This document shows, piece after piece, positions 1 through 56,865 of a stretch of DNA of 56,865 bases. The notes beneath the pieces are model-generated. The model had not been told where the DNA came from. It saw only the letters and a list, made by a program, of their open reading frames with translations, and made no database searches. Origin of the DNA: Candidatus Fermentibacterota bacterium (GTDB lineage Bacteria; JAFGKV01); NCBI GenBank assembly GCA_030620115.1, contig JAUXFG010000003.1, positions 1 through 56,865 of the forward strand, in the 5' to 3' direction. The translations under genes and the position numbers were made by a program. Within the stretch, counting starts at the first letter, position 1; every line of letters starts with the position of its first letter.

Positions 1-1
1 G

Positions 2-700
2 CAGCAAATAGAAGCATCCGTCATGCATCTTCCGGCATCCGGAATAGGGAAACTCTTAGAGATCGGGTTTGGCAACGGATCAAGGTTGGCGACGCTCTCG
101 AGTCTGGGGTGGGATGTGGAAGGCATCGAAGTCGATAGAAAGGCGGTTGAGGATGTTCGCTCTCGACTTGGTCTGTCGGTCAAGCAGTCCGAACTGGCCG
201 ATGCCGACTATCCAGATGGGCACTTCGACCGAGTCATAGTGAGCCATGTCTTGGAGCACGTCGCTGAGCCTATTTCGTTGCTGCATGAAGTCGCCAGGGT
301 ATTGAAACCCGGGGGACAAGTGGTCCTTTCAACACCCAACTCCAGCAGCTTGAACCATAGAAAGTTCGGCGCTGCCTACTTCCATCTTGATCCTCCCAGG
401 CATCTGTTCGTTTTCAACAAAAGGAGTCTGGTCAATGCGGTGGAGACAACGGGCCTCGAGGTCGTCAGCCTATGGGTATCTACGCGGAATTATGTTTCAA
501 CTGTATTTGCCTCGTCCGAGATACGAAAGACAGGCCATTTCCATTGGCAAGCCAAACCGAGGCTCGGGATGAGGCCAACGAGCTTGATCATTCATTGCGT
601 TGCTTGGATTGGCGCCCTCTTCAATAAGGAACTGGGAGACGAACTGTTCCTCATTGCAAAAAAACCAAGCGAAGCTGCGCCTCAAACCGACGAGCGATGA
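2..700 (+). CDS. class I SAM-dependent methyltransferase, 5' end outside window
   Basis: The reading frame is open to the left edge, so the N-terminus is missing; the first internal ATG is at 23. A glycine-rich SAM-binding motif (LLEIGFGNGSRL) lies about 11 residues after that ATG, followed by an acidic strand-2 end (GIEVD), the SHVLEH post-motif typical of Methyltransf_11/23 proteins, and LKPGGQVVLSTPN near residues 94-106. The family transfers methyl groups to small molecules, sugars or lipids in the cytoplasm. The acceptor cannot be read from the sequence, but the sugar-nucleotide genes downstream make a glycan or O-antigen precursor plausible. The last 11 codons (SEAAPQTDER region) lie inside a dispersed repeat that starts at 668, so the natural C-terminus was probably replaced by repeat sequence. 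Confidence 0.88.
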   Translation, partial: QQIEASVMHLPASGIGKLLEIGFGNGSRLATLSSLGWDVEGIEVDRKAVEDVRSRLGLSVKQSELADADYPDGHFDRVIVSHVLEHVAEPISLLHEVARVLKPGGQVVLSTPNSSSLNHRKFGAAYFHLDPPRHLFVFNKRSLVNAVETTGLEVVSLWVSTRNYVSTVFASSEIRKTGHFHWQAKPRLGMRPTSLIIHCVAWIGALFNKELGDELFLIAKKPSEAAPQTDER

Positions 701-873
701 TGCCGTGGCGCATTGATTGAGGCGCAGCGATACTGCTTGCTGGTCACTGGATACTGGATGAAACCCTGAGTCGTTCCGTTCTCCTTCCAGCATCACCTCG
801 CAGCTAACCCACAAACGTCGTTGCAAAACTTGACTCGTTTGTTAAGTTTCCAACCTATTGAAGACGGCTAGTG
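668..873 (+). repeat. dispersed repeat family 1, copy A (about 206 bp)
   Basis: This copy matches 33974-34193 (+), 43770-43896 (-, partial) and 47785-47943 (-, partial). It contains a 12-bp inverted pair (GCTGCGCCTCAA / TTGAGGCGCAGC) enclosing about 27 nt, a purine/pyrimidine segment built on CCAGCATC and GGATACTGGAT words, and a right part ending in TTGCAAAACTTGA...AAGTTTCCAACC. It has no open frame of its own, so it looks like a non-autonomous or structural repeat. Its left end lies over the 3' end of the methyltransferase gene. Confidence 0.85.
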
Positions 874-1651
874 CGATGACACAATACTCTCCCCATAGGG
901 GTCGTCCATTCTTCAGCCCGACTGGAACACCACAGAGGATGAAGGCAGTGGCTTTCGATTATATCGCCGTATTCTCGACTCAGAGCGAGGTCATCTTCCC
1001 AGAGGAACTCCACAAGATGGAGAAAGAAGCCGAGGTCGAGACCAAACGCCTGGGCCCCCAATCGATCCGACGCCGGAAGCGGGGATAGAGAGGATCACGT
1101 TCTCGTCAGGAGTCCGACGGCGTTCAGCAAAGCAGACAGGGTCAGATGGGCTGATACAGTAGACTCCTGGTGAGAAATGCGGGACAGACGCATGCGTGTG
1201 ATATGTGCTCTGGAGCCGAGAGCGGATGCGACTCGAACCGGGCAACACCATATCAGATTTCCTCTTGCCATTGTCGAGGATCGTGATAGTTTCGGGCAAC
1301 GATGGTTCGTTTTCAGTTCTGCAAGACCCGGCATCGACCCTCTGCATCATTGCAAAGAGGGCGCTCTTCCTTATGGAGAAGCATGGCTATGTATTCTCTG
1401 GGTCTCGCTTCTGTTGAGTTTTGTGTTGTTCTGGGGCTGGTAGATTTGACAGCCAGACCCAATTCTCAAGGTGACTATCCAAGAAACGCGCAGAGATACG
1501 TGCCGTAGATTGCGGCCTCCGGGGTGTTGCCGGCGTGGCAGATGATGCCCACAAAGGAGACCGACCCGAAACAGACTCATAAGATGATTGAGTTCTCAAT
1601 CTTGGGGCTGACGATTGCCACGGCTGATCATGACAAAGGGAGGGATTCCAA
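874..1651. other. gene-poor gap, no product recognised
   Basis: About 780 bp between the repeat and the acetyltransferase gene. One frame is open for roughly 90 codons around 900-1150 and another for about 70 codons from a GTG at 1205. Neither gives a recognisable motif, a good ribosome binding site or sensible composition throughout. It may be decayed glycan-locus sequence. I see no RNA gene here. Confidence 0.4.
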
Positions 1652-2137
1652 ATGCCCGTTGCTTCTGACGTGATACTTGGAGAGGGTGTGCAGATATATC
1701 ACCCAGACTTGGTAAACCTTTACGGATGCGTTGTTGGCAATGGAACCAGGATCGGCGCTTTCGTGGAGATACAGAAAAACGTCAGTGTAGGCAAATTCTG
1801 CAAGATCTCTACTCATACCTTCATTTGCGAAGGCGTGACGATTGAAGATGAAGTCTTTGTTGGGCACAATGTAATGTTCATAAACGATCGATATCCTCGT
1901 GCAACAGCTGGTGGTGGACTTCAGACCGAGGAAGACTGGGAGGTGATTCCAACACTGGTGAAGCGAGGAGCCTCCATAGGAAGCGGAGCAGTTGTGATGT
2001 GCGGCATCACCATTGGGGAGAATGCGCTTGTGGGTGCTGGCGCTGTTGTCACGCGTGACGTGCCTGATCAGGCTATTGTCGTGGGGGTCCCGGCAAAGGC
2101 AGTGGGCGATGTCCGGGACAGGAAGGAGGGCGCATGA
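1652..2137 (+). CDS. left-handed beta-helix acetyltransferase, WbpD/WlbB-like
   Basis: A protein of 161 residues made almost entirely of hexapeptide repeats ([LIV]-G-x4 rungs such as IGAFVE, VGKFCK, IEDEVF, IGSGAV, IGENAL, VGAGAV), with the family's typical ending (VTRDVPDQAIVVGVPAKAVGD). Related enzymes use acetyl-CoA to N-acetylate a UDP-3-amino sugar; WbpD makes UDP-2,3-diacetamido-2,3-dideoxyglucuronate. The start is well supported by AGGGAGGG about 9 nt upstream. The stop overlaps the next start (ATGA, 2134-2137), so it is translationally coupled to a WbpB-like dehydrogenase and then a WbpE-like aminotransferase. The exact sugar is inferred from that order; other hexapeptide N-acetyltransferases cannot be excluded. 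Confidence 0.88.
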   Translation: MPVASDVILGEGVQIYHPDLVNLYGCVVGNGTRIGAFVEIQKNVSVGKFCKISTHTFICEGVTIEDEVFVGHNVMFINDRYPRATAGGGLQTEEDWEVIPTLVKRGASIGSGAVVMCGITIGENALVGAGAVVTRDVPDQAIVVGVPAKAVGDVRDRKEGA

Positions 2138-3165
2138 TAGGGATCGGCATCATTGGTTACGGCTATTGGGGACCCAATCTGGTCCGCAATTTTGCCGAAG
2201 CTGAAGGGTCAAGAGTTGTGGCTGTGGCAGATAGGCGTTGTGAACGCCTCCAACTTGCCAAGAAGAGATACCCTAGTGTGAAAACCGAACGCGATCCTAC
2301 TTTGATCTTTTCTGACCGAGAGGTCGACGCTGTTGCCATTGCTACTCCGGTTTCAACTCATTTCGATCTGGCAATGCAAGCGTTGGAGGCAGGCAAACAT
2401 ATTCTCGTTGAGAAGCCTCTCGCCAGTACTTCAGAGGAAGTGATCCGACTCATGGCGGAAGCAGACCGGAGAAAACTGGTCCTCATGGTGGATCACACGT
2501 TCGTGTACACAGGTGTTGTTCGCAAGATCCGGGAGATAGTGGCTAGCAACGGATTAGGAGAAATCCGTTACTACGATTCTGTCCGTGTTAACCTTGGGCT
2601 CTTCCAGCATGATATAAGCGTCATTTGGGATCTGGCTGTCCATGATATTTCCATCATGGATTACGTGCTTTCTTCGGAGCCCTGCGCCGTCAGTGCGACA
2701 GGAGTGAGTCATGTCTCTGGAGAACCGGAGAATATTGCCTACCTCACGCTTTTCTTCGACAACAATCTAATAGCCCACATCCATGTGAACTGGCTGGCAC
2801 CCGTGAAGATCCGCCAAACATTGATCGGTGGATCAGAAAAGATGATCGTATATGATGACCTAGAACCCAGCGAGAAAATGAAGATCTACGATAAAGGAAT
2901 CACTGTCAAGCGGGATAGCCCCGAAAGCATCTACAATCTACTAATAGGCTATCGAACAGGAGACATGTGGGCACCACAGTTTGACAGGACTGAGGCACTG
3001 CGCACTGAGGCATCCCATTTTCTGGAATGCGTGGAGAATGGACAGCGTCCGTTGACCGACGGATCAGCCGGATTACGCGTTGTACGAGTTCTTGAGGCGG
3101 CAAGCCAGTCTATGAATAAACGCGGGCATCCCGTGGAGCTTTCAGCGGGGGGGGGCTCGGCATGA
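2134..3165 (+). CDS. Gfo/Idh/MocA-family sugar-nucleotide dehydrogenase, WbpB-like
   Basis: A protein of 343 residues. The N-terminal Rossmann fold shows GIIGYGYWGPNLVR (residues 5-18) and the EKPLA motif at 93-97, whose lysine is the usual catalytic or cofactor-contacting residue. A C-terminal substrate domain follows, with VIWDLAVHDISIMDYVL matching the conserved D-x3-H helix of the family. By analogy with WbpB it would oxidise C3 of a UDP-GlcNAcA-type substrate with NAD so that the aminotransferase can act there. It overlaps both neighbours by 4 bp (ATGA), a strong sign of a single translational unit. The WbpA and WbpI homologues needed for a complete WbpABDEI pathway are not in this window. 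Confidence 0.9.
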   Translation: MIGIGIIGYGYWGPNLVRNFAEAEGSRVVAVADRRCERLQLAKKRYPSVKTERDPTLIFSDREVDAVAIATPVSTHFDLAMQALEAGKHILVEKPLASTSEEVIRLMAEADRRKLVLMVDHTFVYTGVVRKIREIVASNGLGEIRYYDSVRVNLGLFQHDISVIWDLAVHDISIMDYVLSSEPCAVSATGVSHVSGEPENIAYLTLFFDNNLIAHIHVNWLAPVKIRQTLIGGSEKMIVYDDLEPSEKMKIYDKGITVKRDSPESIYNLLIGYRTGDMWAPQFDRTEALRTEASHFLECVENGQRPLTDGSAGLRVVRVLEAASQSMNKRGHPVELSAGGGSA

Positions 3166-4271
3166 TTCCATTCATCGATCTAAAGACACAATATCACGGC
3201 ATCAAGGAGGAAATCGACGCAGCTATAGAGCGCGTTCTGGAGAGCAGCCAGTTTGCTTTGGGTGCAGAAGTAGCCGCCTTTGAGAAGGAGTTTACGGCTT
3301 ACTGCCATGCTGGCAATGGGATAGGAGTGAATTCAGGCACAAGTGCGCTTCACTTGGCGCTTCTGGCAGCAGGGGTTGGCCCTGGAGATGAAGTTATCAC
3401 CGTACCCTTCACATTCATAGCCACGGTGGCAGCTATCTGCTACACAGGAGCCAAGCCAGTATTTGTGGATGTGGAACCGCGTACGTTGACCATGGATGTT
3501 GGCAGAATAGAGGAAGCCATCACCGAGAGGACAAAGGTCGTCCTCCCCGTTCATCTTTATGGGCATCCTGCGGATATGGATCCAATCTTGGATATCGCCG
3601 CTCGCCACAATCTCATTGTTATCGAGGATGCCGCCCAGGCTCACGGAGCCGAGTATAGGGGGCGACGAGTCGGAAGCCTGGGAGAAATGGGTTGCTTTAG
3701 CTTCTACCCTGGGAAGAACCTTGGGGCCTATGGTGAAGGCGGTATGGTCGTTACTGACAACCGCGACTTCGAAAGCAAGATCCGAATGCTCAGAGATTGG
3801 GGCCAGGAAAGCAAGGGTCGGCACCTGCTCAAGGGATACAACTATCGCATGGAGGGGCTGCAGGGAGCTATTCTTCGTGTCAAGTTGAGATACCTCAAAG
3901 AGTGGACAGAAGCACGTCGTTCACATGCCGATCTGTACAGCAAACTGTTGGTAGACAATAACATCCAGACACCTCTGTCGATGCCCTATGGCCGGCACGC
4001 ATACCACATCTATGCTATTCGTCTTAGACGGCGGGACGCGGTGGTGAGGGCGCTGCGGGAGGACGGGATTCAGTGTGGCATTCACTACCCTATTCCCGTC
4101 CATCTTCAGCCAGCCCACCTGGATCTTGGCTATCGTGCTGGTGATTTCCCCGTCTCCGAGCAGGCCGCTGCATCAGAGCTTTCGCTTCCGATGTTTGCCG
4201 AGCTTCAAGAGAGTCAGATCAAGGAAGTTGCCCGCAGCGTTCGAACAGCTTTATCAACCGAGGAGGTCTGA
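3162..4271 (+). CDS. DegT/DnrJ/EryC1 PLP-dependent sugar aminotransferase, WbpE-like
   Basis: A protein of 369 residues and of normal family length. It starts with MIPFIDLKTQY, typical of the family. VNSGTSALHLAL (residues 57-68) contacts the PLP phosphate, EDAAQAHGA (155-163) stacks on the ring, and FYPGKNLGAYGEGG (181-194) carries the Schiff-base lysine K185. It would transfer an amino group, usually from glutamate, onto a 3-keto UDP-sugar. The start codon overlaps the preceding stop by 4 bp. Together with the two upstream genes it gives the dehydrogenase / aminotransferase / acetyltransferase logic of a 3-acetamido sugar for O-antigen or exopolysaccharide. Confidence 0.92.
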   Translation: MIPFIDLKTQYHGIKEEIDAAIERVLESSQFALGAEVAAFEKEFTAYCHAGNGIGVNSGTSALHLALLAAGVGPGDEVITVPFTFIATVAAICYTGAKPVFVDVEPRTLTMDVGRIEEAITERTKVVLPVHLYGHPADMDPILDIAARHNLIVIEDAAQAHGAEYRGRRVGSLGEMGCFSFYPGKNLGAYGEGGMVVTDNRDFESKIRMLRDWGQESKGRHLLKGYNYRMEGLQGAILRVKLRYLKEWTEARRSHADLYSKLLVDNNIQTPLSMPYGRHAYHIYAIRLRRRDAVVRALREDGIQCGIHYPIPVHLQPAHLDLGYRAGDFPVSEQAAASELSLPMFAELQESQIKEVARSVRTALSTEEV

Positions 4272-4355
4272 TCGAGAAGCAAGTTCAACCACTCGGGACG
4301 CGTAGCATGCGCGGTATGGCAAGGCCAATGGACACAATGGGCGGATATCCCGTGA

Positions 4356-4493
4356 CTTCAGACTGAGGCTGAGGGGGCTATCTTGGGCGCTACCAAGAAC
4401 ATTTCTCCTTACAAGATCATCGCTGGCAATCCCGCCCGAGTTCTCCGAAGCGTTGACGACGACGCGGTAGCTGGAGGCAAGGATCCAGGATGA
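4356..4493 (+). pseudogene. remnant 3' end of a hexapeptide acetyltransferase
   Basis: In the frame ending at TGA 4491-4493 the sequence encodes GATKNISPYKIIAGNPARV, the very recognisable C-terminal end of left-handed beta-helix acetyltransferases. A stop lies upstream at 4353-4355, and no hexapeptide rungs are readable before it in this frame. This looks like the tail of a deleted or scrambled gene. It is a different end sequence from the intact acetyltransferase at 1652-2137, so it is not a simple duplicate. Confidence 0.65.
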
Positions 4494-4577
4494 GAATGGC
4501 CCAAGAAGGAATCTCCAAAGCGCGTACCGGTCTCTTTTCCAGGGTCGGGGCAGGGATAGTTCAATCGAGATAGCAGC

Positions 4578-5354
4578 ATGTGCAACCCACTCCCAAACAG
4601 GACGATAGGCGCTCACAAGCTCATTTTTCTCTCCGTTGCAATGCCTGTCTATAACGAGGAGCTCAATATCGAGAAGGTAGTCCTCGATCATCTCCATGTG
4701 TTAGAGTCGCTGGCTGGAATGGTTGCACGCTGGGAGATCGTTTGCGTAGACGATGCCAGTACAGATCATACTCCACAGATCTTGAGGCAACTCGAGGCTC
4801 GAATACCTCTCCTGAGGACGCTTCGTCATGCCGAGAATAGGGGCATCCATGAATCGATGGCCAGTGCTACTCGAGCAGCGCGAGGGACACACATATATCT
4901 AACAGCCTCCGACGGTCAGTGGCCAGCAGAGAATCTGGTCCTCTTGCTTCGTGCAGTTGTTGATTCGAAAGCAGATATGGCTATTTGGGTTCGACAGAAT
5001 CGATCGGAAGTCTACGACGCCAGACGACGAATCGTATCGCATTTCTTCAACCTGCTGCCGCGGATCCTATTCGGCGTTGATACCATGGATGCGGGAAGTG
5101 CCAAACTTGCCTTGAAGGAAATCTATACATTCGATCCGATTTCTCGCAGTCCTTTCGCTGAAGCCGAAAGAATCATTTGGGCTCGTCGTTCAGGATATCG
5201 CATCGCCTATGTCCCGGCGGCATTTCGAACCCGTTGGGGAGGCAAGGAAACCGGAGCCAGCCTGAAGAACGTGCTGGCATCTTTGCGGGATTGCCTGCGA
5301 TGCGTTGGCCGCTATGGATTGCGTTCGCGTGAATCGCAATCAAACTCGCCGTAG
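4578..5354 (+). CDS. GT2 family glycosyltransferase
   Basis: A protein of 258 residues with a GT-A fold. LSVAMPVYNEELNIEKVV (residues 19-36) is the nucleotide-binding start, VCVDDASTDHT (56-66) holds the first aspartates, and YLTASDGQWPAENL takes the place of the usual DADGQ/DADLQ metal-binding segment, with S-D rather than D-x-D. Polyprenyl-phosphate mannosyl/glucosyl transferases and dolichol-phosphate-type GT2 enzymes share this pattern. No membrane helix is visible. The start at 4578 has no clear Shine-Dalgarno sequence; the fold begins before the next ATG (4641), so that ATG is too late. It probably adds a sugar during assembly of the glycan made by the upstream genes. Confidence 0.82.
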   Translation: MCNPLPNRTIGAHKLIFLSVAMPVYNEELNIEKVVLDHLHVLESLAGMVARWEIVCVDDASTDHTPQILRQLEARIPLLRTLRHAENRGIHESMASATRAARGTHIYLTASDGQWPAENLVLLLRAVVDSKADMAIWVRQNRSEVYDARRRIVSHFFNLLPRILFGVDTMDAGSAKLALKEIYTFDPISRSPFAEAERIIWARRSGYRIAYVPAAFRTRWGGKETGASLKNVLASLRDCLRCVGRYGLRSRESQSNSP

Positions 5355-5406
5355 CCCGAAGGAACTCAGGAGAGAGAAAGCGCGACAAAGATCCCTTCCT
5401 TGGATC

Positions 5407-5562
5407 TCAAGGCATAGTGTAGGCAAATCGCGGATGAGATCCGCTCACCCCCTTGGCCTCGCTCTTGGAACACCCCATTGACAAGGCAACTACTGCGAAG
5501 GAGAGTACGGCAACGACCAAGCATGATCGTATTTCTTCGTCTCCTGATCCAAGCACACTCAT
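5407..5562 (-). CDS. possible small lipoprotein (51 aa) or remnant
   Basis: The frame read from ATG 5562 gives a short charged start, a hydrophobic run (CLVVAVLSFAVVALSMGC) and a lipobox-like LSMGC, then only about 20 more residues. GAGAAAG precedes the ATG. The arrangement is what a secreted lipoprotein start looks like, but the mature part is too short to classify. It may be the truncated 5' end of a lost gene or a chance frame. Confidence 0.3.
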   Translation of the reverse strand: MSVLGSGDEEIRSCLVVAVLSFAVVALSMGCSKSEAKGVSGSHPRFAYTMP

Positions 5563-5638
5563 CTTCTTTCTCACACGAACCTCAGCTATCCGAATGCCAG
5601 GGCCACAGGCGACGCGATCCAAGCTCTAGTTCTGCTAT

Positions 5639-5694
5639 AGCTCCAATTACACAGTTCAGGGTCGGTTCTGACCCTGAACTGTGTAATTGGAGCT
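5639..5694. repeat. perfect 25-bp inverted repeat with 6-nt loop
   Basis: The arms 5639-5663 and 5670-5694 are exact reverse complements, separated by GGTTCT. The stem is mixed in composition (it includes AATTACACAG and CAGGGTC) and is not followed by a T-run on either strand, so it is not a standard intrinsic terminator. It lies in the convergent gap between the GT2 and sulfatase-fold genes. Confidence 0.9.
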
Positions 5695-6018
5695 TCACCT
5701 GAGTACTGTCTCCGTCGCATTTTCATCTTCTTCCCTCCGTCTCTCTTTCCAGCGGGGCTTCTCCACGATTTTGCCAATGGCCTATGCTTTTTCTCATCCT
5801 CAATTCGCGCTGGAATCTCAACACGACATGAATTCTCCCAGGCAATTGGGTTTCAGGAGAGCTGATACCATGCTTCTTGAGGATCATTCATTCCAACGTC
5901 TTGGTTATGACCGCAGTTCGGTCAGGGATTCGATTCGAAATAAAGATCAACTCCTTGGATCCCAGGGATCAAGGATGTTCATTCTCTTGAGCGTTTGACC
6001 CAGGTTGAGACGGTCTAC

Positions 6019-7932
6019 TCATTCCATATAGCCAAGAGCTATGAGCTGCTTGCGATAGTCCTCGGATATGGAGGATTCTTCGATCTCGCCTGCATCGGCA
6101 CGGTTCCGATCCATCTGTTGGATCAGCAATGCATGCAGACGTGATGTCTTGGCTCGAAGAATCCCCGCGAGATTTTTCCTTTCGGCGGGGTCACTTCGGA
6201 GATCGAAAAGCTTTTCCACAAACGGTGGATCGGCTCCCTCCTCGGATTCAAGAACATACTTGTACCCATTGATTCGCAAGCCATATTGCTGACCCTTGCG
6301 GGCCATACAGCACGAGTATGCAGGTCGGGGAGCAGTGTCGCTGCCTTCAATCAAGGATCTGAGACTCCTCGACGGAACATCCTCGGGGATGGGCAGGCCG
6401 AAATAGTCAAGCAGCGTAGCAAAAAGATCAACTAGTGGTACTTGGTGCGGGATGGTTTTCCCTGCTGGGATGTCCGGTCCCACAAGGATAAGCGGCACAT
6501 GGAGAATCTCGTCATACAGCGTCCACCCATGTTGCAGCAACGGCGGATGATCGAGAAGGCCTTCCCCGTGATCACTTGTGATAACCAACAGAGAGTTCTC
6601 CAGAAGACTCAGGTTCTCAAGCTCCTGGATGAATCGGACGAGGTGCTCATCCGTGTAGGCAATGCCAGAAGCGTAGGCGGCTCTGCGTTCTTCAGCACTC
6701 TTGGAACGCAGATTCATGGTAAGAAAGCGAGCATGATTATAAGGGAAGTGCACCTCAAACGTATGGAAGAAAAGGAAAATCGGCTGGTGAGGGTTTCTTC
6801 TCAGCCATTGCAGAGCCAAGTAGACATTGGTTTCCAGGTCCGCTTGCAGGCTGTTGTGACTGCGATTATATGCTTCTTGGTACAAATAGAATCCATCTGC
6901 AAAGCCGTGTCGACCGGCCATCGCCGCCGTGCCTGTGAACGCAATGCTAAGGAAGCCGGCCTCGGAAAACAATTCCGCCAGAGTGGCGTGGTATGCGGAG
7001 AGGCGTGGAGTCTTGTCGATGTGCTTGTCCATGCCCAGAGCATCGGGGTCTTTGCCGGTCATCATCGTCATGTGGCTCGGCACGGTCCATGGACTTGGGG
7101 CAATCGCCCACTCAAATCGCGTTCCCTTATCTGCAATAGCATCCATGTTGGGACTCGTTGGATATGCGTCATACCCATGAGCTGTCAAATAGTCCGCACG
7201 CAGGGTGTCGATTGAGATCAGTATTATGTTGCGAGGCTCTGCGTCTTTCCGGCCACGCAATAGAGCTGGACGTGCGAGCAGCAGATCTTTGGCTTCCTGC
7301 GGCTCGGTCACGATTTCCACCTGGCGTGTGCCTTCTGGCAGTTCAACAAACGCGTCCTGCCACTCAGGCAAGCCCGGCGTTGGATGCACTCGAATCCTGA
7401 ACACCTCCTGATTGATGGCCCCATCCGTCCGTCGTACAACAATGGATACAATCTGAGCATCGTTGTGTCTCAACGCATAGCCTAGTAGTAAACGATTGCA
7501 GCCCGGTGGCACTTCTACTCTGAGCGGCACGCCCAGCGGAGAATGAACGGTACGAGTTTGCCGGTTCAGGGTCACCTGCTTGTGTGACATTCTTATCGTC
7601 AGTGGAACGCGGGCCATTGTGCGATCTGAAGGTCGCGGAAGCGGCTCAAGAGAAGGGAAGGGATCGCGAAGGAAAACTAGCCATGCAACACCACCGCAAA
7701 TGACAGCGAGCCAAAGCCCCAATGCGATATTTGGGATCGATCGGCGTGTTGGGCTATGAAATGGATGGCGAAAGAAGACGACAAGACCGGAAAGAAAGCA
7801 ACCTACGCCTGCCACCGTTAGAATAAGTGGAATCCCTTTGATCGCAATACCCAAGAGAGGGATCAAGCTGCCAGCGATGAGCCACACCGCGAAACCAAGA
7901 AATCCACGCCTACACACTGGACGCGGAATCAT
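6019..7932 (-). CDS. membrane-anchored alkaline phosphatase superfamily (sulfatase-fold) enzyme
   Basis: A protein of 637 residues. Three hydrophobic segments lie in the first 90 residues (about 11-30, 33-53, 68-87). A beta-rich stretch (about 105-225) follows, then a sulfatase-fold catalytic domain: ILISIDTLRADY with metal-ligand D242, SPWTVPSHMTMMTG with T283 where sulfatases carry the formylglycine cysteine, and ITSDHGEGLLDH (about 451-461). Because threonine replaces the C-x-P-S-R cysteine, formylglycine cannot form. Such proteins are often labelled sulfatases, but Thr nucleophiles in this superfamily belong to phosphodiesterases and phosphotransferases. The ATG has a perfect GGAGGT 5 nt upstream. 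The active site is predicted to lie outside the inner membrane. The substrate is unknown; neighbours suggest surface glycans or lipids. Confidence 0.85.
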   Translation of the reverse strand: MIPRPVCRRGFLGFAVWLIAGSLIPLLGIAIKGIPLILTVAGVGCFLSGLVVFFRHPFHSPTRRSIPNIALGLWLAVICGGVAWLVFLRDPFPSLEPLPRPSDRTMARVPLTIRMSHKQVTLNRQTRTVHSPLGVPLRVEVPPGCNRLLLGYALRHNDAQIVSIVVRRTDGAINQEVFRIRVHPTPGLPEWQDAFVELPEGTRQVEIVTEPQEAKDLLLARPALLRGRKDAEPRNIILISIDTLRADYLTAHGYDAYPTSPNMDAIADKGTRFEWAIAPSPWTVPSHMTMMTGKDPDALGMDKHIDKTPRLSAYHATLAELFSEAGFLSIAFTGTAAMAGRHGFADGFYLYQEAYNRSHNSLQADLETNVYLALQWLRRNPHQPIFLFFHTFEVHFPYNHARFLTMNLRSKSAEERRAAYASGIAYTDEHLVRFIQELENLSLLENSLLVITSDHGEGLLDHPPLLQHGWTLYDEILHVPLILVGPDIPAGKTIPHQVPLVDLFATLLDYFGLPIPEDVPSRSLRSLIEGSDTAPRPAYSCCMARKGQQYGLRINGYKYVLESEEGADPPFVEKLFDLRSDPAERKNLAGILRAKTSRLHALLIQQMDRNRADAGEIEESSISEDYRKQLIALGYME

Positions 7933-8215
7933 CTTGCACCTCCATTCTCATTGGCACTGGCCTCTCTTTGCGGAGCCTTCTGCGAATATGGCGATATCAG
8001 ATACTGCTTATATCGAGCACCACCCGCCCATGTGCACTGGCACCCCAAAACATGGCCTTCATCGAAGTTGAAGGTTTCCTCACGAAACTCGCAAAGAGAA
8101 TGGCTGTTGCACTGGTGCAAAACGCCAATGTATACGATACTGTGCCATAGTACCCTCAAGAGGTGCGCAACTCACAGACCAGCTTAGGCCTGTCTGAGCA
8201 ACGACAGCGCTTGAA

Positions 8216-10477
8216 TCAGGCACCGTTTATTCTTTGAGCTTCCGTGCGGTTCTTCTCCCTGGTACACCAGTGCACTCCGGAGAGACCGGGCTCGATCACC
8301 TGGAATGCGCAGAACCTCTTTGCGCCCTTCCTTGCCGCGTTAGGAGCATCGCTCTTGAAAGTGATGACATGGTCCCCAGGAGGAACAACCATATCGTTTT
8401 CGAGCAATTGGGGTTCTCTTGAAAGCTCAACCGAGTCGCGAAAGAGCTTGCTGTCAATCACCAATTGCGAAGAGTGGGACTGGGGAGATCCAAGGCTCAT
8501 CACGAGGGTACATTCGATGGTTCGGTCGGAGAGATTGTGTATCCATAGTTCACCGCACGGTTGACACCAACGCCAGCTGTTCGTCGCCATCTTCTCCATC
8601 CCGTAGAAGCCGCGACGCCAGGACAGCTGCAGATGCTCCTTGGCTCGTTTCCTTTCCCATTCATCCAGACCATACTGATTCCGGATCACATTGGAGTACT
8701 CCGATATCTGAAAGAAAACAAGCCTTCCACCCTCGCTTTCAAGGGGTTCTTGGTGCAGCAATCCTCGGAGTCGCGCGACAATCTTCTCTCCAGAATCAGC
8801 GTACCCATATCGATCGATGTACACGCCTGCAAACCCCATTAGACACAAGCTTTCCACCATCTTGTTGACCTTCTTTGTTGACGTTTTTCTCAGCCAAAGG
8901 TCTCCCGGGCGATCCCTCATAGCACCGAAGCTCCATCTGAGTGACTTCGAGTGAAGATATGCCATGAGATGATCATATGAACCCATCTTGTGTCGCTTGG
9001 TCTCTGGCCAGGGATGGTGGGGCAACTGAAAAACCATTGAATTCTTGGGTACCCGGCTTTCTATCCCGCGTATGAAGGCGGCATCAGCCTTATATTGCTG
9101 CTTTGTCGTCTCGTATTCAAGAACGTTCGAAACTCCCCGCATATAGCCTTCCGCAGTCTGATCAAATATGCCAGTAACAAGAAATGCCCCCAATATGAGG
9201 AAAAAAGCTGCTCGCCCAGCTTTGCCTCTTGAAAGCCTCTTGCCCAACGAATCCAATACTATAAAAAAGGCCGCAATTGCCAAGAAGGCGATAACAACAG
9301 TGATCCTATCGTAGGCTCTAATCTTTGGTGTGACCAAGAGAGCAAACAGATACCCAAGATTACCTACCGTAGCTAGTAACAACAGCCATATGTTCATTAT
9401 AGAGAGCTGGCGAAGTCGTGAGTCAGACCGTCGCAAAGACCCCATCTTGAGTATCTCGACAAAAAGGATCAGCAAGCCTATGACTCCCACCAGACCGAGG
9501 TAGTTACCCGGGTTCAACCTCCGGCCTCGATGGGCAACACGGTGGTCGCTCAACACCTGATCAATGGTAGGAATCCCCTGGCAACCCATTGGGATCACAA
9601 GGCCATTGATCTCCAAGCCCAGTCTTAGCGCCTCCCGCGGACCTCGCTGCACGGCAGAAGGATTCGAGCCGTGTGCTCGGCTATGGGCGAAAACAGGTAG
9701 ATGATTCGCAGTAGACACAAGGAGGATGACGACGATAAGTCCGCATGCGGAGACGAAAGGCGCCTTCCTTCTCTTGCTCAGTGTAGCCGATAGACCGGAC
9801 ACCATGAGGGTGTAGATGCTGAAAAAGATAAAGTAGATATCTGCTAATGCGATCAAGGCGCATGCGAGAACAGAACATAGGAGACGGAAGCGATTCACGT
9901 TAAACAAAGACCTCAATGCCCCAAGAGATCGCCAGACTTCGCTATCATTTCCCACCTGCATGGCAAGCATCACGGCCATCGGAATTATGTAATAGGCGCT
10001 AAGGAATAAGTGCCCTTCACCCCTCATGAAGTGATAGGGAATCAGACTATAAAGAACAGCCGCCACAACTGCCGACGAATAGGAGAGTCGAATCTGTCGT
10101 AGTGCGAAGACAGCAGAAATGGCAACAAGAGGGAATGTGAGCAAGTAATACGAATTTACTAGCAGGGCATAGTTCCCAAGAAACACGGACAGAATCTTCA
10201 TAATGATGAAGTCTATTGTGTGGAGACCTGGGTAGTCATAGAGGACCCAGCCAGTCGGCATTCCTATGTATGAGTTATGTGTGTACCATCCATTATCAAG
10301 CATTGCCTTTGTGTACACTAGGCCGGTGATAGCATCCCCTCCATACCTAAAGGGGATCGAAAGCCCTACATCCCAAAGCTCGAGACGCCACGTCACGATA
10401 GCAGCCGAAAGCACAGCCGCCAAGCCATAGGCGATCAGTGCGGAACGAATCTCTGTACTGACTCGACAAGATCTCAA
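8216..10477 (-). CDS. polytopic membrane protein, GT-C glycosyltransferase-like
   Basis: A protein of 753 residues with a dozen or so hydrophobic segments in the first 470 and a soluble C-terminal third. The first extracytoplasmic loop carries an acidic GGDAITGLVY motif and nearby aromatic-rich sequence (LYDYPGLHTIDF), the pattern of GT-C enzymes and YfhO-like proteins that use lipid-linked sugars. The C-terminal part (about residues 480-753) contains a Trp-rich segment and a beta-rich end. It sits among the sulfatase-fold genes on the same strand as the one at 6019-7932, 283 bp upstream of it. A role in adding sugars to a lipid, glycan or protein outside the membrane is inferred; no family is certain. 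Confidence 0.6.
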   Translation of the reverse strand: MRSCRVSTEIRSALIAYGLAAVLSAAIVTWRLELWDVGLSIPFRYGGDAITGLVYTKAMLDNGWYTHNSYIGMPTGWVLYDYPGLHTIDFIIMKILSVFLGNYALLVNSYYLLTFPLVAISAVFALRQIRLSYSSAVVAAVLYSLIPYHFMRGEGHLFLSAYYIIPMAVMLAMQVGNDSEVWRSLGALRSLFNVNRFRLLCSVLACALIALADIYFIFFSIYTLMVSGLSATLSKRRKAPFVSACGLIVVILLVSTANHLPVFAHSRAHGSNPSAVQRGPREALRLGLEINGLVIPMGCQGIPTIDQVLSDHRVAHRGRRLNPGNYLGLVGVIGLLILFVEILKMGSLRRSDSRLRQLSIMNIWLLLLATVGNLGYLFALLVTPKIRAYDRITVVIAFLAIAAFFIVLDSLGKRLSRGKAGRAAFFLILGAFLVTGIFDQTAEGYMRGVSNVLEYETTKQQYKADAAFIRGIESRVPKNSMVFQLPHHPWPETKRHKMGSYDHLMAYLHSKSLRWSFGAMRDRPGDLWLRKTSTKKVNKMVESLCLMGFAGVYIDRYGYADSGEKIVARLRGLLHQEPLESEGGRLVFFQISEYSNVIRNQYGLDEWERKRAKEHLQLSWRRGFYGMEKMATNSWRWCQPCGELWIHNLSDRTIECTLVMSLGSPQSHSSQLVIDSKLFRDSVELSREPQLLENDMVVPPGDHVITFKSDAPNAARKGAKRFCAFQVIEPGLSGVHWCTREKNRTEAQRINGA

Positions 10478-10838
10478 GTCAAACCTCTCCCCCGACTCAC
10501 TCGATGGAGTATCTTGCCCTATGCCCCACGCCTGCAGATCGCCAACGCCACTGGCTCTCTGAATCCGGCCCCACCAACAAAGGCCAATGATACATTGCTT
10601 TGTGAGTGCAACTTCACCGTGTTCGGGATGCTCTCTATGTGATACCTCTAACCATCATACTAAGTTGATGAGAGACAGTCAAGCGTGGATGGATTGGCCA
10701 AGTGGCAGGAGTGATTCTAGCGTAGAGACAGATCCCTCTTCGAGATTCGACTGGACCCCTCGTATGTGAGGCCCAGAGCGCATTCGGTGGCAGATCATTG
10801 TAGCAGGACTCACCCTTCACCTCTGCAAGCTCAGATAG

Positions 10839-11435
10839 TGGTGGAATTGGCAGATCGAGGCACAGATCGTGGTGATCGACGCAAATAGCACAAGATCACC
10901 CAAGCATGGCATCCTCATGGACGGGATACTGAACGACAGTCAATCGCCGCCGATCTTCTCCTGGTCAGGGCATATTGCGAAGCGCGGGATGCATGAAGGA
11001 AGAATCGAGAGAATCGACATCCACCCATCGATTCTGGATACCATATGAATACCCTCAAAAATACACTCGACAAGTGCGATTCAAAGGACGAGTTCGCTTC
11101 CCTCCTTCAATGGGGCACTCCAGCGAGATCAGGTTTTCAGCCAGATCCGTGGTGCTGCGATTCGATGCGGGAGGTGGAAGCTATGGAGAAAGCCTTCAGG
11201 GAATACAAAGCTGTGTGATCTGATATCTGATCCTGCAGAACATGCAGACATGGCCTCAATTATGTATCAGACGCCTCATGCACTCGCGACCACACTGAAG
11301 GAGTTGGAGAACGGATTGATCAATCCCACATATCCTCCCACATTCACGAAGAATTCAGTCGCGCAAGAGGAGGGGATTGAATTCCAGACCGGGTTGAGAG
11401 CGTGCCGTCAGACTTCCCGAGCTCATTCGGCTTGA
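10839..11435 (+). pseudogene. decayed sulfatase-fold gene (C-terminal half)
   Basis: One frame is open from 10839 to 11435 except for a TGA at 11046-11048. Before the stop it encodes QIVVIDANSTRSPKHGIL, PPIFSWSGHIAK and GRIERIDIHPSILDT, which match the segment of sulfatases around the DHG strand, the P-x-I-x-x-P-G turn and the L-I-D-I-x-P-T-L-L-D helix. After it come GRWKLWRKPSGNTKL and CDLISDPAEHADMA, matching the conserved sulfatase C-terminal strand and the L-Y-D-L-x-x-D-P-x-E motif. The DHG residues are degraded and no N-terminal half or start is found upstream. This is a fourth member of the local sulfatase-fold family, lying just 5' of the intact copy at 11655. Confidence 0.6.
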
Positions 11436-11654
11436 CGGGGCCTTGCCTCTTCGATAGTCTGGGCAGGCAACGCCTGTCATGATGTGTCTTTCATGAGCCG
11501 GTAAAGGATCCCCCAGAGGATGAGGACTGGTTGCATGGGAGGCGCCGTCCTCATTGGCATGTGACGCACCGTACGAGACCGTGGTCAGGGACATCATGGC
11601 CTGATACCGGGTGTCATGCCGGGATCTTGGTATCCTTGCCGAGGGAAGATGAGT

Positions 11655-13838
11655 ATGAAGAGAACGTTGTCTTCCGGCAGAGTATTGCTCCAGGCTATGT
11701 CAGCAATTCTGATTCTTTCCCTCTCCAGATGTGATAGCCAGGTCGACAGGTTGCTCCTGGCTGATTTGCGGGAAGCGGCCTGGGTTGAGGAGGATCAGAG
11801 GGAAATAAGCCCTGGCGAAGAAGGAGTTCAGTCGTTTTTTGCGGGATTCCAGGCATGCAGCGACACCGGTCGTGCTCTTCACCGTCGAAACGGTACGATT
11901 GCTTTGAAGACGATCTCGGGGACGCCCAGAAGAGTCTCTCTCGCCATGCGCATTCCGTATGGAGGTGGGCAGGTCCGTGTCTTCGGACAAGATCGTCGCA
12001 AAGTCTACTCCGAACCCCTCTCAGCAGGGCAGCGCACCATATCATTCATCGTGGAGGGTTCGCCTCCCCAGGAGGGGAGGCGAACCCTCAGGCTCCGTTG
12101 GGATCCGACCATTCCCGATGGTCGAATATGGCCGGCTCTTGTGGTCACGGGCATTACGGTGGATCCCGTTGATGCGCGCGTTTCGCTGTCGACCGTGATA
12201 TGGGACAGTCTGGCGAATCGTGTCTCTATGGGTCCTGGTTGCAGCATTTCGGTATTCCTCGTTCCACAGAAAGGCGCACGGATCAGGGGATATGCTGAGG
12301 GCGGTCATGGGCCGGGCTTCATTACCGTTGACACCGATGATCGCGAGTCATCGGTGATCTGGGTGCACGGCACGCATAGAGATGAGAGTGATATCGATGC
12401 CTCGCTAGAGGCATGGGAGGACGAGAGGCTTATCGAGGTCCGATTCGTATCTCCGCTCCAAAGCGACACGTTGGTGTGGCGCGAGGTTGAATTCAGCAAT
12501 ATGAGAGCCTTCACCCCCGGAATAATGGATGAGAGTCCTCCCGCCCTGCCGAAGCAGGTGGGCTCAAACAGCCAAGCGCCCAATGTGCTTCTCTATCTCG
12601 TGGATACGGTACGTCGTGACCATCTGCAGATCTATGGATACGAGCGCGAAACCACACCCGGTATTCGCTCTCAGATCGGGGAATGGACCGTTTGGGACAG
12701 CTGCCTAAGCCTTTCCTCCTGGACGAGACCCGCCACCGCGAGCTTGCTGACAGGCCTCGATCCAGTGGCACATGGGGCAAACACCGATGAAGAGTCTATC
12801 CATCCTGATATCCGCCTGATCTGGGAAGATCTCCACGACGAAGGATACGAGACTGCTTTCTTCTCTACCAATGGGCATGTTTCCGCGAACTGGGGCTTTA
12901 CCAGAGGCATCGATCATTATGCCTACCTTCCTGCCAGACCATGGAGGCACGGTTTCACCGTGACGGCTGACTCCTTGCATGCAACATTCATGCGATGGCT
13001 TGATGAGAAGCGCGATACCCACCGACCATTCTTTGCCTACCTTCATGCCATGGAGCCCCACGCGCCCTACACGCCGCCGCTAGATCTCGTTCCGAAATAC
13101 TACCCGGATGGTATCAGGCGGCTTGAGGAGGTGTCGGCGGAGCGGATCAACGACTTCAACTGCCCATACGGCGATTATGAACCATGGCACCCAAAGGCAT
13201 TGATGGGATTGTATGACGCTGAGATTGCCGGCTGGGATCGAGCATTCTGTCTCCTTCTGGATTCGTTGGAGCGCAGACATCTGCTCGATGCTACCATCAT
13301 CATCGTCACCAGCGATCATGGAGAGGAGTTCGCGGATCACGGTGCGTTTTCGCACGGCCGTACGCTCTATAGAGAGCAAATGGAAGTTCCCTTTCTGGCC
13401 AGGGTCCCCGGGCTTCCGGGCGGAAGAGTGGCAACTCCGATGGATCATCGCGATGTGGCTGGCTTGATCTCATGGTTGCTCTGCGGCAAGAGCCCGCTCC
13501 AATGGGAACCCCGGCTGCGTGATGCCCGCGTGGCGTTTCTTTCGCGACGAGAACACCAGCGCGCGAGAGTCCAGAGAGGAGACCTCTGTGTGATTTGGAA
13601 CATGACCAGGATGACAAGCTGCGATCGAATGGGCAGGGATCTTGAGGTCTATGTGGACGATCCCTTGGAGCTCGCCTCTTCCCTAGATCGCCACAAGACA
13701 ACGGCGAGGGCCTATCGTGGTGCGCTCATGCGGTGGTGGAGGAAACGTCTGGAGCGGAGGCAACTCCCTACCGCTCTGGACCAAGAAACGATGCATATGC
13801 TGGAACTGCTGGGCTATGTCACCAACGAAGGTTCATAG
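11655..13838 (+). CDS. lipoprotein-like sulfatase-fold enzyme, paralogue A
   Basis: The frame is open from an ATG at 11616, but GAGGGA is spaced correctly for the ATG at 11655, which gives 727 residues starting MKRTLSSGRVLLQAM. A hydrophobic signal ends in LSLSRC (Cys 26), a lipobox with an unusual arginine before the cysteine. Residues about 30-300 form a beta-rich accessory region; the catalytic domain follows: LLYLVDTVRRDHLQIYGYE (D317), SWTRPATASLLTG (T357 at the nucleophile site, no cysteine), YLHAMEPHAPYTP and VTSDHGEEFADHG. It is closely related to the convergent gene at 13879-16041 and ends with the same LLGY motif. A Thr nucleophile argues against a true sulfatase; a phosphodiesterase or phosphotransferase role is possible. 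Confidence 0.85.
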   Translation: MKRTLSSGRVLLQAMSAILILSLSRCDSQVDRLLLADLREAAWVEEDQREISPGEEGVQSFFAGFQACSDTGRALHRRNGTIALKTISGTPRRVSLAMRIPYGGGQVRVFGQDRRKVYSEPLSAGQRTISFIVEGSPPQEGRRTLRLRWDPTIPDGRIWPALVVTGITVDPVDARVSLSTVIWDSLANRVSMGPGCSISVFLVPQKGARIRGYAEGGHGPGFITVDTDDRESSVIWVHGTHRDESDIDASLEAWEDERLIEVRFVSPLQSDTLVWREVEFSNMRAFTPGIMDESPPALPKQVGSNSQAPNVLLYLVDTVRRDHLQIYGYERETTPGIRSQIGEWTVWDSCLSLSSWTRPATASLLTGLDPVAHGANTDEESIHPDIRLIWEDLHDEGYETAFFSTNGHVSANWGFTRGIDHYAYLPARPWRHGFTVTADSLHATFMRWLDEKRDTHRPFFAYLHAMEPHAPYTPPLDLVPKYYPDGIRRLEEVSAERINDFNCPYGDYEPWHPKALMGLYDAEIAGWDRAFCLLLDSLERRHLLDATIIIVTSDHGEEFADHGAFSHGRTLYREQMEVPFLARVPGLPGGRVATPMDHRDVAGLISWLLCGKSPLQWEPRLRDARVAFLSRREHQRARVQRGDLCVIWNMTRMTSCDRMGRDLEVYVDDPLELASSLDRHKTTARAYRGALMRWWRKRLERRQLPTALDQETMHMLELLGYVTNEGS
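12054..12089. repeat. perfect 16-bp hairpin inside a coding frame
   Basis: The arms 12054-12069 and 12074-12089 are exact reverse complements (GAGGGTTCGCCTCCCC and its complement) with loop AGGA. The hairpin lies in frame in the beta-rich accessory region of paralogue A and encodes Glu-Gly-Ser-Pro-Pro-Gln-Glu-Gly-Arg-Arg-Thr-Leu. The convergent paralogue has no such sequence at the matching place (LPSDTIMRGRNRIRFRWN), so it looks like a small palindromic insertion that kept the frame open. Confidence 0.85.
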
Positions 13839-13878
13839 TCGGGGTATTCGTCAACGCACGGTTGCACCGGAAGCTACC

Positions 13879-16041
13879 CTACTCGTCCGTGAGGTACCCG
13901 AGGAGACGCAACTGCTCCGAGAGCCTCTCATCGAGCCTGCTGGCCTGCATATGGGAGAGAGAAAGCCTCCGAACCCAACTTTCAAGGGCCCCGCGTCCGG
14001 CACCGCATAAGACCTGATAGCCATCTGTCATATCATCGATCTCCCCGGTTCCGTACGCGTAAAGCTCCATTTGCGGTGCTACTCCATCGCACACCCTGAC
14101 CGGAGAGATATTCCATATCAACGAGAACTGGCCGTCGTCGATCCTTGCGATCTCTATGGCCCTCAGACTGAGATGAGCGATCCTGAGTGACCGTTCTTTC
14201 GGTCGCCACGCCGAAGCATCGTTTCCCTCAGCGACCCAGCGCAATAAGTCACCGATGTCTCTATGATCGAGCACAACGTTGCTTTTCCCACCACCTTGTC
14301 CGGGAATACGAGCAAGAAGGGGAACATCCAATTGCTCGGAGTAGAGAGTCGTCCCGTGGGAAAAACCGCCATGCTCCGCGAATTCCTCCCCGTGATCGCT
14401 AGTGAGCACCACGATGGTGCGATCCAACAGGCCGCGGACAGCGAGTGAATCCAAGAGGTGAGAGAAATCCGCATCCCAGCCCGCAATCTCGGCATCGTAG
14501 AGGGCCGAAGCACTTTGTACTTCCCAGCTTTTATACCTTCCCGGGCAGATCATGGACATCAACTCCGGGCCGGTCATTTCCGCTCTTCGAGGGATACCCT
14601 CAGGGTAGAGCTTCACAAGGAATTCCGGTCGTGGGGTGTAGGGAATGTGAGGATCGGTGGCATGGAGATACGCAAAGAAAGGTCTGGCCTTGTCAATCCT
14701 GTTGTCCACCCAATGCAAGAAGGACAGGTGGAGCGAATCAGCCGGGAAATGCACCTTTCGTCTCAGCTTTGACTCACGAAAGAGCATGTAATGATCCACA
14801 TTCCTGGCGAAACCCCATTGCCTCGAAATATGGGCATTGGTCGAGAGAAACGCCGTCTCATACCCCGCATCGGCAAAGGAATCCCAGACGAATCCGATAT
14901 CAGCGGCAAGGGAGTCATCGTCATCGAGAGCCCCGTGGCAAACTGGATCGAGGCCCGTGAGCAAGGTGGCTGTGGAAGCCTTGGTCCAGGAGGAAAGGCT
15001 CCGACAGTCATCCCAGACATCCCATTCGCGCAAGCTGCCCAACAGTCCGGGGGTAGTGGATCTCTCATAGCCGTAAATCTGCAATCGGTCTCGTCGAATA
15101 GTATCAATCAGATAGAGGATCACGTTGTAGGGCTTTTCCGTGGGCGCAAGGGGGCCGGTGGAGATGCTCTCGTGAGCAATCGAGTAATGAGGCACCTGTG
15201 CATCGATGAACGTGATCTCATCCCAAGTCGCCTCACCTCGTGGAGCAAGAATTTCAAAAGAGACAGCAATAAGGTCACGGCCGACATGACGATCGAGAGC
15301 AACCCGGAAGGGTCGGGGTCGCTCCGATAGCTCATGATCCCAGAGGATGTCGGGTTCCTCGCCGTCAACGCACATGGTGATGCGGCCGATGCCACCCACA
15401 CCGCTCACGGAGCCCCTGACGAAGGCATCTCTCCCGCGTTCGACATAGACCTCCACCCGACAGCCATCACCCATTATTAGTCGATTTTCCGCCACCCTCA
15501 ACGATACGAAAGAGAGGCATTCTTTGGGATCGGTTGATTGGATCCGAATCCTCCGGACGACCAAGCGACGAGGGGACGCATCGTCACTCGCATTCGGGTT
15601 CCAGCGAAACCTGATCCGATTCCTTCCCCTCATTATAGTATCCGAGGGCAGCGGGAATCGGATATGGCGCATTCCCCCTGGAAGGTCTCCTTCGAAAACA
15701 CACTCTTTGCCTGGTCCAAGAATCGCCAGATGCCCCCCAGGCATCGGGATCGTCAACTCAACATCAACCGTCTTGTCACAGCGCGAGACGCTATAGAGAT
15801 CTATGTCTGCATTTCTATGTTTCAATGCACGCCCGGAGTCGCCGGGTGCCAAGAATCCTTGAATGAAGAACGGATTGCCCCGCTTGTCGGAGGGAATGAT
15901 TTCGATGTCCTGTTCGATCGATGCAGTGTCCCATGACTCAACGAGAGTGAGATTGTGTTTGTTATCCCGACACCTCACCACCAAGATGATCAAGACAGAG
16001 CAGAGGACGATGCCTGCTTTCTTGATGAGCGATCCGGTCAC
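13879..16041 (-). CDS. lipoprotein-like sulfatase-fold enzyme, paralogue B
   Basis: The frame is open back to 16239 but would then overlap tex by 139 bp. A GTG at 16041 places the start after tex and gives 720 residues beginning with a signal-like VTGSLIKKAGIVLCSVLIIL and a cysteine after LVVR, an Arg-Cys junction like that of paralogue A. The order of domains is the same: a beta-rich accessory region, then ILYLIDTIRRDRLQIYGYE, SSWTKASTATLLTG (Thr at the nucleophile, with the Pro of C-x-P-S-R replaced by Ala), YLHATDPHIPYTP and LTSDHGEEFAEHGGFSHG. It converges on paralogue A with about 40 bp between stops, so the pair looks like an inverted duplication. No strong Shine-Dalgarno supports the GTG, so the exact start is uncertain. 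Confidence 0.83.
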   Translation of the reverse strand: MTGSLIKKAGIVLCSVLIILVVRCRDNKHNLTLVESWDTASIEQDIEIIPSDKRGNPFFIQGFLAPGDSGRALKHRNADIDLYSVSRCDKTVDVELTIPMPGGHLAILGPGKECVFEGDLPGGMRHIRFPLPSDTIMRGRNRIRFRWNPNASDDASPRRLVVRRIRIQSTDPKECLSFVSLRVAENRLIMGDGCRVEVYVERGRDAFVRGSVSGVGGIGRITMCVDGEEPDILWDHELSERPRPFRVALDRHVGRDLIAVSFEILAPRGEATWDEITFIDAQVPHYSIAHESISTGPLAPTEKPYNVILYLIDTIRRDRLQIYGYERSTTPGLLGSLREWDVWDDCRSLSSWTKASTATLLTGLDPVCHGALDDDDSLAADIGFVWDSFADAGYETAFLSTNAHISRQWGFARNVDHYMLFRESKLRRKVHFPADSLHLSFLHWVDNRIDKARPFFAYLHATDPHIPYTPRPEFLVKLYPEGIPRRAEMTGPELMSMICPGRYKSWEVQSASALYDAEIAGWDADFSHLLDSLAVRGLLDRTIVVLTSDHGEEFAEHGGFSHGTTLYSEQLDVPLLARIPGQGGGKSNVVLDHRDIGDLLRWVAEGNDASAWRPKERSLRIAHLSLRAIEIARIDDGQFSLIWNISPVRVCDGVAPQMELYAYGTGEIDDMTDGYQVLCGAGRGALESWVRRLSLSHMQASRLDERLSEQLRLLGYLTDE

Positions 16042-16100
16042 GAGCAGCAGATCTTGGGCGCAGGAGCCCTGTGCCGCCCGAGAATCGGGATGGAAGGCAT

Positions 16101-18386
16101 CTATGTCTTCGTTCCCCCGAAGTGTGCGGCAAGGTCCTTGATTTTCTGGTCCAGATCGTCCTTTCTCCGTGTGGAAGAGTGATGTGACTTGCGCTTTCTG
16201 CGTCGCCCAGTAGGTGGTTTTGTGCTCACAGGAATACATTTTTTCCTGGAGAGAGAAATGCGGTGCCGCTTGAGATCCACGTCGAGTACTTCCACATCAA
16301 TGAGATCACCAACCTTCACCACATTGCCGGGATCCTCAACGAAACGATTATCTAGTTCCGAAACGTGCACGAGACCGTCTTGATGCACACCTATATCCAC
16401 AAATGCGCCAAATCGTGTGACATTGGTGACCTTTCCCTGGAGTTTCATGCCCTTCTCGAGATCTGCAATCTCGTTCACGTCCTCTCGAAAACGCGGCGCA
16501 GCAAACTCCGCGCGAGGATCCCGGCCGGGTTTGAGCAGCTCCGCCTTGATGTCCTGCAAGGTATGCTCGCCGACCTCCGGAACCTTGGCAGTGAAATGCT
16601 GAAGATCAATCTTCTCGACGAGTTTGTCGTTTCCCACGAGCTCCTTCACTGTGATACCCACCATCGTGGCCATCTGCTCGACGATGCCATACGATTCGGG
16701 GTGTACTCCCGAATTATCGAGTGGGTGGTCAGCGCCACGAATTCGAAGAAACCCTGCGCACTGCTGAAAGGTCTTTTCACCAAGACCTTTCACATCCAAC
16801 AAGTCCGAACGGCTCCTGAATGGACCGTGGCCTTCCCTATGTTGAATAACATTCCTTGCGATCCGGTCGGTGAGGCCCGATGTGTAACGCAGCAATGACC
16901 AGGACGAGGTGTTGAGTTCCACCCCAACTTTATTCACGCAAGACTCCACGGTTCGTCCGAGGCTCTCCTTCAGCTTCTTCTGGTCCACATCATGTTGATA
17001 CTGACCGACGCCCAATGATTTGGGATCGATCTTTACCAGCTCTGCCAACGGATCCTGCAGCCTTCGAGCAATACTCAAGGCGCCACGAATGGTCACGTCG
17101 AGGTCAGGATGCTCTTCACGAGCTATATCGGATGCTGAGTAGACCGAAGCACCAGTCTCATTCACCATCACGCTGAATGCCCCAAACGACGTGTCCTTCA
17201 AGGAATCATGCACAAAATAATCTGTTTCTCGGGAGGCCGTACCATTCCCCACGGCCACCGCCCTCACGGCATGCTTGGACAAAAGCGCATGCAATGTCTT
17301 GCTCGCACGCTTGGTATCCTTGCGGGGGGCCGTAGGGTAGATGGTTGCCGCTTCTAGGAATTTCCCCGTGCCATCAACCACCGCAACTTTGCATCCAGTA
17401 CGAAACCCCGGATCAATGCCCAGAACACATATGGAACCCGCCGGTGGTGAGAGAAGGAGATTCTGCAGGTTTTCCTCGAAGACCCGTATCGCTTCCTCAT
17501 CCGAATGCGATTTCAGATCCGCACGGATCTCGGTCTCGATGCTGGGCTTGAGGAGGCGGATGAATGAATCACCGATCGCATTCGCCAGGTGGGCGCCCCA
17601 TGGCGATGCAGGCTTCACCTGGTAGCGCTTCATTATCGATTGAATGGCTTCATCTTCCTCATCAAGTGCGATCTGGAATGCAAGCACATCCTCGTTCGCG
17701 CCGCGCCGTATTGCCAACATGCGATGCGAAGGAATCGTGGCCACGGGCTCGCTGAACCCATCGTACATGTCATACTTGGTCGGACCTTCAATGAGTTTCT
17801 TGGCACGCACCTTCCCCTTGGTCAATATCCTCCGGCGAAGATCCGCACGGATCATAGAATCCTCTGCCACAATCTCCGCGACGATATGCCTTGCCCCTTC
17901 CAGGGCAGACGCGACATCATCAATGCCTTTTTCGGGGTCCACATAACCCTGGGCGACCTCTTCGGGCATCCCCCCATCCGGGGTCTGTGCCAACACGGCC
18001 CTAGCCAGCGGCTCCAAGCCGCGTTCTCGGGCTATGGTAGCCTTGGTTCTCCTCTTTGGTTTGAACGGCAGGTACAAGTCCTCCAAGCTCGATTTCTCAT
18101 TGCATTCCATGATGCGGGCTTGGAGCTCATCGGTAAGATTGCCCTGGTCGCGTATGGTAGTCAGAACCGTTGATCTCCTCTCCACAAGCTCCACGTAGTA
18201 TCGATGCCGATCCTGGATTTGGAAGATCTGTTTGTCGTCAAGGTTGCCGGTGGTATCCTTCCTGTATCTGGCAATGAAGGGGACGGTGGCGCCCTCAGTA
18301 AGGAGGGCGATGGTTCGGGAGACCTGAGGAGGATTCGCCCCTGCCTCCGTCGCAATAAGCTCGAGAAACCTCTGTTCAAGTTCCAT
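16101..18386 (-). CDS. tex: Tex, S1 RNA-binding transcription accessory protein
   Basis: A protein of 761 residues, normal for Tex. The N-terminal helical region runs from MELEQRFLELIATE through VPFIARYRKDTTGNLDD; the YqgF/RNase H-like domain has GIDPGFRTGCKVAVVDG; the helix-hairpin-helix part has FRSRSDLLDVKGLGEKTFQ and AGFLRIRG; the S1 domain (about 655-725) has GKVTNVTRFGAFVDIGV, HQDGLVHVSEL and ISLSRK. Tex is a conserved cytoplasmic nucleic-acid-binding protein linked to transcription and ribosome hibernation or rescue. AAGGAG precedes the ATG at 18386. The C-terminal tail after the S1 domain is basic (GRRRKRKS). Confidence 0.96.
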   Translation of the reverse strand: MELEQRFLELIATEAGANPPQVSRTIALLTEGATVPFIARYRKDTTGNLDDKQIFQIQDRHRYYVELVERRSTVLTTIRDQGNLTDELQARIMECNEKSSLEDLYLPFKPKRRTKATIARERGLEPLARAVLAQTPDGGMPEEVAQGYVDPEKGIDDVASALEGARHIVAEIVAEDSMIRADLRRRILTKGKVRAKKLIEGPTKYDMYDGFSEPVATIPSHRMLAIRRGANEDVLAFQIALDEEDEAIQSIMKRYQVKPASPWGAHLANAIGDSFIRLLKPSIETEIRADLKSHSDEEAIRVFEENLQNLLLSPPAGSICVLGIDPGFRTGCKVAVVDGTGKFLEAATIYPTAPRKDTKRASKTLHALLSKHAVRAVAVGNGTASRETDYFVHDSLKDTSFGAFSVMVNETGASVYSASDIAREEHPDLDVTIRGALSIARRLQDPLAELVKIDPKSLGVGQYQHDVDQKKLKESLGRTVESCVNKVGVELNTSSWSLLRYTSGLTDRIARNVIQHREGHGPFRSRSDLLDVKGLGEKTFQQCAGFLRIRGADHPLDNSGVHPESYGIVEQMATMVGITVKELVGNDKLVEKIDLQHFTAKVPEVGEHTLQDIKAELLKPGRDPRAEFAAPRFREDVNEIADLEKGMKLQGKVTNVTRFGAFVDIGVHQDGLVHVSELDNRFVEDPGNVVKVGDLIDVEVLDVDLKRHRISLSRKKCIPVSTKPPTGRRRKRKSHHSSTRRKDDLDQKIKDLAAHFGGTKT

Positions 18387-18399
18387 ACTGCTCCTTGTT

Positions 18400-18561
18400 A
18401 GGGTTCGCGCAGAAATAACTTCGCATTATGACATCCCATATTCATCCCGCCGTCGGCGGGACTACGCCTCCCGTCTACGCCAAGGCTCCGCCGGGGCAAG
18501 CCGGTTTCGCTCCCTCGGGGAGGCCAATCCTGCGGCAAATCTGTGCGCCAAGACTGCGAAC
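18400..18561 (+). repeat. dispersed repeat family 2, copy 1
   Basis: This copy begins GGGTTCGCGCAGAAATAACT, continues with a TGACATCCCAT word, and ends with CTGCGGCAAATCTGTGCG and CAAGACTGCGAAC. The same left and right ends recur at 20338-20560 and 35861-36048, and the left end at 47995. The interior differs between copies; here it holds small hairpins (CCCGCCGTCGGCGGG and GGCTCCGCCGGGGCAAGCC). The modular structure, with constant ends and a variable centre, suggests nested insertions. Confidence 0.8.
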
Positions 18562-18589
18562 TCATTCCTGTGCGAACCCTTGGGGTCTG

Positions 18590-18775
18590 CCCCCTGCTTC
18601 TCAGACTGAGGCCCGGGGTCATCGCGAGCGATAGCGCGGCGATCTCGATGGGCCAATGAGATTGCTTCGTCGCTACCCTCCTCGCAATGACTGATGGTGG
18701 GGGGCACGATTCCGGGATCTCTCCATGGGACATTGTATTCCCATCGTGTGCCGTAGTGCTAGGCCGAGACCGTAA
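18590..18775 (-). repeat. dispersed repeat family 3, copy 1
   Basis: On the minus strand this has two modules. The first is CGGCCTAGCACTACGGCAC and neighbouring sequence ending near GAGATCCCGGAATCG. The second is CAGTCATTGCGAGGAGGGTA, GACGAAGCAATCTCATTG, then GAGATCGCCGCGCTATCG and CGCGATGACC. The same composite recurs at 39350-39700 and 43905-44121. The CATTGCGAGGAG...GAAGCAATCTC word is a repeat type seen widely in environmental bacterial genomes (general knowledge). Confidence 0.8.
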
Positions 18776-18869
18776 GAGCCAAGAATGAAACATCCGCTCC
18801 ATTCTTGGGTCTGCCCGCTGATTCTCACACTGAGGCGTGTTCGTCTCATAGGAAGCCCGTCTTGATGTC

Positions 18870-20267
18870 TTAGGATTTGCGCGTAATCGGGTACTGCTGC
18901 CCATACGACGCTATGGTGACCTTCGGAATGCCGGCGTCGAGCATCCGATCCTTGAGCGAGAGTTGGGCTTTCTCCTCACCGTGGACCAGGAACACCTCTC
19001 TCAGCCTCGATCTATCCATTTTATCCAGATATCGTAGTATCTCACCATAGTCCGCATGCGCACTGAATGCATTGATCGATTCCACGTGCGCTCTCAACTG
19101 AAAAGATTCTCCGAAGATATTCACTTCTCGTTCTCTGTTCACGAGCTTCCTGCCAAGCGTGTTCTCCGCCATGAAGCCGACTATCAAGACAGTATTCGAT
19201 TCATCCTCTATGTTGTTTCTCAGATGATGCAATATCCTTCCAGCTTCGCACATTCCACTCGCCGAGATGATTATCATAGGGCCAGGCATTCTGTTCAGTT
19301 CTTTGCTGTCACGGACATCTCGGATATAGTGGAGTCCTTCGAACCCGAAGGGGTTCCTATTATGATTCAGGAACACTTGCCTTGTTTCCGCATCAAAGCA
19401 CTCAGGGTGCATCCGGAATATGCCGGTGGCGCTAATGGCCATGGGGCTGTCCACAAAAATCGGCAACTCGCGTGGTATGGCCCCTCGATCTTTCAGCAGA
19501 TGGAGGAAGTAGATGATCTCCTGAGTTCTCTCCACTGCGAATGCAGGGATAATGAGCTTCCCTCTGGTCTCGACGATTCGACCTATCACCGCTCCGAGGC
19601 GATCCTCCGCGTCCTTGATATCATCGTGAAGACGATCGCCGTAGGTGCTCTCGCACACGAGGTAGTCCACCGCGGGTATCATCTGCGGATCTCTCAGAAT
19701 CGGGAGACCGGGTCTGCCGAGATCTCCCGTGAATCCAATGGTAAGGCCATCGGTCAACTCCATCACCACCAGTGAAGAACCAAGAATATGCCCTGCATCG
19801 TAGAATGTCACGGTGGCTCCTGGAATCGTGAAGGTCCTCCGATACCCGAATGCCACCACTTGCCCCAATGCAACGGTCACGTCCGCATCATCGTAAAGGG
19901 GGTCAGGGATGAACTCCTTGCCCTTCTTCCTCGCAAACTCGGCATCCTTCTCCTGAATGTACGCGGAATCAAGCATGATGAGGCTCGCAAGATCCCTTGT
20001 TGCCGGGGTGCAATAGATATTGCCATTGAAACCGTTTTTCGTGACATAGGGCAGATGGCCACAATGGTCGAAATGAGCATGGGTAAGAATGATTGCGTCT
20101 ACTGCCGAGGGGTCGAAAGGGAGATCAGTATTCTTCTTATATGCCTCTTTTCGTCTTCCCTGAAACATGCCTGCATCGATCATGATGGTGTGCTGTCCTG
20201 TATCCACGAAGTGTTTGGATCCAGTCACTTCCTGACACGCACCCCATGAGTAGAAAAACGCTCCCAT
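18870..20267 (-). CDS. beta-CASP metallo-beta-lactamase-fold ribonuclease/exonuclease
   Basis: A protein of 465 residues, typical for bacterial CPSF-like beta-CASP proteins. LTHAHFDHCGHLPY holds the H-x-H-x-D-H zinc motif (residues 63-68). Further ligands are in FYDAGHILGSS, GFTGDLGRPG and CESTYGDR, and the beta-CASP motifs in PAFAVERTQEI, IISASGMCEAGRILHHL and INAFSAHADYGEIL. The family degrades or processes RNA in the cytoplasm with two zinc ions. AGGGAG lies 8 nt before the ATG at 20267. Dispersed repeats flank it on both sides, so it is probably transcribed alone. Confidence 0.93.
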   Translation of the reverse strand: MGAFFYSWGACQEVTGSKHFVDTGQHTIMIDAGMFQGRRKEAYKKNTDLPFDPSAVDAIILTHAHFDHCGHLPYVTKNGFNGNIYCTPATRDLASLIMLDSAYIQEKDAEFARKKGKEFIPDPLYDDADVTVALGQVVAFGYRRTFTIPGATVTFYDAGHILGSSLVVMELTDGLTIGFTGDLGRPGLPILRDPQMIPAVDYLVCESTYGDRLHDDIKDAEDRLGAVIGRIVETRGKLIIPAFAVERTQEIIYFLHLLKDRGAIPRELPIFVDSPMAISATGIFRMHPECFDAETRQVFLNHNRNPFGFEGLHYIRDVRDSKELNRMPGPMIIISASGMCEAGRILHHLRNNIEDESNTVLIVGFMAENTLGRKLVNREREVNIFGESFQLRAHVESINAFSAHADYGEILRYLDKMDRSRLREVFLVHGEEKAQLSLKDRMLDAGIPKVTIASYGQQYPITRKS

Positions 20268-20337
20268 ATCTGACTCCCTTTCAAAAAAAGATCACGATTG
20301 TTTTGATGCGGGATAATCGCCTGGCATTGAACCAAAC

Positions 20338-20560
20338 CTCAGGCTTCGCACAGGAATAATTCCACATTTTGACATCCCATCTTCAGCGCATCTAGAGCGC
20401 GGATCTCTCGCCAATCTTCTGCTTTCCCTCTTTGGAGTGCGGTAGCCCCGCGTACTGCGCCTCCCGTCTGCGCCAAGGCTTCGCCGAGGCAGGCCGGTGG
20501 GCACGGCATGCCGTGCCCCTACATGGGGAGCCCAATTCCAGGACAAATCTATGCGCGTTT
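20338..20560 (+). repeat. dispersed repeat family 2, copy 2, reaching the prfB stop codon
   Basis: The left end (GCTTCGCACAGGAATAATTC, TTTTGACATCCCATCTTCA) and the right end (CCCTACATGGGGAG, CCAATTC...GGACAAATCTATGCG) match family 2. The interior (AGCGCGGATCTCTCGCCAAT, TTTCCCTCTTTGGAGTGCGG) matches 48050-48100 almost exactly. The last bases overlap the 3' end of prfB; its TAG stop (complement of 20549-20551) falls within the repeat's conserved end. Confidence 0.78.
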
Positions 20561-21650
20561 CCCACCCAACAAGAAGGCCTCGATGAAACCATCGATATTG
20601 CCGTCAAGAACGCCCTGGACATTGCCGACTTCAACCCCGGTGCGGTGGTCCTTCACCAGCGAATACGGGTGGAGCACGTATGATCTGATCTGACTTCCCC
20701 AAGCGATCTCGCTCTTGGCGGCATGGATTTTGGCCCGTTTCGCTTCCTCCTCCTCAAGTTTCTTCTGGTAGAGGCGGCTCAATAGAATTTTCATGGCATT
20801 CTCGCGGTTCCTGAACTGAGATCGCTCATTCTGACATTGGACCACGATGCCCGTAGGGATATGCGTGATTCGTATGGCAGAGCTTGTCTTGTTCACATGC
20901 TGTCCACCGGCGCCGGAAGCCCGATAAGTATCCACTCTCAGATCACTCTCATCGATCTCAATGGTGATATCATCGTCGACTTCCGGATATACGAATACAG
21001 AGGCAAAGGATGTGTGCCGCCTATGGTTGGCGTCAAATGGCGAGAGTCGAACGAGCCGGTGAACCCCTCTCTCGGCTTTCAAGTATCCATACGCATGGTC
21101 TCCACGGACCTCAACACTCATGCTCTTGATCCCCGCCTCCTCTCCAGCGAGAAAATCCATAATCTTCCAAGAAAATCCCCTCTTCTCAGCCCATCTCTGA
21201 TACATCCTGGCCAGCATTTCCGCCCAATCCATGGATTCGGTACCTCCGGCGCCGGGATGAAGCGACAAGATGGCGTTTCGGCTGTCGTCCGGTCCGCTCA
21301 ACATGTGGGAGAGCTCAAGCCGCCGAATCTTCCTCAGGAGCTCTTGGGCGCCCTGGTCTACCTCCTCGAGCACCTCCTCTTCGCCCTCCTCTTCAGCCAG
21401 ATGTGCCAGCTCTGTCAGATCCTCCCATTCCGCGCCCAATGTCTCAATACCGTCGAGTTCTTCCCGAACACGGGTCAGCTGCTGGAGTACGGCTCTTGCC
21501 GAGTTCGGATCGCCCCAGAAGTCAGGCGCATTGCTCTTCTTTTCGAGGTCGTTGACCCTCGACAGAAGTGAGTCAGCGTCAAAGAAAACCTCGGAGCGCA
21601 TCTATTCTTTCTTTGGCAGCGTTCAATCGATCCATAGTTTCCTTGGACAT
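20549..21650 (-). CDS. prfB: peptide chain release factor 2, with programmed +1 frameshift
   Basis: The main frame carries SGAGGQHVNKTSSAIRITH with the GGQ peptidyl-hydrolysis motif, and the RF2 decoding domain. It has no proper N-terminus. Reading upstream in the other frame from ATG 21650 gives MSKETMDRLNAAKERIDALR, then GFL and a UGA at 21581-21579, within CGA GGT TTT CTT TGA C. A +1 shift at CTT-T continues into DADSLLSRVNDL. The joined product is 23 + 343 = 366 residues, almost identical in length to E. coli RF2 (365). RF2 thus controls its own synthesis through slow reading of its own stop codon. The 5' end overlaps the coaE stop by 28 bp; ATG 21635 is an alternative start. The 3' end abuts a family 2 repeat. 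Confidence 0.93.
21578..21594 (-). promoter_or_regulatory. RF2 programmed +1 frameshift site
   Basis: On the minus strand the site reads CCGAGGTTTTCTTTGAC. It holds a Shine-Dalgarno-like CGAGGT, a 3-nt spacer, the slippery CTT, and the in-frame TGA followed by C. This is the same layout as the E. coli prfB signal (SD-like element, three nucleotides, CUU UGA C). The C after UGA is the known weak termination context. It is the only route that joins the two prfB frames. Confidence 0.92.
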
Positions 21651-22282
21651 GGCAAAGTCCCCCCTTGGGGCCCCGCTGGACCCGCTAGAATAACTCTGTA
21701 TAAAGCATGAACTCGTTCCATCAGATCATCCCTTGATCCATGGTTGTCAACCACCACATGACATCCGTTTCGTTTATCCACTTCGGGAAGCTGGAACCTC
21801 TCCAACCGCCGCAGAACGGCAAGGTCTCTCCCCGCGGCAACCAGACGCTTGTGACGAAGCGCCTTGGAGCAGTGCACAAACACCAGCAGGTCAAAATACG
21901 ATCCTATCCCCCATTCGGGAATAAGCGCGGCGTCGATCACTACCGGTCTATCCGGCCGCTGTTGCCACGCTTCGCGAACCTTGCCGGCCAGCCTTTTCAG
22001 CAGCGGCGGGTGCATGATCGCGTTCAACGTCTTCATGGTTGTGCGTCTTCGTAGTGCTGCGTCGGCCAGGCGTGTACGATCCACGCCTTCAACACTCCGG
22101 ATTCCAGGTCCGAACGCAGAAACCAACGCCTCCACAATGGGAGACTCCACCAAAAGCCCGTGTCCTTCCACATCGGCATTGATGACCGTGGCGCCCAAGT
22201 GCTCCATGCCCGAGGCGACGGAGCTCTTCCCGCTCCCAGGCAGCCCTACGATTCCAAGAAGGATCACTGAGCTACTTTGCAT
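21623..22282 (-). CDS. coaE: dephospho-CoA kinase
   Basis: A protein of 219 residues. LGIVGLPGSGKSSVAS carries the P-loop, VINADVEGHGLL matches the substrate-binding D-x-D region, and PVVIDAALIPEWG and FVHCSKALRHKRLVAAG match the lid and the nucleotide-binding helix of CoaE. It phosphorylates the ribose 3' hydroxyl of dephospho-CoA in the last step of CoA synthesis. It overlaps the end of polA by 11 bp and the start of prfB by 28 bp, consistent with one transcript nadD-polA-coaE-prfB. Confidence 0.92.
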   Translation of the reverse strand: MQSSSVILLGIVGLPGSGKSSVASGMEHLGATVINADVEGHGLLVESPIVEALVSAFGPGIRSVEGVDRTRLADAALRRRTTMKTLNAIMHPPLLKRLAGKVREAWQQRPDRPVVIDAALIPEWGIGSYFDLLVFVHCSKALRHKRLVAAGRDLAVLRRLERFQLPEVDKRNGCHVVVDNHGSRDDLMERVHALYRVILAGPAGPQGGTLPCPRKLWID

Positions 22283-24962
22283 CGAGCCAATTGGCGCCCC
22301 ATCCCACGTCTACCTTCAATGGCACGGAGAGCTTCATGGCCCCCTCCATGGCGGCTGCGACCACTGCTCCGGTCTCTTCAGCATGCTCCTCTTCTACTTC
22401 CAACACGAGTTCATCATGAACCTGGAGAAGGAGGAAAGCCGGCATCTGTTGCTCACAAATCTCGCGGTGCACGGAGAGCATGGCGATTTTCATAAGATCC
22501 GCGGCGCTGCCCTGCACGGGTGTGTTGATGGCCATACGTTCAGCAGCTTGCTTCCTTCCGCCGTCCATGGCCTCGATGTCGGGCAGAGGCCGCCATCTCC
22601 CCAGTATCGTCCGCACGCCGCCTTCAGCCCGGGCACCCTGAATCGTGCTGTCCATATAGCCCTTGATCGCCGGAAAGCGATGGAAATATCGTTGGATGAA
22701 CTCACTGGCCTCAGCCTGTGTGATTCCCGTGTCCCTGGCGAGTCTTCTGGGACCCATGCCGTACAGCACTCCGAAGTTGATTGCCTTTGCCCGGGTACGG
22801 AGCTCTGAGGATACATCACCAGGCGGTACATCGAATATCCGCGCAGCTGTTTCAGCATGGATGTCCATGCCGGAAGCAAACGCGTCGCTGAGTTCCTTGT
22901 CTTGTGCGAGATGAGCGAGCATGCGGAGCTCGATCTGAGAGTAGTCTGCCACCAACAAGACATAGCCGGGAGGCGCCACGAATGCTTTGCGAACCTTCTT
23001 CCCCAGTTCGCCTCGTATCGGGATGTTTTGAAGATTAGGATTACTGGACGAAAGCCTGCCAGTGGCCGCCACTGCTTGATTGAAACTGGTATGGATTCTC
23101 CCTGTCCGGGGATGCACGAGCTTCGGCAATGTATCAACATACGTGCTCTTCAGCTTCGCCAGATTACGATACTCCATGATACGAGCCACCAGCGGATGTT
23201 CGGCCATGGTTTCGAGAACCGCCGCGTTGGTGGAGTATCCGCTTTTTGTTCTCCGTAATCGTTTTATGCCCAGCTTCTTGTGCACTTCGAGCTTCTCGAA
23301 AAGGATGTAGCCCAACTGCTTGGTGGAGTTCACATTAAACTCCTCCCCCGCCAGCTCTTTGATTTCACGCTCCAGCGTCACAATCTGGGCACCGAAATCC
23401 AGCCCCAGTCGATGGACATAGGGGACATCAAGACAGATCCCGCGGCGCTCCATGGCGCAGAGGACATTGATGAGCGGGAGCTCGACATCACGATAGAGCT
23501 CTTCCAATTCCATGGCGGCAAGCTTGGGCTCGAAGTGGTGATGAAGCCGTAGTGCCATATCGGCGTCTTCGCACGCGTACTCGGCAACCTCATCTACAGG
23601 GACGAGATCCATGGTGATCTGGCTCTTGCCCTTCCCGATTAGTTGTTCGGTAGGGATTTTCTTGATGCCCAGGTGGCGGAGGGAAAGGAAATCAAGATTC
23701 CGTTGCCGAAGATTCGGTTCGACCAGATAGGAAGCGATCATTGTATCGAAGGCGAGGCCTCGCACCCTGATGCCAACCTCTTGAAGCACCTCCATGTCAT
23801 ACTTGGAATTCTGGCCACCCTTGGCCAGATGTTCGTCTTCCAACAGTGGACCAAGTTTCTCCCATACGATGTTCGTCGAAAGGCCTTCCTCTCCCAGAGG
23901 AACATAGTATGCCTCGCCCTCACATAGGCTCAGCGATATCCCAATCGGCACGGCCTTCATTGGATCCAGGGATGTGGTTTCGAGATCAAAGGCAAAAGGA
24001 CCATGGCCGCGCAAGATAGTGATGAGCCGGTCCAGCGCTTCCTCTGTGGTTACCGTGTGATAGGAGCGTGTGATCTCCGGTTTGGCATCAACCTGTACCC
24101 TCATTGCAAGTGAGCCGAATTCAAGCTCCGTGTAGATGCGGACCAGTTCATTGGCATCGGCCTTACCACATTCCAAGAGATAGGAGCCCATCTCCAAGGG
24201 GACATCGGTCCTGAGCTGCACTAGCTCACGCGAAAGCAATGCCAAATCTGCATGTTTCTCGAACGCGTCCCGAATTGCGTTCCACGGGATTTCCCGCCAA
24301 TGCTCGAGAACCCCATGAAGGGTGCCAAACATCTCGAGAAGCTTGACCGCCCGCTTCGGGCCCACACCCGGTATGCCGGGGATATTGTCACTGGAATCCC
24401 CCGTGAGCGCAAGAAAATCTCCCATGAGAGAGGGGGGCACACCGTACTTTTCCTTTACCTCAGGAGATCCGAGTATGACTATTTGGCCTGCTCTCGGTGG
24501 CGGCAATAGGTGCACGTGCTCGTCCACAAGTTGAGCCATGTCTTTGTCAGAGGTGACGAGAAAGCACCCATGGCCGTGGGAGGTGACCCAGCGGGCCAGT
24601 GTCGCCATGATATCGTCCGCCTCGAACCCGGGGACGATGAACACCGGGATACCGTTGGCCTCCACTATCCGCTGCATCTGGGGAAGCTGTTCGCGGAGCT
24701 CGTCCGGCATCTTCTCCCTGGTTGCCTTGTACGCCTCGAACTTCTCATGTCTGAATGTGGGACCGGGGGCGTCAAATGTCGCCACCAGGGGGTTGCCCGA
24801 TGCGGCTTCCTTCACGGCCTCCAAGGTCATTATGAAGCCATAGATGCCGCCTGTGGCCTTCCCCGTGCTGGTCTGGAGTGCTTGTCTCTTCATGCCGTGG
24901 AATGCTCTATAGGCCATGGCGGTCCCGTCGAGTATATACAGGCTTTTCCCTGTGGCGCACAG
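22272..24962 (-). CDS. polA: DNA polymerase I
   Basis: Full-length Pol I with three domains. The 5' nuclease has FDAPGPTFRHEKFEAYK, GFEADDIMATLA, LVTSDKDMAQLVD and GDSSDNIPGIPGVGPK. The 3'-5' exonuclease keeps its acidic residues (FAFDLETTSLDP, CEDADMALRL), so proofreading looks intact. The polymerase has VADYSQIELRMLAHLA, the RAKAINFGVLYGMG helix and LLQVHDELVLEVEE. The first ATG (24917) would remove LYILDG, whose Asp is a 5' nuclease metal ligand. The frame continues upstream, and the only candidate start is a CTG at 24962, 5 nt after a perfect AAGGAGGT. The product would be 896 residues. It overlaps the nadD 3' end by 73 bp. Confidence 0.95.
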   Translation of the reverse strand: MCATGKSLYILDGTAMAYRAFHGMKRQALQTSTGKATGGIYGFIMTLEAVKEAASGNPLVATFDAPGPTFRHEKFEAYKATREKMPDELREQLPQMQRIVEANGIPVFIVPGFEADDIMATLARWVTSHGHGCFLVTSDKDMAQLVDEHVHLLPPPRAGQIVILGSPEVKEKYGVPPSLMGDFLALTGDSSDNIPGIPGVGPKRAVKLLEMFGTLHGVLEHWREIPWNAIRDAFEKHADLALLSRELVQLRTDVPLEMGSYLLECGKADANELVRIYTELEFGSLAMRVQVDAKPEITRSYHTVTTEEALDRLITILRGHGPFAFDLETTSLDPMKAVPIGISLSLCEGEAYYVPLGEEGLSTNIVWEKLGPLLEDEHLAKGGQNSKYDMEVLQEVGIRVRGLAFDTMIASYLVEPNLRQRNLDFLSLRHLGIKKIPTEQLIGKGKSQITMDLVPVDEVAEYACEDADMALRLHHHFEPKLAAMELEELYRDVELPLINVLCAMERRGICLDVPYVHRLGLDFGAQIVTLEREIKELAGEEFNVNSTKQLGYILFEKLEVHKKLGIKRLRRTKSGYSTNAAVLETMAEHPLVARIMEYRNLAKLKSTYVDTLPKLVHPRTGRIHTSFNQAVAATGRLSSSNPNLQNIPIRGELGKKVRKAFVAPPGYVLLVADYSQIELRMLAHLAQDKELSDAFASGMDIHAETAARIFDVPPGDVSSELRTRAKAINFGVLYGMGPRRLARDTGITQAEASEFIQRYFHRFPAIKGYMDSTIQGARAEGGVRTILGRWRPLPDIEAMDGGRKQAAERMAINTPVQGSAADLMKIAMLSVHREICEQQMPAFLLLQVHDELVLEVEEEHAEETGAVVAAAMEGAMKLSVPLKVDVGWGANWLDAK

Positions 24963-25588
24963 TTCATACCTCCTTGTGTGGCTTCTCCGGCCGCGGCTCC
25001 GTAGAGTTCTTCCTGTTCCACGATATCGGCTACCCGGTCATGGACCCAATACCGGATCGAGTGGCCGCCGCCGACCCGCTCCCGAAGATAGGTGGAGGAG
25101 ATCGGCAATGGAGGAATGCGCAGTAGTGTGCTCTGCGAACGAAAAACGATGGGGGCGTGTTCGATGGGGTATTCCGGACGTGGGAAGACGACAAGGCTGC
25201 AAAGGCGCAGTATCTCATCCGGATCTTTCCACGACTCGAGCTCGAGCAAGGCATCAGATCCCACGATAAGGAAGATCTCCTTCCATTCCGGGTGATCTTC
25301 CCGCAGCACATAAAGCGTTCGTACGGTATAGCTGGGGGGTGTCATCGTTCGCTCCAAATCCCAAACCTCGAATCGCGGATTATCCTTGATGGCAGCATGC
25401 ACCATCGCCAATCGGGTATCGAATGGTGTCATCTGTACATTGGTCTTGTGCGGTGGCACGAACGCAGGAAGAAAGATGACTCTGTCCAAGAAAAGCCGTT
25501 CGAGAGCTTCTTGTGCCACCACAAGATGCGCCATGTGCGGCGGATCAAAGGTCCCCCCCAGAATCCCCACCTTCCGACACGGTGTCAT
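24890..25588 (-). CDS. nadD: nicotinate-nucleotide adenylyltransferase
   Basis: VGILGGTFDPPHMAHLVVAQ at the start is the nucleotidyltransferase H-x-G-H-type site of NadD (here GTFDPPHMAH), and STYLRERVGGGHSIRYWV near the end is the SSTxIR motif. It adenylates nicotinate mononucleotide to deamido-NAD. The frame is open further upstream to 25696, but GAGGAAG 5 nt before the ATG at 25588 fits the family's start. About 30 extra C-terminal residues beyond the usual end are read from the region shared with polA, an unusual overlap. Confidence 0.92.
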   Translation of the reverse strand: MTPCRKVGILGGTFDPPHMAHLVVAQEALERLFLDRVIFLPAFVPPHKTNVQMTPFDTRLAMVHAAIKDNPRFEVWDLERTMTPPSYTVRTLYVLREDHPEWKEIFLIVGSDALLELESWKDPDEILRLCSLVVFPRPEYPIEHAPIVFRSQSTLLRIPPLPISSTYLRERVGGGHSIRYWVHDRVADIVEQEELYGAAAGEATQGGMNCAPQGKACIYSTGPPWPIEHSTA

Positions 25589-25611
25589 TCCAACTTCCTC
25601 ATTTCTTTCTT

Positions 25612-25668
25612 CATTCAGGCATTCCCGCAATTCCCCTTCTCCTCCCCCCAGATTCTTCGGTCGCTCCG
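25612..25668 (-). repeat. dispersed repeat family 4, copy 1
   Basis: On the minus strand it reads CGGAGCGACCGAAGAATCTG, a G-rich stretch, then AATTGCGGGAATGCCTGAAT. It matches 53323-53382 on the plus strand in order and spacing. It lies in the divergent gap between nadD and the Smr gene, and part of it would otherwise be read as an N-terminal extension of nadD. The TCATTCTGAGG...GACCGAAGAATC word occurs in many environmental genomes (general knowledge). Confidence 0.7.
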
Positions 25669-25873
25669 TTCCCTCAGAATGACACACCATTCCCAAAATC
25701 CTCCCAATCTCCTCTCCCGATCTGTGTAATCTGTGGTTCCCGCATTCCTCTCCTCAATCCAGCAATCCCCAACATACCCGGTTCTCTGTGTGCACACAAG
25801 AGGCGGCCATTGCCCCCACTATGGACAGCGCTATCTTCTCGGCGAACTCAAGGGTTCTCGCAGGAGGACAGCC

Positions 25874-26200
25874 ATGACTATGCATCCCGGGGAGGATGAT
25901 CAGCTTCCCTATGGTCCTGATCCCGTTCCCCTCGATCTTGGCGACGAGCTCGACCTTCACGCTTTCAACCCCCGAGAGGTATCCGAACTGATCCCGGAAT
26001 ACCTGTCTGCCTGTCGGGAAGCGGGCATTCTCAATGTAAGAATCGTACATGGCAAGGGTAGAGGCACGCTGCGCAGAACCGTACATGCCATCTTGGACAA
26101 GCTGCCATGGGTGGAGCACTATTCCCTGGCGCCCGGGGACAGGGGCCATTGGGGGGCAACTCTGGTGAGACTCTATCCCTTATTGGAATCAAGTAGTTAA
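25874..26200 (+). CDS. Smr-domain protein
   Basis: The frame is open from 25733, but AGGAGG lies 7 nt before the ATG at 25874, giving 108 residues. The domain is complete: ELDLHAFNPREVSELIPEYL, the central NVRIVHGKGRGTLRRTVHAI with the HGKG-x-G signature, and GDRGHWGATLVRL at the end. Stand-alone Smr proteins bind or nick nucleic acids; several act in RNA quality control or recombination control. The gene is divergent from nadD and convergent with the AIM24 gene. Confidence 0.88.
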   Translation: MTMHPGEDDQLPYGPDPVPLDLGDELDLHAFNPREVSELIPEYLSACREAGILNVRIVHGKGRGTLRRTVHAILDKLPWVEHYSLAPGDRGHWGATLVRLYPLLESSS

Positions 26201-26240
26201 ACCCTATGACCTCCCATACACCCAACTCACGTTGGCCTGA

Positions 26241-27014
26241 TCAGTCGCTGTCTCCGCTCAACAGCCCTCCCAGGATTCCTCCGCCAAGCCCTGCCACTCC
26301 CTTGCGTTCGCCTTTGCGCCCCGTAAAGCGGGCTGCGGCAGCGATACGGTCCGCCAACCGCGAGAATGGAAGCGTCTGGAGGAAAACCTTACCAGGACCG
26401 GTGATTTTCGCCAGGAAGATACCCTCGCCTCCGAACATCGCATTCTTGAAGCCACCCATGAACTGGATATCATAGCTCACTGATTCTTGGAATGCCACGA
26501 GACATCCTGTGTCCACCCGGAGCGACTGTCCAGGTGATAGATCTCGTTCGAAAACCGTGCCCCCGGCATGCACAAAGGCCAATCCGTTCCCCTTCAACCG
26601 TTGGAGTATGAAACCTTCACCCCCAAAGAGACCTGCGCCGATCCGTTTCGTGAAGGCGACAGTGATTTCTATGCCTTTGGCGGAACAGAGGTAGGCATCC
26701 TTCTGGCACAGAAAGTTCCCGCCAAATTGCGCGAGATCGAGGGGGATGATCTTCCCTGGATACGGTGCCGCGAATGCGACGCTGCTTTTCCCTGTTCCCT
26801 TATGGGTGAAGGAAGTGATAAAGAAACTCTCGCCGACGATGGTGCGTTTGAGCCCCTTGAGCATTCCCCCACCAGTGGAAGTCGACATCTCGATGCCGTC
26901 ATCCATGTACAGCATGGCCCCAGCCTCGGCACGAACCGACTCGCCTGGATCGAGCTCTATGCTGACCATCTGCATATCGTCGCCATGAATGGTGTAGTCG
27001 ATTTCATCAATCAT
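26241..27014 (-). CDS. AIM24 / TIGR00266 family protein
   Basis: A protein of 257 residues made of glycine-rich beta strands (AEAGAMLYMDDGIEMSTST, GGEGFILQRLKGNGLAFVHA, FGGEGIFLAKITGPGKVFLQ), the hallmark of the AIM24 (DUF124) fold, with the expected Gly-rich end (GLGGGILGGLL). AAAGGAGGACATC precedes the ATG at 27014. The family is widespread; the molecular role is not established, although a membrane or stress link is proposed for some members. No partner is evident here. Confidence 0.88.
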   Translation of the reverse strand: MIDEIDYTIHGDDMQMVSIELDPGESVRAEAGAMLYMDDGIEMSTSTGGGMLKGLKRTIVGESFFITSFTHKGTGKSSVAFAAPYPGKIIPLDLAQFGGNFLCQKDAYLCSAKGIEITVAFTKRIGAGLFGGEGFILQRLKGNGLAFVHAGGTVFERDLSPGQSLRVDTGCLVAFQESVSYDIQFMGGFKNAMFGGEGIFLAKITGPGKVFLQTLPFSRLADRIAAAARFTGRKGERKGVAGLGGGILGGLLSGDSD

Positions 27015-27164
27015 GATGTCCTCCTTTTGTGGCCGTTTTCGGGTTCAGAGTTTCCCGCTGGAAGGGGGATCAAGGTTATCTTTCAGATCCCACGAATCAA
27101 CGGTTCGATTTCCGGTGAACCCTGAACCTATGAACCTTTCAACCCGTGAACGGTTACCTCCCCT

Positions 27165-28718
27165 TTATGACCATGGTCGTAAAGACAACGCGTTGGTGAA
27201 CCGTTCGAGATTTGCTTCGCCCTGCAGAGAGATCCGCCTCGTTCGTTCGCGGCAGCTCTCCACCTTTTCTTCTTGGAGTGTCAGACCGGCTCCAAGAAGC
27301 GCAAGGTTGCCGGCATCGAGACATCGCTCACTGTCTATGCGAGGAATCATCCCAATACGTTGGGCATTCTCGATGTCAATTCCCCCACCGAATGCTCCCG
27401 CCACCAGAATCGCATTGAGATCCTCGCTTCCAATCCTTGCTGCCTCGAGAACAGTACGTATGCCCAATTCCACGGCGCCCTTCGCCTTCTGGAGCTCCCG
27501 GATATCCCCTTGCGTGAGGCGGACCCGAGCGTCGGGATCGAGGGGAACAAATCGTTGGCTCCTGCTTTCGTTTAGTCGCCCCGATTCATCCACCTCGCCC
27601 TTATCGAGAAGAACTGCCAGGAAGTCAATGGCTCCGCTGCCGCAGATTCCGAACAATTCATCCCCGGCGGCGAGCCGCCAGGAATAACGCCCACGTTCCA
27701 TGGAGACCCTTATCACCGCTCCAGGGCCAGCCTCCATACCACAACTGAGACCCCGGCCCTCGAACGCGGGTCCTGCCGGCGCGGAAGCGTAATAGGCGCA
27801 TCCATTGCTCCAAAGCACCACTTCGCAGTTGGTGCCAAGATCAACAAGGAGCCAGGTCTTCTCTGGCATTCGATCAAGAAGCAGGAGTAGTGACGCCAGA
27901 GCATCGGATCCCACGAATCCACCCAATGGGGGCGTCAATACCGCACAATGACTGCAACAGGAGGGTTGGATCTCGGGCAATCCGACATAATGCCGCGCCT
28001 TTGCCGAGGGTTCGAAAGGAAGTTGCGCCATTGAGGATACATCGAGGCCGGCAACCAAGTGGTGCATCACCGTGTTGCCGACCACAGCGATCCACTCCGC
28101 GCTCTCGGCCCGGGCAGCCTCCACCGCCAGATCCACAATACGGCTCATGGAATCCAAGGCCAACTCCTTGAGAGACTGGCCTGAACCAAAAGAAAGCACC
28201 GCTGATATCCGGCTCAATACATCCAAACCAAACCTGGCCTGGGGGTTTGGTCCGCGCACAACCGGGCCCGGTTTCCCGAACTCGTCGAATACCGTCACCA
28301 TGATGGTGCTAGTGCCGAGGTCGATGCCTATGCCGGGCCCCGGTCGTCCAGGCCAGAAAAAGGGATTCATTACCTCCTCGGGTGGAAGCACTGTGCTATG
28401 CAGCATGAGGCGCTCATCAAACGCCATGGCATACGAACCGGGCGGCATGGTGCAGGCCAGACGAATACCCGCGGCAAGTTCCTGTGCAGAGAGAAATTTC
28501 CTGTCGACTGACGAAGGCGGGGGAAATTCAGGGCCCACCACACGGACCAAGCACATGCCGCACATGCCCGTTCCATTGCACCATCCGTGCAGCTTCAGCC
28601 CGGCACGTTCCAGTGCGGCTCGGGGGTCTTCTTCCTGGCCTATCGTGACGTGCCTAACGCCAAACTTCAACGCCGAAGTGGAGAGATCAGAGGCTGGATG
28701 CGTGTTCTTCGTTCCCAT
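27165..28718 (-). CDS. RACo-like ASKHA protein with N-terminal 2Fe-2S ferredoxin domain (DUF4445)
   Basis: From ATG 28718 the protein has 517 residues. A ferredoxin-like domain shows C-x5-C-x2-C (WCNGTGMCGMC) and a later Cys in RLACTMPPG. The rest is the DUF4445/RACo ASKHA fold: GIGIDLGTSTIMVTVFDE, VVGNTVMHHLVAGLD, WLLVDLGTNCEVVLW and ILVAGAFGGGIDIENAQRIG. RACo proteins use ATP and a low-potential electron to reactivate corrinoid proteins of methyltransferase systems. No corrinoid protein or methyltransferase partner is in the window. A longer frame (to 28862) runs back through a tandem repeat and is unlikely to be translated. No clear Shine-Dalgarno is seen at 28718 because the repeat lies directly upstream. 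Confidence 0.87.
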   Translation of the reverse strand: MGTKNTHPASDLSTSALKFGVRHVTIGQEEDPRAALERAGLKLHGWCNGTGMCGMCLVRVVGPEFPPPSSVDRKFLSAQELAAGIRLACTMPPGSYAMAFDERLMLHSTVLPPEEVMNPFFWPGRPGPGIGIDLGTSTIMVTVFDEFGKPGPVVRGPNPQARFGLDVLSRISAVLSFGSGQSLKELALDSMSRIVDLAVEAARAESAEWIAVVGNTVMHHLVAGLDVSSMAQLPFEPSAKARHYVGLPEIQPSCCSHCAVLTPPLGGFVGSDALASLLLLLDRMPEKTWLLVDLGTNCEVVLWSNGCAYYASAPAGPAFEGRGLSCGMEAGPGAVIRVSMERGRYSWRLAAGDELFGICGSGAIDFLAVLLDKGEVDESGRLNESRSQRFVPLDPDARVRLTQGDIRELQKAKGAVELGIRTVLEAARIGSEDLNAILVAGAFGGGIDIENAQRIGMIPRIDSERCLDAGNLALLGAGLTLQEEKVESCRERTRRISLQGEANLERFTNALSLRPWS

Positions 28719-28719
28719 G

Positions 28720-28768
28720 GTTCGATGTTCGATGTTGAATGTTCGATGTTGAATGTTCGATGTTGAAC
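28720..28768. repeat. 14-bp tandem repeat, 3.5 copies
   Basis: The unit GTTCGATGTTGAAT occurs at 28727-28740, 28741-28754 and (last base changed) 28755-28768, preceded by a half unit GTTCGAT. On the minus strand it lies immediately upstream of the RACo-like start codon, where a promoter or ribosome binding site would be expected. A related arrangement of the same words appears at 36065-36120. Confidence 0.95.
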
Positions 28769-28893
28769 GTTTCCGCCCGCTGGTGGAACGATCCTGGGAG
28801 AAAACCTCTGCCTGAATGATCCCACCGGCTGACAGGCGGCCCCAATAACCCACATTTCTCACTCCCGCGACGAAAGCCGGTGAGAAGTGCGGC

Positions 28894-29580
28894 CTACATC
28901 TCTCTCCGAGGTTGGAGGCTGAGCATGATGAGCGTCCTCAAGATATCGGGCCAGACGGTGACAAGATTGAGCTTCGATGCGCCCCCCCGCCGTTCGTATT
29001 CATGACATCCGATTTCGCCAACCCTGCATCCATGGATGAGACATCGCATGACCATCTCTTGTTCGATGGCGAATCCCTTCTCCTTGAGACCCAGGCGCCT
29101 GGCGACGTCGGTCCTGATGGCCCGGAATCCATTCTGGCAATCGGTCAATCGTATACCCCACCGGTAGTTGATGGCGATCAAGATCATGTGCGAACCCATC
29201 ATGCGGACGAACCTGCCAAAACTCCCTGACCACTCGTCGCTGCCGCCTCTTATGCGCGAGCCGATGACCAGGTCAAGGTCCCGGTCTTGCAGTGCGGCAA
29301 CCAAGCGTGGTATGTCCCCGGGGTCGTGCGATCCATCGGCATCCATGAACACCATGGTATCTTCGCCCGCTTCCTCGATGGCAAGGCGCAAGCCTGCGCC
29401 CTTACCATCCCCCGAGTCCACAAGCACCCGGGCGCCGAAGGCGGTGGCGATCTCTTTGGAACCATCGCTGGATCCACCATCAACAACTATGGTCTCATCC
29501 GCATATGACATGGAAGACTCGAGCACTGCCTGAAGAGTTGCTGCCTCATTCTTGGTGGGAATGACAAGGGTTACACCCAT
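28894..29580 (-). CDS. GT2 glycosyltransferase, dolichol-phosphate mannosyltransferase type
   Basis: A protein of 228 residues. VTLVIPTKNEAATLQAVLES and IVVDGGSSDGS form the nucleotide site, VFMDADGSHDPGDIPRLVAA has the D-x-D metal motif, and IGSRIRGGSDEWSGSFGRFV plus LTDCQNGFRAIR match Dpm1-like enzymes that charge a polyprenyl phosphate with a sugar. There are no C-terminal membrane helices, so it resembles the soluble Dpm1 type. AGGA lies 8 nt before the ATG at 29580. It is 17 bp downstream of the YihY gene and probably the last gene of that operon. Confidence 0.9.
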   Translation of the reverse strand: MGVTLVIPTKNEAATLQAVLESSMSYADETIVVDGGSSDGSKEIATAFGARVLVDSGDGKGAGLRLAIEEAGEDTMVFMDADGSHDPGDIPRLVAALQDRDLDLVIGSRIRGGSDEWSGSFGRFVRMMGSHMILIAINYRWGIRLTDCQNGFRAIRTDVARRLGLKEKGFAIEQEMVMRCLIHGCRVGEIGCHEYERRGGASKLNLVTVWPDILRTLIMLSLQPRREM

Positions 29581-29597
29581 GGAATCAATCCTGCGTA

Positions 29598-31025
29598 TCA
29601 GCCTGTAGTGGTATGAGGGGGTTCATCGCCCGATGAAGAGACAAGCTGGGCGATACCCATCGCAAGCGTCGTGTTTCCGCCTGCGTCAAGCGCACCGAGT
29701 CGTATTCTCTCCACCATGGCACAAAGCCAGTCATGTTCCCGCGAGGAGGCCGTATCCAGCCATTCCGCGTCTGCCTCCCTCATGACCTCAATGACATCCA
29801 GCAGCCGAACGGCACTGGGATCCTTCGCGGGCTGATATGCGTGATACCCCGGATCAGGGCTTACCACCGCCAACAGATTTCCCGCCACCAGCTTGCTCAT
29901 CACTTCATGCGCCACACGTTCGGGTACAGCCAATTCTCTGGCGAATTCTTCAGTGGTGGCAGGGCGCTTCCCGTTCAAGAACCGTTGTCCCGTGATGATC
30001 ATCAGGTGAAGCGCAATGAACTCCATGGCGGCCTGATTCACGCGGCGCAGCACCTTTTCCTGCCGGTATTCCCGGATATGCTGTACCGTATAGGACACCT
30101 GGGCGCCAAGGAGAAAGATCAGCCACGTGAAGTAGATACCAACGAGGACTACGGGGATGAGACCAATGCTCCCATAGATGGTGCTGTAGGTCACTACACG
30201 CCTGAAGTAGAGGGTCGAGAGCATACCATTCAAACACCAAAGCGAACCACCTACAAGACCGCCGGCAAATGCTGCACGAACTTTCACGTGTGTGTTCGGA
30301 AGGAGGAGATAGAGGAGCCCGAAGAAGAGAGAAAGGACCACGAGATTGCTCGTGGCCTTGGGGACAATCCTCAATATAGGAAGCGCGCTCAATTGATCCA
30401 AGCTCCAGGAAGCTGAGGCACTGATGCTGAACAGCATAACCAACGGCCCCAAGGTGATAGCCGTCCAGTAGTACACAAGTCGGCGGAGACGTCCCCGGCC
30501 ACGCTCCACGCCCCAGATATCGTTCACCGCATTCTCGATGGTCTCGATGAGCCGGACGCCAACAAAAAGGAGGATGAGCATACCAACGGCCCCTAATGCC
30601 CTAAAATTGATATTCTCGATGAAGTCGGTGATACCCGTGATGATCTTGTCCCGGGCCGCTCTGCTCTTGACCGGCGGTGCTTCCGGCACGGGTGGCAGGG
30701 CGGTGGCACTGTCAGAAAGTACCTCCGCCGGCACCCAATCGATCATGGGGAGGACCGCAGTGATCAATCGGTCCAGTGCCCGGGGAATTTCTTCCTCACT
30801 CGCATCTTTGAGGAAATTCTTGGATACGGCTATGGAAACCGCGAGGAGAGGAATAATGGCAAGGACCGTTGCGTAGCTTAGTGCAGCCGCCCTGGTGGTA
30901 CACCGTGTGTCTTCGAAATCCCGATAGAGTTGTGCCATGAACTCGCCAAATGTTCTAAGCACATGCCAGAGAACCTTCAATATCTTCATACTGCCAAAGA
31001 GAATTTGCCTGAGTAGCGTATTCAT
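29598..31025 (-). CDS. YihY/BrkB family membrane protein with C-terminal winged-helix-like domain
   Basis: A protein of 475 residues. Residues 30-330 carry the six-helix YihY/UPF0761 core (TRAAALSYATVLAIIPLLAV, LLFVGVRLIETIENAVNDIW, the PNTHVKVRAAFAGGLVGG loop, LIPVVLVGIYFTWLIFLLGA). Residues about 335-440 look like a winged helix (RPATTEEFARELAVPERVAH, EVMSKLVAGNLLAVVSPD). The family was once called RNase BN in error; the function is unknown, with an envelope or transport role often suggested. The start overlaps the stop of the GGDEF gene (ATGA, 31022-31025). Confidence 0.88.
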   Translation of the reverse strand: MNTLLRQILFGSMKILKVLWHVLRTFGEFMAQLYRDFEDTRCTTRAAALSYATVLAIIPLLAVSIAVSKNFLKDASEEEIPRALDRLITAVLPMIDWVPAEVLSDSATALPPVPEAPPVKSRAARDKIITGITDFIENINFRALGAVGMLILLFVGVRLIETIENAVNDIWGVERGRGRLRRLVYYWTAITLGPLVMLFSISASASWSLDQLSALPILRIVPKATSNLVVLSLFFGLLYLLLPNTHVKVRAAFAGGLVGGSLWCLNGMLSTLYFRRVVTYSTIYGSIGLIPVVLVGIYFTWLIFLLGAQVSYTVQHIREYRQEKVLRRVNQAAMEFIALHLMIITGQRFLNGKRPATTEEFARELAVPERVAHEVMSKLVAGNLLAVVSPDPGYHAYQPAKDPSAVRLLDVIEVMREADAEWLDTASSREHDWLCAMVERIRLGALDAGGNTTLAMGIAQLVSSSGDEPPHTTTG

Positions 31026-33901
31026 GAAACCACCAATGAGACGCGATTTCGCCCGGATTCTTTGGCACAGTACAACGCCCTGTCGGCGTCAGCTAATAAT
31101 TCCTGCCAGGAATTGTGCACTCTGGGGTCAAGGCCGGCCACACCAACACTCACCGTGAATGATATGGTCTCCCCGCCTGGGTCCGCAAAGGGAGTCGATT
31201 CTACGCGGTCACGAAGTTTTTCCGCCACGAGAAGGCCGTTATTCTCCCCGGCGCCATAGAGTACATACATGAACTCATCACCACCGCTTCTGCACACGAG
31301 ATCGGATCTCCGCCGCAAACGACGAAGTATTTCGGCAAAATGCTTGAGGGCGGCATCACCGACAGCATGCCCCCACGTATCATTCAGTACCTTGAACTTG
31401 TCAATATCAATTGCCAGGGCAGTCATCGGGATGCCGCTCCTTTGTGCTCGTGCCACCACACCATCTACCTCGGCGTTGAAGCCTCTACGGTTGGGAAGCC
31501 CCGTCAATTCGTCGGTGAGGGATAGCTCTCTCACCTGGTCCAGAGCCTCTTCCAACTGGGTAGTCCGCGTTCGCACCAACCCCTCCAGCTCGATCCTTTT
31601 CCGCTCGAGCTGGCGCGTCCTAAGTTTTACGACCGCGGTGACAAGGCCAAAGGTAAGTAGGGTCACACCCACAAGAAACGGCGCTCTCAACCAGTATGGG
31701 GACCCAACATGCAGTACCACTGCTGCAGCCGGTCCCCAGGCTGACAGGTTGTTCCGCGCCGCTATCTCGAAACAATGGGTCCCACGTGGGAGATAAGAGT
31801 ACCGGATGTCATCCGTACGATGGGTCGTAATCCACGTATCGTCCACTTCGCTTAGGCGGTACTGGAACATCGCCTGATCGGGCCAGAGAAGTGATTGCTC
31901 TTCATATCGGATTCTGAGCACGTGATGTCCGTGGGGCAGAAGTCTGCCAGGTTTCCATAGGTCGCCATCCAGAGAAATCTGTTCGATCCGGATCTCCGGC
32001 CCGTCGACAAAGGCCCCCAATTGCCGCGTATCGATCCTGCTCACGCACCCAAAGAATCCACACCAAAGCCCTCCATCCTCGTCTAATACGAATGCGCGTG
32101 AGGTCGTGATCTCTTCACCTGCAAGGCCGACACGGTTGTCCAACATGGGGCCAAACGCGTCGCGCTCCAAATCAAGACATTGTACTCCATTGTCAGTACC
32201 GATCCAAAGATGGTTACCGTCCAAAACGAGGCCGGTCACCATCTCGTCTCCCAATCCATCGGGTTTCTTCCACGTCCGAACACGTTTCTTTTGATCAACG
32301 AGACAAAGGCCCGCCTCGGTGCCTATCCAGAGGCCCCGCTCTTCATCCACCAGAACCGTATTGATTCCCTGCGATGGTAACTGGTCGTTGAATTCAGACT
32401 GCCAGAGCGTATCGCCGTTGCTTGTCCATAAACCGAGCCCGGATGTGCCGACATGGACACGATCCCCGTCAGCCACCAGTGCATATACAGAGGCTTCCGG
32501 CATACCGGGAATCTCCGACCATACCCCATGGGCATACCGCACCACTCCAGTGGTTGTTCCAATGAGCGCTGAGTCTTTGTCTCGCACCAAGAGGCGTACA
32601 AGATAAAGGTCGCTCAGCGATGATTCATCGTGAAGAGGCTCCAGCTTCCCCTCGGCAGTGATCCTGAACATGCCGCCGTCACCAATCACGATGATGTCGT
32701 TCCCCATCCGCCCGATATCCCAAATCTCGCCCAGTCTGACATCATCACGATTCAGGGGGATCTCATCCAGTGCTCCGGTTGTCCTCCTGTGGAGCAAAAC
32801 ACTCCGATCAGTGGTTATGAAGACGCTGTCGCGCCCTTCGAGGTGCATGGCAAGAGGAGAAATAAGATTCTCATGTTTCAGATTCTCAACACTTGTGATG
32901 GAGACCTGCAGGAGACCCTCGCCTCCTGTTCCGATCCAAATTGATCCCGCTTGGTCAATCAGGAGACTAGTCATGGTTCGCTCCGTCACACCCACTGCAT
33001 AGGAAACCCATGATCCATCGTTGGCGAAATGCCAGAGTTTTCTACGTCCGATGCCCCAGAGTTCCCCATCCGGTGCACATGCAAGGTTCGTGAGGGATTC
33101 GATGCGCGGCGGCTCTCCCGGTTCGATAACAATTGTCGTGTCCCCCTGAGTCCTCATTACCCTCCCCCCGAGGAGATAGACGACTTCATCTTGAGGGAAA
33201 GGGCATATCGCGTAAATGAAGTTATGCTCTTCCTTCGCGGGACCCACATGGATTCTCTCGCCTGTGGAGCGATTCACACGCCAGAGACCTGAAAGCCGGG
33301 TTCCTACATACAAGACGCTGTCGCCAAGACTAGACATGACCAGCAATGCTTCATCCGGTGGAAAGGCAGGCATCACAGGAAGCTCAGCCACAGAATCCTC
33401 TCTACAGACGAATAGATTGTCCCATGTGCAGACAAGAACCTCTCCAGGCGCTCCCAATGCCAGGTTTCTGATGTCCATGCCCGCCATATTGATTTCTGAT
33501 TCGAGATGGTGAAAACCCACACTGTCACGAAAGGCGAGCCCACCATCAGTACCCAGCCAAAGGCGGCCCTTCTCATCCATGACCATAGCCATGATCGTGC
33601 TGCTGGGGAGCCCGTCAGCGGGACCGTATGTCCTTATCCTGCCGGCGGAAACGAGACTCAGCCCGGAAGGAGTTCCGACCCAGAGACCCTGGGAATGATC
33701 AGCGCACATGCAGAGCACCTCACGCGAGGCGAGGCCTTGGGCGGACAAGTATCGTCTCACGGGAAGCTCCATGGCCCAAGAGCATGCAGGCATGCCGAAG
33801 AAACTCTGGAGCAGAAGCACAACCAGAATCAGTCCTTTTTGTGCGGCTCGATAGATGATTTCGCGTTGCTCACTCAAGAATCGTGCTCCGCATTTGCTCA
33901 T
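31022..33901 (-). CDS. two-component-propeller sensor diguanylate cyclase (Reg_prop, Y_Y_Y, GGDEF)
   Basis: The frame is open to a TTG at 33943 (973 residues); ATG 33901 gives 959. A signal peptide (GLILVVLLLQSFFGMPA) is followed by about 650 residues of beta-propeller repeats with the G-x-L-W-I-G-T motif (QGLWVGTPSGLSLV, GRLWLGTDGGLAF, GSIWIGTGGEGLLQV, HLWIGTDNGVQCL), a Y_Y_Y domain (FQYRLSEVDDTWITT), a membrane helix (LVGVTLLTFGLVTAVVK) and a GGDEF domain. That domain has DELTGLPNRRGF, RSGGDEF and an inhibitory-site R-x-x-D (RRSD) five residues upstream. It should make cyclic-di-GMP in response to a periplasmic signal, with product inhibition. It is coupled to YihY and divergent from the Wzz gene. 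Confidence 0.93.
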   Translation of the reverse strand: MSKCGARFLSEQREIIYRAAQKGLILVVLLLQSFFGMPACSWAMELPVRRYLSAQGLASREVLCMCADHSQGLWVGTPSGLSLVSAGRIRTYGPADGLPSSTIMAMVMDEKGRLWLGTDGGLAFRDSVGFHHLESEINMAGMDIRNLALGAPGEVLVCTWDNLFVCREDSVAELPVMPAFPPDEALLVMSSLGDSVLYVGTRLSGLWRVNRSTGERIHVGPAKEEHNFIYAICPFPQDEVVYLLGGRVMRTQGDTTIVIEPGEPPRIESLTNLACAPDGELWGIGRRKLWHFANDGSWVSYAVGVTERTMTSLLIDQAGSIWIGTGGEGLLQVSITSVENLKHENLISPLAMHLEGRDSVFITTDRSVLLHRRTTGALDEIPLNRDDVRLGEIWDIGRMGNDIIVIGDGGMFRITAEGKLEPLHDESSLSDLYLVRLLVRDKDSALIGTTTGVVRYAHGVWSEIPGMPEASVYALVADGDRVHVGTSGLGLWTSNGDTLWQSEFNDQLPSQGINTVLVDEERGLWIGTEAGLCLVDQKKRVRTWKKPDGLGDEMVTGLVLDGNHLWIGTDNGVQCLDLERDAFGPMLDNRVGLAGEEITTSRAFVLDEDGGLWCGFFGCVSRIDTRQLGAFVDGPEIRIEQISLDGDLWKPGRLLPHGHHVLRIRYEEQSLLWPDQAMFQYRLSEVDDTWITTHRTDDIRYSYLPRGTHCFEIAARNNLSAWGPAAAVVLHVGSPYWLRAPFLVGVTLLTFGLVTAVVKLRTRQLERKRIELEGLVRTRTTQLEEALDQVRELSLTDELTGLPNRRGFNAEVDGVVARAQRSGIPMTALAIDIDKFKVLNDTWGHAVGDAALKHFAEILRRLRRRSDLVCRSGGDEFMYVLYGAGENNGLLVAEKLRDRVESTPFADPGGETISFTVSVGVAGLDPRVHNSWQELLADADRALYCAKESGRNRVSLVVS

Positions 33902-33973
33902 ATCCGTGATCTGAGCAAAAGGTGGATGGATGGGGTCGGGCAAAAAAACAGCCTATATTCGGGAAAGCTGTCC

Positions 33974-34193
33974 AGCAAAGCTGCGCCTCAAACCGACGAG
34001 TGATGATGCCGTAGCGCATTGATTGAGGCGCAGCGATACTGGTCACTGGATACTGGATGGAACCCGGAGTCGTTGCGTTCTTCTTCCAGCATCCAGCATC
34101 CAGACACCAGCATCGCCTCGCAGCCAACCCACATATGTCGTTGCAAAACTTGACCCGTTTGTGAAGTTTCCAACCAATTGAAAACGACTAGTG
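33974..34193 (+). repeat. dispersed repeat family 1, copy B (about 220 bp)
   Basis: The most complete copy of family 1, about 85-90 percent identical by eye to 668-873 and slightly longer because of an extra CCAGCATCCAGCATCCAGACA block. The inner inverted pair GCTGCGCCTCAA / TTGATTGAGGCGCAGC is kept. It fills the divergent intergenic region between the GGDEF and Wzz genes, so promoters for both operons must lie in or beside it. Confidence 0.88.
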
Positions 34194-34304
34194 TCGCTCG
34201 ATTGCTCTCGATTCCTATTGACGTTTAGACTCCGGCATCTCACTTTCAGCCATTCGATTTGCCCGTGTTCGTGTCGAGTTATCCGACCAAGGAGGTCCAA
34301 GCCC

Positions 34305-35855
34305 TTGTTGAATCGTCGTTCCGCCACCTATGCCACTCTCCTTCTTGCACACAAGTGGTGGATCATTGCATCCACGCTGCTTGCCGGTCTGGCCGCGGCG
34401 CTCATGAGCCTGACGCTGGAGGATCAATTCCAAGCGAGGGCCAGATTGCTGGTTCTTGAACCGACCGTGGAAAGCAAGGCCGGTGGATACACAAATGTCA
34501 ACAACACCGTCTATACGGTGGATACATACTCATCCATGCTCGCCAATCAAGAACTTCTTGCCGGCGCCGTGAGAGATCTCGGTCTTGACTTCCCCCCTGA
34601 TCGTCTGTCCGGGAGTCGACTCCTGGGCCGCCTCTCCATCGTCCCAGTGAAGGACACAAAGTTGATAGAGCTCAGTGTTGTCTACTCGAACGCGGCAAAG
34701 ACAAGAATAATTGTCAACAAGATCGCAAATAGATTCGTCGATCTCTATCAGAATATCAGAACAAACGAGATCAATAGCTCTCAGCGATTCATACAGGAAC
34801 AACTCGATATGGCACGTTTTGCCTATGATATCGCACAGGATTCATTGAGAATCGCGCGCTCAGCCGGACGAGTGGACGAGCTTCATCTACGTCTTCAGAA
34901 TATCATGGAGCAGATCAAGCTCTTCCAGATCGACCTTGAGGCCTCGCGAGGAGATCTGTCTCGGATGAACGCACGGCTGGCGGAGGTAGACCAACTGCTT
35001 GGCGACCTACCGGAGGAGACCATGGCTTCCAGGAGAGAGTTCACCACGATTCTCCACGGTCAGCCAGCGGGCGCCTCGGCAGCGGAGGATGTTTCCACCC
35101 TCCTTCACGACATCGATCTCTCCGCGCTTTCGAGACAGACGGCCAACGAAGAGCAGAAGGCACAGATCCAACGGGCTATACAGCAGCTTAACGACCTACG
35201 CGCCGCAGCTCGGGATTTGGAAAATCCGCCCGGAAGGCGTCGTCTTACACCCCAGGAATGGGCTGATCGACTGGGCATTCTTGCCTCCGGACTGAGAGAC
35301 CTTGAACGGTCCATGGCGGAGATGACCGCATCGTTTGGACGGCAGGCGAGTTCGCTCTCACCCCTGACGTTGAGGGTCGGTGCTCTCGCTTCTTCCATCT
35401 CGGGTCAAGTTGCCCAGCAGACCACTGAGCAACAGATGCAGGCCAACCCCCTCCGCACCACGCTCCTCCGCGAGCAGGCGGAAGATCGGATGAGGCGACA
35501 AGGGCTTGCCGCAAAGATTGAGCATCTGGAGCATGTCCTCACAGGTCTCCGTAAAGAGCTCGTTTCGGTAGAGCAAGGGCTTTACCGCGGAATGAGAAAC
35601 GTCGAATCCATGGAGCAGGAAAGCAAATCACTCGCCGACTTAAAGTCATTTCTTACCGAGAAATATGATCAATCCAGGATCGAAGTCGCCGCGAAACTCG
35701 GAACCATGATACTGGTGGATCCCGCACTCATCCCCGAGCGTAAAATCGGCCCCCAGAGAAAACTCAATGTCCTGCTCGGCTTGCTCGTGGGCTTCTCTGT
35801 CGGGTCTCTCTTCGTGGTCGGCAAGGAGCTCTTCCAAGCAACCGAATCCGCCTGA
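34305..35855 (+). CDS. Wzz/chain-length-determinant family protein
   Basis: The frame is open from a GTG at 34191, but AAGGAGGT ends 8 nt before a TTG at 34305, giving 517 residues. It starts LLNRRSATYATLLLAHKWWI, with the first membrane helix at about residues 15-35. A large periplasmic part with long coiled-coil segments follows (about 150-460: SSQRFIQEQLDMARFAYDIA, KIEHLEHVLTGLRKEL). It ends in the typical P-rich approach and second helix (NVLLGLLVGFSVGSLFVV). There is no C-terminal tyrosine-kinase domain. Wzz proteins set polysaccharide chain length together with Wzy, which is encoded next on the same strand. The long coiled-coil region makes it larger than E. coli Wzz. Confidence 0.88.
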   Translation: MLNRRSATYATLLLAHKWWIIASTLLAGLAAALMSLTLEDQFQARARLLVLEPTVESKAGGYTNVNNTVYTVDTYSSMLANQELLAGAVRDLGLDFPPDRLSGSRLLGRLSIVPVKDTKLIELSVVYSNAAKTRIIVNKIANRFVDLYQNIRTNEINSSQRFIQEQLDMARFAYDIAQDSLRIARSAGRVDELHLRLQNIMEQIKLFQIDLEASRGDLSRMNARLAEVDQLLGDLPEETMASRREFTTILHGQPAGASAAEDVSTLLHDIDLSALSRQTANEEQKAQIQRAIQQLNDLRAAARDLENPPGRRRLTPQEWADRLGILASGLRDLERSMAEMTASFGRQASSLSPLTLRVGALASSISGQVAQQTTEQQMQANPLRTTLLREQAEDRMRRQGLAAKIEHLEHVLTGLRKELVSVEQGLYRGMRNVESMEQESKSLADLKSFLTEKYDQSRIEVAAKLGTMILVDPALIPERKIGPQRKLNVLLGLLVGFSVGSLFVVGKELFQATESA

Positions 35856-35860
35856 CTTTA

Positions 35861-36048
35861 GGGTTCGCATCAGGAATAACTTCACATCTTGACATCCCAT
35901 CTTCATCGCATCTATTGGCCTCGCCTCCATCGCGAAATCCTCGATCCGCCAGCTAGCGGACCTCCGGCGGGCATCCGCCAGCTGGCGGACCAAACCCCTA
36001 CATGGGGAGACCAATTCTGCGGCAAATCTGTGCGTCAAGACTCCGAAC
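35861..36048 (+). repeat. dispersed repeat family 2, copy 3, with palindromic core
   Basis: The constant left end (AGGGTTCGCATCAGGAATAA, CTTGACATCCCATCTTCATC) and right end (CCCTACATGGGGAG, ATTCTGCGGCAAATCTGTGC) enclose two copies of a 16-bp palindrome: TCCGCCAGCTAGCGGA at 35945-35960 and TCCGCCAGCTGGCGGA at 35974-35989. The two are direct repeats of each other and can also pair. The element occupies the gap between the Wzz and Wzy genes. Confidence 0.85.
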
Positions 36049-36064
36049 CCTTACCATCCAATTG

Positions 36065-36106
36065 CCAACGTCGAACATCGAAGTGGGGCTCTTCCTTCGA
36101 CGTTGG
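36065..36106. repeat. 11-bp inverted repeat next to ATGTTGG/ATGTTCG words
   Basis: CCAACGTCGAA (36065-36075) and TTCGACGTTGG (36096-36106) are exact complements. Right after the second arm come ATGTTGGATGTTCGGCG, the same words that form the 14-bp tandem at 28720. It lies just before the Wzy start, in a region without a visible Shine-Dalgarno. Confidence 0.8.
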
Positions 36107-36186
36107 ATGTTGGATGTTCGGCGTTTCTCCATCCCAGCGAAGGCTCTCCTCCTCCCCAATTCCTCAATCGCCCAATCTCCTATCTC

Positions 36187-37617
36187 ATGAATGAGACCAC
36201 CTCTGTCATAGAAAGAGCGCCCCAGAATCCGCCTCTGGCCCATCCTCGCCCGGTTGGGCTTGTAATGGGTATCCTGGCCTCGGTAATTGCCGGGTTGCTG
36301 GTAACCAGGGTGGGCCCTCGAGCACTGCTCCTGATCCCCGTGCTCCTGATCGGTTGGCGAGTGATTCACAATCCCATATGGGCTCTGTCTTTGTATCTCG
36401 TGAGCGTGCCACTCTCCACCGCATCCGAAGCGCTTGTCGGCATCAGCATCACAAAGCTCGTCTTCGTGGTGCTTGTTCTCTCCTGGCTACTTGGCGCAAA
36501 GGGTCGCTTGCGGGCAAGAGAGACGGACATCCCGTTGTGGGGAGCCCTTTTTGTGGTGGTCTGTTTTGCGGCAAGCATCGTGAGCAAAGCGACGCTCCCT
36601 GGTCTTGCAAACACCGCACGCCTGGGTGGCTATGTGCTTCTTGTGATCATTTCGGCGGACCTTCTTCCTCGGCCTGGCGCACTCAAGAAGAGTCTCTACG
36701 CCATCTTGGTCCCTTCCCTTCCCTTTGTGATTCTGGGAATCTATCAGTTTGTCACTCATGGAACCATACTGGGCCTCGGACTCCACAGAGAGACAGGGGA
36801 TTTCGTGGTATGGAAGGGATTTGTCCAGGCCAGTGGTGTATTCGACCATCCCAATGTGTTTGCCACCTACCTGCTCGTGTATCTTTGTCTTGCCACGGGT
36901 TTAGGACTTCAGGCCGAGCGCTTGCGGGATCGCCTATTCTTTTTCGGCCTGGCGAGTCTGTCCTTCGGGGGCCTCCTTGTCACTTTTAGCCGCTCAGGTT
37001 GGGTCGGGCTCATGGCCTCGGCCGGTGCGTTTGTCCTGATCTATCCGCGATTCCTCAAGGCGGCTTTGGTATTGCTGCTGATTTTGGTTCTGCTCGTTCT
37101 CGTGCTCCCCGAAAAACAGGCAGAAGGTCTGACCAAACGAACCAGGCCTGAGATGGATGACTCCATGAGAGCCAGGGTTGGCGCTTACAAGTCGGCATGG
37201 AGGATGTTTGTCGACCACCCGCTTCTTGGTGTGGGGCTCGGGAGTTTCAATCGTCGATTCCTGGAGTACAAGGCGCCAGATGCCCGATTCCCCAAGAACT
37301 ATATCAGGGGCAGCGCCAAGGGCATGGAAGCCCATAGTACCTACTTGCAGCTCCTTGCCGAAACAGGCATACTGGGGCTTGCGGCATTCTTTGCGCTCAA
37401 CTTCAGTGTGGCATTTCAGCTAGTTCGGCTTCTCCGGCGCCACAGGGATGGTTTTGCCCGGGGCCTCGCCATAGGACTGGCAGCAGCGTTTGTGGGCCTT
37501 GTGGTCCAGAATGCCTTCAATAGTCAGGAGTACATCAAGGCTTTCTGGGTCGTCATCGCCCTCATCGCCGGGCTCAGCCAATGGGAGCCTCAACATGTCT
37601 CGGAATCTGGAATCTGA
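36187..37617 (+). CDS. O-antigen polymerase/ligase family membrane protein (Wzy/WaaL-like)
   Basis: From ATG 36187 the protein has 476 residues with about 12 hydrophobic segments. The large periplasmic loop holds the Wzy_C signature: FVDHPLLGVGLGSFNRRF, then AHSTYLQLLAETGILGLAAF. A second conserved stretch is VFDHPNVFATYLLVYL. Members polymerise or ligate O-antigen or exopolysaccharide units at the outer face of the inner membrane; next to Wzz a polymerase role is the better guess. A longer frame (from 36103) starts in repeat DNA and is unlikely. No good ribosome binding site precedes 36187. Confidence 0.88.
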   Translation: MNETTSVIERAPQNPPLAHPRPVGLVMGILASVIAGLLVTRVGPRALLLIPVLLIGWRVIHNPIWALSLYLVSVPLSTASEALVGISITKLVFVVLVLSWLLGAKGRLRARETDIPLWGALFVVVCFAASIVSKATLPGLANTARLGGYVLLVIISADLLPRPGALKKSLYAILVPSLPFVILGIYQFVTHGTILGLGLHRETGDFVVWKGFVQASGVFDHPNVFATYLLVYLCLATGLGLQAERLRDRLFFFGLASLSFGGLLVTFSRSGWVGLMASAGAFVLIYPRFLKAALVLLLILVLLVLVLPEKQAEGLTKRTRPEMDDSMRARVGAYKSAWRMFVDHPLLGVGLGSFNRRFLEYKAPDARFPKNYIRGSAKGMEAHSTYLQLLAETGILGLAAFFALNFSVAFQLVRLLRRHRDGFARGLAIGLAAAFVGLVVQNAFNSQEYIKAFWVVIALIAGLSQWEPQHVSESGI

Positions 37618-38335
37618 CAATCTGGATCTATGCACTATAGCGGATCGACTGGTGTGGGAGCTGAACCGCCTCACCTTCGCCCCGCCCATCACCCATGTGT
37701 ACAATCCACTGGAGTATGCCCTGCCATGCTATGAGCAATACGTATCTCTCTACGGGGCGCCGCCAAAGGAGGTTGTATTCCTCGGCATGAATCCCGGCCC
37801 CTGGGGAATGGCCCAGACCGGCATCCCGTTTGGAGAAGTTGAATTGGTGAGAGAATGGCTCGGTATCAAAGCACCGGTCTCAAGGCCCTCATTCGAACAC
37901 CTAAAGCGACCTATTCTTGGATTCTCATGTACCAGGCGGGAAGTTAGCGGAAAGCGCGTCTGGGGTTGGGCTCGCGACACATTCGGCACTGCGGAAGCCT
38001 TCTCCTCGAGGTTCTTCATCGCCAATTACTGCCCTCTTCTCTTCTTCGAGAAAGATGGGCGCAATCGGACGCCCGACCGGCTGGCCAAGCAGGAACGTGA
38101 ACTGCTTCTTGCCGTATGCGATGCCGCTCTCTTGCATACCATAGAATATCTCGCACCACGGCATGTGATTGCCTTCGGACGATTCGCCCATGGCCAGGCG
38201 ACACGGGCGCTGACAGGGTTTCCTGTCATGGTTTCGTCAGTTCCCCATCCGAGTCCCGCAAATCCTATAGCCAATAGGGGTTGGTCATCACTTCTCGACT
38301 CTCATCTGAAGGAGCTTGGTATCAGCACCGACTGA
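37595..38335 (+). CDS. SMUG1-like uracil-DNA glycosylase
   Basis: A protein of 246 residues from ATG 37595, preceded by GGGAG at 7 nt. VFLGMNPGPWGMAQTGIPFG is the catalytic and uracil-recognition motif of SMUG1 (family 3 UDG, GMNPGP), FIANYCPLLFFEKDGRNRTP matches the pyrimidine-binding segment, and SVPHPSPANP is the second active-site motif with its histidine. It removes uracil and oxidised pyrimidines from DNA. The 5' end overlaps the polymerase gene by 23 bp, so it is translationally linked to an unrelated polysaccharide gene. Confidence 0.92.
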   Translation: MSRNLESDNLDLCTIADRLVWELNRLTFAPPITHVYNPLEYALPCYEQYVSLYGAPPKEVVFLGMNPGPWGMAQTGIPFGEVELVREWLGIKAPVSRPSFEHLKRPILGFSCTRREVSGKRVWGWARDTFGTAEAFSSRFFIANYCPLLFFEKDGRNRTPDRLAKQERELLLAVCDAALLHTIEYLAPRHVIAFGRFAHGQATRALTGFPVMVSSVPHPSPANPIANRGWSSLLDSHLKELGISTD

Positions 38336-38717
38336 GCCTCAGAACGACTTCGTTCACAGGTCATACTGAGAAATTGCCGGAGAACGTCGTGAAGGTTGTC
38401 TTGATACCGCATGACAATCGTGAATTCATCCGCTGGAGGGCCACGCTCCGTCGTGGCCGCATATGCCCTACACCGCGGACGCGATGAAACGCGTCCCTCC
38501 ATCATACAAAGCAAAAGGGGGAGAAGGTTCGATGCACTGACTTGTTGAGAAGTACCAACCTTGAACCTCCGAACCTTGAACCTCCGAACGCCTACCTTGC
38601 ATCTGAGAAGGAACCTTCCTACATTTCCGCAGCTTTTGAAAAGGGAGGGCGGTCTCGGCTCTCCGTTGCGTCTTCAAGTAGAGAAAACAGATTCTCTTGT
38701 TGAAAGGAGCAGATACA
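38336..38717. other. gap with two hairpins and a 15-bp tandem
   Basis: Two 7-bp GC stems are seen: GGCCACG/CGTGGCC at 38439-38458 and GGACGCG/CGCGTCC at 38477-38496, each with a 6-nt loop and separated by a short spacer. Downstream, AACCTTGAACCTCCG is repeated twice exactly at 38557-38586. No open frame is credible. The hairpins come about 100 bp after the SMUG1-like stop and have no T-run, so a terminator role is uncertain. Confidence 0.6.
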
Positions 38718-39227
38718 GTGACAAAAAAGATTCTCTCTGTATGCCTCATGTGCCTTCTGGGCGCTTTTCTTGCGTGTGAGAAGGAACCGCGGATCCCTGT
38801 GGAACGAAAGCCGGCAGCCCCCAAGGAGGAGAAACCAGGCAAAGAGGCGGAAGCGCCCGTGAAGCACGGAGAGTTTGCCTATCTGATTTTGAAGACTGAA
38901 ACCCCACAACAGATGGAGATAGACACTCGCGTGCCCATTCTAGTGAACGTCAAGAACACCTCGAACCGGGTGTGGCCTCAGAAAGGCTCAATCAAGCTTG
39001 GGTATTACTGGACCGATCAAAAGGGCGAACGTATCAAGAAGATGGAGGGCAGAGCGCCCATGCGAAAGGAAGTGGAACCCGGCGCCATAGCGAGCCTCCG
39101 CCCAAGCGTCAAGACTCCTCTTGATCCGGGGAAGTATTTCCTCGTCTGGGATATGATCGAGGAGAATGTGGCCTGGTTTGGCTCTAAGGGCGCCACTCCG
39201 CTCCGCATACCAATCACCATTCAATAA
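38718..39227 (+). CDS. lipoprotein with Ig-like domain, unknown function
   Basis: AAGGAG is placed 8 nt before a GTG at 38718, giving 169 residues. The signal KKILSVCLMCLLGAFLAC ends in a good lipobox. A charged Pro/Lys/Glu-rich linker (about 25-50) follows, then a beta-sandwich-like domain (VPILVNVKNTSNRVWPQKGS, KLGYYWTDQKGERI, PLDPGKYFLVWDMIEENVAW). The domain resembles those that recognise or decorate cell-surface partners, but no named family is clear. A strong hairpin terminator follows. Confidence 0.75.
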   Translation: MTKKILSVCLMCLLGAFLACEKEPRIPVERKPAAPKEEKPGKEAEAPVKHGEFAYLILKTETPQQMEIDTRVPILVNVKNTSNRVWPQKGSIKLGYYWTDQKGERIKKMEGRAPMRKEVEPGAIASLRPSVKTPLDPGKYFLVWDMIEENVAWFGSKGATPLRIPITIQ

Positions 39228-39239
39228 ATCTCTTCTTCA

Positions 39240-39276
39240 CCGCCGCCCGATCTCACATTTGGGCGGCGGCGTTATT
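39240..39276 (+). terminator. intrinsic terminator after lipoprotein gene
   Basis: CCGCCGCCC (39240-39248) pairs with GGGCGGCGG (39261-39269) around a 12-nt loop and is followed by CGTTATTT. It lies 13 bp after the lipoprotein stop codon. The T-tract is short, so efficiency is uncertain. Confidence 0.75.
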
Positions 39277-39349
39277 TCATCTATCTTCGAGTCTTCCCCT
39301 CGCGACTTCAGCCGTTCCACCCCCCTGGGTGTCTCATTCTCTCCTCCTG

Positions 39350-39700
39350 CAGTCTCGGCCCAGCGCTATGGCTCAAGATAGGAATACAGGATCCCGTAGA
39401 GAGATTCCGGAACCGGAGCACCACCCTCGGTCATTGCGAGGAGCCCTTCGACAAGCTCAGGATAGAGTCCGTGACGAAGCAATCTCATGCTCTCAACTGA
39501 GATCGCCGCGCTACCGCTCGCGATGACCCCCGGCTCCACCCCCAGTCATTGCGAGGAGGGTAACGACGAAGCAATCTCATCCGCTTCATTGAGATCGCCG
39601 CGCGGAGTTTATGCTGCCTCCGGCCCGTAGGGCCTACGCCCCGGAGGGAGCGAAGTCGAAGTGCTCGCGATGACTCCCGAGCCTCAGTCATTGCGAGGGC
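39350..39700 (+). repeat. dispersed repeat family 3, copy 2 (double SHEEP-like module)
   Basis: A first module (CAGTCTCGGCCCAGCGCTAT, GGAATACAGGATCCCGTAGA, GAGATTCCGGAACC) is followed by at least two CATTGCGAGGAG...GACGAAGCAATCTCAT...GAGATCGCCGCG units at about 39430-39535 and 39540-39605. A CTCCGGCCCGTAGGGCCTAC segment comes next, then a further GTCATTGCGAGG at about 39690. It fills most of the 626-bp gap between the lipoprotein and ParA genes; 39700-39853 holds nothing recognisable. Confidence 0.8.
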
Positions 39701-39853
39701 CGTACCGGAAGTGTACACCATTTCCTGGTCTGTTCTGAAACATCCCCAAACACGGGAAATCCATTTGATTAAGTTCCTGCGCATATACTTAATTAGTTTC
39801 TGACGAGGCAATATGGCTTTTCTTGAAGGGTTCCACAGGGATGGCAGCGTGGC

Positions 39854-40618
39854 CTAGTACTTATGCAAACCCTTATTCTCACGTCCCACGATCCGATCAA
39901 CAAGCATCCCGTAGTCTTCTGCCCCATGTGAATCAGGCGCATACTCGAATATTGTTTTGCCATGTGCTGAGGCTTCGAGGATCTGCACGCTGCTCCTCAC
40001 AGGCGAACAGAGCTGCTTCGAGAAGTGTTTCTTCAGTAGCTTCAGGATGTCTTTGCTGTGCTGTACTCCCTTGTTGAGGAAGGTGGGCAGTATGTAGAGA
40101 TTCCCAACTGAAGGGTCGAATCCACCCGTTTTCTTGATCCGCTGGGCGAAATCCAAAAGGCCCTTGACCGAGAGAGCAGCCAAGGAAACCGGTATCAGGA
40201 CATCGTCTGCGTGGAAAAGCGCATTGACGGATAGTGAATCATAACCCGCTGCCGTATCATGAATAACGTAGTCATAATCGGCTTCTATGGGCTCCAGGGT
40301 ACGCTTCAAGGTCAATTCTCCGCCGGAGGGCTGCTGATCGATCCCCTTCCTGATATCGAGCAGCGCGAGACCTCCTGCGAGAAGATGTAGGTTGGATCTG
40401 GCTTTCATGATCGCTCTCACAGGAGATGCTTCACCGGACAGAAGCTCCGCCAGACCTACCTTTGGGATGACTCCAAGGAGCGCTCCCGCCTGTCCAAGCG
40501 TATCACAATCTACGAGAAGTGTCTTCCGCCCTCGGAGTGCCAACCCGTGAGCCAGATTGACGGCAGTTGTCGTCTTGCCAACACCGCCTTTGGTAAGGGA
40601 AACTGAAATCCTACGCAT
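39854..40618 (-). CDS. ParA/MinD-family ATPase, orphan
   Basis: A protein of 254 residues. RISVSLTKGGVGKTTTAVNL has the deviant Walker A motif KGGVGKTT (residues 10-17), LLVDCDTLGQAGALLGV the Walker A' switch, and YDYVIHDTAAGYDSL the Walker B with Asp. The C-terminal part is Soj-like (SRIV-type end missing; AEDYGMLVDRIVG). Such proteins position DNA or protein complexes by ATP-dependent gradients. No parB or parS-like element is nearby; the adjacent upstream gene on the same strand is broken (40694-41073). The chromosome partition ParA is usually next to parB, so this is probably a cargo-positioning relative. Confidence 0.88.
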   Translation of the reverse strand: MRRISVSLTKGGVGKTTTAVNLAHGLALRGRKTLLVDCDTLGQAGALLGVIPKVGLAELLSGEASPVRAIMKARSNLHLLAGGLALLDIRKGIDQQPSGGELTLKRTLEPIEADYDYVIHDTAAGYDSLSVNALFHADDVLIPVSLAALSVKGLLDFAQRIKKTGGFDPSVGNLYILPTFLNKGVQHSKDILKLLKKHFSKQLCSPVRSSVQILEASAHGKTIFEYAPDSHGAEDYGMLVDRIVGRENKGLHKY

Positions 40619-40693
40619 CGTTTCTTATCCTCACATGTGAGACGAAGAGCCACTGATCCTGGTATTCCACAAACCCCATATCTTTGCTAGGGG

Positions 40694-41073
40694 CTACGAT
40701 GTCCCGAAGACTTCGTACCGCATGCAGTATAAAGGCACATCAGATGCATCACGGAGCGCTCTCATGGAGCGATCGAGTTCTTCTGCATTACGTCGAGGAT
40801 CATCGATGAAGCATGGACCGATGGGATCAATGCTGCCCACGCGGCAAAGATCAACCAAGCAGACAATGTCCTCTGATTTCTGGGCATCAAACCTCCCTCA
40901 CTGTTTGCGGCTGGGGATTGCACACCAGCAGGCCTCATATTCTCTACGAAATAGATGCGCAGAAGATAGTCTCCGCCAGTGTGATGCACCAGCTCGGGAT
41001 CTGGCGCGGACCGTTCATATACGATCTCCTGCTATCCCACACATAATCCATAATGGAGTCGTTTGCTTGACAT
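40694..41073 (-). pseudogene. broken gene of unknown function upstream of the ParA gene
   Basis: From ATG 41073 the frame has a TAG at 41032-41034, then reads QEIVYERSAPDPELVHHTGG, DYLLRIYFVENMRPAGV. A +/-1 shift near 40890-40905 leads to FDAQKSEDIVCLVDLCRVGS, IDPIGPCFIDDPRRNAEELD and RSMRALRDASDVPLYCMRYE with a stop at 40694-40696. Both halves have coding-like composition and continue each other, which suggests a protein of about 120 residues disrupted by one nonsense and one frameshift change, or affected by sequence errors. I do not recognise the family. Its position 75 bp ahead of the ParA gene suggests they once formed an operon. Confidence 0.42.
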
Positions 41074-41136
41074 CACGGCTCTAACGGACCAACCTGTTCA
41101 GGATAGCATGCGTGGTGTCTTATTCGTGGAAGTGCA

Positions 41137-42303
41137 ATGATAAGAAGAGCAGTCTTTCTTACCCTCATCGCCATGGGCTGCAGCATCCCTTCGCCTAAAG
41201 CTCCTTCGTGGGATGTCACAGCCACACTGCCCATGGTGGCCAGGACGGTCCATGTCCGAGAGATGGCAGAAACCGAGGACGAATTCTTCTTCGGCGACTA
41301 CGGTCCTTGGCGATTCATGGACCAAGACAGCGTCCTCACAAGCGTTCTTTCCGATTCCATGGAGGCGGATTGGCAGGCCCTGCAAGATCTACCTTCCGAT
41401 GAACCGACCACCTTGGCTATCGGTCCAACCGACTGGGGCCGGAACCCCTTGGACGAGGTCGAAGGGCCTCATTTTTTCAGGGCCTGGCTCGAAGTCGAAG
41501 TCCACCACAATCTTCCGGGGAGCCTTTTCGTCGCCATAGATGTTGAGGGTTGGGATGACGAAATGCGATCTTGCGGCGAGCTGCATATAGAGGTATCCGC
41601 CGAAGCCTCTTTGGACGGTCAGGACATAGAGAATACCACCCTTTCAGCCGGAGACGACATTCTATCGTTCGTGAATCCGTGTGCATTCCACTCCGTACCT
41701 GACACTTTCAGTGCCAAAGGTTTCACCGGTTACTCCCCTATCGGGCTGCCCGTTGGCCCGGACGCCTTCCTTTTTGTAAAGGTCTCATTTCTCACTGCGC
41801 TCGACCTGGTATTCGAGACCACCACGGTAGTCAAGAGAGCCGAAGTCAAGCAGTTGATCATTTCGCCCGAGGACGATGACCTGGGCGACGCCGACATCTC
41901 CGGTGACATGACGAGCAGGATCAAGGAAGCTACGTTCGTTGCGAACGTCTTCAATAATTTCCCGGTTGGAGGCGAAGGATTTTTCAAACTGGCGCATGAT
42001 TCCCTGGCGCTGTCCACCAGCCCAGAGCTCGTGGTGGGGCCTTTCGAGATAAGGGCAGCGCCTTTCGACCCTGCCACCGGAAAACCGACAGGGGTCATCA
42101 CGTCCGGCAGCGAGGTCTTCCTGTCAGGGGATGATGTAGAGATCCTTCATAATCCCGGCCCTGGCAACGATACTCTGTATGCCTCGATAGAGTACGTACT
42201 AGCAGGTACCGGACAACAGAGGGTCTGCCTGTCGGCGCCTGATTCAATCCGATTGGAAGCAGCCGCCATCGTCAAGGCATTGGTGGATTTCGAAGATGAT
42301 TAG
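41137..42303 (+). CDS. lipoprotein of unknown function, pairs with downstream barrel
   Basis: A protein of 388 residues with signal MIRRAVFLTLIAMGC, a clear lipobox (IAMGC at 11-15). The remainder is acidic and beta-rich, with segments such as VHHNLPGSLFVAIDVEGWDD, ILSFVNPCAFHS and KRAEVKQLIISPEDDDLGDA. No catalytic motif is visible. The stop lies 8 bp inside the next gene, a predicted outer-membrane barrel, so the two are co-translated and probably form an outer-membrane assembly. I do not recognise a family. Confidence 0.8.
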   Translation: MIRRAVFLTLIAMGCSIPSPKAPSWDVTATLPMVARTVHVREMAETEDEFFFGDYGPWRFMDQDSVLTSVLSDSMEADWQALQDLPSDEPTTLAIGPTDWGRNPLDEVEGPHFFRAWLEVEVHHNLPGSLFVAIDVEGWDDEMRSCGELHIEVSAEASLDGQDIENTTLSAGDDILSFVNPCAFHSVPDTFSAKGFTGYSPIGLPVGPDAFLFVKVSFLTALDLVFETTTVVKRAEVKQLIISPEDDDLGDADISGDMTSRIKEATFVANVFNNFPVGGEGFFKLAHDSLALSTSPELVVGPFEIRAAPFDPATGKPTGVITSGSEVFLSGDDVEILHNPGPGNDTLYASIEYVLAGTGQQRVCLSAPDSIRLEAAAIVKALVDFEDD

Positions 42304-43567
42304 CGTGTCGTCAACGGATTTGAGTTCATATCTGCCGCAGAAAGGCCTTTCTCGAAATCTCGGCCTCCTTCTTTCCCTCATGATTGCTTTCCCCACATAC
42401 GCGGGGGCCATGGAAGAGACGTCATATCCAGCCGAGACGGTCACCGGCGGTGCAACGTGGATCCACAACCCCGCCCTATTGGGTTCGGATACAGATGGGC
42501 TATGGTCACTCCAGGTAATCGGAGCCAAAGCGTCACTCTCAAATAACTTGCTGAATCTGGATCTCTACGAAAAATACAATGGCAGATTTCTTTCCGAGGA
42601 GGACAAGGAAGATATCCTTGATAGAATCCCGGGGGATCAGGCAAAACTGGCCGTCCACGCTGGAGCGGAGGCACTGAGTTTCCGGTATGGTAGCTTTGGG
42701 TTTCAGACACGGAGCTTTGCAGGGGCTAACGGCGCCATGGATAAGGATTTCGTCGATCTCCTCTTCTTTGGGAACGAACTGGATCGACGATATGAGCTGC
42801 TCAATTCCGGTAGCGGCTTGGCCTACACATCGTTCGGTCCATCATATGGAAGACGCGCTGGAGAACTAGTCGATTGGAATGTGTCCTTGGGCGGAACTGT
42901 TCGCTACGTGATCGCATGGATGGGTGGCCAGGTAGTGGAGAGTCGCGGCGAGACCGTTACCCGAGTAGATGGCATCAGCGGGTGGGGAGAGACTGTCGTT
43001 CGCTACTCTGAGGGCACCGGCAGTGGTTTGGCTTTGGATCTCGGAATGTGGGCAATGAAGGAGAACTGGGAGCTGCAGCTATCACTGATTGACTTGGGCC
43101 CATCGATTTCATGGTCAAAGGGAAAAGAGAAGTGGTTCACCTTCGAATTCAAGGATTGGACCTTCGAAGAAGAGACCGAACAAGACGGCCATGCATACAC
43201 AAAAGAAGACTCCACCGTTGAAATCGCATCGTGGACAAGCCCCCTGCCTACCAGGATGCGGACATTGGTCGCGTACCATACCGACTGGGGTCAGATACAC
43301 CTTCTCTGGCTGCAGGGACTTCGAACCCGGGCAGGCGTGACTCGCACCCCTCGTTTCCAGGCCGGGACCGAATGGCGCGCGCAACCTTGGCTGCGGCCGA
43401 AATTCGCTCTACAGATCGGCAGCCCCGAGGGGATGGGGATTGCTTTCGGGCTCGGACTCGATGTCGGAGTCTTTCACGGGGATTTCTCCATCCTAGGCTT
43501 TAGGGTTCCTCCGTCCCGAAGCAAAAGCCTCGGCTTCGGCTTCAACCTCGCTTTTGGTTCGATCTAG
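42296..43567 (+). CDS. predicted outer-membrane beta-barrel protein (DUF5723-like)
   Basis: A protein of 423 residues with an N-terminal signal (LGLLLSLMIAFPTYAGA, cleavage near residue 38). It then has the features of DUF5723/PorV-like barrels: WIHNPALLGSDTDG near the mature start and alternating strands such as LSFRYGSFGFQTRSFAG and WELQLSLIDLGPSISW. It ends with strands GIAFGLGLDVGVFHGDFSIL and SLGFGFNLAFGSI. Such barrels are common in FCB-group bacteria. The stop TAG (43565-43567) is the first codon of a repeat (TAGCCCGGACTTCTCACC), so the original end may have been changed. Confidence 0.75.
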   Translation: MISVSSTDLSSYLPQKGLSRNLGLLLSLMIAFPTYAGAMEETSYPAETVTGGATWIHNPALLGSDTDGLWSLQVIGAKASLSNNLLNLDLYEKYNGRFLSEEDKEDILDRIPGDQAKLAVHAGAEALSFRYGSFGFQTRSFAGANGAMDKDFVDLLFFGNELDRRYELLNSGSGLAYTSFGPSYGRRAGELVDWNVSLGGTVRYVIAWMGGQVVESRGETVTRVDGISGWGETVVRYSEGTGSGLALDLGMWAMKENWELQLSLIDLGPSISWSKGKEKWFTFEFKDWTFEEETEQDGHAYTKEDSTVEIASWTSPLPTRMRTLVAYHTDWGQIHLLWLQGLRTRAGVTRTPRFQAGTEWRAQPWLRPKFALQIGSPEGMGIAFGLGLDVGVFHGDFSILGFRVPPSRSKSLGFGFNLAFGSI

Positions 43568-43760
43568 CCCGGACTTCTCACCGGCTTTCGAAAGCGAAGC
43601 GGCCGAGATGGTTCTGAATGCGAGGCTTGCGACGGAGGACCCCGCAGGCGTATCCGCTGCGATACGTCGAGGAGGCCGACGGAGCGTAACGAAGCCCCGC
43701 GTCGGACGCGGGATGCCATATCGGCCACTGCAGCCGAAAGTTGGTAAGAAATCCGGGCTA
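43565..43760. mobile_element. MITE-like element with imperfect terminal inverted repeats
   Basis: The left end TAGCCCGGACTTCTCACCGG and the reverse complement of the right end (TAGCCCGGATTTCTTACCAA) match with 4 mismatches; similarity continues into CTTTCG, giving inverted ends of about 26 bp around a 196-bp unit. The interior holds hairpins (CGTATC...GATACG; CCCGCGTC-G-GACGCGGG) but no gene. A lone left end recurs at 53295-53312. The element supplies the stop codon of the barrel gene. Confidence 0.6.
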
Positions 43761-43769
43761 ACCGTCCTC

Positions 43770-43896
43770 AATAGGTTGGAAACTTCACAAACGAGTCAAG
43801 TTTTGCAACGACGTTTGCGGGTTAGCTGCGAGGTGATGCTGGTTGGCAGAGCAGAGAATCCGACATCCAGAGACCAGGATCCAGTATCGCTGCGCC
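43770..43896 (-). repeat. dispersed repeat family 1, copy C (partial)
   Basis: On the minus strand it shows the family 1 right part (CTTGACTCGTTTGTGAAGTT, TCGCAGCTAACCCGCAAACG) and a shortened middle. It stops at GGCGCAGCGATAC, lacking the left inverted-repeat arm. It is sandwiched between the MITE-like element and a family 3 repeat, showing nested accumulation of repeats. Confidence 0.8.
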
Positions 43897-43904
43897 CGGA
43901 CTTC

Positions 43905-44121
43905 TGGGGGGTCATCGCGAGCGAAAGCGCGGCGATCTCAATGGGCAGATGAGATTGCTTCGTCGCGGGCTTTATCCTGCCTCCGGCCTGTAGGGCCTAC
44001 GCCCCGGAGGGAGCTTGTCGAAGGGCTCCTCGCAATGACTAAGGGTGGGGCTACGGTTCCGGAATCTCTCTACGGGATTCCGTATTCCTATCTTGAGCCG
44101 TAGTGTTGGGCCGAGACTGTA
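43905..44121 (-). repeat. dispersed repeat family 3, copy 3, overlapping the metalloprotease 3' end
   Basis: On the minus strand it carries CAGTCTCGGCCCAACACTAC, CAAGATAGGAATACGGAATC, GTAGAGAGATTCCGGAACCG, then CATTGCGAGGAGCCC, a CCGGAGGCAGGATAAAGCCC block and CGACGAAGCAATCTCATC. The first module overlaps the last 23 codons of the metalloprotease gene, which are therefore encoded by the repeat. Confidence 0.82.
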
Positions 44122-46954
44122 AATACCCGAATTCGAACTCGCCCACTGTGTTGGATGGCACGGAGCTCTGCCCCAGATTGTCCATGATCACGATGCGGTA
44201 GAACGAATGCTCTCCCGGATCGCCCATGCTGCTCTCCCAATCCCAGTACTCGCTCTCCCCGAAGATCCAGTCAATCACCGTGCCTTCCCGCGGCTCGAAG
44301 TGAGCCTCGGCGTTTCGATGGATGAACGTCCTGATCGATGGCTCGGGGTTCCCGCTCGTGTCTTCACTGACCGCCGTCCACTGCAGCAGCGCCAGATCGC
44401 TCACCGCTGCCACCGCAAGGTCAGTCACCGGCTTCGGCGGTGCGTCATGGGCAGACAACTCCACCTGATACGGGCCTCCTCCCGTGTGCCAGACCGGGTC
44501 GTCAGGCCCAAGACACTGGGCCGTGAACCCGTTGATGGTGAATCGCAGCGTGTCGTCTTCATCTGCTCCCTCGTCCACCCCCGGCGTCGCCGGATCATCG
44601 CCGTAGGCGATCAGCGGCCCGTAGCACCCCGACGTGGCCACCTCCCATACCCCGCACAGCACTCCATCCGGATCCCACGCCTCTACCACGTCTCCCTCTG
44701 CCAGCGCCCTGGCTTGGAAGGTGCTCGAGCTGCCATGGAACGTGCACACCAGCGATGACCCCACCGGCGTGCCATGGGATGTCAACACGATGGTGCCCAC
44801 GTCCGATGGGCACGCCACGCCCGGCACCATGGCCGGATAGTAGCCCGCAGCCCAGGCACGAAGGATGTATGTGCCCTCGGCTATCCCCAGCAGGAACCAC
44901 CCACTCGCGTCGCTGGAGACGCTCTCGCCGGGAGGATCGGTTCCCACCATGGCGCTCTCAAGCCAGCCTTCCTCGTCCGCGATCCTGCCCGCGATGCACT
45001 CGATGGCTTCCAGCATCGTCTTCACCTTCAACTCAACGAGAAGACCGCATCCGTCACCCCCGTCACTTACCGTGAGCAGCCCTTCCCGGATCTCGTTCAA
45101 AGGCCATCCTACCCCATCGAGCCACAGCTGCAGATCGACGCTCCCGCCAGGGCCGATGTTCCCCGAGCTGGGGTCTGCCCATGCCCATGCCACGTCGCTG
45201 ACCACCGAGTAACTCCGCGACGCCGAACCATCCGTGTTCTGCAGCGTCACCGGCGTGGACATCGCGACTCCGGGCATCACGTCTCGCACGATGCGCTCCT
45301 CCGGCACCCACAGCCACCGGGCGATGCCGTGGTGGTTGCTGATCTCGCACACCTCGGCCTGATGGTCAGACCCGTTGGCGTACCACGATTCGAGCACATT
45401 CAAGAATGTCACCGGCGCCCCCGTCATCACCGCGTTCCAGATCTCCATGATCGAGCTGGACAAACCGTCCTGATACTCATCCGCATGCTGCGTGCAGGCA
45501 TTCTCGTAGGTCTCGTTCAGCCCATCGAACATGTCCCACAGGCATCCCACCACGCTCGCCTCGTTGTAGAGGCCATGGGTGAGGCTTCCGCCGGGATGCA
45601 CGATGGTTCCCTTTCCAAAGTGCCAGGGATTCTCGATCTCGTACCACGCCGTCTCGGTGCCTCCCAGCCCGTCCAGGGCTTTCAGCTTGTACCCTTCGTG
45701 CCATGCTGGAATCCCCAAGACATGATTGACATAGCACTGGTAGAAATGCGCCCACCCTTCGCTGAGGGCCAGCCCAGGCTTCTGAGGGTACGATATGGAC
45801 CATTGGTGCCCTCCTCCACCCGGCGGCGGTGTTCCGTACACGTGGAACAAGAAGTGCCCGAACTCGTGGAAGAGCGTGTCGTCGTTCCACTCGTCAGGGT
45901 AGTTGCCGGCCCCGTTCAAGACGATGGACCTGCTGGAGGGCTGGTATCGAGTCACCGTCTCCTCCCCCGCCTTCCAATACGCCCTGAGGCTGATGTCGCT
46001 CGTCGGCGCCGTCGCCGGGATCCGCTGCCACGCCTCCACCAAACGGTCGAAAATGTTCAGAGGCTCGTCACCACCGGGAACCGGGAAGCAGGAACCGAGA
46101 TCAACAGCACCGTAGTTGGCATACTGATACGCACTGTAGATCGTGTACGTCAGGCTGTCGACGACATCGATAACGTAGATCTGCGGCCACGGGTACCCCG
46201 GGAACCGGCCATAGAGCAACACGGATGGCCGGACGTATAGTTCCTCATCGGGGAAGTCCTCGTTACCAAAAAAGAAGAACCCGTCTTCCCCCAGAATATA
46301 AGGACCACGAAGCATGAATCCCCATTCACTCCAGAAATCGATGTATGCATATCCCCGGCGCACCGGTTCGTCCGTGGTGGTCGGCGACAGCCCATCGTAC
46401 TGTGTCACCGCATGGTCATGGTATTTCGAGTAGCCATGGAACGACCACGTGTACAGCCGCGTATCCGGCGGCGTCTCCGCCTCGCTCGTTTCCTCCCCCT
46501 TCAGCTGATCCAGCCACTTCCGCCACCACGGCCGCTCGAACTTCTTCCGCCACGGCGGCAACGTCTCGTCCCGTATCCGGGGCCCCATCTTCTGCGCGTC
46601 CGCATCGTCCGGATGCGCCTTGATCACCTCGTCCCCCCTCTCCCACGCTTCCTCCCACGTGATCTTCCCATCTCGCGCGTCATACAATGCTTGGTACATC
46701 TGACCGATCGGGTTCTTCATGGCCTTCACCACGTGCCGATACGTGTCCAAAAGGATCCCCCGTTCCGCCTGTCCCACCGCCCACTCAGCGGCCCGCTGCG
46801 GCGTGCCGCATCCATACTCCTTGCCCTTGGCCCACACGTGCACCTGATTGCCCACGAACAGCGCCGCGTCTCGGGGAGTGGTCCCCGTCCGCCCCGCCAC
46901 GTAGTCGCACGCCACCGAGAGCTGTCGCCGCGTGGGCTCATCCACCATGGGCAT
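44051..46954 (-). CDS. large multidomain zinc metalloprotease, C-terminus extended by a repeat
   Basis: A protein of 967 residues. The N-terminal 150 are helical. The protease part holds LFHEFGHFLFHVYG (HExxH at 363-367) and, 31 residues on, ALSEGWAHFYQCY with E399, the gluzincin H-E-x-x-H...E layout. Beyond about 540 come beta-rich domains: CARDB/Ig-like stretches, a carboxypeptidase-regulatory-like segment (GWFLLGIAEGTYILRAWAAG) and a fibronectin-III-like end (PPKPVTDLAVAAVSDLALLQ). The enzyme has no signal peptide, yet its domains are typically extracellular; the partner gene upstream overlaps by 17 bp and does have one. The last 23 residues (LQSRPNTTAQDRNTESRREI...) are encoded by a dispersed repeat. 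A frameshift splitting one secreted protein is possible. Confidence 0.85.
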   Translation of the reverse strand: MPMVDEPTRRQLSVACDYVAGRTGTTPRDAALFVGNQVHVWAKGKEYGCGTPQRAAEWAVGQAERGILLDTYRHVVKAMKNPIGQMYQALYDARDGKITWEEAWERGDEVIKAHPDDADAQKMGPRIRDETLPPWRKKFERPWWRKWLDQLKGEETSEAETPPDTRLYTWSFHGYSKYHDHAVTQYDGLSPTTTDEPVRRGYAYIDFWSEWGFMLRGPYILGEDGFFFFGNEDFPDEELYVRPSVLLYGRFPGYPWPQIYVIDVVDSLTYTIYSAYQYANYGAVDLGSCFPVPGGDEPLNIFDRLVEAWQRIPATAPTSDISLRAYWKAGEETVTRYQPSSRSIVLNGAGNYPDEWNDDTLFHEFGHFLFHVYGTPPPGGGGHQWSISYPQKPGLALSEGWAHFYQCYVNHVLGIPAWHEGYKLKALDGLGGTETAWYEIENPWHFGKGTIVHPGGSLTHGLYNEASVVGCLWDMFDGLNETYENACTQHADEYQDGLSSSIMEIWNAVMTGAPVTFLNVLESWYANGSDHQAEVCEISNHHGIARWLWVPEERIVRDVMPGVAMSTPVTLQNTDGSASRSYSVVSDVAWAWADPSSGNIGPGGSVDLQLWLDGVGWPLNEIREGLLTVSDGGDGCGLLVELKVKTMLEAIECIAGRIADEEGWLESAMVGTDPPGESVSSDASGWFLLGIAEGTYILRAWAAGYYPAMVPGVACPSDVGTIVLTSHGTPVGSSLVCTFHGSSSTFQARALAEGDVVEAWDPDGVLCGVWEVATSGCYGPLIAYGDDPATPGVDEGADEDDTLRFTINGFTAQCLGPDDPVWHTGGGPYQVELSAHDAPPKPVTDLAVAAVSDLALLQWTAVSEDTSGNPEPSIRTFIHRNAEAHFEPREGTVIDWIFGESEYWDWESSMGDPGEHSFYRIVIMDNLGQSSVPSNTVGEFEFGYLQSRPNTTAQDRNTESRREIPEP

Positions 46955-47624
46955 CCGAGGCCCTCACTGTGCCCTCCCTCGCCCCGGCCAGCCGATCCTT
47001 GATCGCCTGCTCGAGGCCCTGGTAGATCGGGCGGAGCTCATCCCCGCTGAGCAACTCGGAAGGGTTCAGTGGGTTGCACGCGAGGTTCAGGGCACCTCTG
47101 CCCGCATACCACCAGTAGTCCTTCGGCGCCGACGCGAAGCGCCGCGGATCCATGACCGGCACGCCTCCCACGACGTAGTGCAGGAACACGGAAACTCCCG
47201 CGTTCAGATGCCCGGTCTTGCTCCGCAGCACTGCGGTGGCATCCAGGGTGTCGTTCGGCCCGATGTAGGTTTCCACCATCTCGTCGCTCAGCAGCTCGGT
47301 CGACAGGCCGGGATTCCAGAAGACCCGTGCCTTCACCCGCGCGGGGGGGACAGGGATACGCCAGCCCACCGGGAGCTGGATCCGGACAGAGGGAGGAAGG
47401 TCAGGCGAGGGAAACCATGCCCGTGTGCGCACGGTCACCGGCTGCCCCGTCACCGCGGGCCCTACCGGCACCACCTTGACCCAGTCCGTGAACTCCCATG
47501 GGCCTCCGAACTCTTGATCCCCGTGATCCGACCTCCACTTCCGCCAGTAGTCGCTCTGGGCGTCAGCCGACGCCAACCCGACCACTGCAACAAGAATGAC
47601 TCCTATCACCACATGCCATCTCAT
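46938..47624 (-). CDS. secreted protein, signal-peptide-bearing partner of the metalloprotease
   Basis: AAGGAGGT lies 6 nt before ATG 47624, giving 228 residues. The signal peptide is RWHVVIGVILVAVVGLASADAQ cut near AQ. A beta-rich domain follows with PVTVRTRAWFPSPDLPPSVR, VKARVFWNPGLSTELLSD and HYVVGGVPVMDPRRFA, then a helical end (YQGLEQAIKDRLAGAREG). The stop (TGA 46938-46940) overlaps the metalloprotease start by 17 bp and the frames differ by one. It may be a separate chaperone-like or propeptide-like protein, or the N-terminal part of the same protein. I know no family for it. Confidence 0.75.
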   Translation of the reverse strand: MRWHVVIGVILVAVVGLASADAQSDYWRKWRSDHGDQEFGGPWEFTDWVKVVPVGPAVTGQPVTVRTRAWFPSPDLPPSVRIQLPVGWRIPVPPARVKARVFWNPGLSTELLSDEMVETYIGPNDTLDATAVLRSKTGHLNAGVSVFLHYVVGGVPVMDPRRFASAPKDYWWYAGRGALNLACNPLNPSELLSGDELRPIYQGLEQAIKDRLAGAREGTVRASDAHGG

Positions 47625-47784
47625 CGTGTCACCTCCTTGTAATGGATACAAATTCCCATTCTCTCACCCTGACCAAATCTACGCGCAGGTCGTATAGGCC
47701 GCAACTCCTGCGAAAACCGCCCCCCACGGACAACTCCTGGGTCGCACTACCTCGTCGGGGAGGGAAAGTGGCTTTGCCAAATAT

Positions 47785-47943
47785 GCGGGTTAGCTGCGAG
47801 GCGATGCTGGATGCTGGTTGCTTGATGCTGGAAGGAGAACGGAACGACTCCGGGTCCCATCCAGTATCCAGTGACCAGTATCGCTGCGCCTCAATCAATG
47901 CGCCACCGCATCATCACTCGTCGGTTTGAGGCGCAGCTTCGCT
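47785..47943 (-). repeat. dispersed repeat family 1, copy D (partial)
   Basis: On the minus strand it has the left half of family 1 complete (AGCGAAGCTGCGCCTCAAAC, GATGCGGTGGCGCATTGATT, GGTCACTGGATACTGGATGG), the CCAGCATC block, and TCGCCTCGCAGCTAACCCGC, but lacks the TTGCAAAACTTGA right end. The inner inverted pair is intact. Confidence 0.85.
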
Positions 47944-47994
47944 AGTGAATCCATAGATTTACTAGCGATTTATCAGGTGACGATTCTTGTGCTC

Positions 47995-48173
47995 AGGGTT
48001 CGCGCAGAAATACCTTCACATCTTGACATCCCATCCTTACCCCAATCTAGAACGCGGATCTCTCGCCAATCTTCTACTTTCCCTCTTTGGAATGCGGTAG
48101 CCCCGCGTACTGCGCGGGGCTACCGCTTTTCCCGAGCAAGCCATGCTTGTGTAGTCCCGCGTACTGCGCGGGA
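47995..48173 (+). repeat. dispersed repeat family 2, copy 4, with strong hairpins
   Basis: It starts AGGGTTCGCGCAGAAATACC, then ATCTTGACATCCCATCC and AGAACGCGGATCTCTCGCCA (as in copy 2). It ends in two stem-loops: 48094-48107 with 48113-48126 (14 bp, GCGGTAGCCCCGCG arms, loop TACTG, followed by TTTT) and 48155-48161 with 48167-48173 (7 bp, TCCCGCG arms, same loop TACTG). The first could act as an intrinsic terminator on the plus strand. Confidence 0.8.
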
Positions 48174-48179
48174 TTGCTC

Positions 48180-48864
48180 ATCGAACAGTCTGTAATGTGG
48201 ACTTATTCTTGCGCGAGTCCTTACGCAATACAGCCCACAACACACAATGGTCAACCCACGAGCCACTGCCCATCGACACGTTGCAGCGTTTTGCATCGTG
48301 GCCGACGCCTGGCACAAAATGTTACAGGAGATGTCACGGAATGCGATAGGCATAGTCGCCGGAGGGTTCGAAAAGGCTACTCCTTCTTTGTAGTGGGCCA
48401 CCATTTCTGGCCCCCATGGTCGGATAGATGAGATCCGGAAGGCTGTGGACTGATTGTCAAGATTGGGCGCGTGCGTCCAGAGCAGGACTGCTTGATTTGA
48501 TAGGCACGCCAACGACTTAGCGGCATTCATTCCAAGATCCCCTCCATTCGCTTAGCGGCCTCACAGTATCGCCACATCATCAGATGAGCCCCATTCTATA
48601 GTGATCGACAGGGTGTTGGGCCAAGAACGCCTTGCACTTTGGCATGGATAATGCGATCTTCGTATGGTGTGCCGCGTGGAGCTATCGCTCAGCAGGTTGG
48701 GATTCTGCGATTTTCAATTGCCAGTCCCCTGGCCACCATTATCAGCAGAACGGCCTTCACGAGCACAGCGGCATGATTGGAATCAGATGCGTGGAAAAGA
48801 CATCTGTTGGAATGACCCTTGATCGCGGAATCGCAAACTCTCGAGAAATGGAGGAGGAGAAGAA
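48180..48864. other. 685-bp gap upstream of the porin gene
   Basis: I see no repeat family and no convincing gene here. The longest minus-strand frame (about 136 codons ending at 48120) runs through the family 2 hairpins and lacks recognisable motifs. The promoter of the sensory cassette should lie near the right end. Confidence 0.4.
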
Positions 48865-50217
48865 ATGGCAAAGGGAATGCTCTTGTTGACAGTCGCCATA
48901 TTGGTACTCTGTCTTTCTGCACAGTCATCTCTCGCTGATCCCGGTGAGGAAGATAAACGCTTCTGGATAGGGGGAGAGCTCACCACCAAAGGATTCTCGC
49001 TGGAGAACTACAAAGGATCGGGAGTCACTGATCAATTCGTGCTGAGCCGTGCCATGATCTCCGCCGGGGCTAAGGCCACTGATCGTGTTTCGGTCGGGCT
49101 GCTCGTTGCAAAAACGCGGCTTTGGGGTAAGAGCGCCACTCTTTTTCAGCAGGGAGAACCAGGTGCGTCGGAGTTCTTAACAGGAGGCCATGGCTTTCTG
49201 GACAACTTCGGAGTATACAATGCCTACCTGGAGGTCAACGATGCAGTCTGGGGGTTAGACCTCACATTAGGAAGGCAGTTTGCCGGTGAGTGCGAAGATG
49301 CCTTCTTCTTCTACGGACCTCAGTATGGCCGCTTCTTAGGGATCACGTCCTTGGATGCGGCGAGGGCCGACTGGACCTGGGGGGCGGTAGGAATGACGGC
49401 TTTGGCCGGAAAAAAGGCAGAGACCGGTGCTGGAGACGGATCGGGTTGCGATCCGGAGTACCCGGACTCTGTTGTCTACATCGAAGACCAGGATGTGAAC
49501 ATATACGGACTCATGGCAAAGAGCACTACGCTTGTCGCAGGACAGACCTTTGATCTGGATCTCTACAGCCGCCGCAGAGGTCTCTCCGAGTCCGGCAAAA
49601 CTGATAATCTGGTGCTCTTGGTCCTCAGATCCAGAGGTGAGATTCCCGTGTTCAGCGGGTTGGAATATGACGCAATACTGGCACTGAATGGAGGGAAAAA
49701 CGAGGAGGCGGACCAGACCTACAACGGCTGGTTGGGCCGAGGAATAGGCTACTACAATGCTGATGTGCCATCCATTGGCGGTATGAGGCTTGAGGCAGGT
49801 TATGTCTATGTGAGTGGTGACAAATCCTCGACATCGGACAAGGATGAGCACTTCGCGAGGATGAGCAGAGACTGTTTCTACAGTATGGCGGTAATCGTCT
49901 ATGAGATACTTAACGACAGTGCCCCCGAAGCCGTGAGCAACGTGACCATCCCTTGGGTGGGGCTGGAAATCGTTCCCGATGTCTTTGGCGGGAAGTGGAG
50001 CCTCAGGGCAATCGGCTGTGACCTGGATACTGCGGAGCCTATCGCCGGTCTTGACGGCAAAGGAAAGGAGATCGACATCGGTCTTAAGTACGCTCCGAGT
50101 GACGACCTCTTCTTGAGCATAATGTGCGCTCAGTTCACGCCCCGGGGGATTCTGGAAGCGAATTGGGGCTCAGACCCCATTAAGCAGGTTAGCGGAGAAT
50201 TGACGGTGAAGTTCTGA
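48865..50217 (+). CDS. outer-membrane porin-like beta-barrel
   Basis: A protein of 450 residues. GGAGGAGGAGAAGAA precedes the ATG. A signal peptide (MAKGMLLLTVAILVLCLSAQ ... LADP) is followed by alternating amphipathic strands (KATDRVSVGLLVAKTRLWG, VWGLDLTLGRQFAG, GMRLEAGYVYVSGDKSS, WSLRAIGCDLDTAEP). The C-terminus is ELTVKF, a terminal Phe being the BAM recognition signal for barrels. It resembles alginate-export/porin families in layout. It is 85 bp upstream of a periplasmic binding protein gene, so it may admit that protein's ligand. Confidence 0.78.
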   Translation: MAKGMLLLTVAILVLCLSAQSSLADPGEEDKRFWIGGELTTKGFSLENYKGSGVTDQFVLSRAMISAGAKATDRVSVGLLVAKTRLWGKSATLFQQGEPGASEFLTGGHGFLDNFGVYNAYLEVNDAVWGLDLTLGRQFAGECEDAFFFYGPQYGRFLGITSLDAARADWTWGAVGMTALAGKKAETGAGDGSGCDPEYPDSVVYIEDQDVNIYGLMAKSTTLVAGQTFDLDLYSRRRGLSESGKTDNLVLLVLRSRGEIPVFSGLEYDAILALNGGKNEEADQTYNGWLGRGIGYYNADVPSIGGMRLEAGYVYVSGDKSSTSDKDEHFARMSRDCFYSMAVIVYEILNDSAPEAVSNVTIPWVGLEIVPDVFGGKWSLRAIGCDLDTAEPIAGLDGKGKEIDIGLKYAPSDDLFLSIMCAQFTPRGILEANWGSDPIKQVSGELTVKF

Positions 50218-50302
50218 GAGGGGAGAGCTTGGGGGCGTGTATTGCCTGAGCCCTCTCAGAAGCTCGCTGACAGCAGACCAGAAACGGAAATGAAGGGGGA
50301 CG

Positions 50303-51337
50303 ATGATGCGTATGCCGCGCAGCGCTATGTGGGGTGTTATTTCCGCCACAATGAGTTTCCTCGTTCCTTTGAATTGTATAGCCGCGATCGCCTTTTCTCA
50401 GCCTCCCTCCAAAGTCTACAAGGTGGGAGTGCTTATGCTTCCTGCCCCTTACGCGATAGAGATGGAGATGGGATTCAAGAACGGGCTGGAGACATATGGC
50501 TATATCGATGGCCGGAACCTCGAGTATATCAAAAGAGTGGTTGGTCCGGAACAAAGCGACTATGGGAAAAATCAAGAGGTTGCCAGAGAATTGATTAGTG
50601 AGGGAGTGGATCTGATAGCCACCATCGGAACCGGCGCCAGTACCCCAGTTTGGCAGGTAGTCAAGAATACGGATATGCCTATGGTGTTTGCAGGAGTCAC
50701 CTATCCCATCGAGGGGGGACTAATAGAAGCGTTTGACAAACCTACAGGCGTCAATATCACCGGCATAAGCTACGGCGTCCCGCCGGAGACCAGGTTGAAG
50801 CTTTTCAGGAAGATGTTTCCCGATGAGGAAAGATTCAGAAGGCTTGGATTTATCTATTCAGGGGTAATGGAGCAAGAAATCCATTATGTGGAGGATTTGA
50901 CCAGCCTCGGCGAGAATCACGGCTTCCAGCTGAAATACATTGACTTTTTTGATCCATCCATTGGGGCGCCTGATTTCTCTATCCTTGAGGCGAATGTGGA
51001 TAGCCTGGACCTCATTTTCGGATGGTATACTCTGGACAGGATTTGTGCCGATTCCACGCTTTTTGGGAGGTTGACCTCCTTCCCGTTGCCCATACTAGGC
51101 ATCACGAGCCAGTTCACCGACAGAGGGGCCATCGGGGGAGTGTTGACCGATCATTTCGGCTTGGGGGCTCAACACGCGAAGATGGTGGCAAAAATCTTGG
51201 CAGGAGAGTTCCCCGGGGAAATACCTCCTCGACAGCCCACCACATATCTGATAGAAATCAACCTAAGAAGAGCGCGAGAGCTCAAGATAGAGATACCGTT
51301 GGAAGTAATCGGGGCCGCCAGCCGGATTGTGCACTAG
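50303..51337 (+). CDS. periplasmic substrate-binding protein, ABC_sub_bind (PF04392) type
   Basis: A protein of 344 residues. AAGGGGGACG precedes a double ATG. The signal is AMWGVISATMSFLVPLNCIA, with mature start near SQPPSKVYKVGVLML. The two-lobed PF04392 pattern follows: FKNGLETYGYIDGRNLEYIK, ARELISEGVDLIATIGTGAS, MPMVFAGVTYPIEGG, NITGISYGVPPETRLKLFRK and LEANVDSLDLIFGW, ending LKIEIPLEVIGAASRIV. Family members bind small ligands, some of them tryptophan or other aromatic or amino-acid-like compounds. No ABC permease or ATPase follows; instead a sensor kinase starts 67 bp downstream, so it more likely presents a ligand to the kinase than feeds a transporter. Confidence 0.88.
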   Translation: MMRMPRSAMWGVISATMSFLVPLNCIAAIAFSQPPSKVYKVGVLMLPAPYAIEMEMGFKNGLETYGYIDGRNLEYIKRVVGPEQSDYGKNQEVARELISEGVDLIATIGTGASTPVWQVVKNTDMPMVFAGVTYPIEGGLIEAFDKPTGVNITGISYGVPPETRLKLFRKMFPDEERFRRLGFIYSGVMEQEIHYVEDLTSLGENHGFQLKYIDFFDPSIGAPDFSILEANVDSLDLIFGWYTLDRICADSTLFGRLTSFPLPILGITSQFTDRGAIGGVLTDHFGLGAQHAKMVAKILAGEFPGEIPPRQPTTYLIEINLRRARELKIEIPLEVIGAASRIVH

Positions 51338-51404
51338 CCTCGCATGTGCAAGCACGCGCAGCTCGTGGTGAAATATCCGGGATAGCTGCTGGAGGGCAGG
51401 AGAA

Positions 51405-53297
51405 GTGCCGAAGCCTGCGACGTTCCTATCGACATTTCCCGGAGCAATCAGAGGGAAGCTCTTCGGGAGCATACGAACCAAACTAGCCCTGGTGACCATA
51501 GTCATTTTTACAGTCCCCATGACGGTGGGGATTCTCCGTTCACTGAAACTGCTCGGGAATTTTGCCGAGGAACAGGCCTATGAAAAGGTTCGTAGCGATC
51601 TGATTACCTTGAATACGGTCTATGAGAACAGGAAAGGACAGTTGGGTTCCTTTGTTCGGTCGATCTCCGCCGACAATGCCGTCAGGATAACGGCGAGCCT
51701 GGGAAGAGGCTCTCTTCTGGGGGAACAGCTTGCAAGGCATCTGTCCAATTCCCTCAAAGGGGGCATGGTTGATATCCTTACTGTTGTTGATCACCAGGGA
51801 AGAGTCTTGGCTCGGGGGACCAACCCCGAATCAAGAGATGACGATCTGTCGGGAAACGAGCTGGTTGTAAGGGGGCTGGCTGGTGAGGAAGTGGTCGCAA
51901 TTCTGCTGGTCTGTGCGGAGGAAGTAGAGAAAGAAGGATTGACAGAGAGGACTCTTCATGGGTCTGAAGGTCGCGGCGCGGAAGTCATGATTCAGGCAGT
52001 CTGTCCTATCCTTGATGAGGGAGAGGTTGTTGGGGTAAGCCTCGCAGGCTTTCTGGTTGCCAAGAACAGACTGTTGGCAGAGCAGTTGAGCGCCCAGGCG
52101 CACATCAAGTTTGCGATTCTGGCAGAGGATAGAATCACTCTGACGAATATCACTGACAGAGAGAACAATACAATACTCGGAGAGAACGTGGAGATCTCTA
52201 TAGATGAGAATAGAAGCGATCAAATGGGACAATATTGTTCTGGCTGGACATCGATCAGAGGCGAGGAGTACATCTGCTTCTTCTCGCCACTCCGAGATGC
52301 CGGCGGTGGGGATGTTGGTCGGCTGGTAGCCGTGAAGGATGTCCATGCAATTGCCGCTATCAAGGAGAAGACCGCCACCGAGATGGTCTTGATCTTTGCC
52401 GCGGGGTTAGGATTGGCCATAGCCTTGGGTGTGTTTCTTCTCGGATATGCCATGACCACGTCTCTCCGGAAACTCGCGAGAAGGGCAGAGCAGATCGCTG
52501 ACGGCGACCTCTCCACTCCTTTGGAGATCAAGTCCAGCGATGAGATTGGCGTCCTGGCCGACTCGTTCGACCGCATGACCAAGCAACTGAAGAAGTCTCG
52601 GGATGAGATCGAGGAGTACAGCAGGACTTTGGAGCAAAAGGTGGGTGACAGAACAAAAGAATTGAAGCAGTCAGAGGAGCAACTTAAAGCATCACTGAAG
52701 GAAAAGGAGGTTCTTCTCAAAGAAGTTCACCACAGAGTAAAGAACAATCTCCAGGTCATCTCCAGTCTGCTCTACCTTCATTCTAAAGACACCACGGACG
52801 ACAACATTATTCAAATGTTCAGGGAAAGCCAAAACCGTGTGAAATCGATAGCGTTCATCCACGAGACATTGTATCAATCTGAAGACTTGGCGAGAATAGA
52901 CTTCGCAGAGTATGTTCGGAAGTTGACGAGGTCTTTGTACCATTCATATGTAGTCAATGCGGATACAATCACACTCGAGTTGGCGATTGATGAGGTTTCA
53001 CTGGGCATAGATACGGCGATCCCGCTTGGATTGATTATCAACGAGCTTGTCTCGAATAGCATAGAACACGCTTTCCCGAATTCGAGGAGAGGCGGAATCC
53101 ATATCAAGCTCTACTCAGGCGGCGAGAACGAAGTCGTCCTTTTTGTTGGTGATGATGGTATCGGGTTGCCCGAGGATTTCGACTTCCGGAATACGGAATC
53201 ACTGGGTTTGCGTTTGGTGAATAGCTTGGTAGATCAGCTTGGCGGTACTATTGATCTTGATAGGAATAATGGAACTGAGTTCACGATTGTGCACTAG
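51405..53297 (+). CDS. membrane sensor histidine kinase, HisKA_2 family
   Basis: A protein of 630 residues from GTG 51405 (GGAGGG 8 nt upstream). Membrane helix 1 is at about 26-45 (LALVTIVIFTVPMTVGIL). A large periplasmic Cache-like region (about 50-320) follows, with VDILTVVDHQGRVLARGTNP and CPILDEGEVVGVSLAGFLVA. Helix 2 is at about 326-350, then HAMP (LRKLARRAEQIADGDLSTPL) and a coiled coil. The HisKA_2 site EVHHRVKNNLQVISSLLYLH has H443 as the likely phospho-acceptor. The HATPase domain has IINELVSNSIEHAFP (N box) and VGDDGIGLPEDF (G1). The end GTEFTIV-H* is slightly short, and its stop starts a repeat (TAGCCCGGATTTCTTACC). It follows a binding-protein gene and precedes a hybrid kinase. 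Confidence 0.9.
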   Translation: MPKPATFLSTFPGAIRGKLFGSIRTKLALVTIVIFTVPMTVGILRSLKLLGNFAEEQAYEKVRSDLITLNTVYENRKGQLGSFVRSISADNAVRITASLGRGSLLGEQLARHLSNSLKGGMVDILTVVDHQGRVLARGTNPESRDDDLSGNELVVRGLAGEEVVAILLVCAEEVEKEGLTERTLHGSEGRGAEVMIQAVCPILDEGEVVGVSLAGFLVAKNRLLAEQLSAQAHIKFAILAEDRITLTNITDRENNTILGENVEISIDENRSDQMGQYCSGWTSIRGEEYICFFSPLRDAGGGDVGRLVAVKDVHAIAAIKEKTATEMVLIFAAGLGLAIALGVFLLGYAMTTSLRKLARRAEQIADGDLSTPLEIKSSDEIGVLADSFDRMTKQLKKSRDEIEEYSRTLEQKVGDRTKELKQSEEQLKASLKEKEVLLKEVHHRVKNNLQVISSLLYLHSKDTTDDNIIQMFRESQNRVKSIAFIHETLYQSEDLARIDFAEYVRKLTRSLYHSYVVNADTITLELAIDEVSLGIDTAIPLGLIINELVSNSIEHAFPNSRRGGIHIKLYSGGENEVVLFVGDDGIGLPEDFDFRNTESLGLRLVNSLVDQLGGTIDLDRNNGTEFTIVH

Positions 53298-53382
53298 CCC
53301 GGATTTCTTACCAACTTCCGGCGGAGTGACCGAAGAATCTGGGTGGGATATGGGGAGAATTTCGAATTGCGGGAATGCGGGA
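53295..53382 (+). repeat. repeat cluster between the two kinases (family 5 end + family 4 copy 2)
   Basis: TAGCCCGGATTTCTTACCAA (53295-53314) matches the ends of the element at 43565-43760. From 53323 the sequence CGGAGTGACCGAAGAATCTG, GGGAGAATTTCGAATTGCGG and GAATGCGGGAATGG matches 25612-25668 in reverse. The first TAG is the stop codon of the sensor kinase gene. Confidence 0.75.
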
Positions 53383-53545
53383 ATGGCGGTATGTTCGATC
53401 GGAAGGGTTAGGATCTGGCGGTTTCTTTTCTGCGAGAAGCCATTATTCAATCATTTCCTTCCGCGGAATCGAAGCGTGAGTCGGCACGGAAGACGTTGCA
53501 TGCCAAGGAGTTGTAGGAATTCTGATACGCAATAGAGGGGTTAGA

Positions 53546-56500
53546 ATGTCGGACAAGGCACATATACTAGTGGTCGAAGACGAGACTATCGTGGCAATGG
53601 AGATAAAGGATAGGCTGGAGGGCTTTGGATATGCTGTCTGCGGTATGGCAAGTTCAGGAGAGGCTGCTGTCGAGATGGCCTTGGCGATGCGCCCTGATCT
53701 TGTATTCATGGATATCAGACTGAAGGGCAAAATGGATGGCGTGCAAGCCGCCCAGCAAATTCGTGCGCGCTTTGATATCCCGGTAGTATACCTGACCGCC
53801 TATGCTGATGAAGACACCTTGCGGCGAGCCAAAATAGCCGAGCCCTTTGGCTACATCATCAAACCGTTCCAAGAGAGGGATCTCCGCAGTGCCATCGAGA
53901 TAGCTCTCTATCGACATGGAATGGAAAGAAGACTGAAAGAGAGTGAGCGATGGCTTGCGGCTGTGCTTAGAAGCATAGGCGATGCGGTGATCACCGCAGA
54001 TGCCAAGGGGAGGATCACGTTCGTGAACCGCGTTGCCGAGGCATTGACGGGTTGGAAGCAGAAAGATGCCTTGGGCAAAGATCTGATGGAAGTATTCCAT
54101 ATCGTGAACGAAGATGCGAGCATGCCTGCGGAGAATCTCGTTGCCAAGGCACTCCGGGAAGGGGTTGTTGCCGGCCTGGCGAATCACTCCGTACTCATTG
54201 CCAAGGACGGAAGGGAAACACCAATCGATGACAGCGCAGCTCCCATCAGAGATGAGAATGGGGATATAACTGGTGTCGTGCTTGTCTTCCGGGATATCAC
54301 CGAGCGAAAGCAGGCAGAGGAAACGCTCCGGGACTCGGAAGAACGGCATCGCCGTTTGATCGAATCCAGTGAGGACATGATTTTCAGCGTGGATCGCGCC
54401 GGTATTTTCAGGACCGCAGGGGGCGTCCGCCTGCGCGAATTCGGTCTCAGACCAGAGGACGTCATCGGCCATTCGCTCATCGACCTCTTTGGCGAGGAAG
54501 CCGAGCAATACGAGGAACGACACCGCGAGGTCTTCGAGAGCGGCGTGTCGATCCCTTATGAACATACCTTCGAGTTCCACGGTTTGACCAAGACCGACCT
54601 CACCACTGTGTACCCAATCAAAAACGAGCGCGGCGAGATGGAACTGGTGGGGATCATCTGTCGCGATATTACCGAAGCCAAGAAGGCGCAGGAAGAGATC
54701 AAACGCCTCAAGGAGTTCAACGAGGGTATCGTCCAGAACATGGCGGAAGGCATTGTGGTGACGAACGCGGAAGGGTACCATACCTTTATAAATCATGTGG
54801 TGGCAAGCATGCTGGGCTACTCGCCTGAAGAGCTGGTGGGCAAGCACTGGACCACAATCGTCCCACCCGACAGCCAACTGATAGTCCGGGCTGCTGACGA
54901 ACGACGCAAGCATGGCCAAAGCGACCGATATGAGCTGGAGCTGGTGCGCAGGGATGGCACACGGCTGCCTGTCCTTGCCAGTGCGTCCCCCTGCTTTGAG
55001 AACGGTGAATTCGCGGAGTCCTTGGCCGTGTTCACCAATATCACCGAGCTCAAGCGCACTGAACGGGCACTCAGAGAATCGGATCAACGATTTCGCCAGG
55101 TGACAGAGAATGCGGAGGAATGGATCTGGGAGGTGGATGCGGACGGGCTCTACACCTATGGAAGCCCTGTGGTGGAGAAAATCTTAGGGTACCAGACCGA
55201 AGAAATCGTTGGCAAAAAGCGCTTTTACGATTTATTCCATCCCGAAGACAAAGAAGAACTACAGAGAGCAGCATTCGAGGCTTTCTCAAGAAGGGAGTCC
55301 TTTCGAGAGTTCATCAATCGGAATATGCACAAGAATGGCAGGGCCGTGTGGTTATCGACAAGCGCCTCTCCCATCCTCGATGAGAAGGCGAACCTGCTCG
55401 GATACAGAGGTGCTGACTCGGATATCACTGAGCGCAAGCGGCTCGAACAGCACCTACGGCAGGCGGCGAAGATGGAGGCGATCGGGCATCTTGCTGGAGG
55501 CATCGCACACGATTTCAACAATCTCCTGACAGGGATCCTGGGTTACGCCAACATGCTCAGGCTTGAATCAGATAAGGATAGCTCGACCCATGAGGCTGCA
55601 GAGACAATAGAGAAATCGGCAAGACGGATGGCAGAGCTCACTACCCAGCTGCTTGGCTTTTCTCGAAAGGGGAAGTACCAGATTGTCCCAGTCGACCTGC
55701 ACGAGACGATCCGGGAAGTGGTTAGAATGCTCGGCAGAACCGTTGATAAGAATATCCAACTCACGCTTGGATTTCGTGCCGAGAGCGCGACTACCATGGG
55801 CGATCCGGCACAGATGGAGCAGGTTTTCCTGAACTTGGCCATAAACGCGCGAGACGCGATGCCCGACGGCGGAACCATGACCTTCTCAACCGAAATCGTC
55901 GAGCTTGATGATGCATACTCCTTGGCCCATCCCGGTTCGGCGCGGGACCAAAGGCTGCTGGTAGCGGTGACTGATACGGGGAGCGGCATCCCAAAGCACG
56001 ACATCGGCCATGTTTTCGAGCCGTTCTTCACCACAAAGGAAAAGGGCAGAGGGACAGGGATGGGGCTTGCCATGGTGTACGGCATCGTGAAGAATCACGG
56101 TGGCAATATCCAGGTGTATAGCGAAGTCGGGCATGGCACGGCATTCAAGGTTTACCTCCCCCTTGCGGATGCGGAGGGAATCCTGTTGGCTGGCGAAAAA
56201 CAAGACCGAATATGCCGCGGAGTGGGGAATATCCTTGTAGTGGATGATGAAGAGATCGTTCGCAACGTCGCTTCCGAAATACTGTTCAAGCTTGGCTATG
56301 AAGTCGTGACGGCTTCAAGCGGGCAAGATGCATTGAACTACTACCGAAAACACGGCGACTTAGTTGATCTCGTCATCATTGACTTGATTATGCCGGGAAT
56401 GGGGGGACAGGAGTGCTTTCGGGAGCTCAAACGCATTGATCCCCATGTCCGAGCCGTCTTGTCCACAGGATACGGGATGGATCGCAGAGTACGAGACGTC

Positions 56501-56587
56501 GTCAATGAGGGGATGATAGGCTTCGTACCAAAGCCGTATCAAATGATTGAGTTAGGAAAGAAATTGCGCGAGTTTCTGGCGAATTGA
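53546..56587 (+). CDS. hybrid histidine kinase with receiver domains at both ends and four PAS domains
   Basis: A protein of 1013 residues; GAGGGG is 5 nt before the ATG. The N-terminal receiver (1-125) has VVEDETIVAMEI, D56 in LVFMDIRLKG, and IIKPF. Four PAS domains follow (about 138-255, 265-385, 390-510, 515-640), each ending in a D-I-T-E-R-K or similar linker. The HisKA domain has GGIAHDFNNLLTGILGYAN with H655, then HATPase (NLAINARDAMPDGG, VTDTGSGIPKHDI, GMGLAMVYGIVKNHGG). A C-terminal receiver has D946 in LVIIDLIMPGMGG. It has no membrane segment, so it is cytoplasmic. The N-terminal receiver could take phosphate from the HisKA_2 kinase encoded upstream; this is an inference from gene order. 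Confidence 0.95.
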   Translation: MSDKAHILVVEDETIVAMEIKDRLEGFGYAVCGMASSGEAAVEMALAMRPDLVFMDIRLKGKMDGVQAAQQIRARFDIPVVYLTAYADEDTLRRAKIAEPFGYIIKPFQERDLRSAIEIALYRHGMERRLKESERWLAAVLRSIGDAVITADAKGRITFVNRVAEALTGWKQKDALGKDLMEVFHIVNEDASMPAENLVAKALREGVVAGLANHSVLIAKDGRETPIDDSAAPIRDENGDITGVVLVFRDITERKQAEETLRDSEERHRRLIESSEDMIFSVDRAGIFRTAGGVRLREFGLRPEDVIGHSLIDLFGEEAEQYEERHREVFESGVSIPYEHTFEFHGLTKTDLTTVYPIKNERGEMELVGIICRDITEAKKAQEEIKRLKEFNEGIVQNMAEGIVVTNAEGYHTFINHVVASMLGYSPEELVGKHWTTIVPPDSQLIVRAADERRKHGQSDRYELELVRRDGTRLPVLASASPCFENGEFAESLAVFTNITELKRTERALRESDQRFRQVTENAEEWIWEVDADGLYTYGSPVVEKILGYQTEEIVGKKRFYDLFHPEDKEELQRAAFEAFSRRESFREFINRNMHKNGRAVWLSTSASPILDEKANLLGYRGADSDITERKRLEQHLRQAAKMEAIGHLAGGIAHDFNNLLTGILGYANMLRLESDKDSSTHEAAETIEKSARRMAELTTQLLGFSRKGKYQIVPVDLHETIREVVRMLGRTVDKNIQLTLGFRAESATTMGDPAQMEQVFLNLAINARDAMPDGGTMTFSTEIVELDDAYSLAHPGSARDQRLLVAVTDTGSGIPKHDIGHVFEPFFTTKEKGRGTGMGLAMVYGIVKNHGGNIQVYSEVGHGTAFKVYLPLADAEGILLAGEKQDRICRGVGNILVVDDEEIVRNVASEILFKLGYEVVTASSGQDALNYYRKHGDLVDLVIIDLIMPGMGGQECFRELKRIDPHVRAVLSTGYGMDRRVRDVVNEGMIGFVPKPYQMIELGKKLREFLAN

Positions 56588-56865
56588 GCAAGGTTGCTGG
56601 AATTGCAGAGGCGTGATCCATATCAATATTCCTCCAGAATGCGGCCTCTTGGGCCCGCAGGCGAGGTGGCCCATCGTAGACTTGTGAGCCCCTCTCCCTT
56701 CCCCGCTTCTCTCTCGTTTCTCCTCAACGCTCGTCTGGTTTAGCCCGGCCGGAGTTTCATTTTTAGCCGTTAGCGATTGACGAAAAGATGGCCCTGCGTG
56801 GTTTTAGGAGATTTTAGTGTAACCAGTCAGATACGACACAGGGAAGCCTTGACATGGGGGATACA
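56588..56865. other. non-coding right edge
   Basis: After the hybrid kinase stop I see no gene to the window edge. A TAGCCCGG word at 56741 resembles the start of the family 5 ends but diverges at once. No terminator hairpin is clear. Confidence 0.4.

Follow-up and report, generated by a model that had tools for sequence, protein, structure and literature searches.

The window, meaning the whole stretch of DNA that was analysed (56,865 nucleotides), is an entire contig of a draft genome that is 98% complete, and close to its end lies a cassette of four open reading frames, all on the forward strand and separated by intergenic gaps of 85, 67 and 248 bp. This layout had been described in a first-pass annotation and was verified at the coordinates below, and Pfam agreed with the domains proposed there (ABC_sub_bind, a membrane HisKA_2 kinase with a Cache domain, namely dCache_3, and a hybrid kinase with a receiver at each end).

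48865..50217, + strand: predicted outer-membrane β-barrel protein ("porin"), 450 aa, with a signal peptide and a C-terminal ...ELTVKF
50303..51337, + strand: orphan periplasmic binding protein ABC_sub_bind (PF04392), 344 aa, with a Sec-type signal peptide (Pfam)
51325..51339, + strand: 15-bp repeat GATTGTGCACTAGCC, spanning the binding-protein stop codon
51405..53297, + strand: membrane sensor kinase TM-dCache_3-TM-HAMP-HisKA_2-HATPase_c, 630 aa, GTG start (Pfam, TM windows)
52722..52949, + strand: HisKA_2 dimerisation/phosphoacceptor domain of the membrane kinase (PF07568), KEVHHRVKNNLQ
53285..53299, + strand: second copy of the 15-bp repeat GATTGTGCACTAGCC, spanning the membrane-kinase stop codon
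53546..56587, + strand: soluble hybrid kinase REC(D56)-PASx4-HisKA(H655)-HATPase_c-REC(D946), 1013 aa (Pfam; residues read off the sequence)
53546..53962, + strand: N-terminal receiver of the hybrid kinase, of a type recurring near HisKA_2 kinases

The exact 15-bp repeat has only two copies in the whole genome, both in the cassette, so that the binding protein and the membrane kinase both end in IVH*. A second, REP-like repeat of 22 bp (GTAGCCCCGCGTACTGCGCGGG) is palindromic and occurs twice in the non-coding stretch upstream of the cassette (window 48091-48172). Promoter and terminator scans of the cassette gave results at chance level, and a scan for viral sequence returned nothing. Elsewhere, the window holds three sulfatase-family genes (6019-16239), a gene for a GGDEF protein that also carries two-component propeller repeats (31022-33943) and, at 34191-37617, polysaccharide genes of the Wzz/Wzy type. 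The contig ends 278 bp past the hybrid kinase gene, and the absence of an output regulator can therefore not be inferred; such a regulator may sit off the contig, on the next one. A homologous four-gene order was found nowhere else among the sampled genomes, two of which belong to the source family while the remaining ones share only its domain in the taxonomic sense.

The product of the first gene is plausibly an outer-membrane β-barrel, since it has a signal peptide and its C-terminus (...GELTVKF) finishes in phenylalanine. The same hydrophobic pattern and final Phe are present in three of its four remote homologues, which were all that 372 genomes yielded and at least two of which are not located at any binding-protein/kinase cassette. 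No sequence match was obtained in Pfam, NCBIfam or the PDB, a simple statistic for amphipathic strands could not tell the protein from shuffled sequences, and its single-sequence structure model (pLDDT 29) was too poor for a fold search.

The binding protein and its gene neighbours

The second gene encodes a protein of the ABC_sub_bind family (PF04392, E 3e-31, residues 52-340), with 3lkv and 3lft as the closest solved structures. The TrpX transporter clade was recovered with support of 100/99 in a phylogeny of 62 proteins, and the window protein branched outside it, grouping weakly (85/85) with the protein of L068 and the kinase-linked proteins of L021 and L077, on a long branch whose placement is weakly supported. 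Its score against the NCBIfam TrpX model (NF041285) was 103.5 bits and those of kinase-linked proteins ranged between 104 and 116, as against a cut-off of 390 bits that is missed also by two permease-linked proteins (270-307 bits). A scan of genome contigs with close PF04392 relatives returned two Lindowbacteria loci only, which coincide with L021 and L068. The source genome has a second ABC_sub_bind gene (L028), which adjoins a TonB-type receptor gene and a gene for a protein of TonB-like layout and is accompanied by neither kinase nor permease.

The survey of PF04392 neighbourhoods drew on as many as 386 genomes for the protein query and 290 for the Pfam model, and neighbouring genes were classed with models built for this analysis. 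In the resulting 123 PF04392 frames, which include fragments and in which related genomes recur, the same-strand gene directly after the binding protein encodes a histidine kinase in 24 cases, a chemoreceptor in eight and a c-di-GMP enzyme in three. These 35 signalling neighbours compare with 17 of 123 frames beside a TrpY-type ABC permease, 15 of 123 with a TonB-type receptor as sole partner and one of 123 fused to a permease. Homologues of the binding protein do not, then, always stand beside permeases and never beside kinases, a pattern that would have told against the sensory role first proposed. Pfam confirmed kinase neighbours at L021, L024, L060, L066, L067, L077, L081, L082, L083, L087 and L089, chemoreceptor neighbours at L069, L070, L091 and L092, and an HD-GYP-type protein at L096. 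An outer-membrane TonB receptor is often encoded upstream, giving the order receptor, binding protein, kinase in L024, L066, L081, L083, L263, L264 and L267; at L082, the protein preceding the binding protein belongs to the Phenol_MetA_deg family. In the two other genomes of the source family that were examined, the binding-protein/kinase pair of the window was absent from both.

Three further arrangements were observed among these loci. PF04392 genes lie directly before chemoreceptor genes at L069, L070, L074, L091, L092, L097, L252 and L274, and these pairs suggest binding-protein-assisted chemotaxis. The fused frame (L099, 3626-6547) spans 974 aa and joins a PF04392 binding protein to its ABC permease. 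Tandem arrays of PF04392 paralogues, with no permease, occur at L064, L090 and L241, in genomes G140 and G087.

Across the surveyed loci, PF04392 genes thus recur with exchangeable signalling partners. We tentatively consider, short of favouring it, that much of PF04392 could be a dedicated signalling family, as opposed to a transporter family, in which an exported antenna is combined with interchangeable outputs (kinases, hybrid kinases, chemoreceptors and c-di-GMP enzymes) and often with an outer-membrane receptor, the window cassette joining this antenna to a relay from a HisKA_2 kinase to a REC-PAS hybrid. Our literature search found no description of PF04392 or ABC_sub_bind in signalling; an earlier mention is possible, as a relevant review lay outside its coverage.

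The membrane kinase and what its periplasmic domain may sense

The third gene encodes the only HisKA_2 kinase of the source genome, in which two transmembrane stretches (near residues 19-50 and 323-354) flank a dCache_3 domain (9e-10, residues 72-314), followed by HAMP, a HisKA_2 domain with its phosphoacceptor His (PF07568, E 1e-30 to 5e-30) and HATPase_c (PF02518, 7e-12). Other PF04392-linked kinases are mostly of the HisKA type, with sCache_4, CHASE8, dCache_1 or unassigned periplasmic regions, and not dCache_3/HisKA_2. A Cache domain common to the window kinase and the kinase-linked loci was considered and rejected, the apparent matches falling mostly at the HAMP/TM end. The single-sequence model of the periplasmic region (pLDDT 43.5) was too poor for a fold search or for an interface. 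Relatives of the window dCache_3 mostly have no neighbouring PF04392 gene, and the best match is a chemoreceptor in L123. Since the window domain differs from those of other PF04392-linked kinases and its own relatives mostly occur without PF04392, the same two roles have in this genome either been brought together independently or come to lie side by side by chance. Window-like dCache_3 kinases at L127, L131 and L132 adjoin genes that resemble, by sequence, hydrogenase/NADH-dehydrogenase-type subunits.

That most dCache_3 relatives, the L123 chemoreceptor included, have no PF04392 neighbour would suit a reading in which the two kinases do form a relay and dCache_3 binds its own ligand directly, with a binding protein and porin that serve scavenging or uptake from the same locus and never touch the kinase. 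The cases of AgtS and AruS in Pseudomonas point the same way, as there is no evidence that the solute-binding proteins encoded near these kinases activate them (PMC11113362), and adjacency alone can thus mislead. Against this, transducers of three kinds (kinases, chemoreceptors and c-di-GMP enzymes) are repeatedly encoded next to PF04392 proteins, and a scavenging protein would lack its partner, the genome search having turned up no matching permease. We regard such direct sensing as unlikely, while giving it more weight than the other alternatives.

There is little to recommend the view that an ABC importer with genes at another place in the genome uses the binding protein, whose position beside the kinase would then reflect regulatory co-localisation only. 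The family does include TrpX-type transporter proteins, and 17 surveyed homologues lie beside a permease. However, the window protein retains only 24 of 48 positions that are near-invariant in the transporter clade, and a TrpY-type permease query of the 98%-complete source genome found no match, in a run that had no positive control but with a query that strongly matches homologues in other loci. The earlier description of the binding protein as having no permease or ATPase holds beside the gene, where neither adjoins, whether of the TrpYZ type or another, and the genome search agrees as far as the TrpY-type permease is concerned.

The hybrid kinase and its likely phosphodonor

The fourth gene (53546-56587) encodes a protein with a receiver at each end, the first spanning residues 7-118 and having D56 as its aspartate, with four PAS domains, HisKA and HATPase_c between them and no transmembrane stretch. 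The source genome contains one receiver of this N-terminal type at E<=1e-18, and it lies beside the sole HisKA_2 kinase. Among 20 loci selected for the closest receivers of this type, nine contain a HisKA_2 kinase, compared with none of 75 control loci, which had been fetched for other reasons, are in many cases kinase-rich and are not matched receivers (Fisher p 1e-6, computed with 8/20 rather than 9/20). The kinase gene is often directly upstream of the receiver gene (L176, L177, L178, L181 and L186) and is beside it in L190. At L177, a membrane CHASE8-HAMP-PAS-HisKA_2 kinase directly precedes a REC-PAS-PAS-HisKA-HATPase-REC hybrid, and at L181, in the sister genome G001 (same family, other genus), a HisKA_2 kinase is accompanied by a REC-GAF-PAS-HisKA-HATPase-REC hybrid. 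The proposed transfer from the HisKA_2 kinase to D56 thereby gains independent support from recurring HisKA_2/REC-PAS-hybrid neighbourhoods, one of them in the same family, and it is this recurrence of the gene pair that makes phosphotransfer into D56 probable. That the porin, binding protein and kinase instead form one unit and the hybrid gene another, with no transfer to D56, is improbable: the 248 bp gap between the kinase genes would allow it, a single-domain receiver encoded at another site might be the kinase's partner, and a short receiver is used in many kinase-linked loci, but the genome's only HisKA_2 kinase and only receiver of this type adjoin, and the pairing recurs, including in G001 (L181).

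A candidate sensory relay and known systems

Our results lean, by a modest measure, towards the cassette being a sensory relay in which a binding-protein-assisted membrane kinase, perhaps fed through a channel, passes its signal to the hybrid kinase. The putative channel encoded by the first gene might admit a solute across the outer membrane, a step proposed by analogy, and the exported ABC_sub_bind protein would capture this small solute in the periplasm. The loaded protein would then modulate the dCache_3 domain of the adjoining membrane kinase rather than feed an ABC importer. The HisKA_2 kinase would autophosphorylate and donate the phosphate to D56 in the N-terminal receiver of the hybrid, as the recurring gene pair suggests, and the hybrid would integrate PAS inputs and relay them via H655 and D946 to an output perhaps encoded on the next contig. 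In the envelope-to-cytoplasm chain first put forward, the kinase neighbours of PF04392 and the HisKA_2/receiver pairing thus support two of the three proposed links, those of binding protein to transducer and of kinase to receiver, while porin-fed entry remains an analogy.

An annotation as a transporter component comes easily to PF04392 proteins, yet the survey suggests that signalling-linked members are at least as common as permease-linked ones. If this is true, the label "ABC transporter substrate-binding protein" misleads in many cases, and the window cassette, with its one binding protein, one HisKA_2 kinase and one matching receiver, is a small system with little competition between partners in which to test the idea.

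LuxP-LuxQ and TorT-TorS are pairs of a binding protein and a sensor kinase. As in these systems, the window has the gene of an exported binding protein next to that of a membrane kinase with a periplasmic sensory region. In contrast to them, the binding protein here belongs to PF04392, the kinase is of the HisKA_2 type and non-hybrid, the relay would run into a separate REC-PAS hybrid, and contact between binding protein and kinase is putative. Structural papers on both pairs are cited in PMC11113362. More generally, solute-binding proteins that activate receptors once loaded are considered widespread and the mechanism well established, although only about ten cases involving sensor kinases had been characterised by 2022 (PMC9602780). 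One of the known cases is BctC, a tricarboxylate binding protein that activates the kinase BctE (PMC9602780); the likeness lies in the combination of a solute-binding protein and a sensor kinase, for which stimulation has been shown in BctC-BctE. BctC also serves its own transporter, whereas no transporter partner was found for the window protein.

TrpX, of the TrpXYZ importer (NF041285; solved relatives 3lkv and 3lft), shares the Pfam family PF04392 with the window protein, which differs in having neither permease nor ATPase, in its score (104 against the cut-off of 390 bits) and in its position outside the transporter clade. The closest counterparts of the second half of the cassette are the pairs of a HisKA_2 kinase and a REC-PAS-HisKA hybrid at L176, L177 and L181, which show the same gene order and a similar hybrid, the layout of L177 being nearly identical; unlike the window cassette, these sampled pairs contain no binding-protein gene. 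The parts of the cassette and both of its pairings are of known kinds, and their combination in four genes was seen nowhere else among the sampled genomes.
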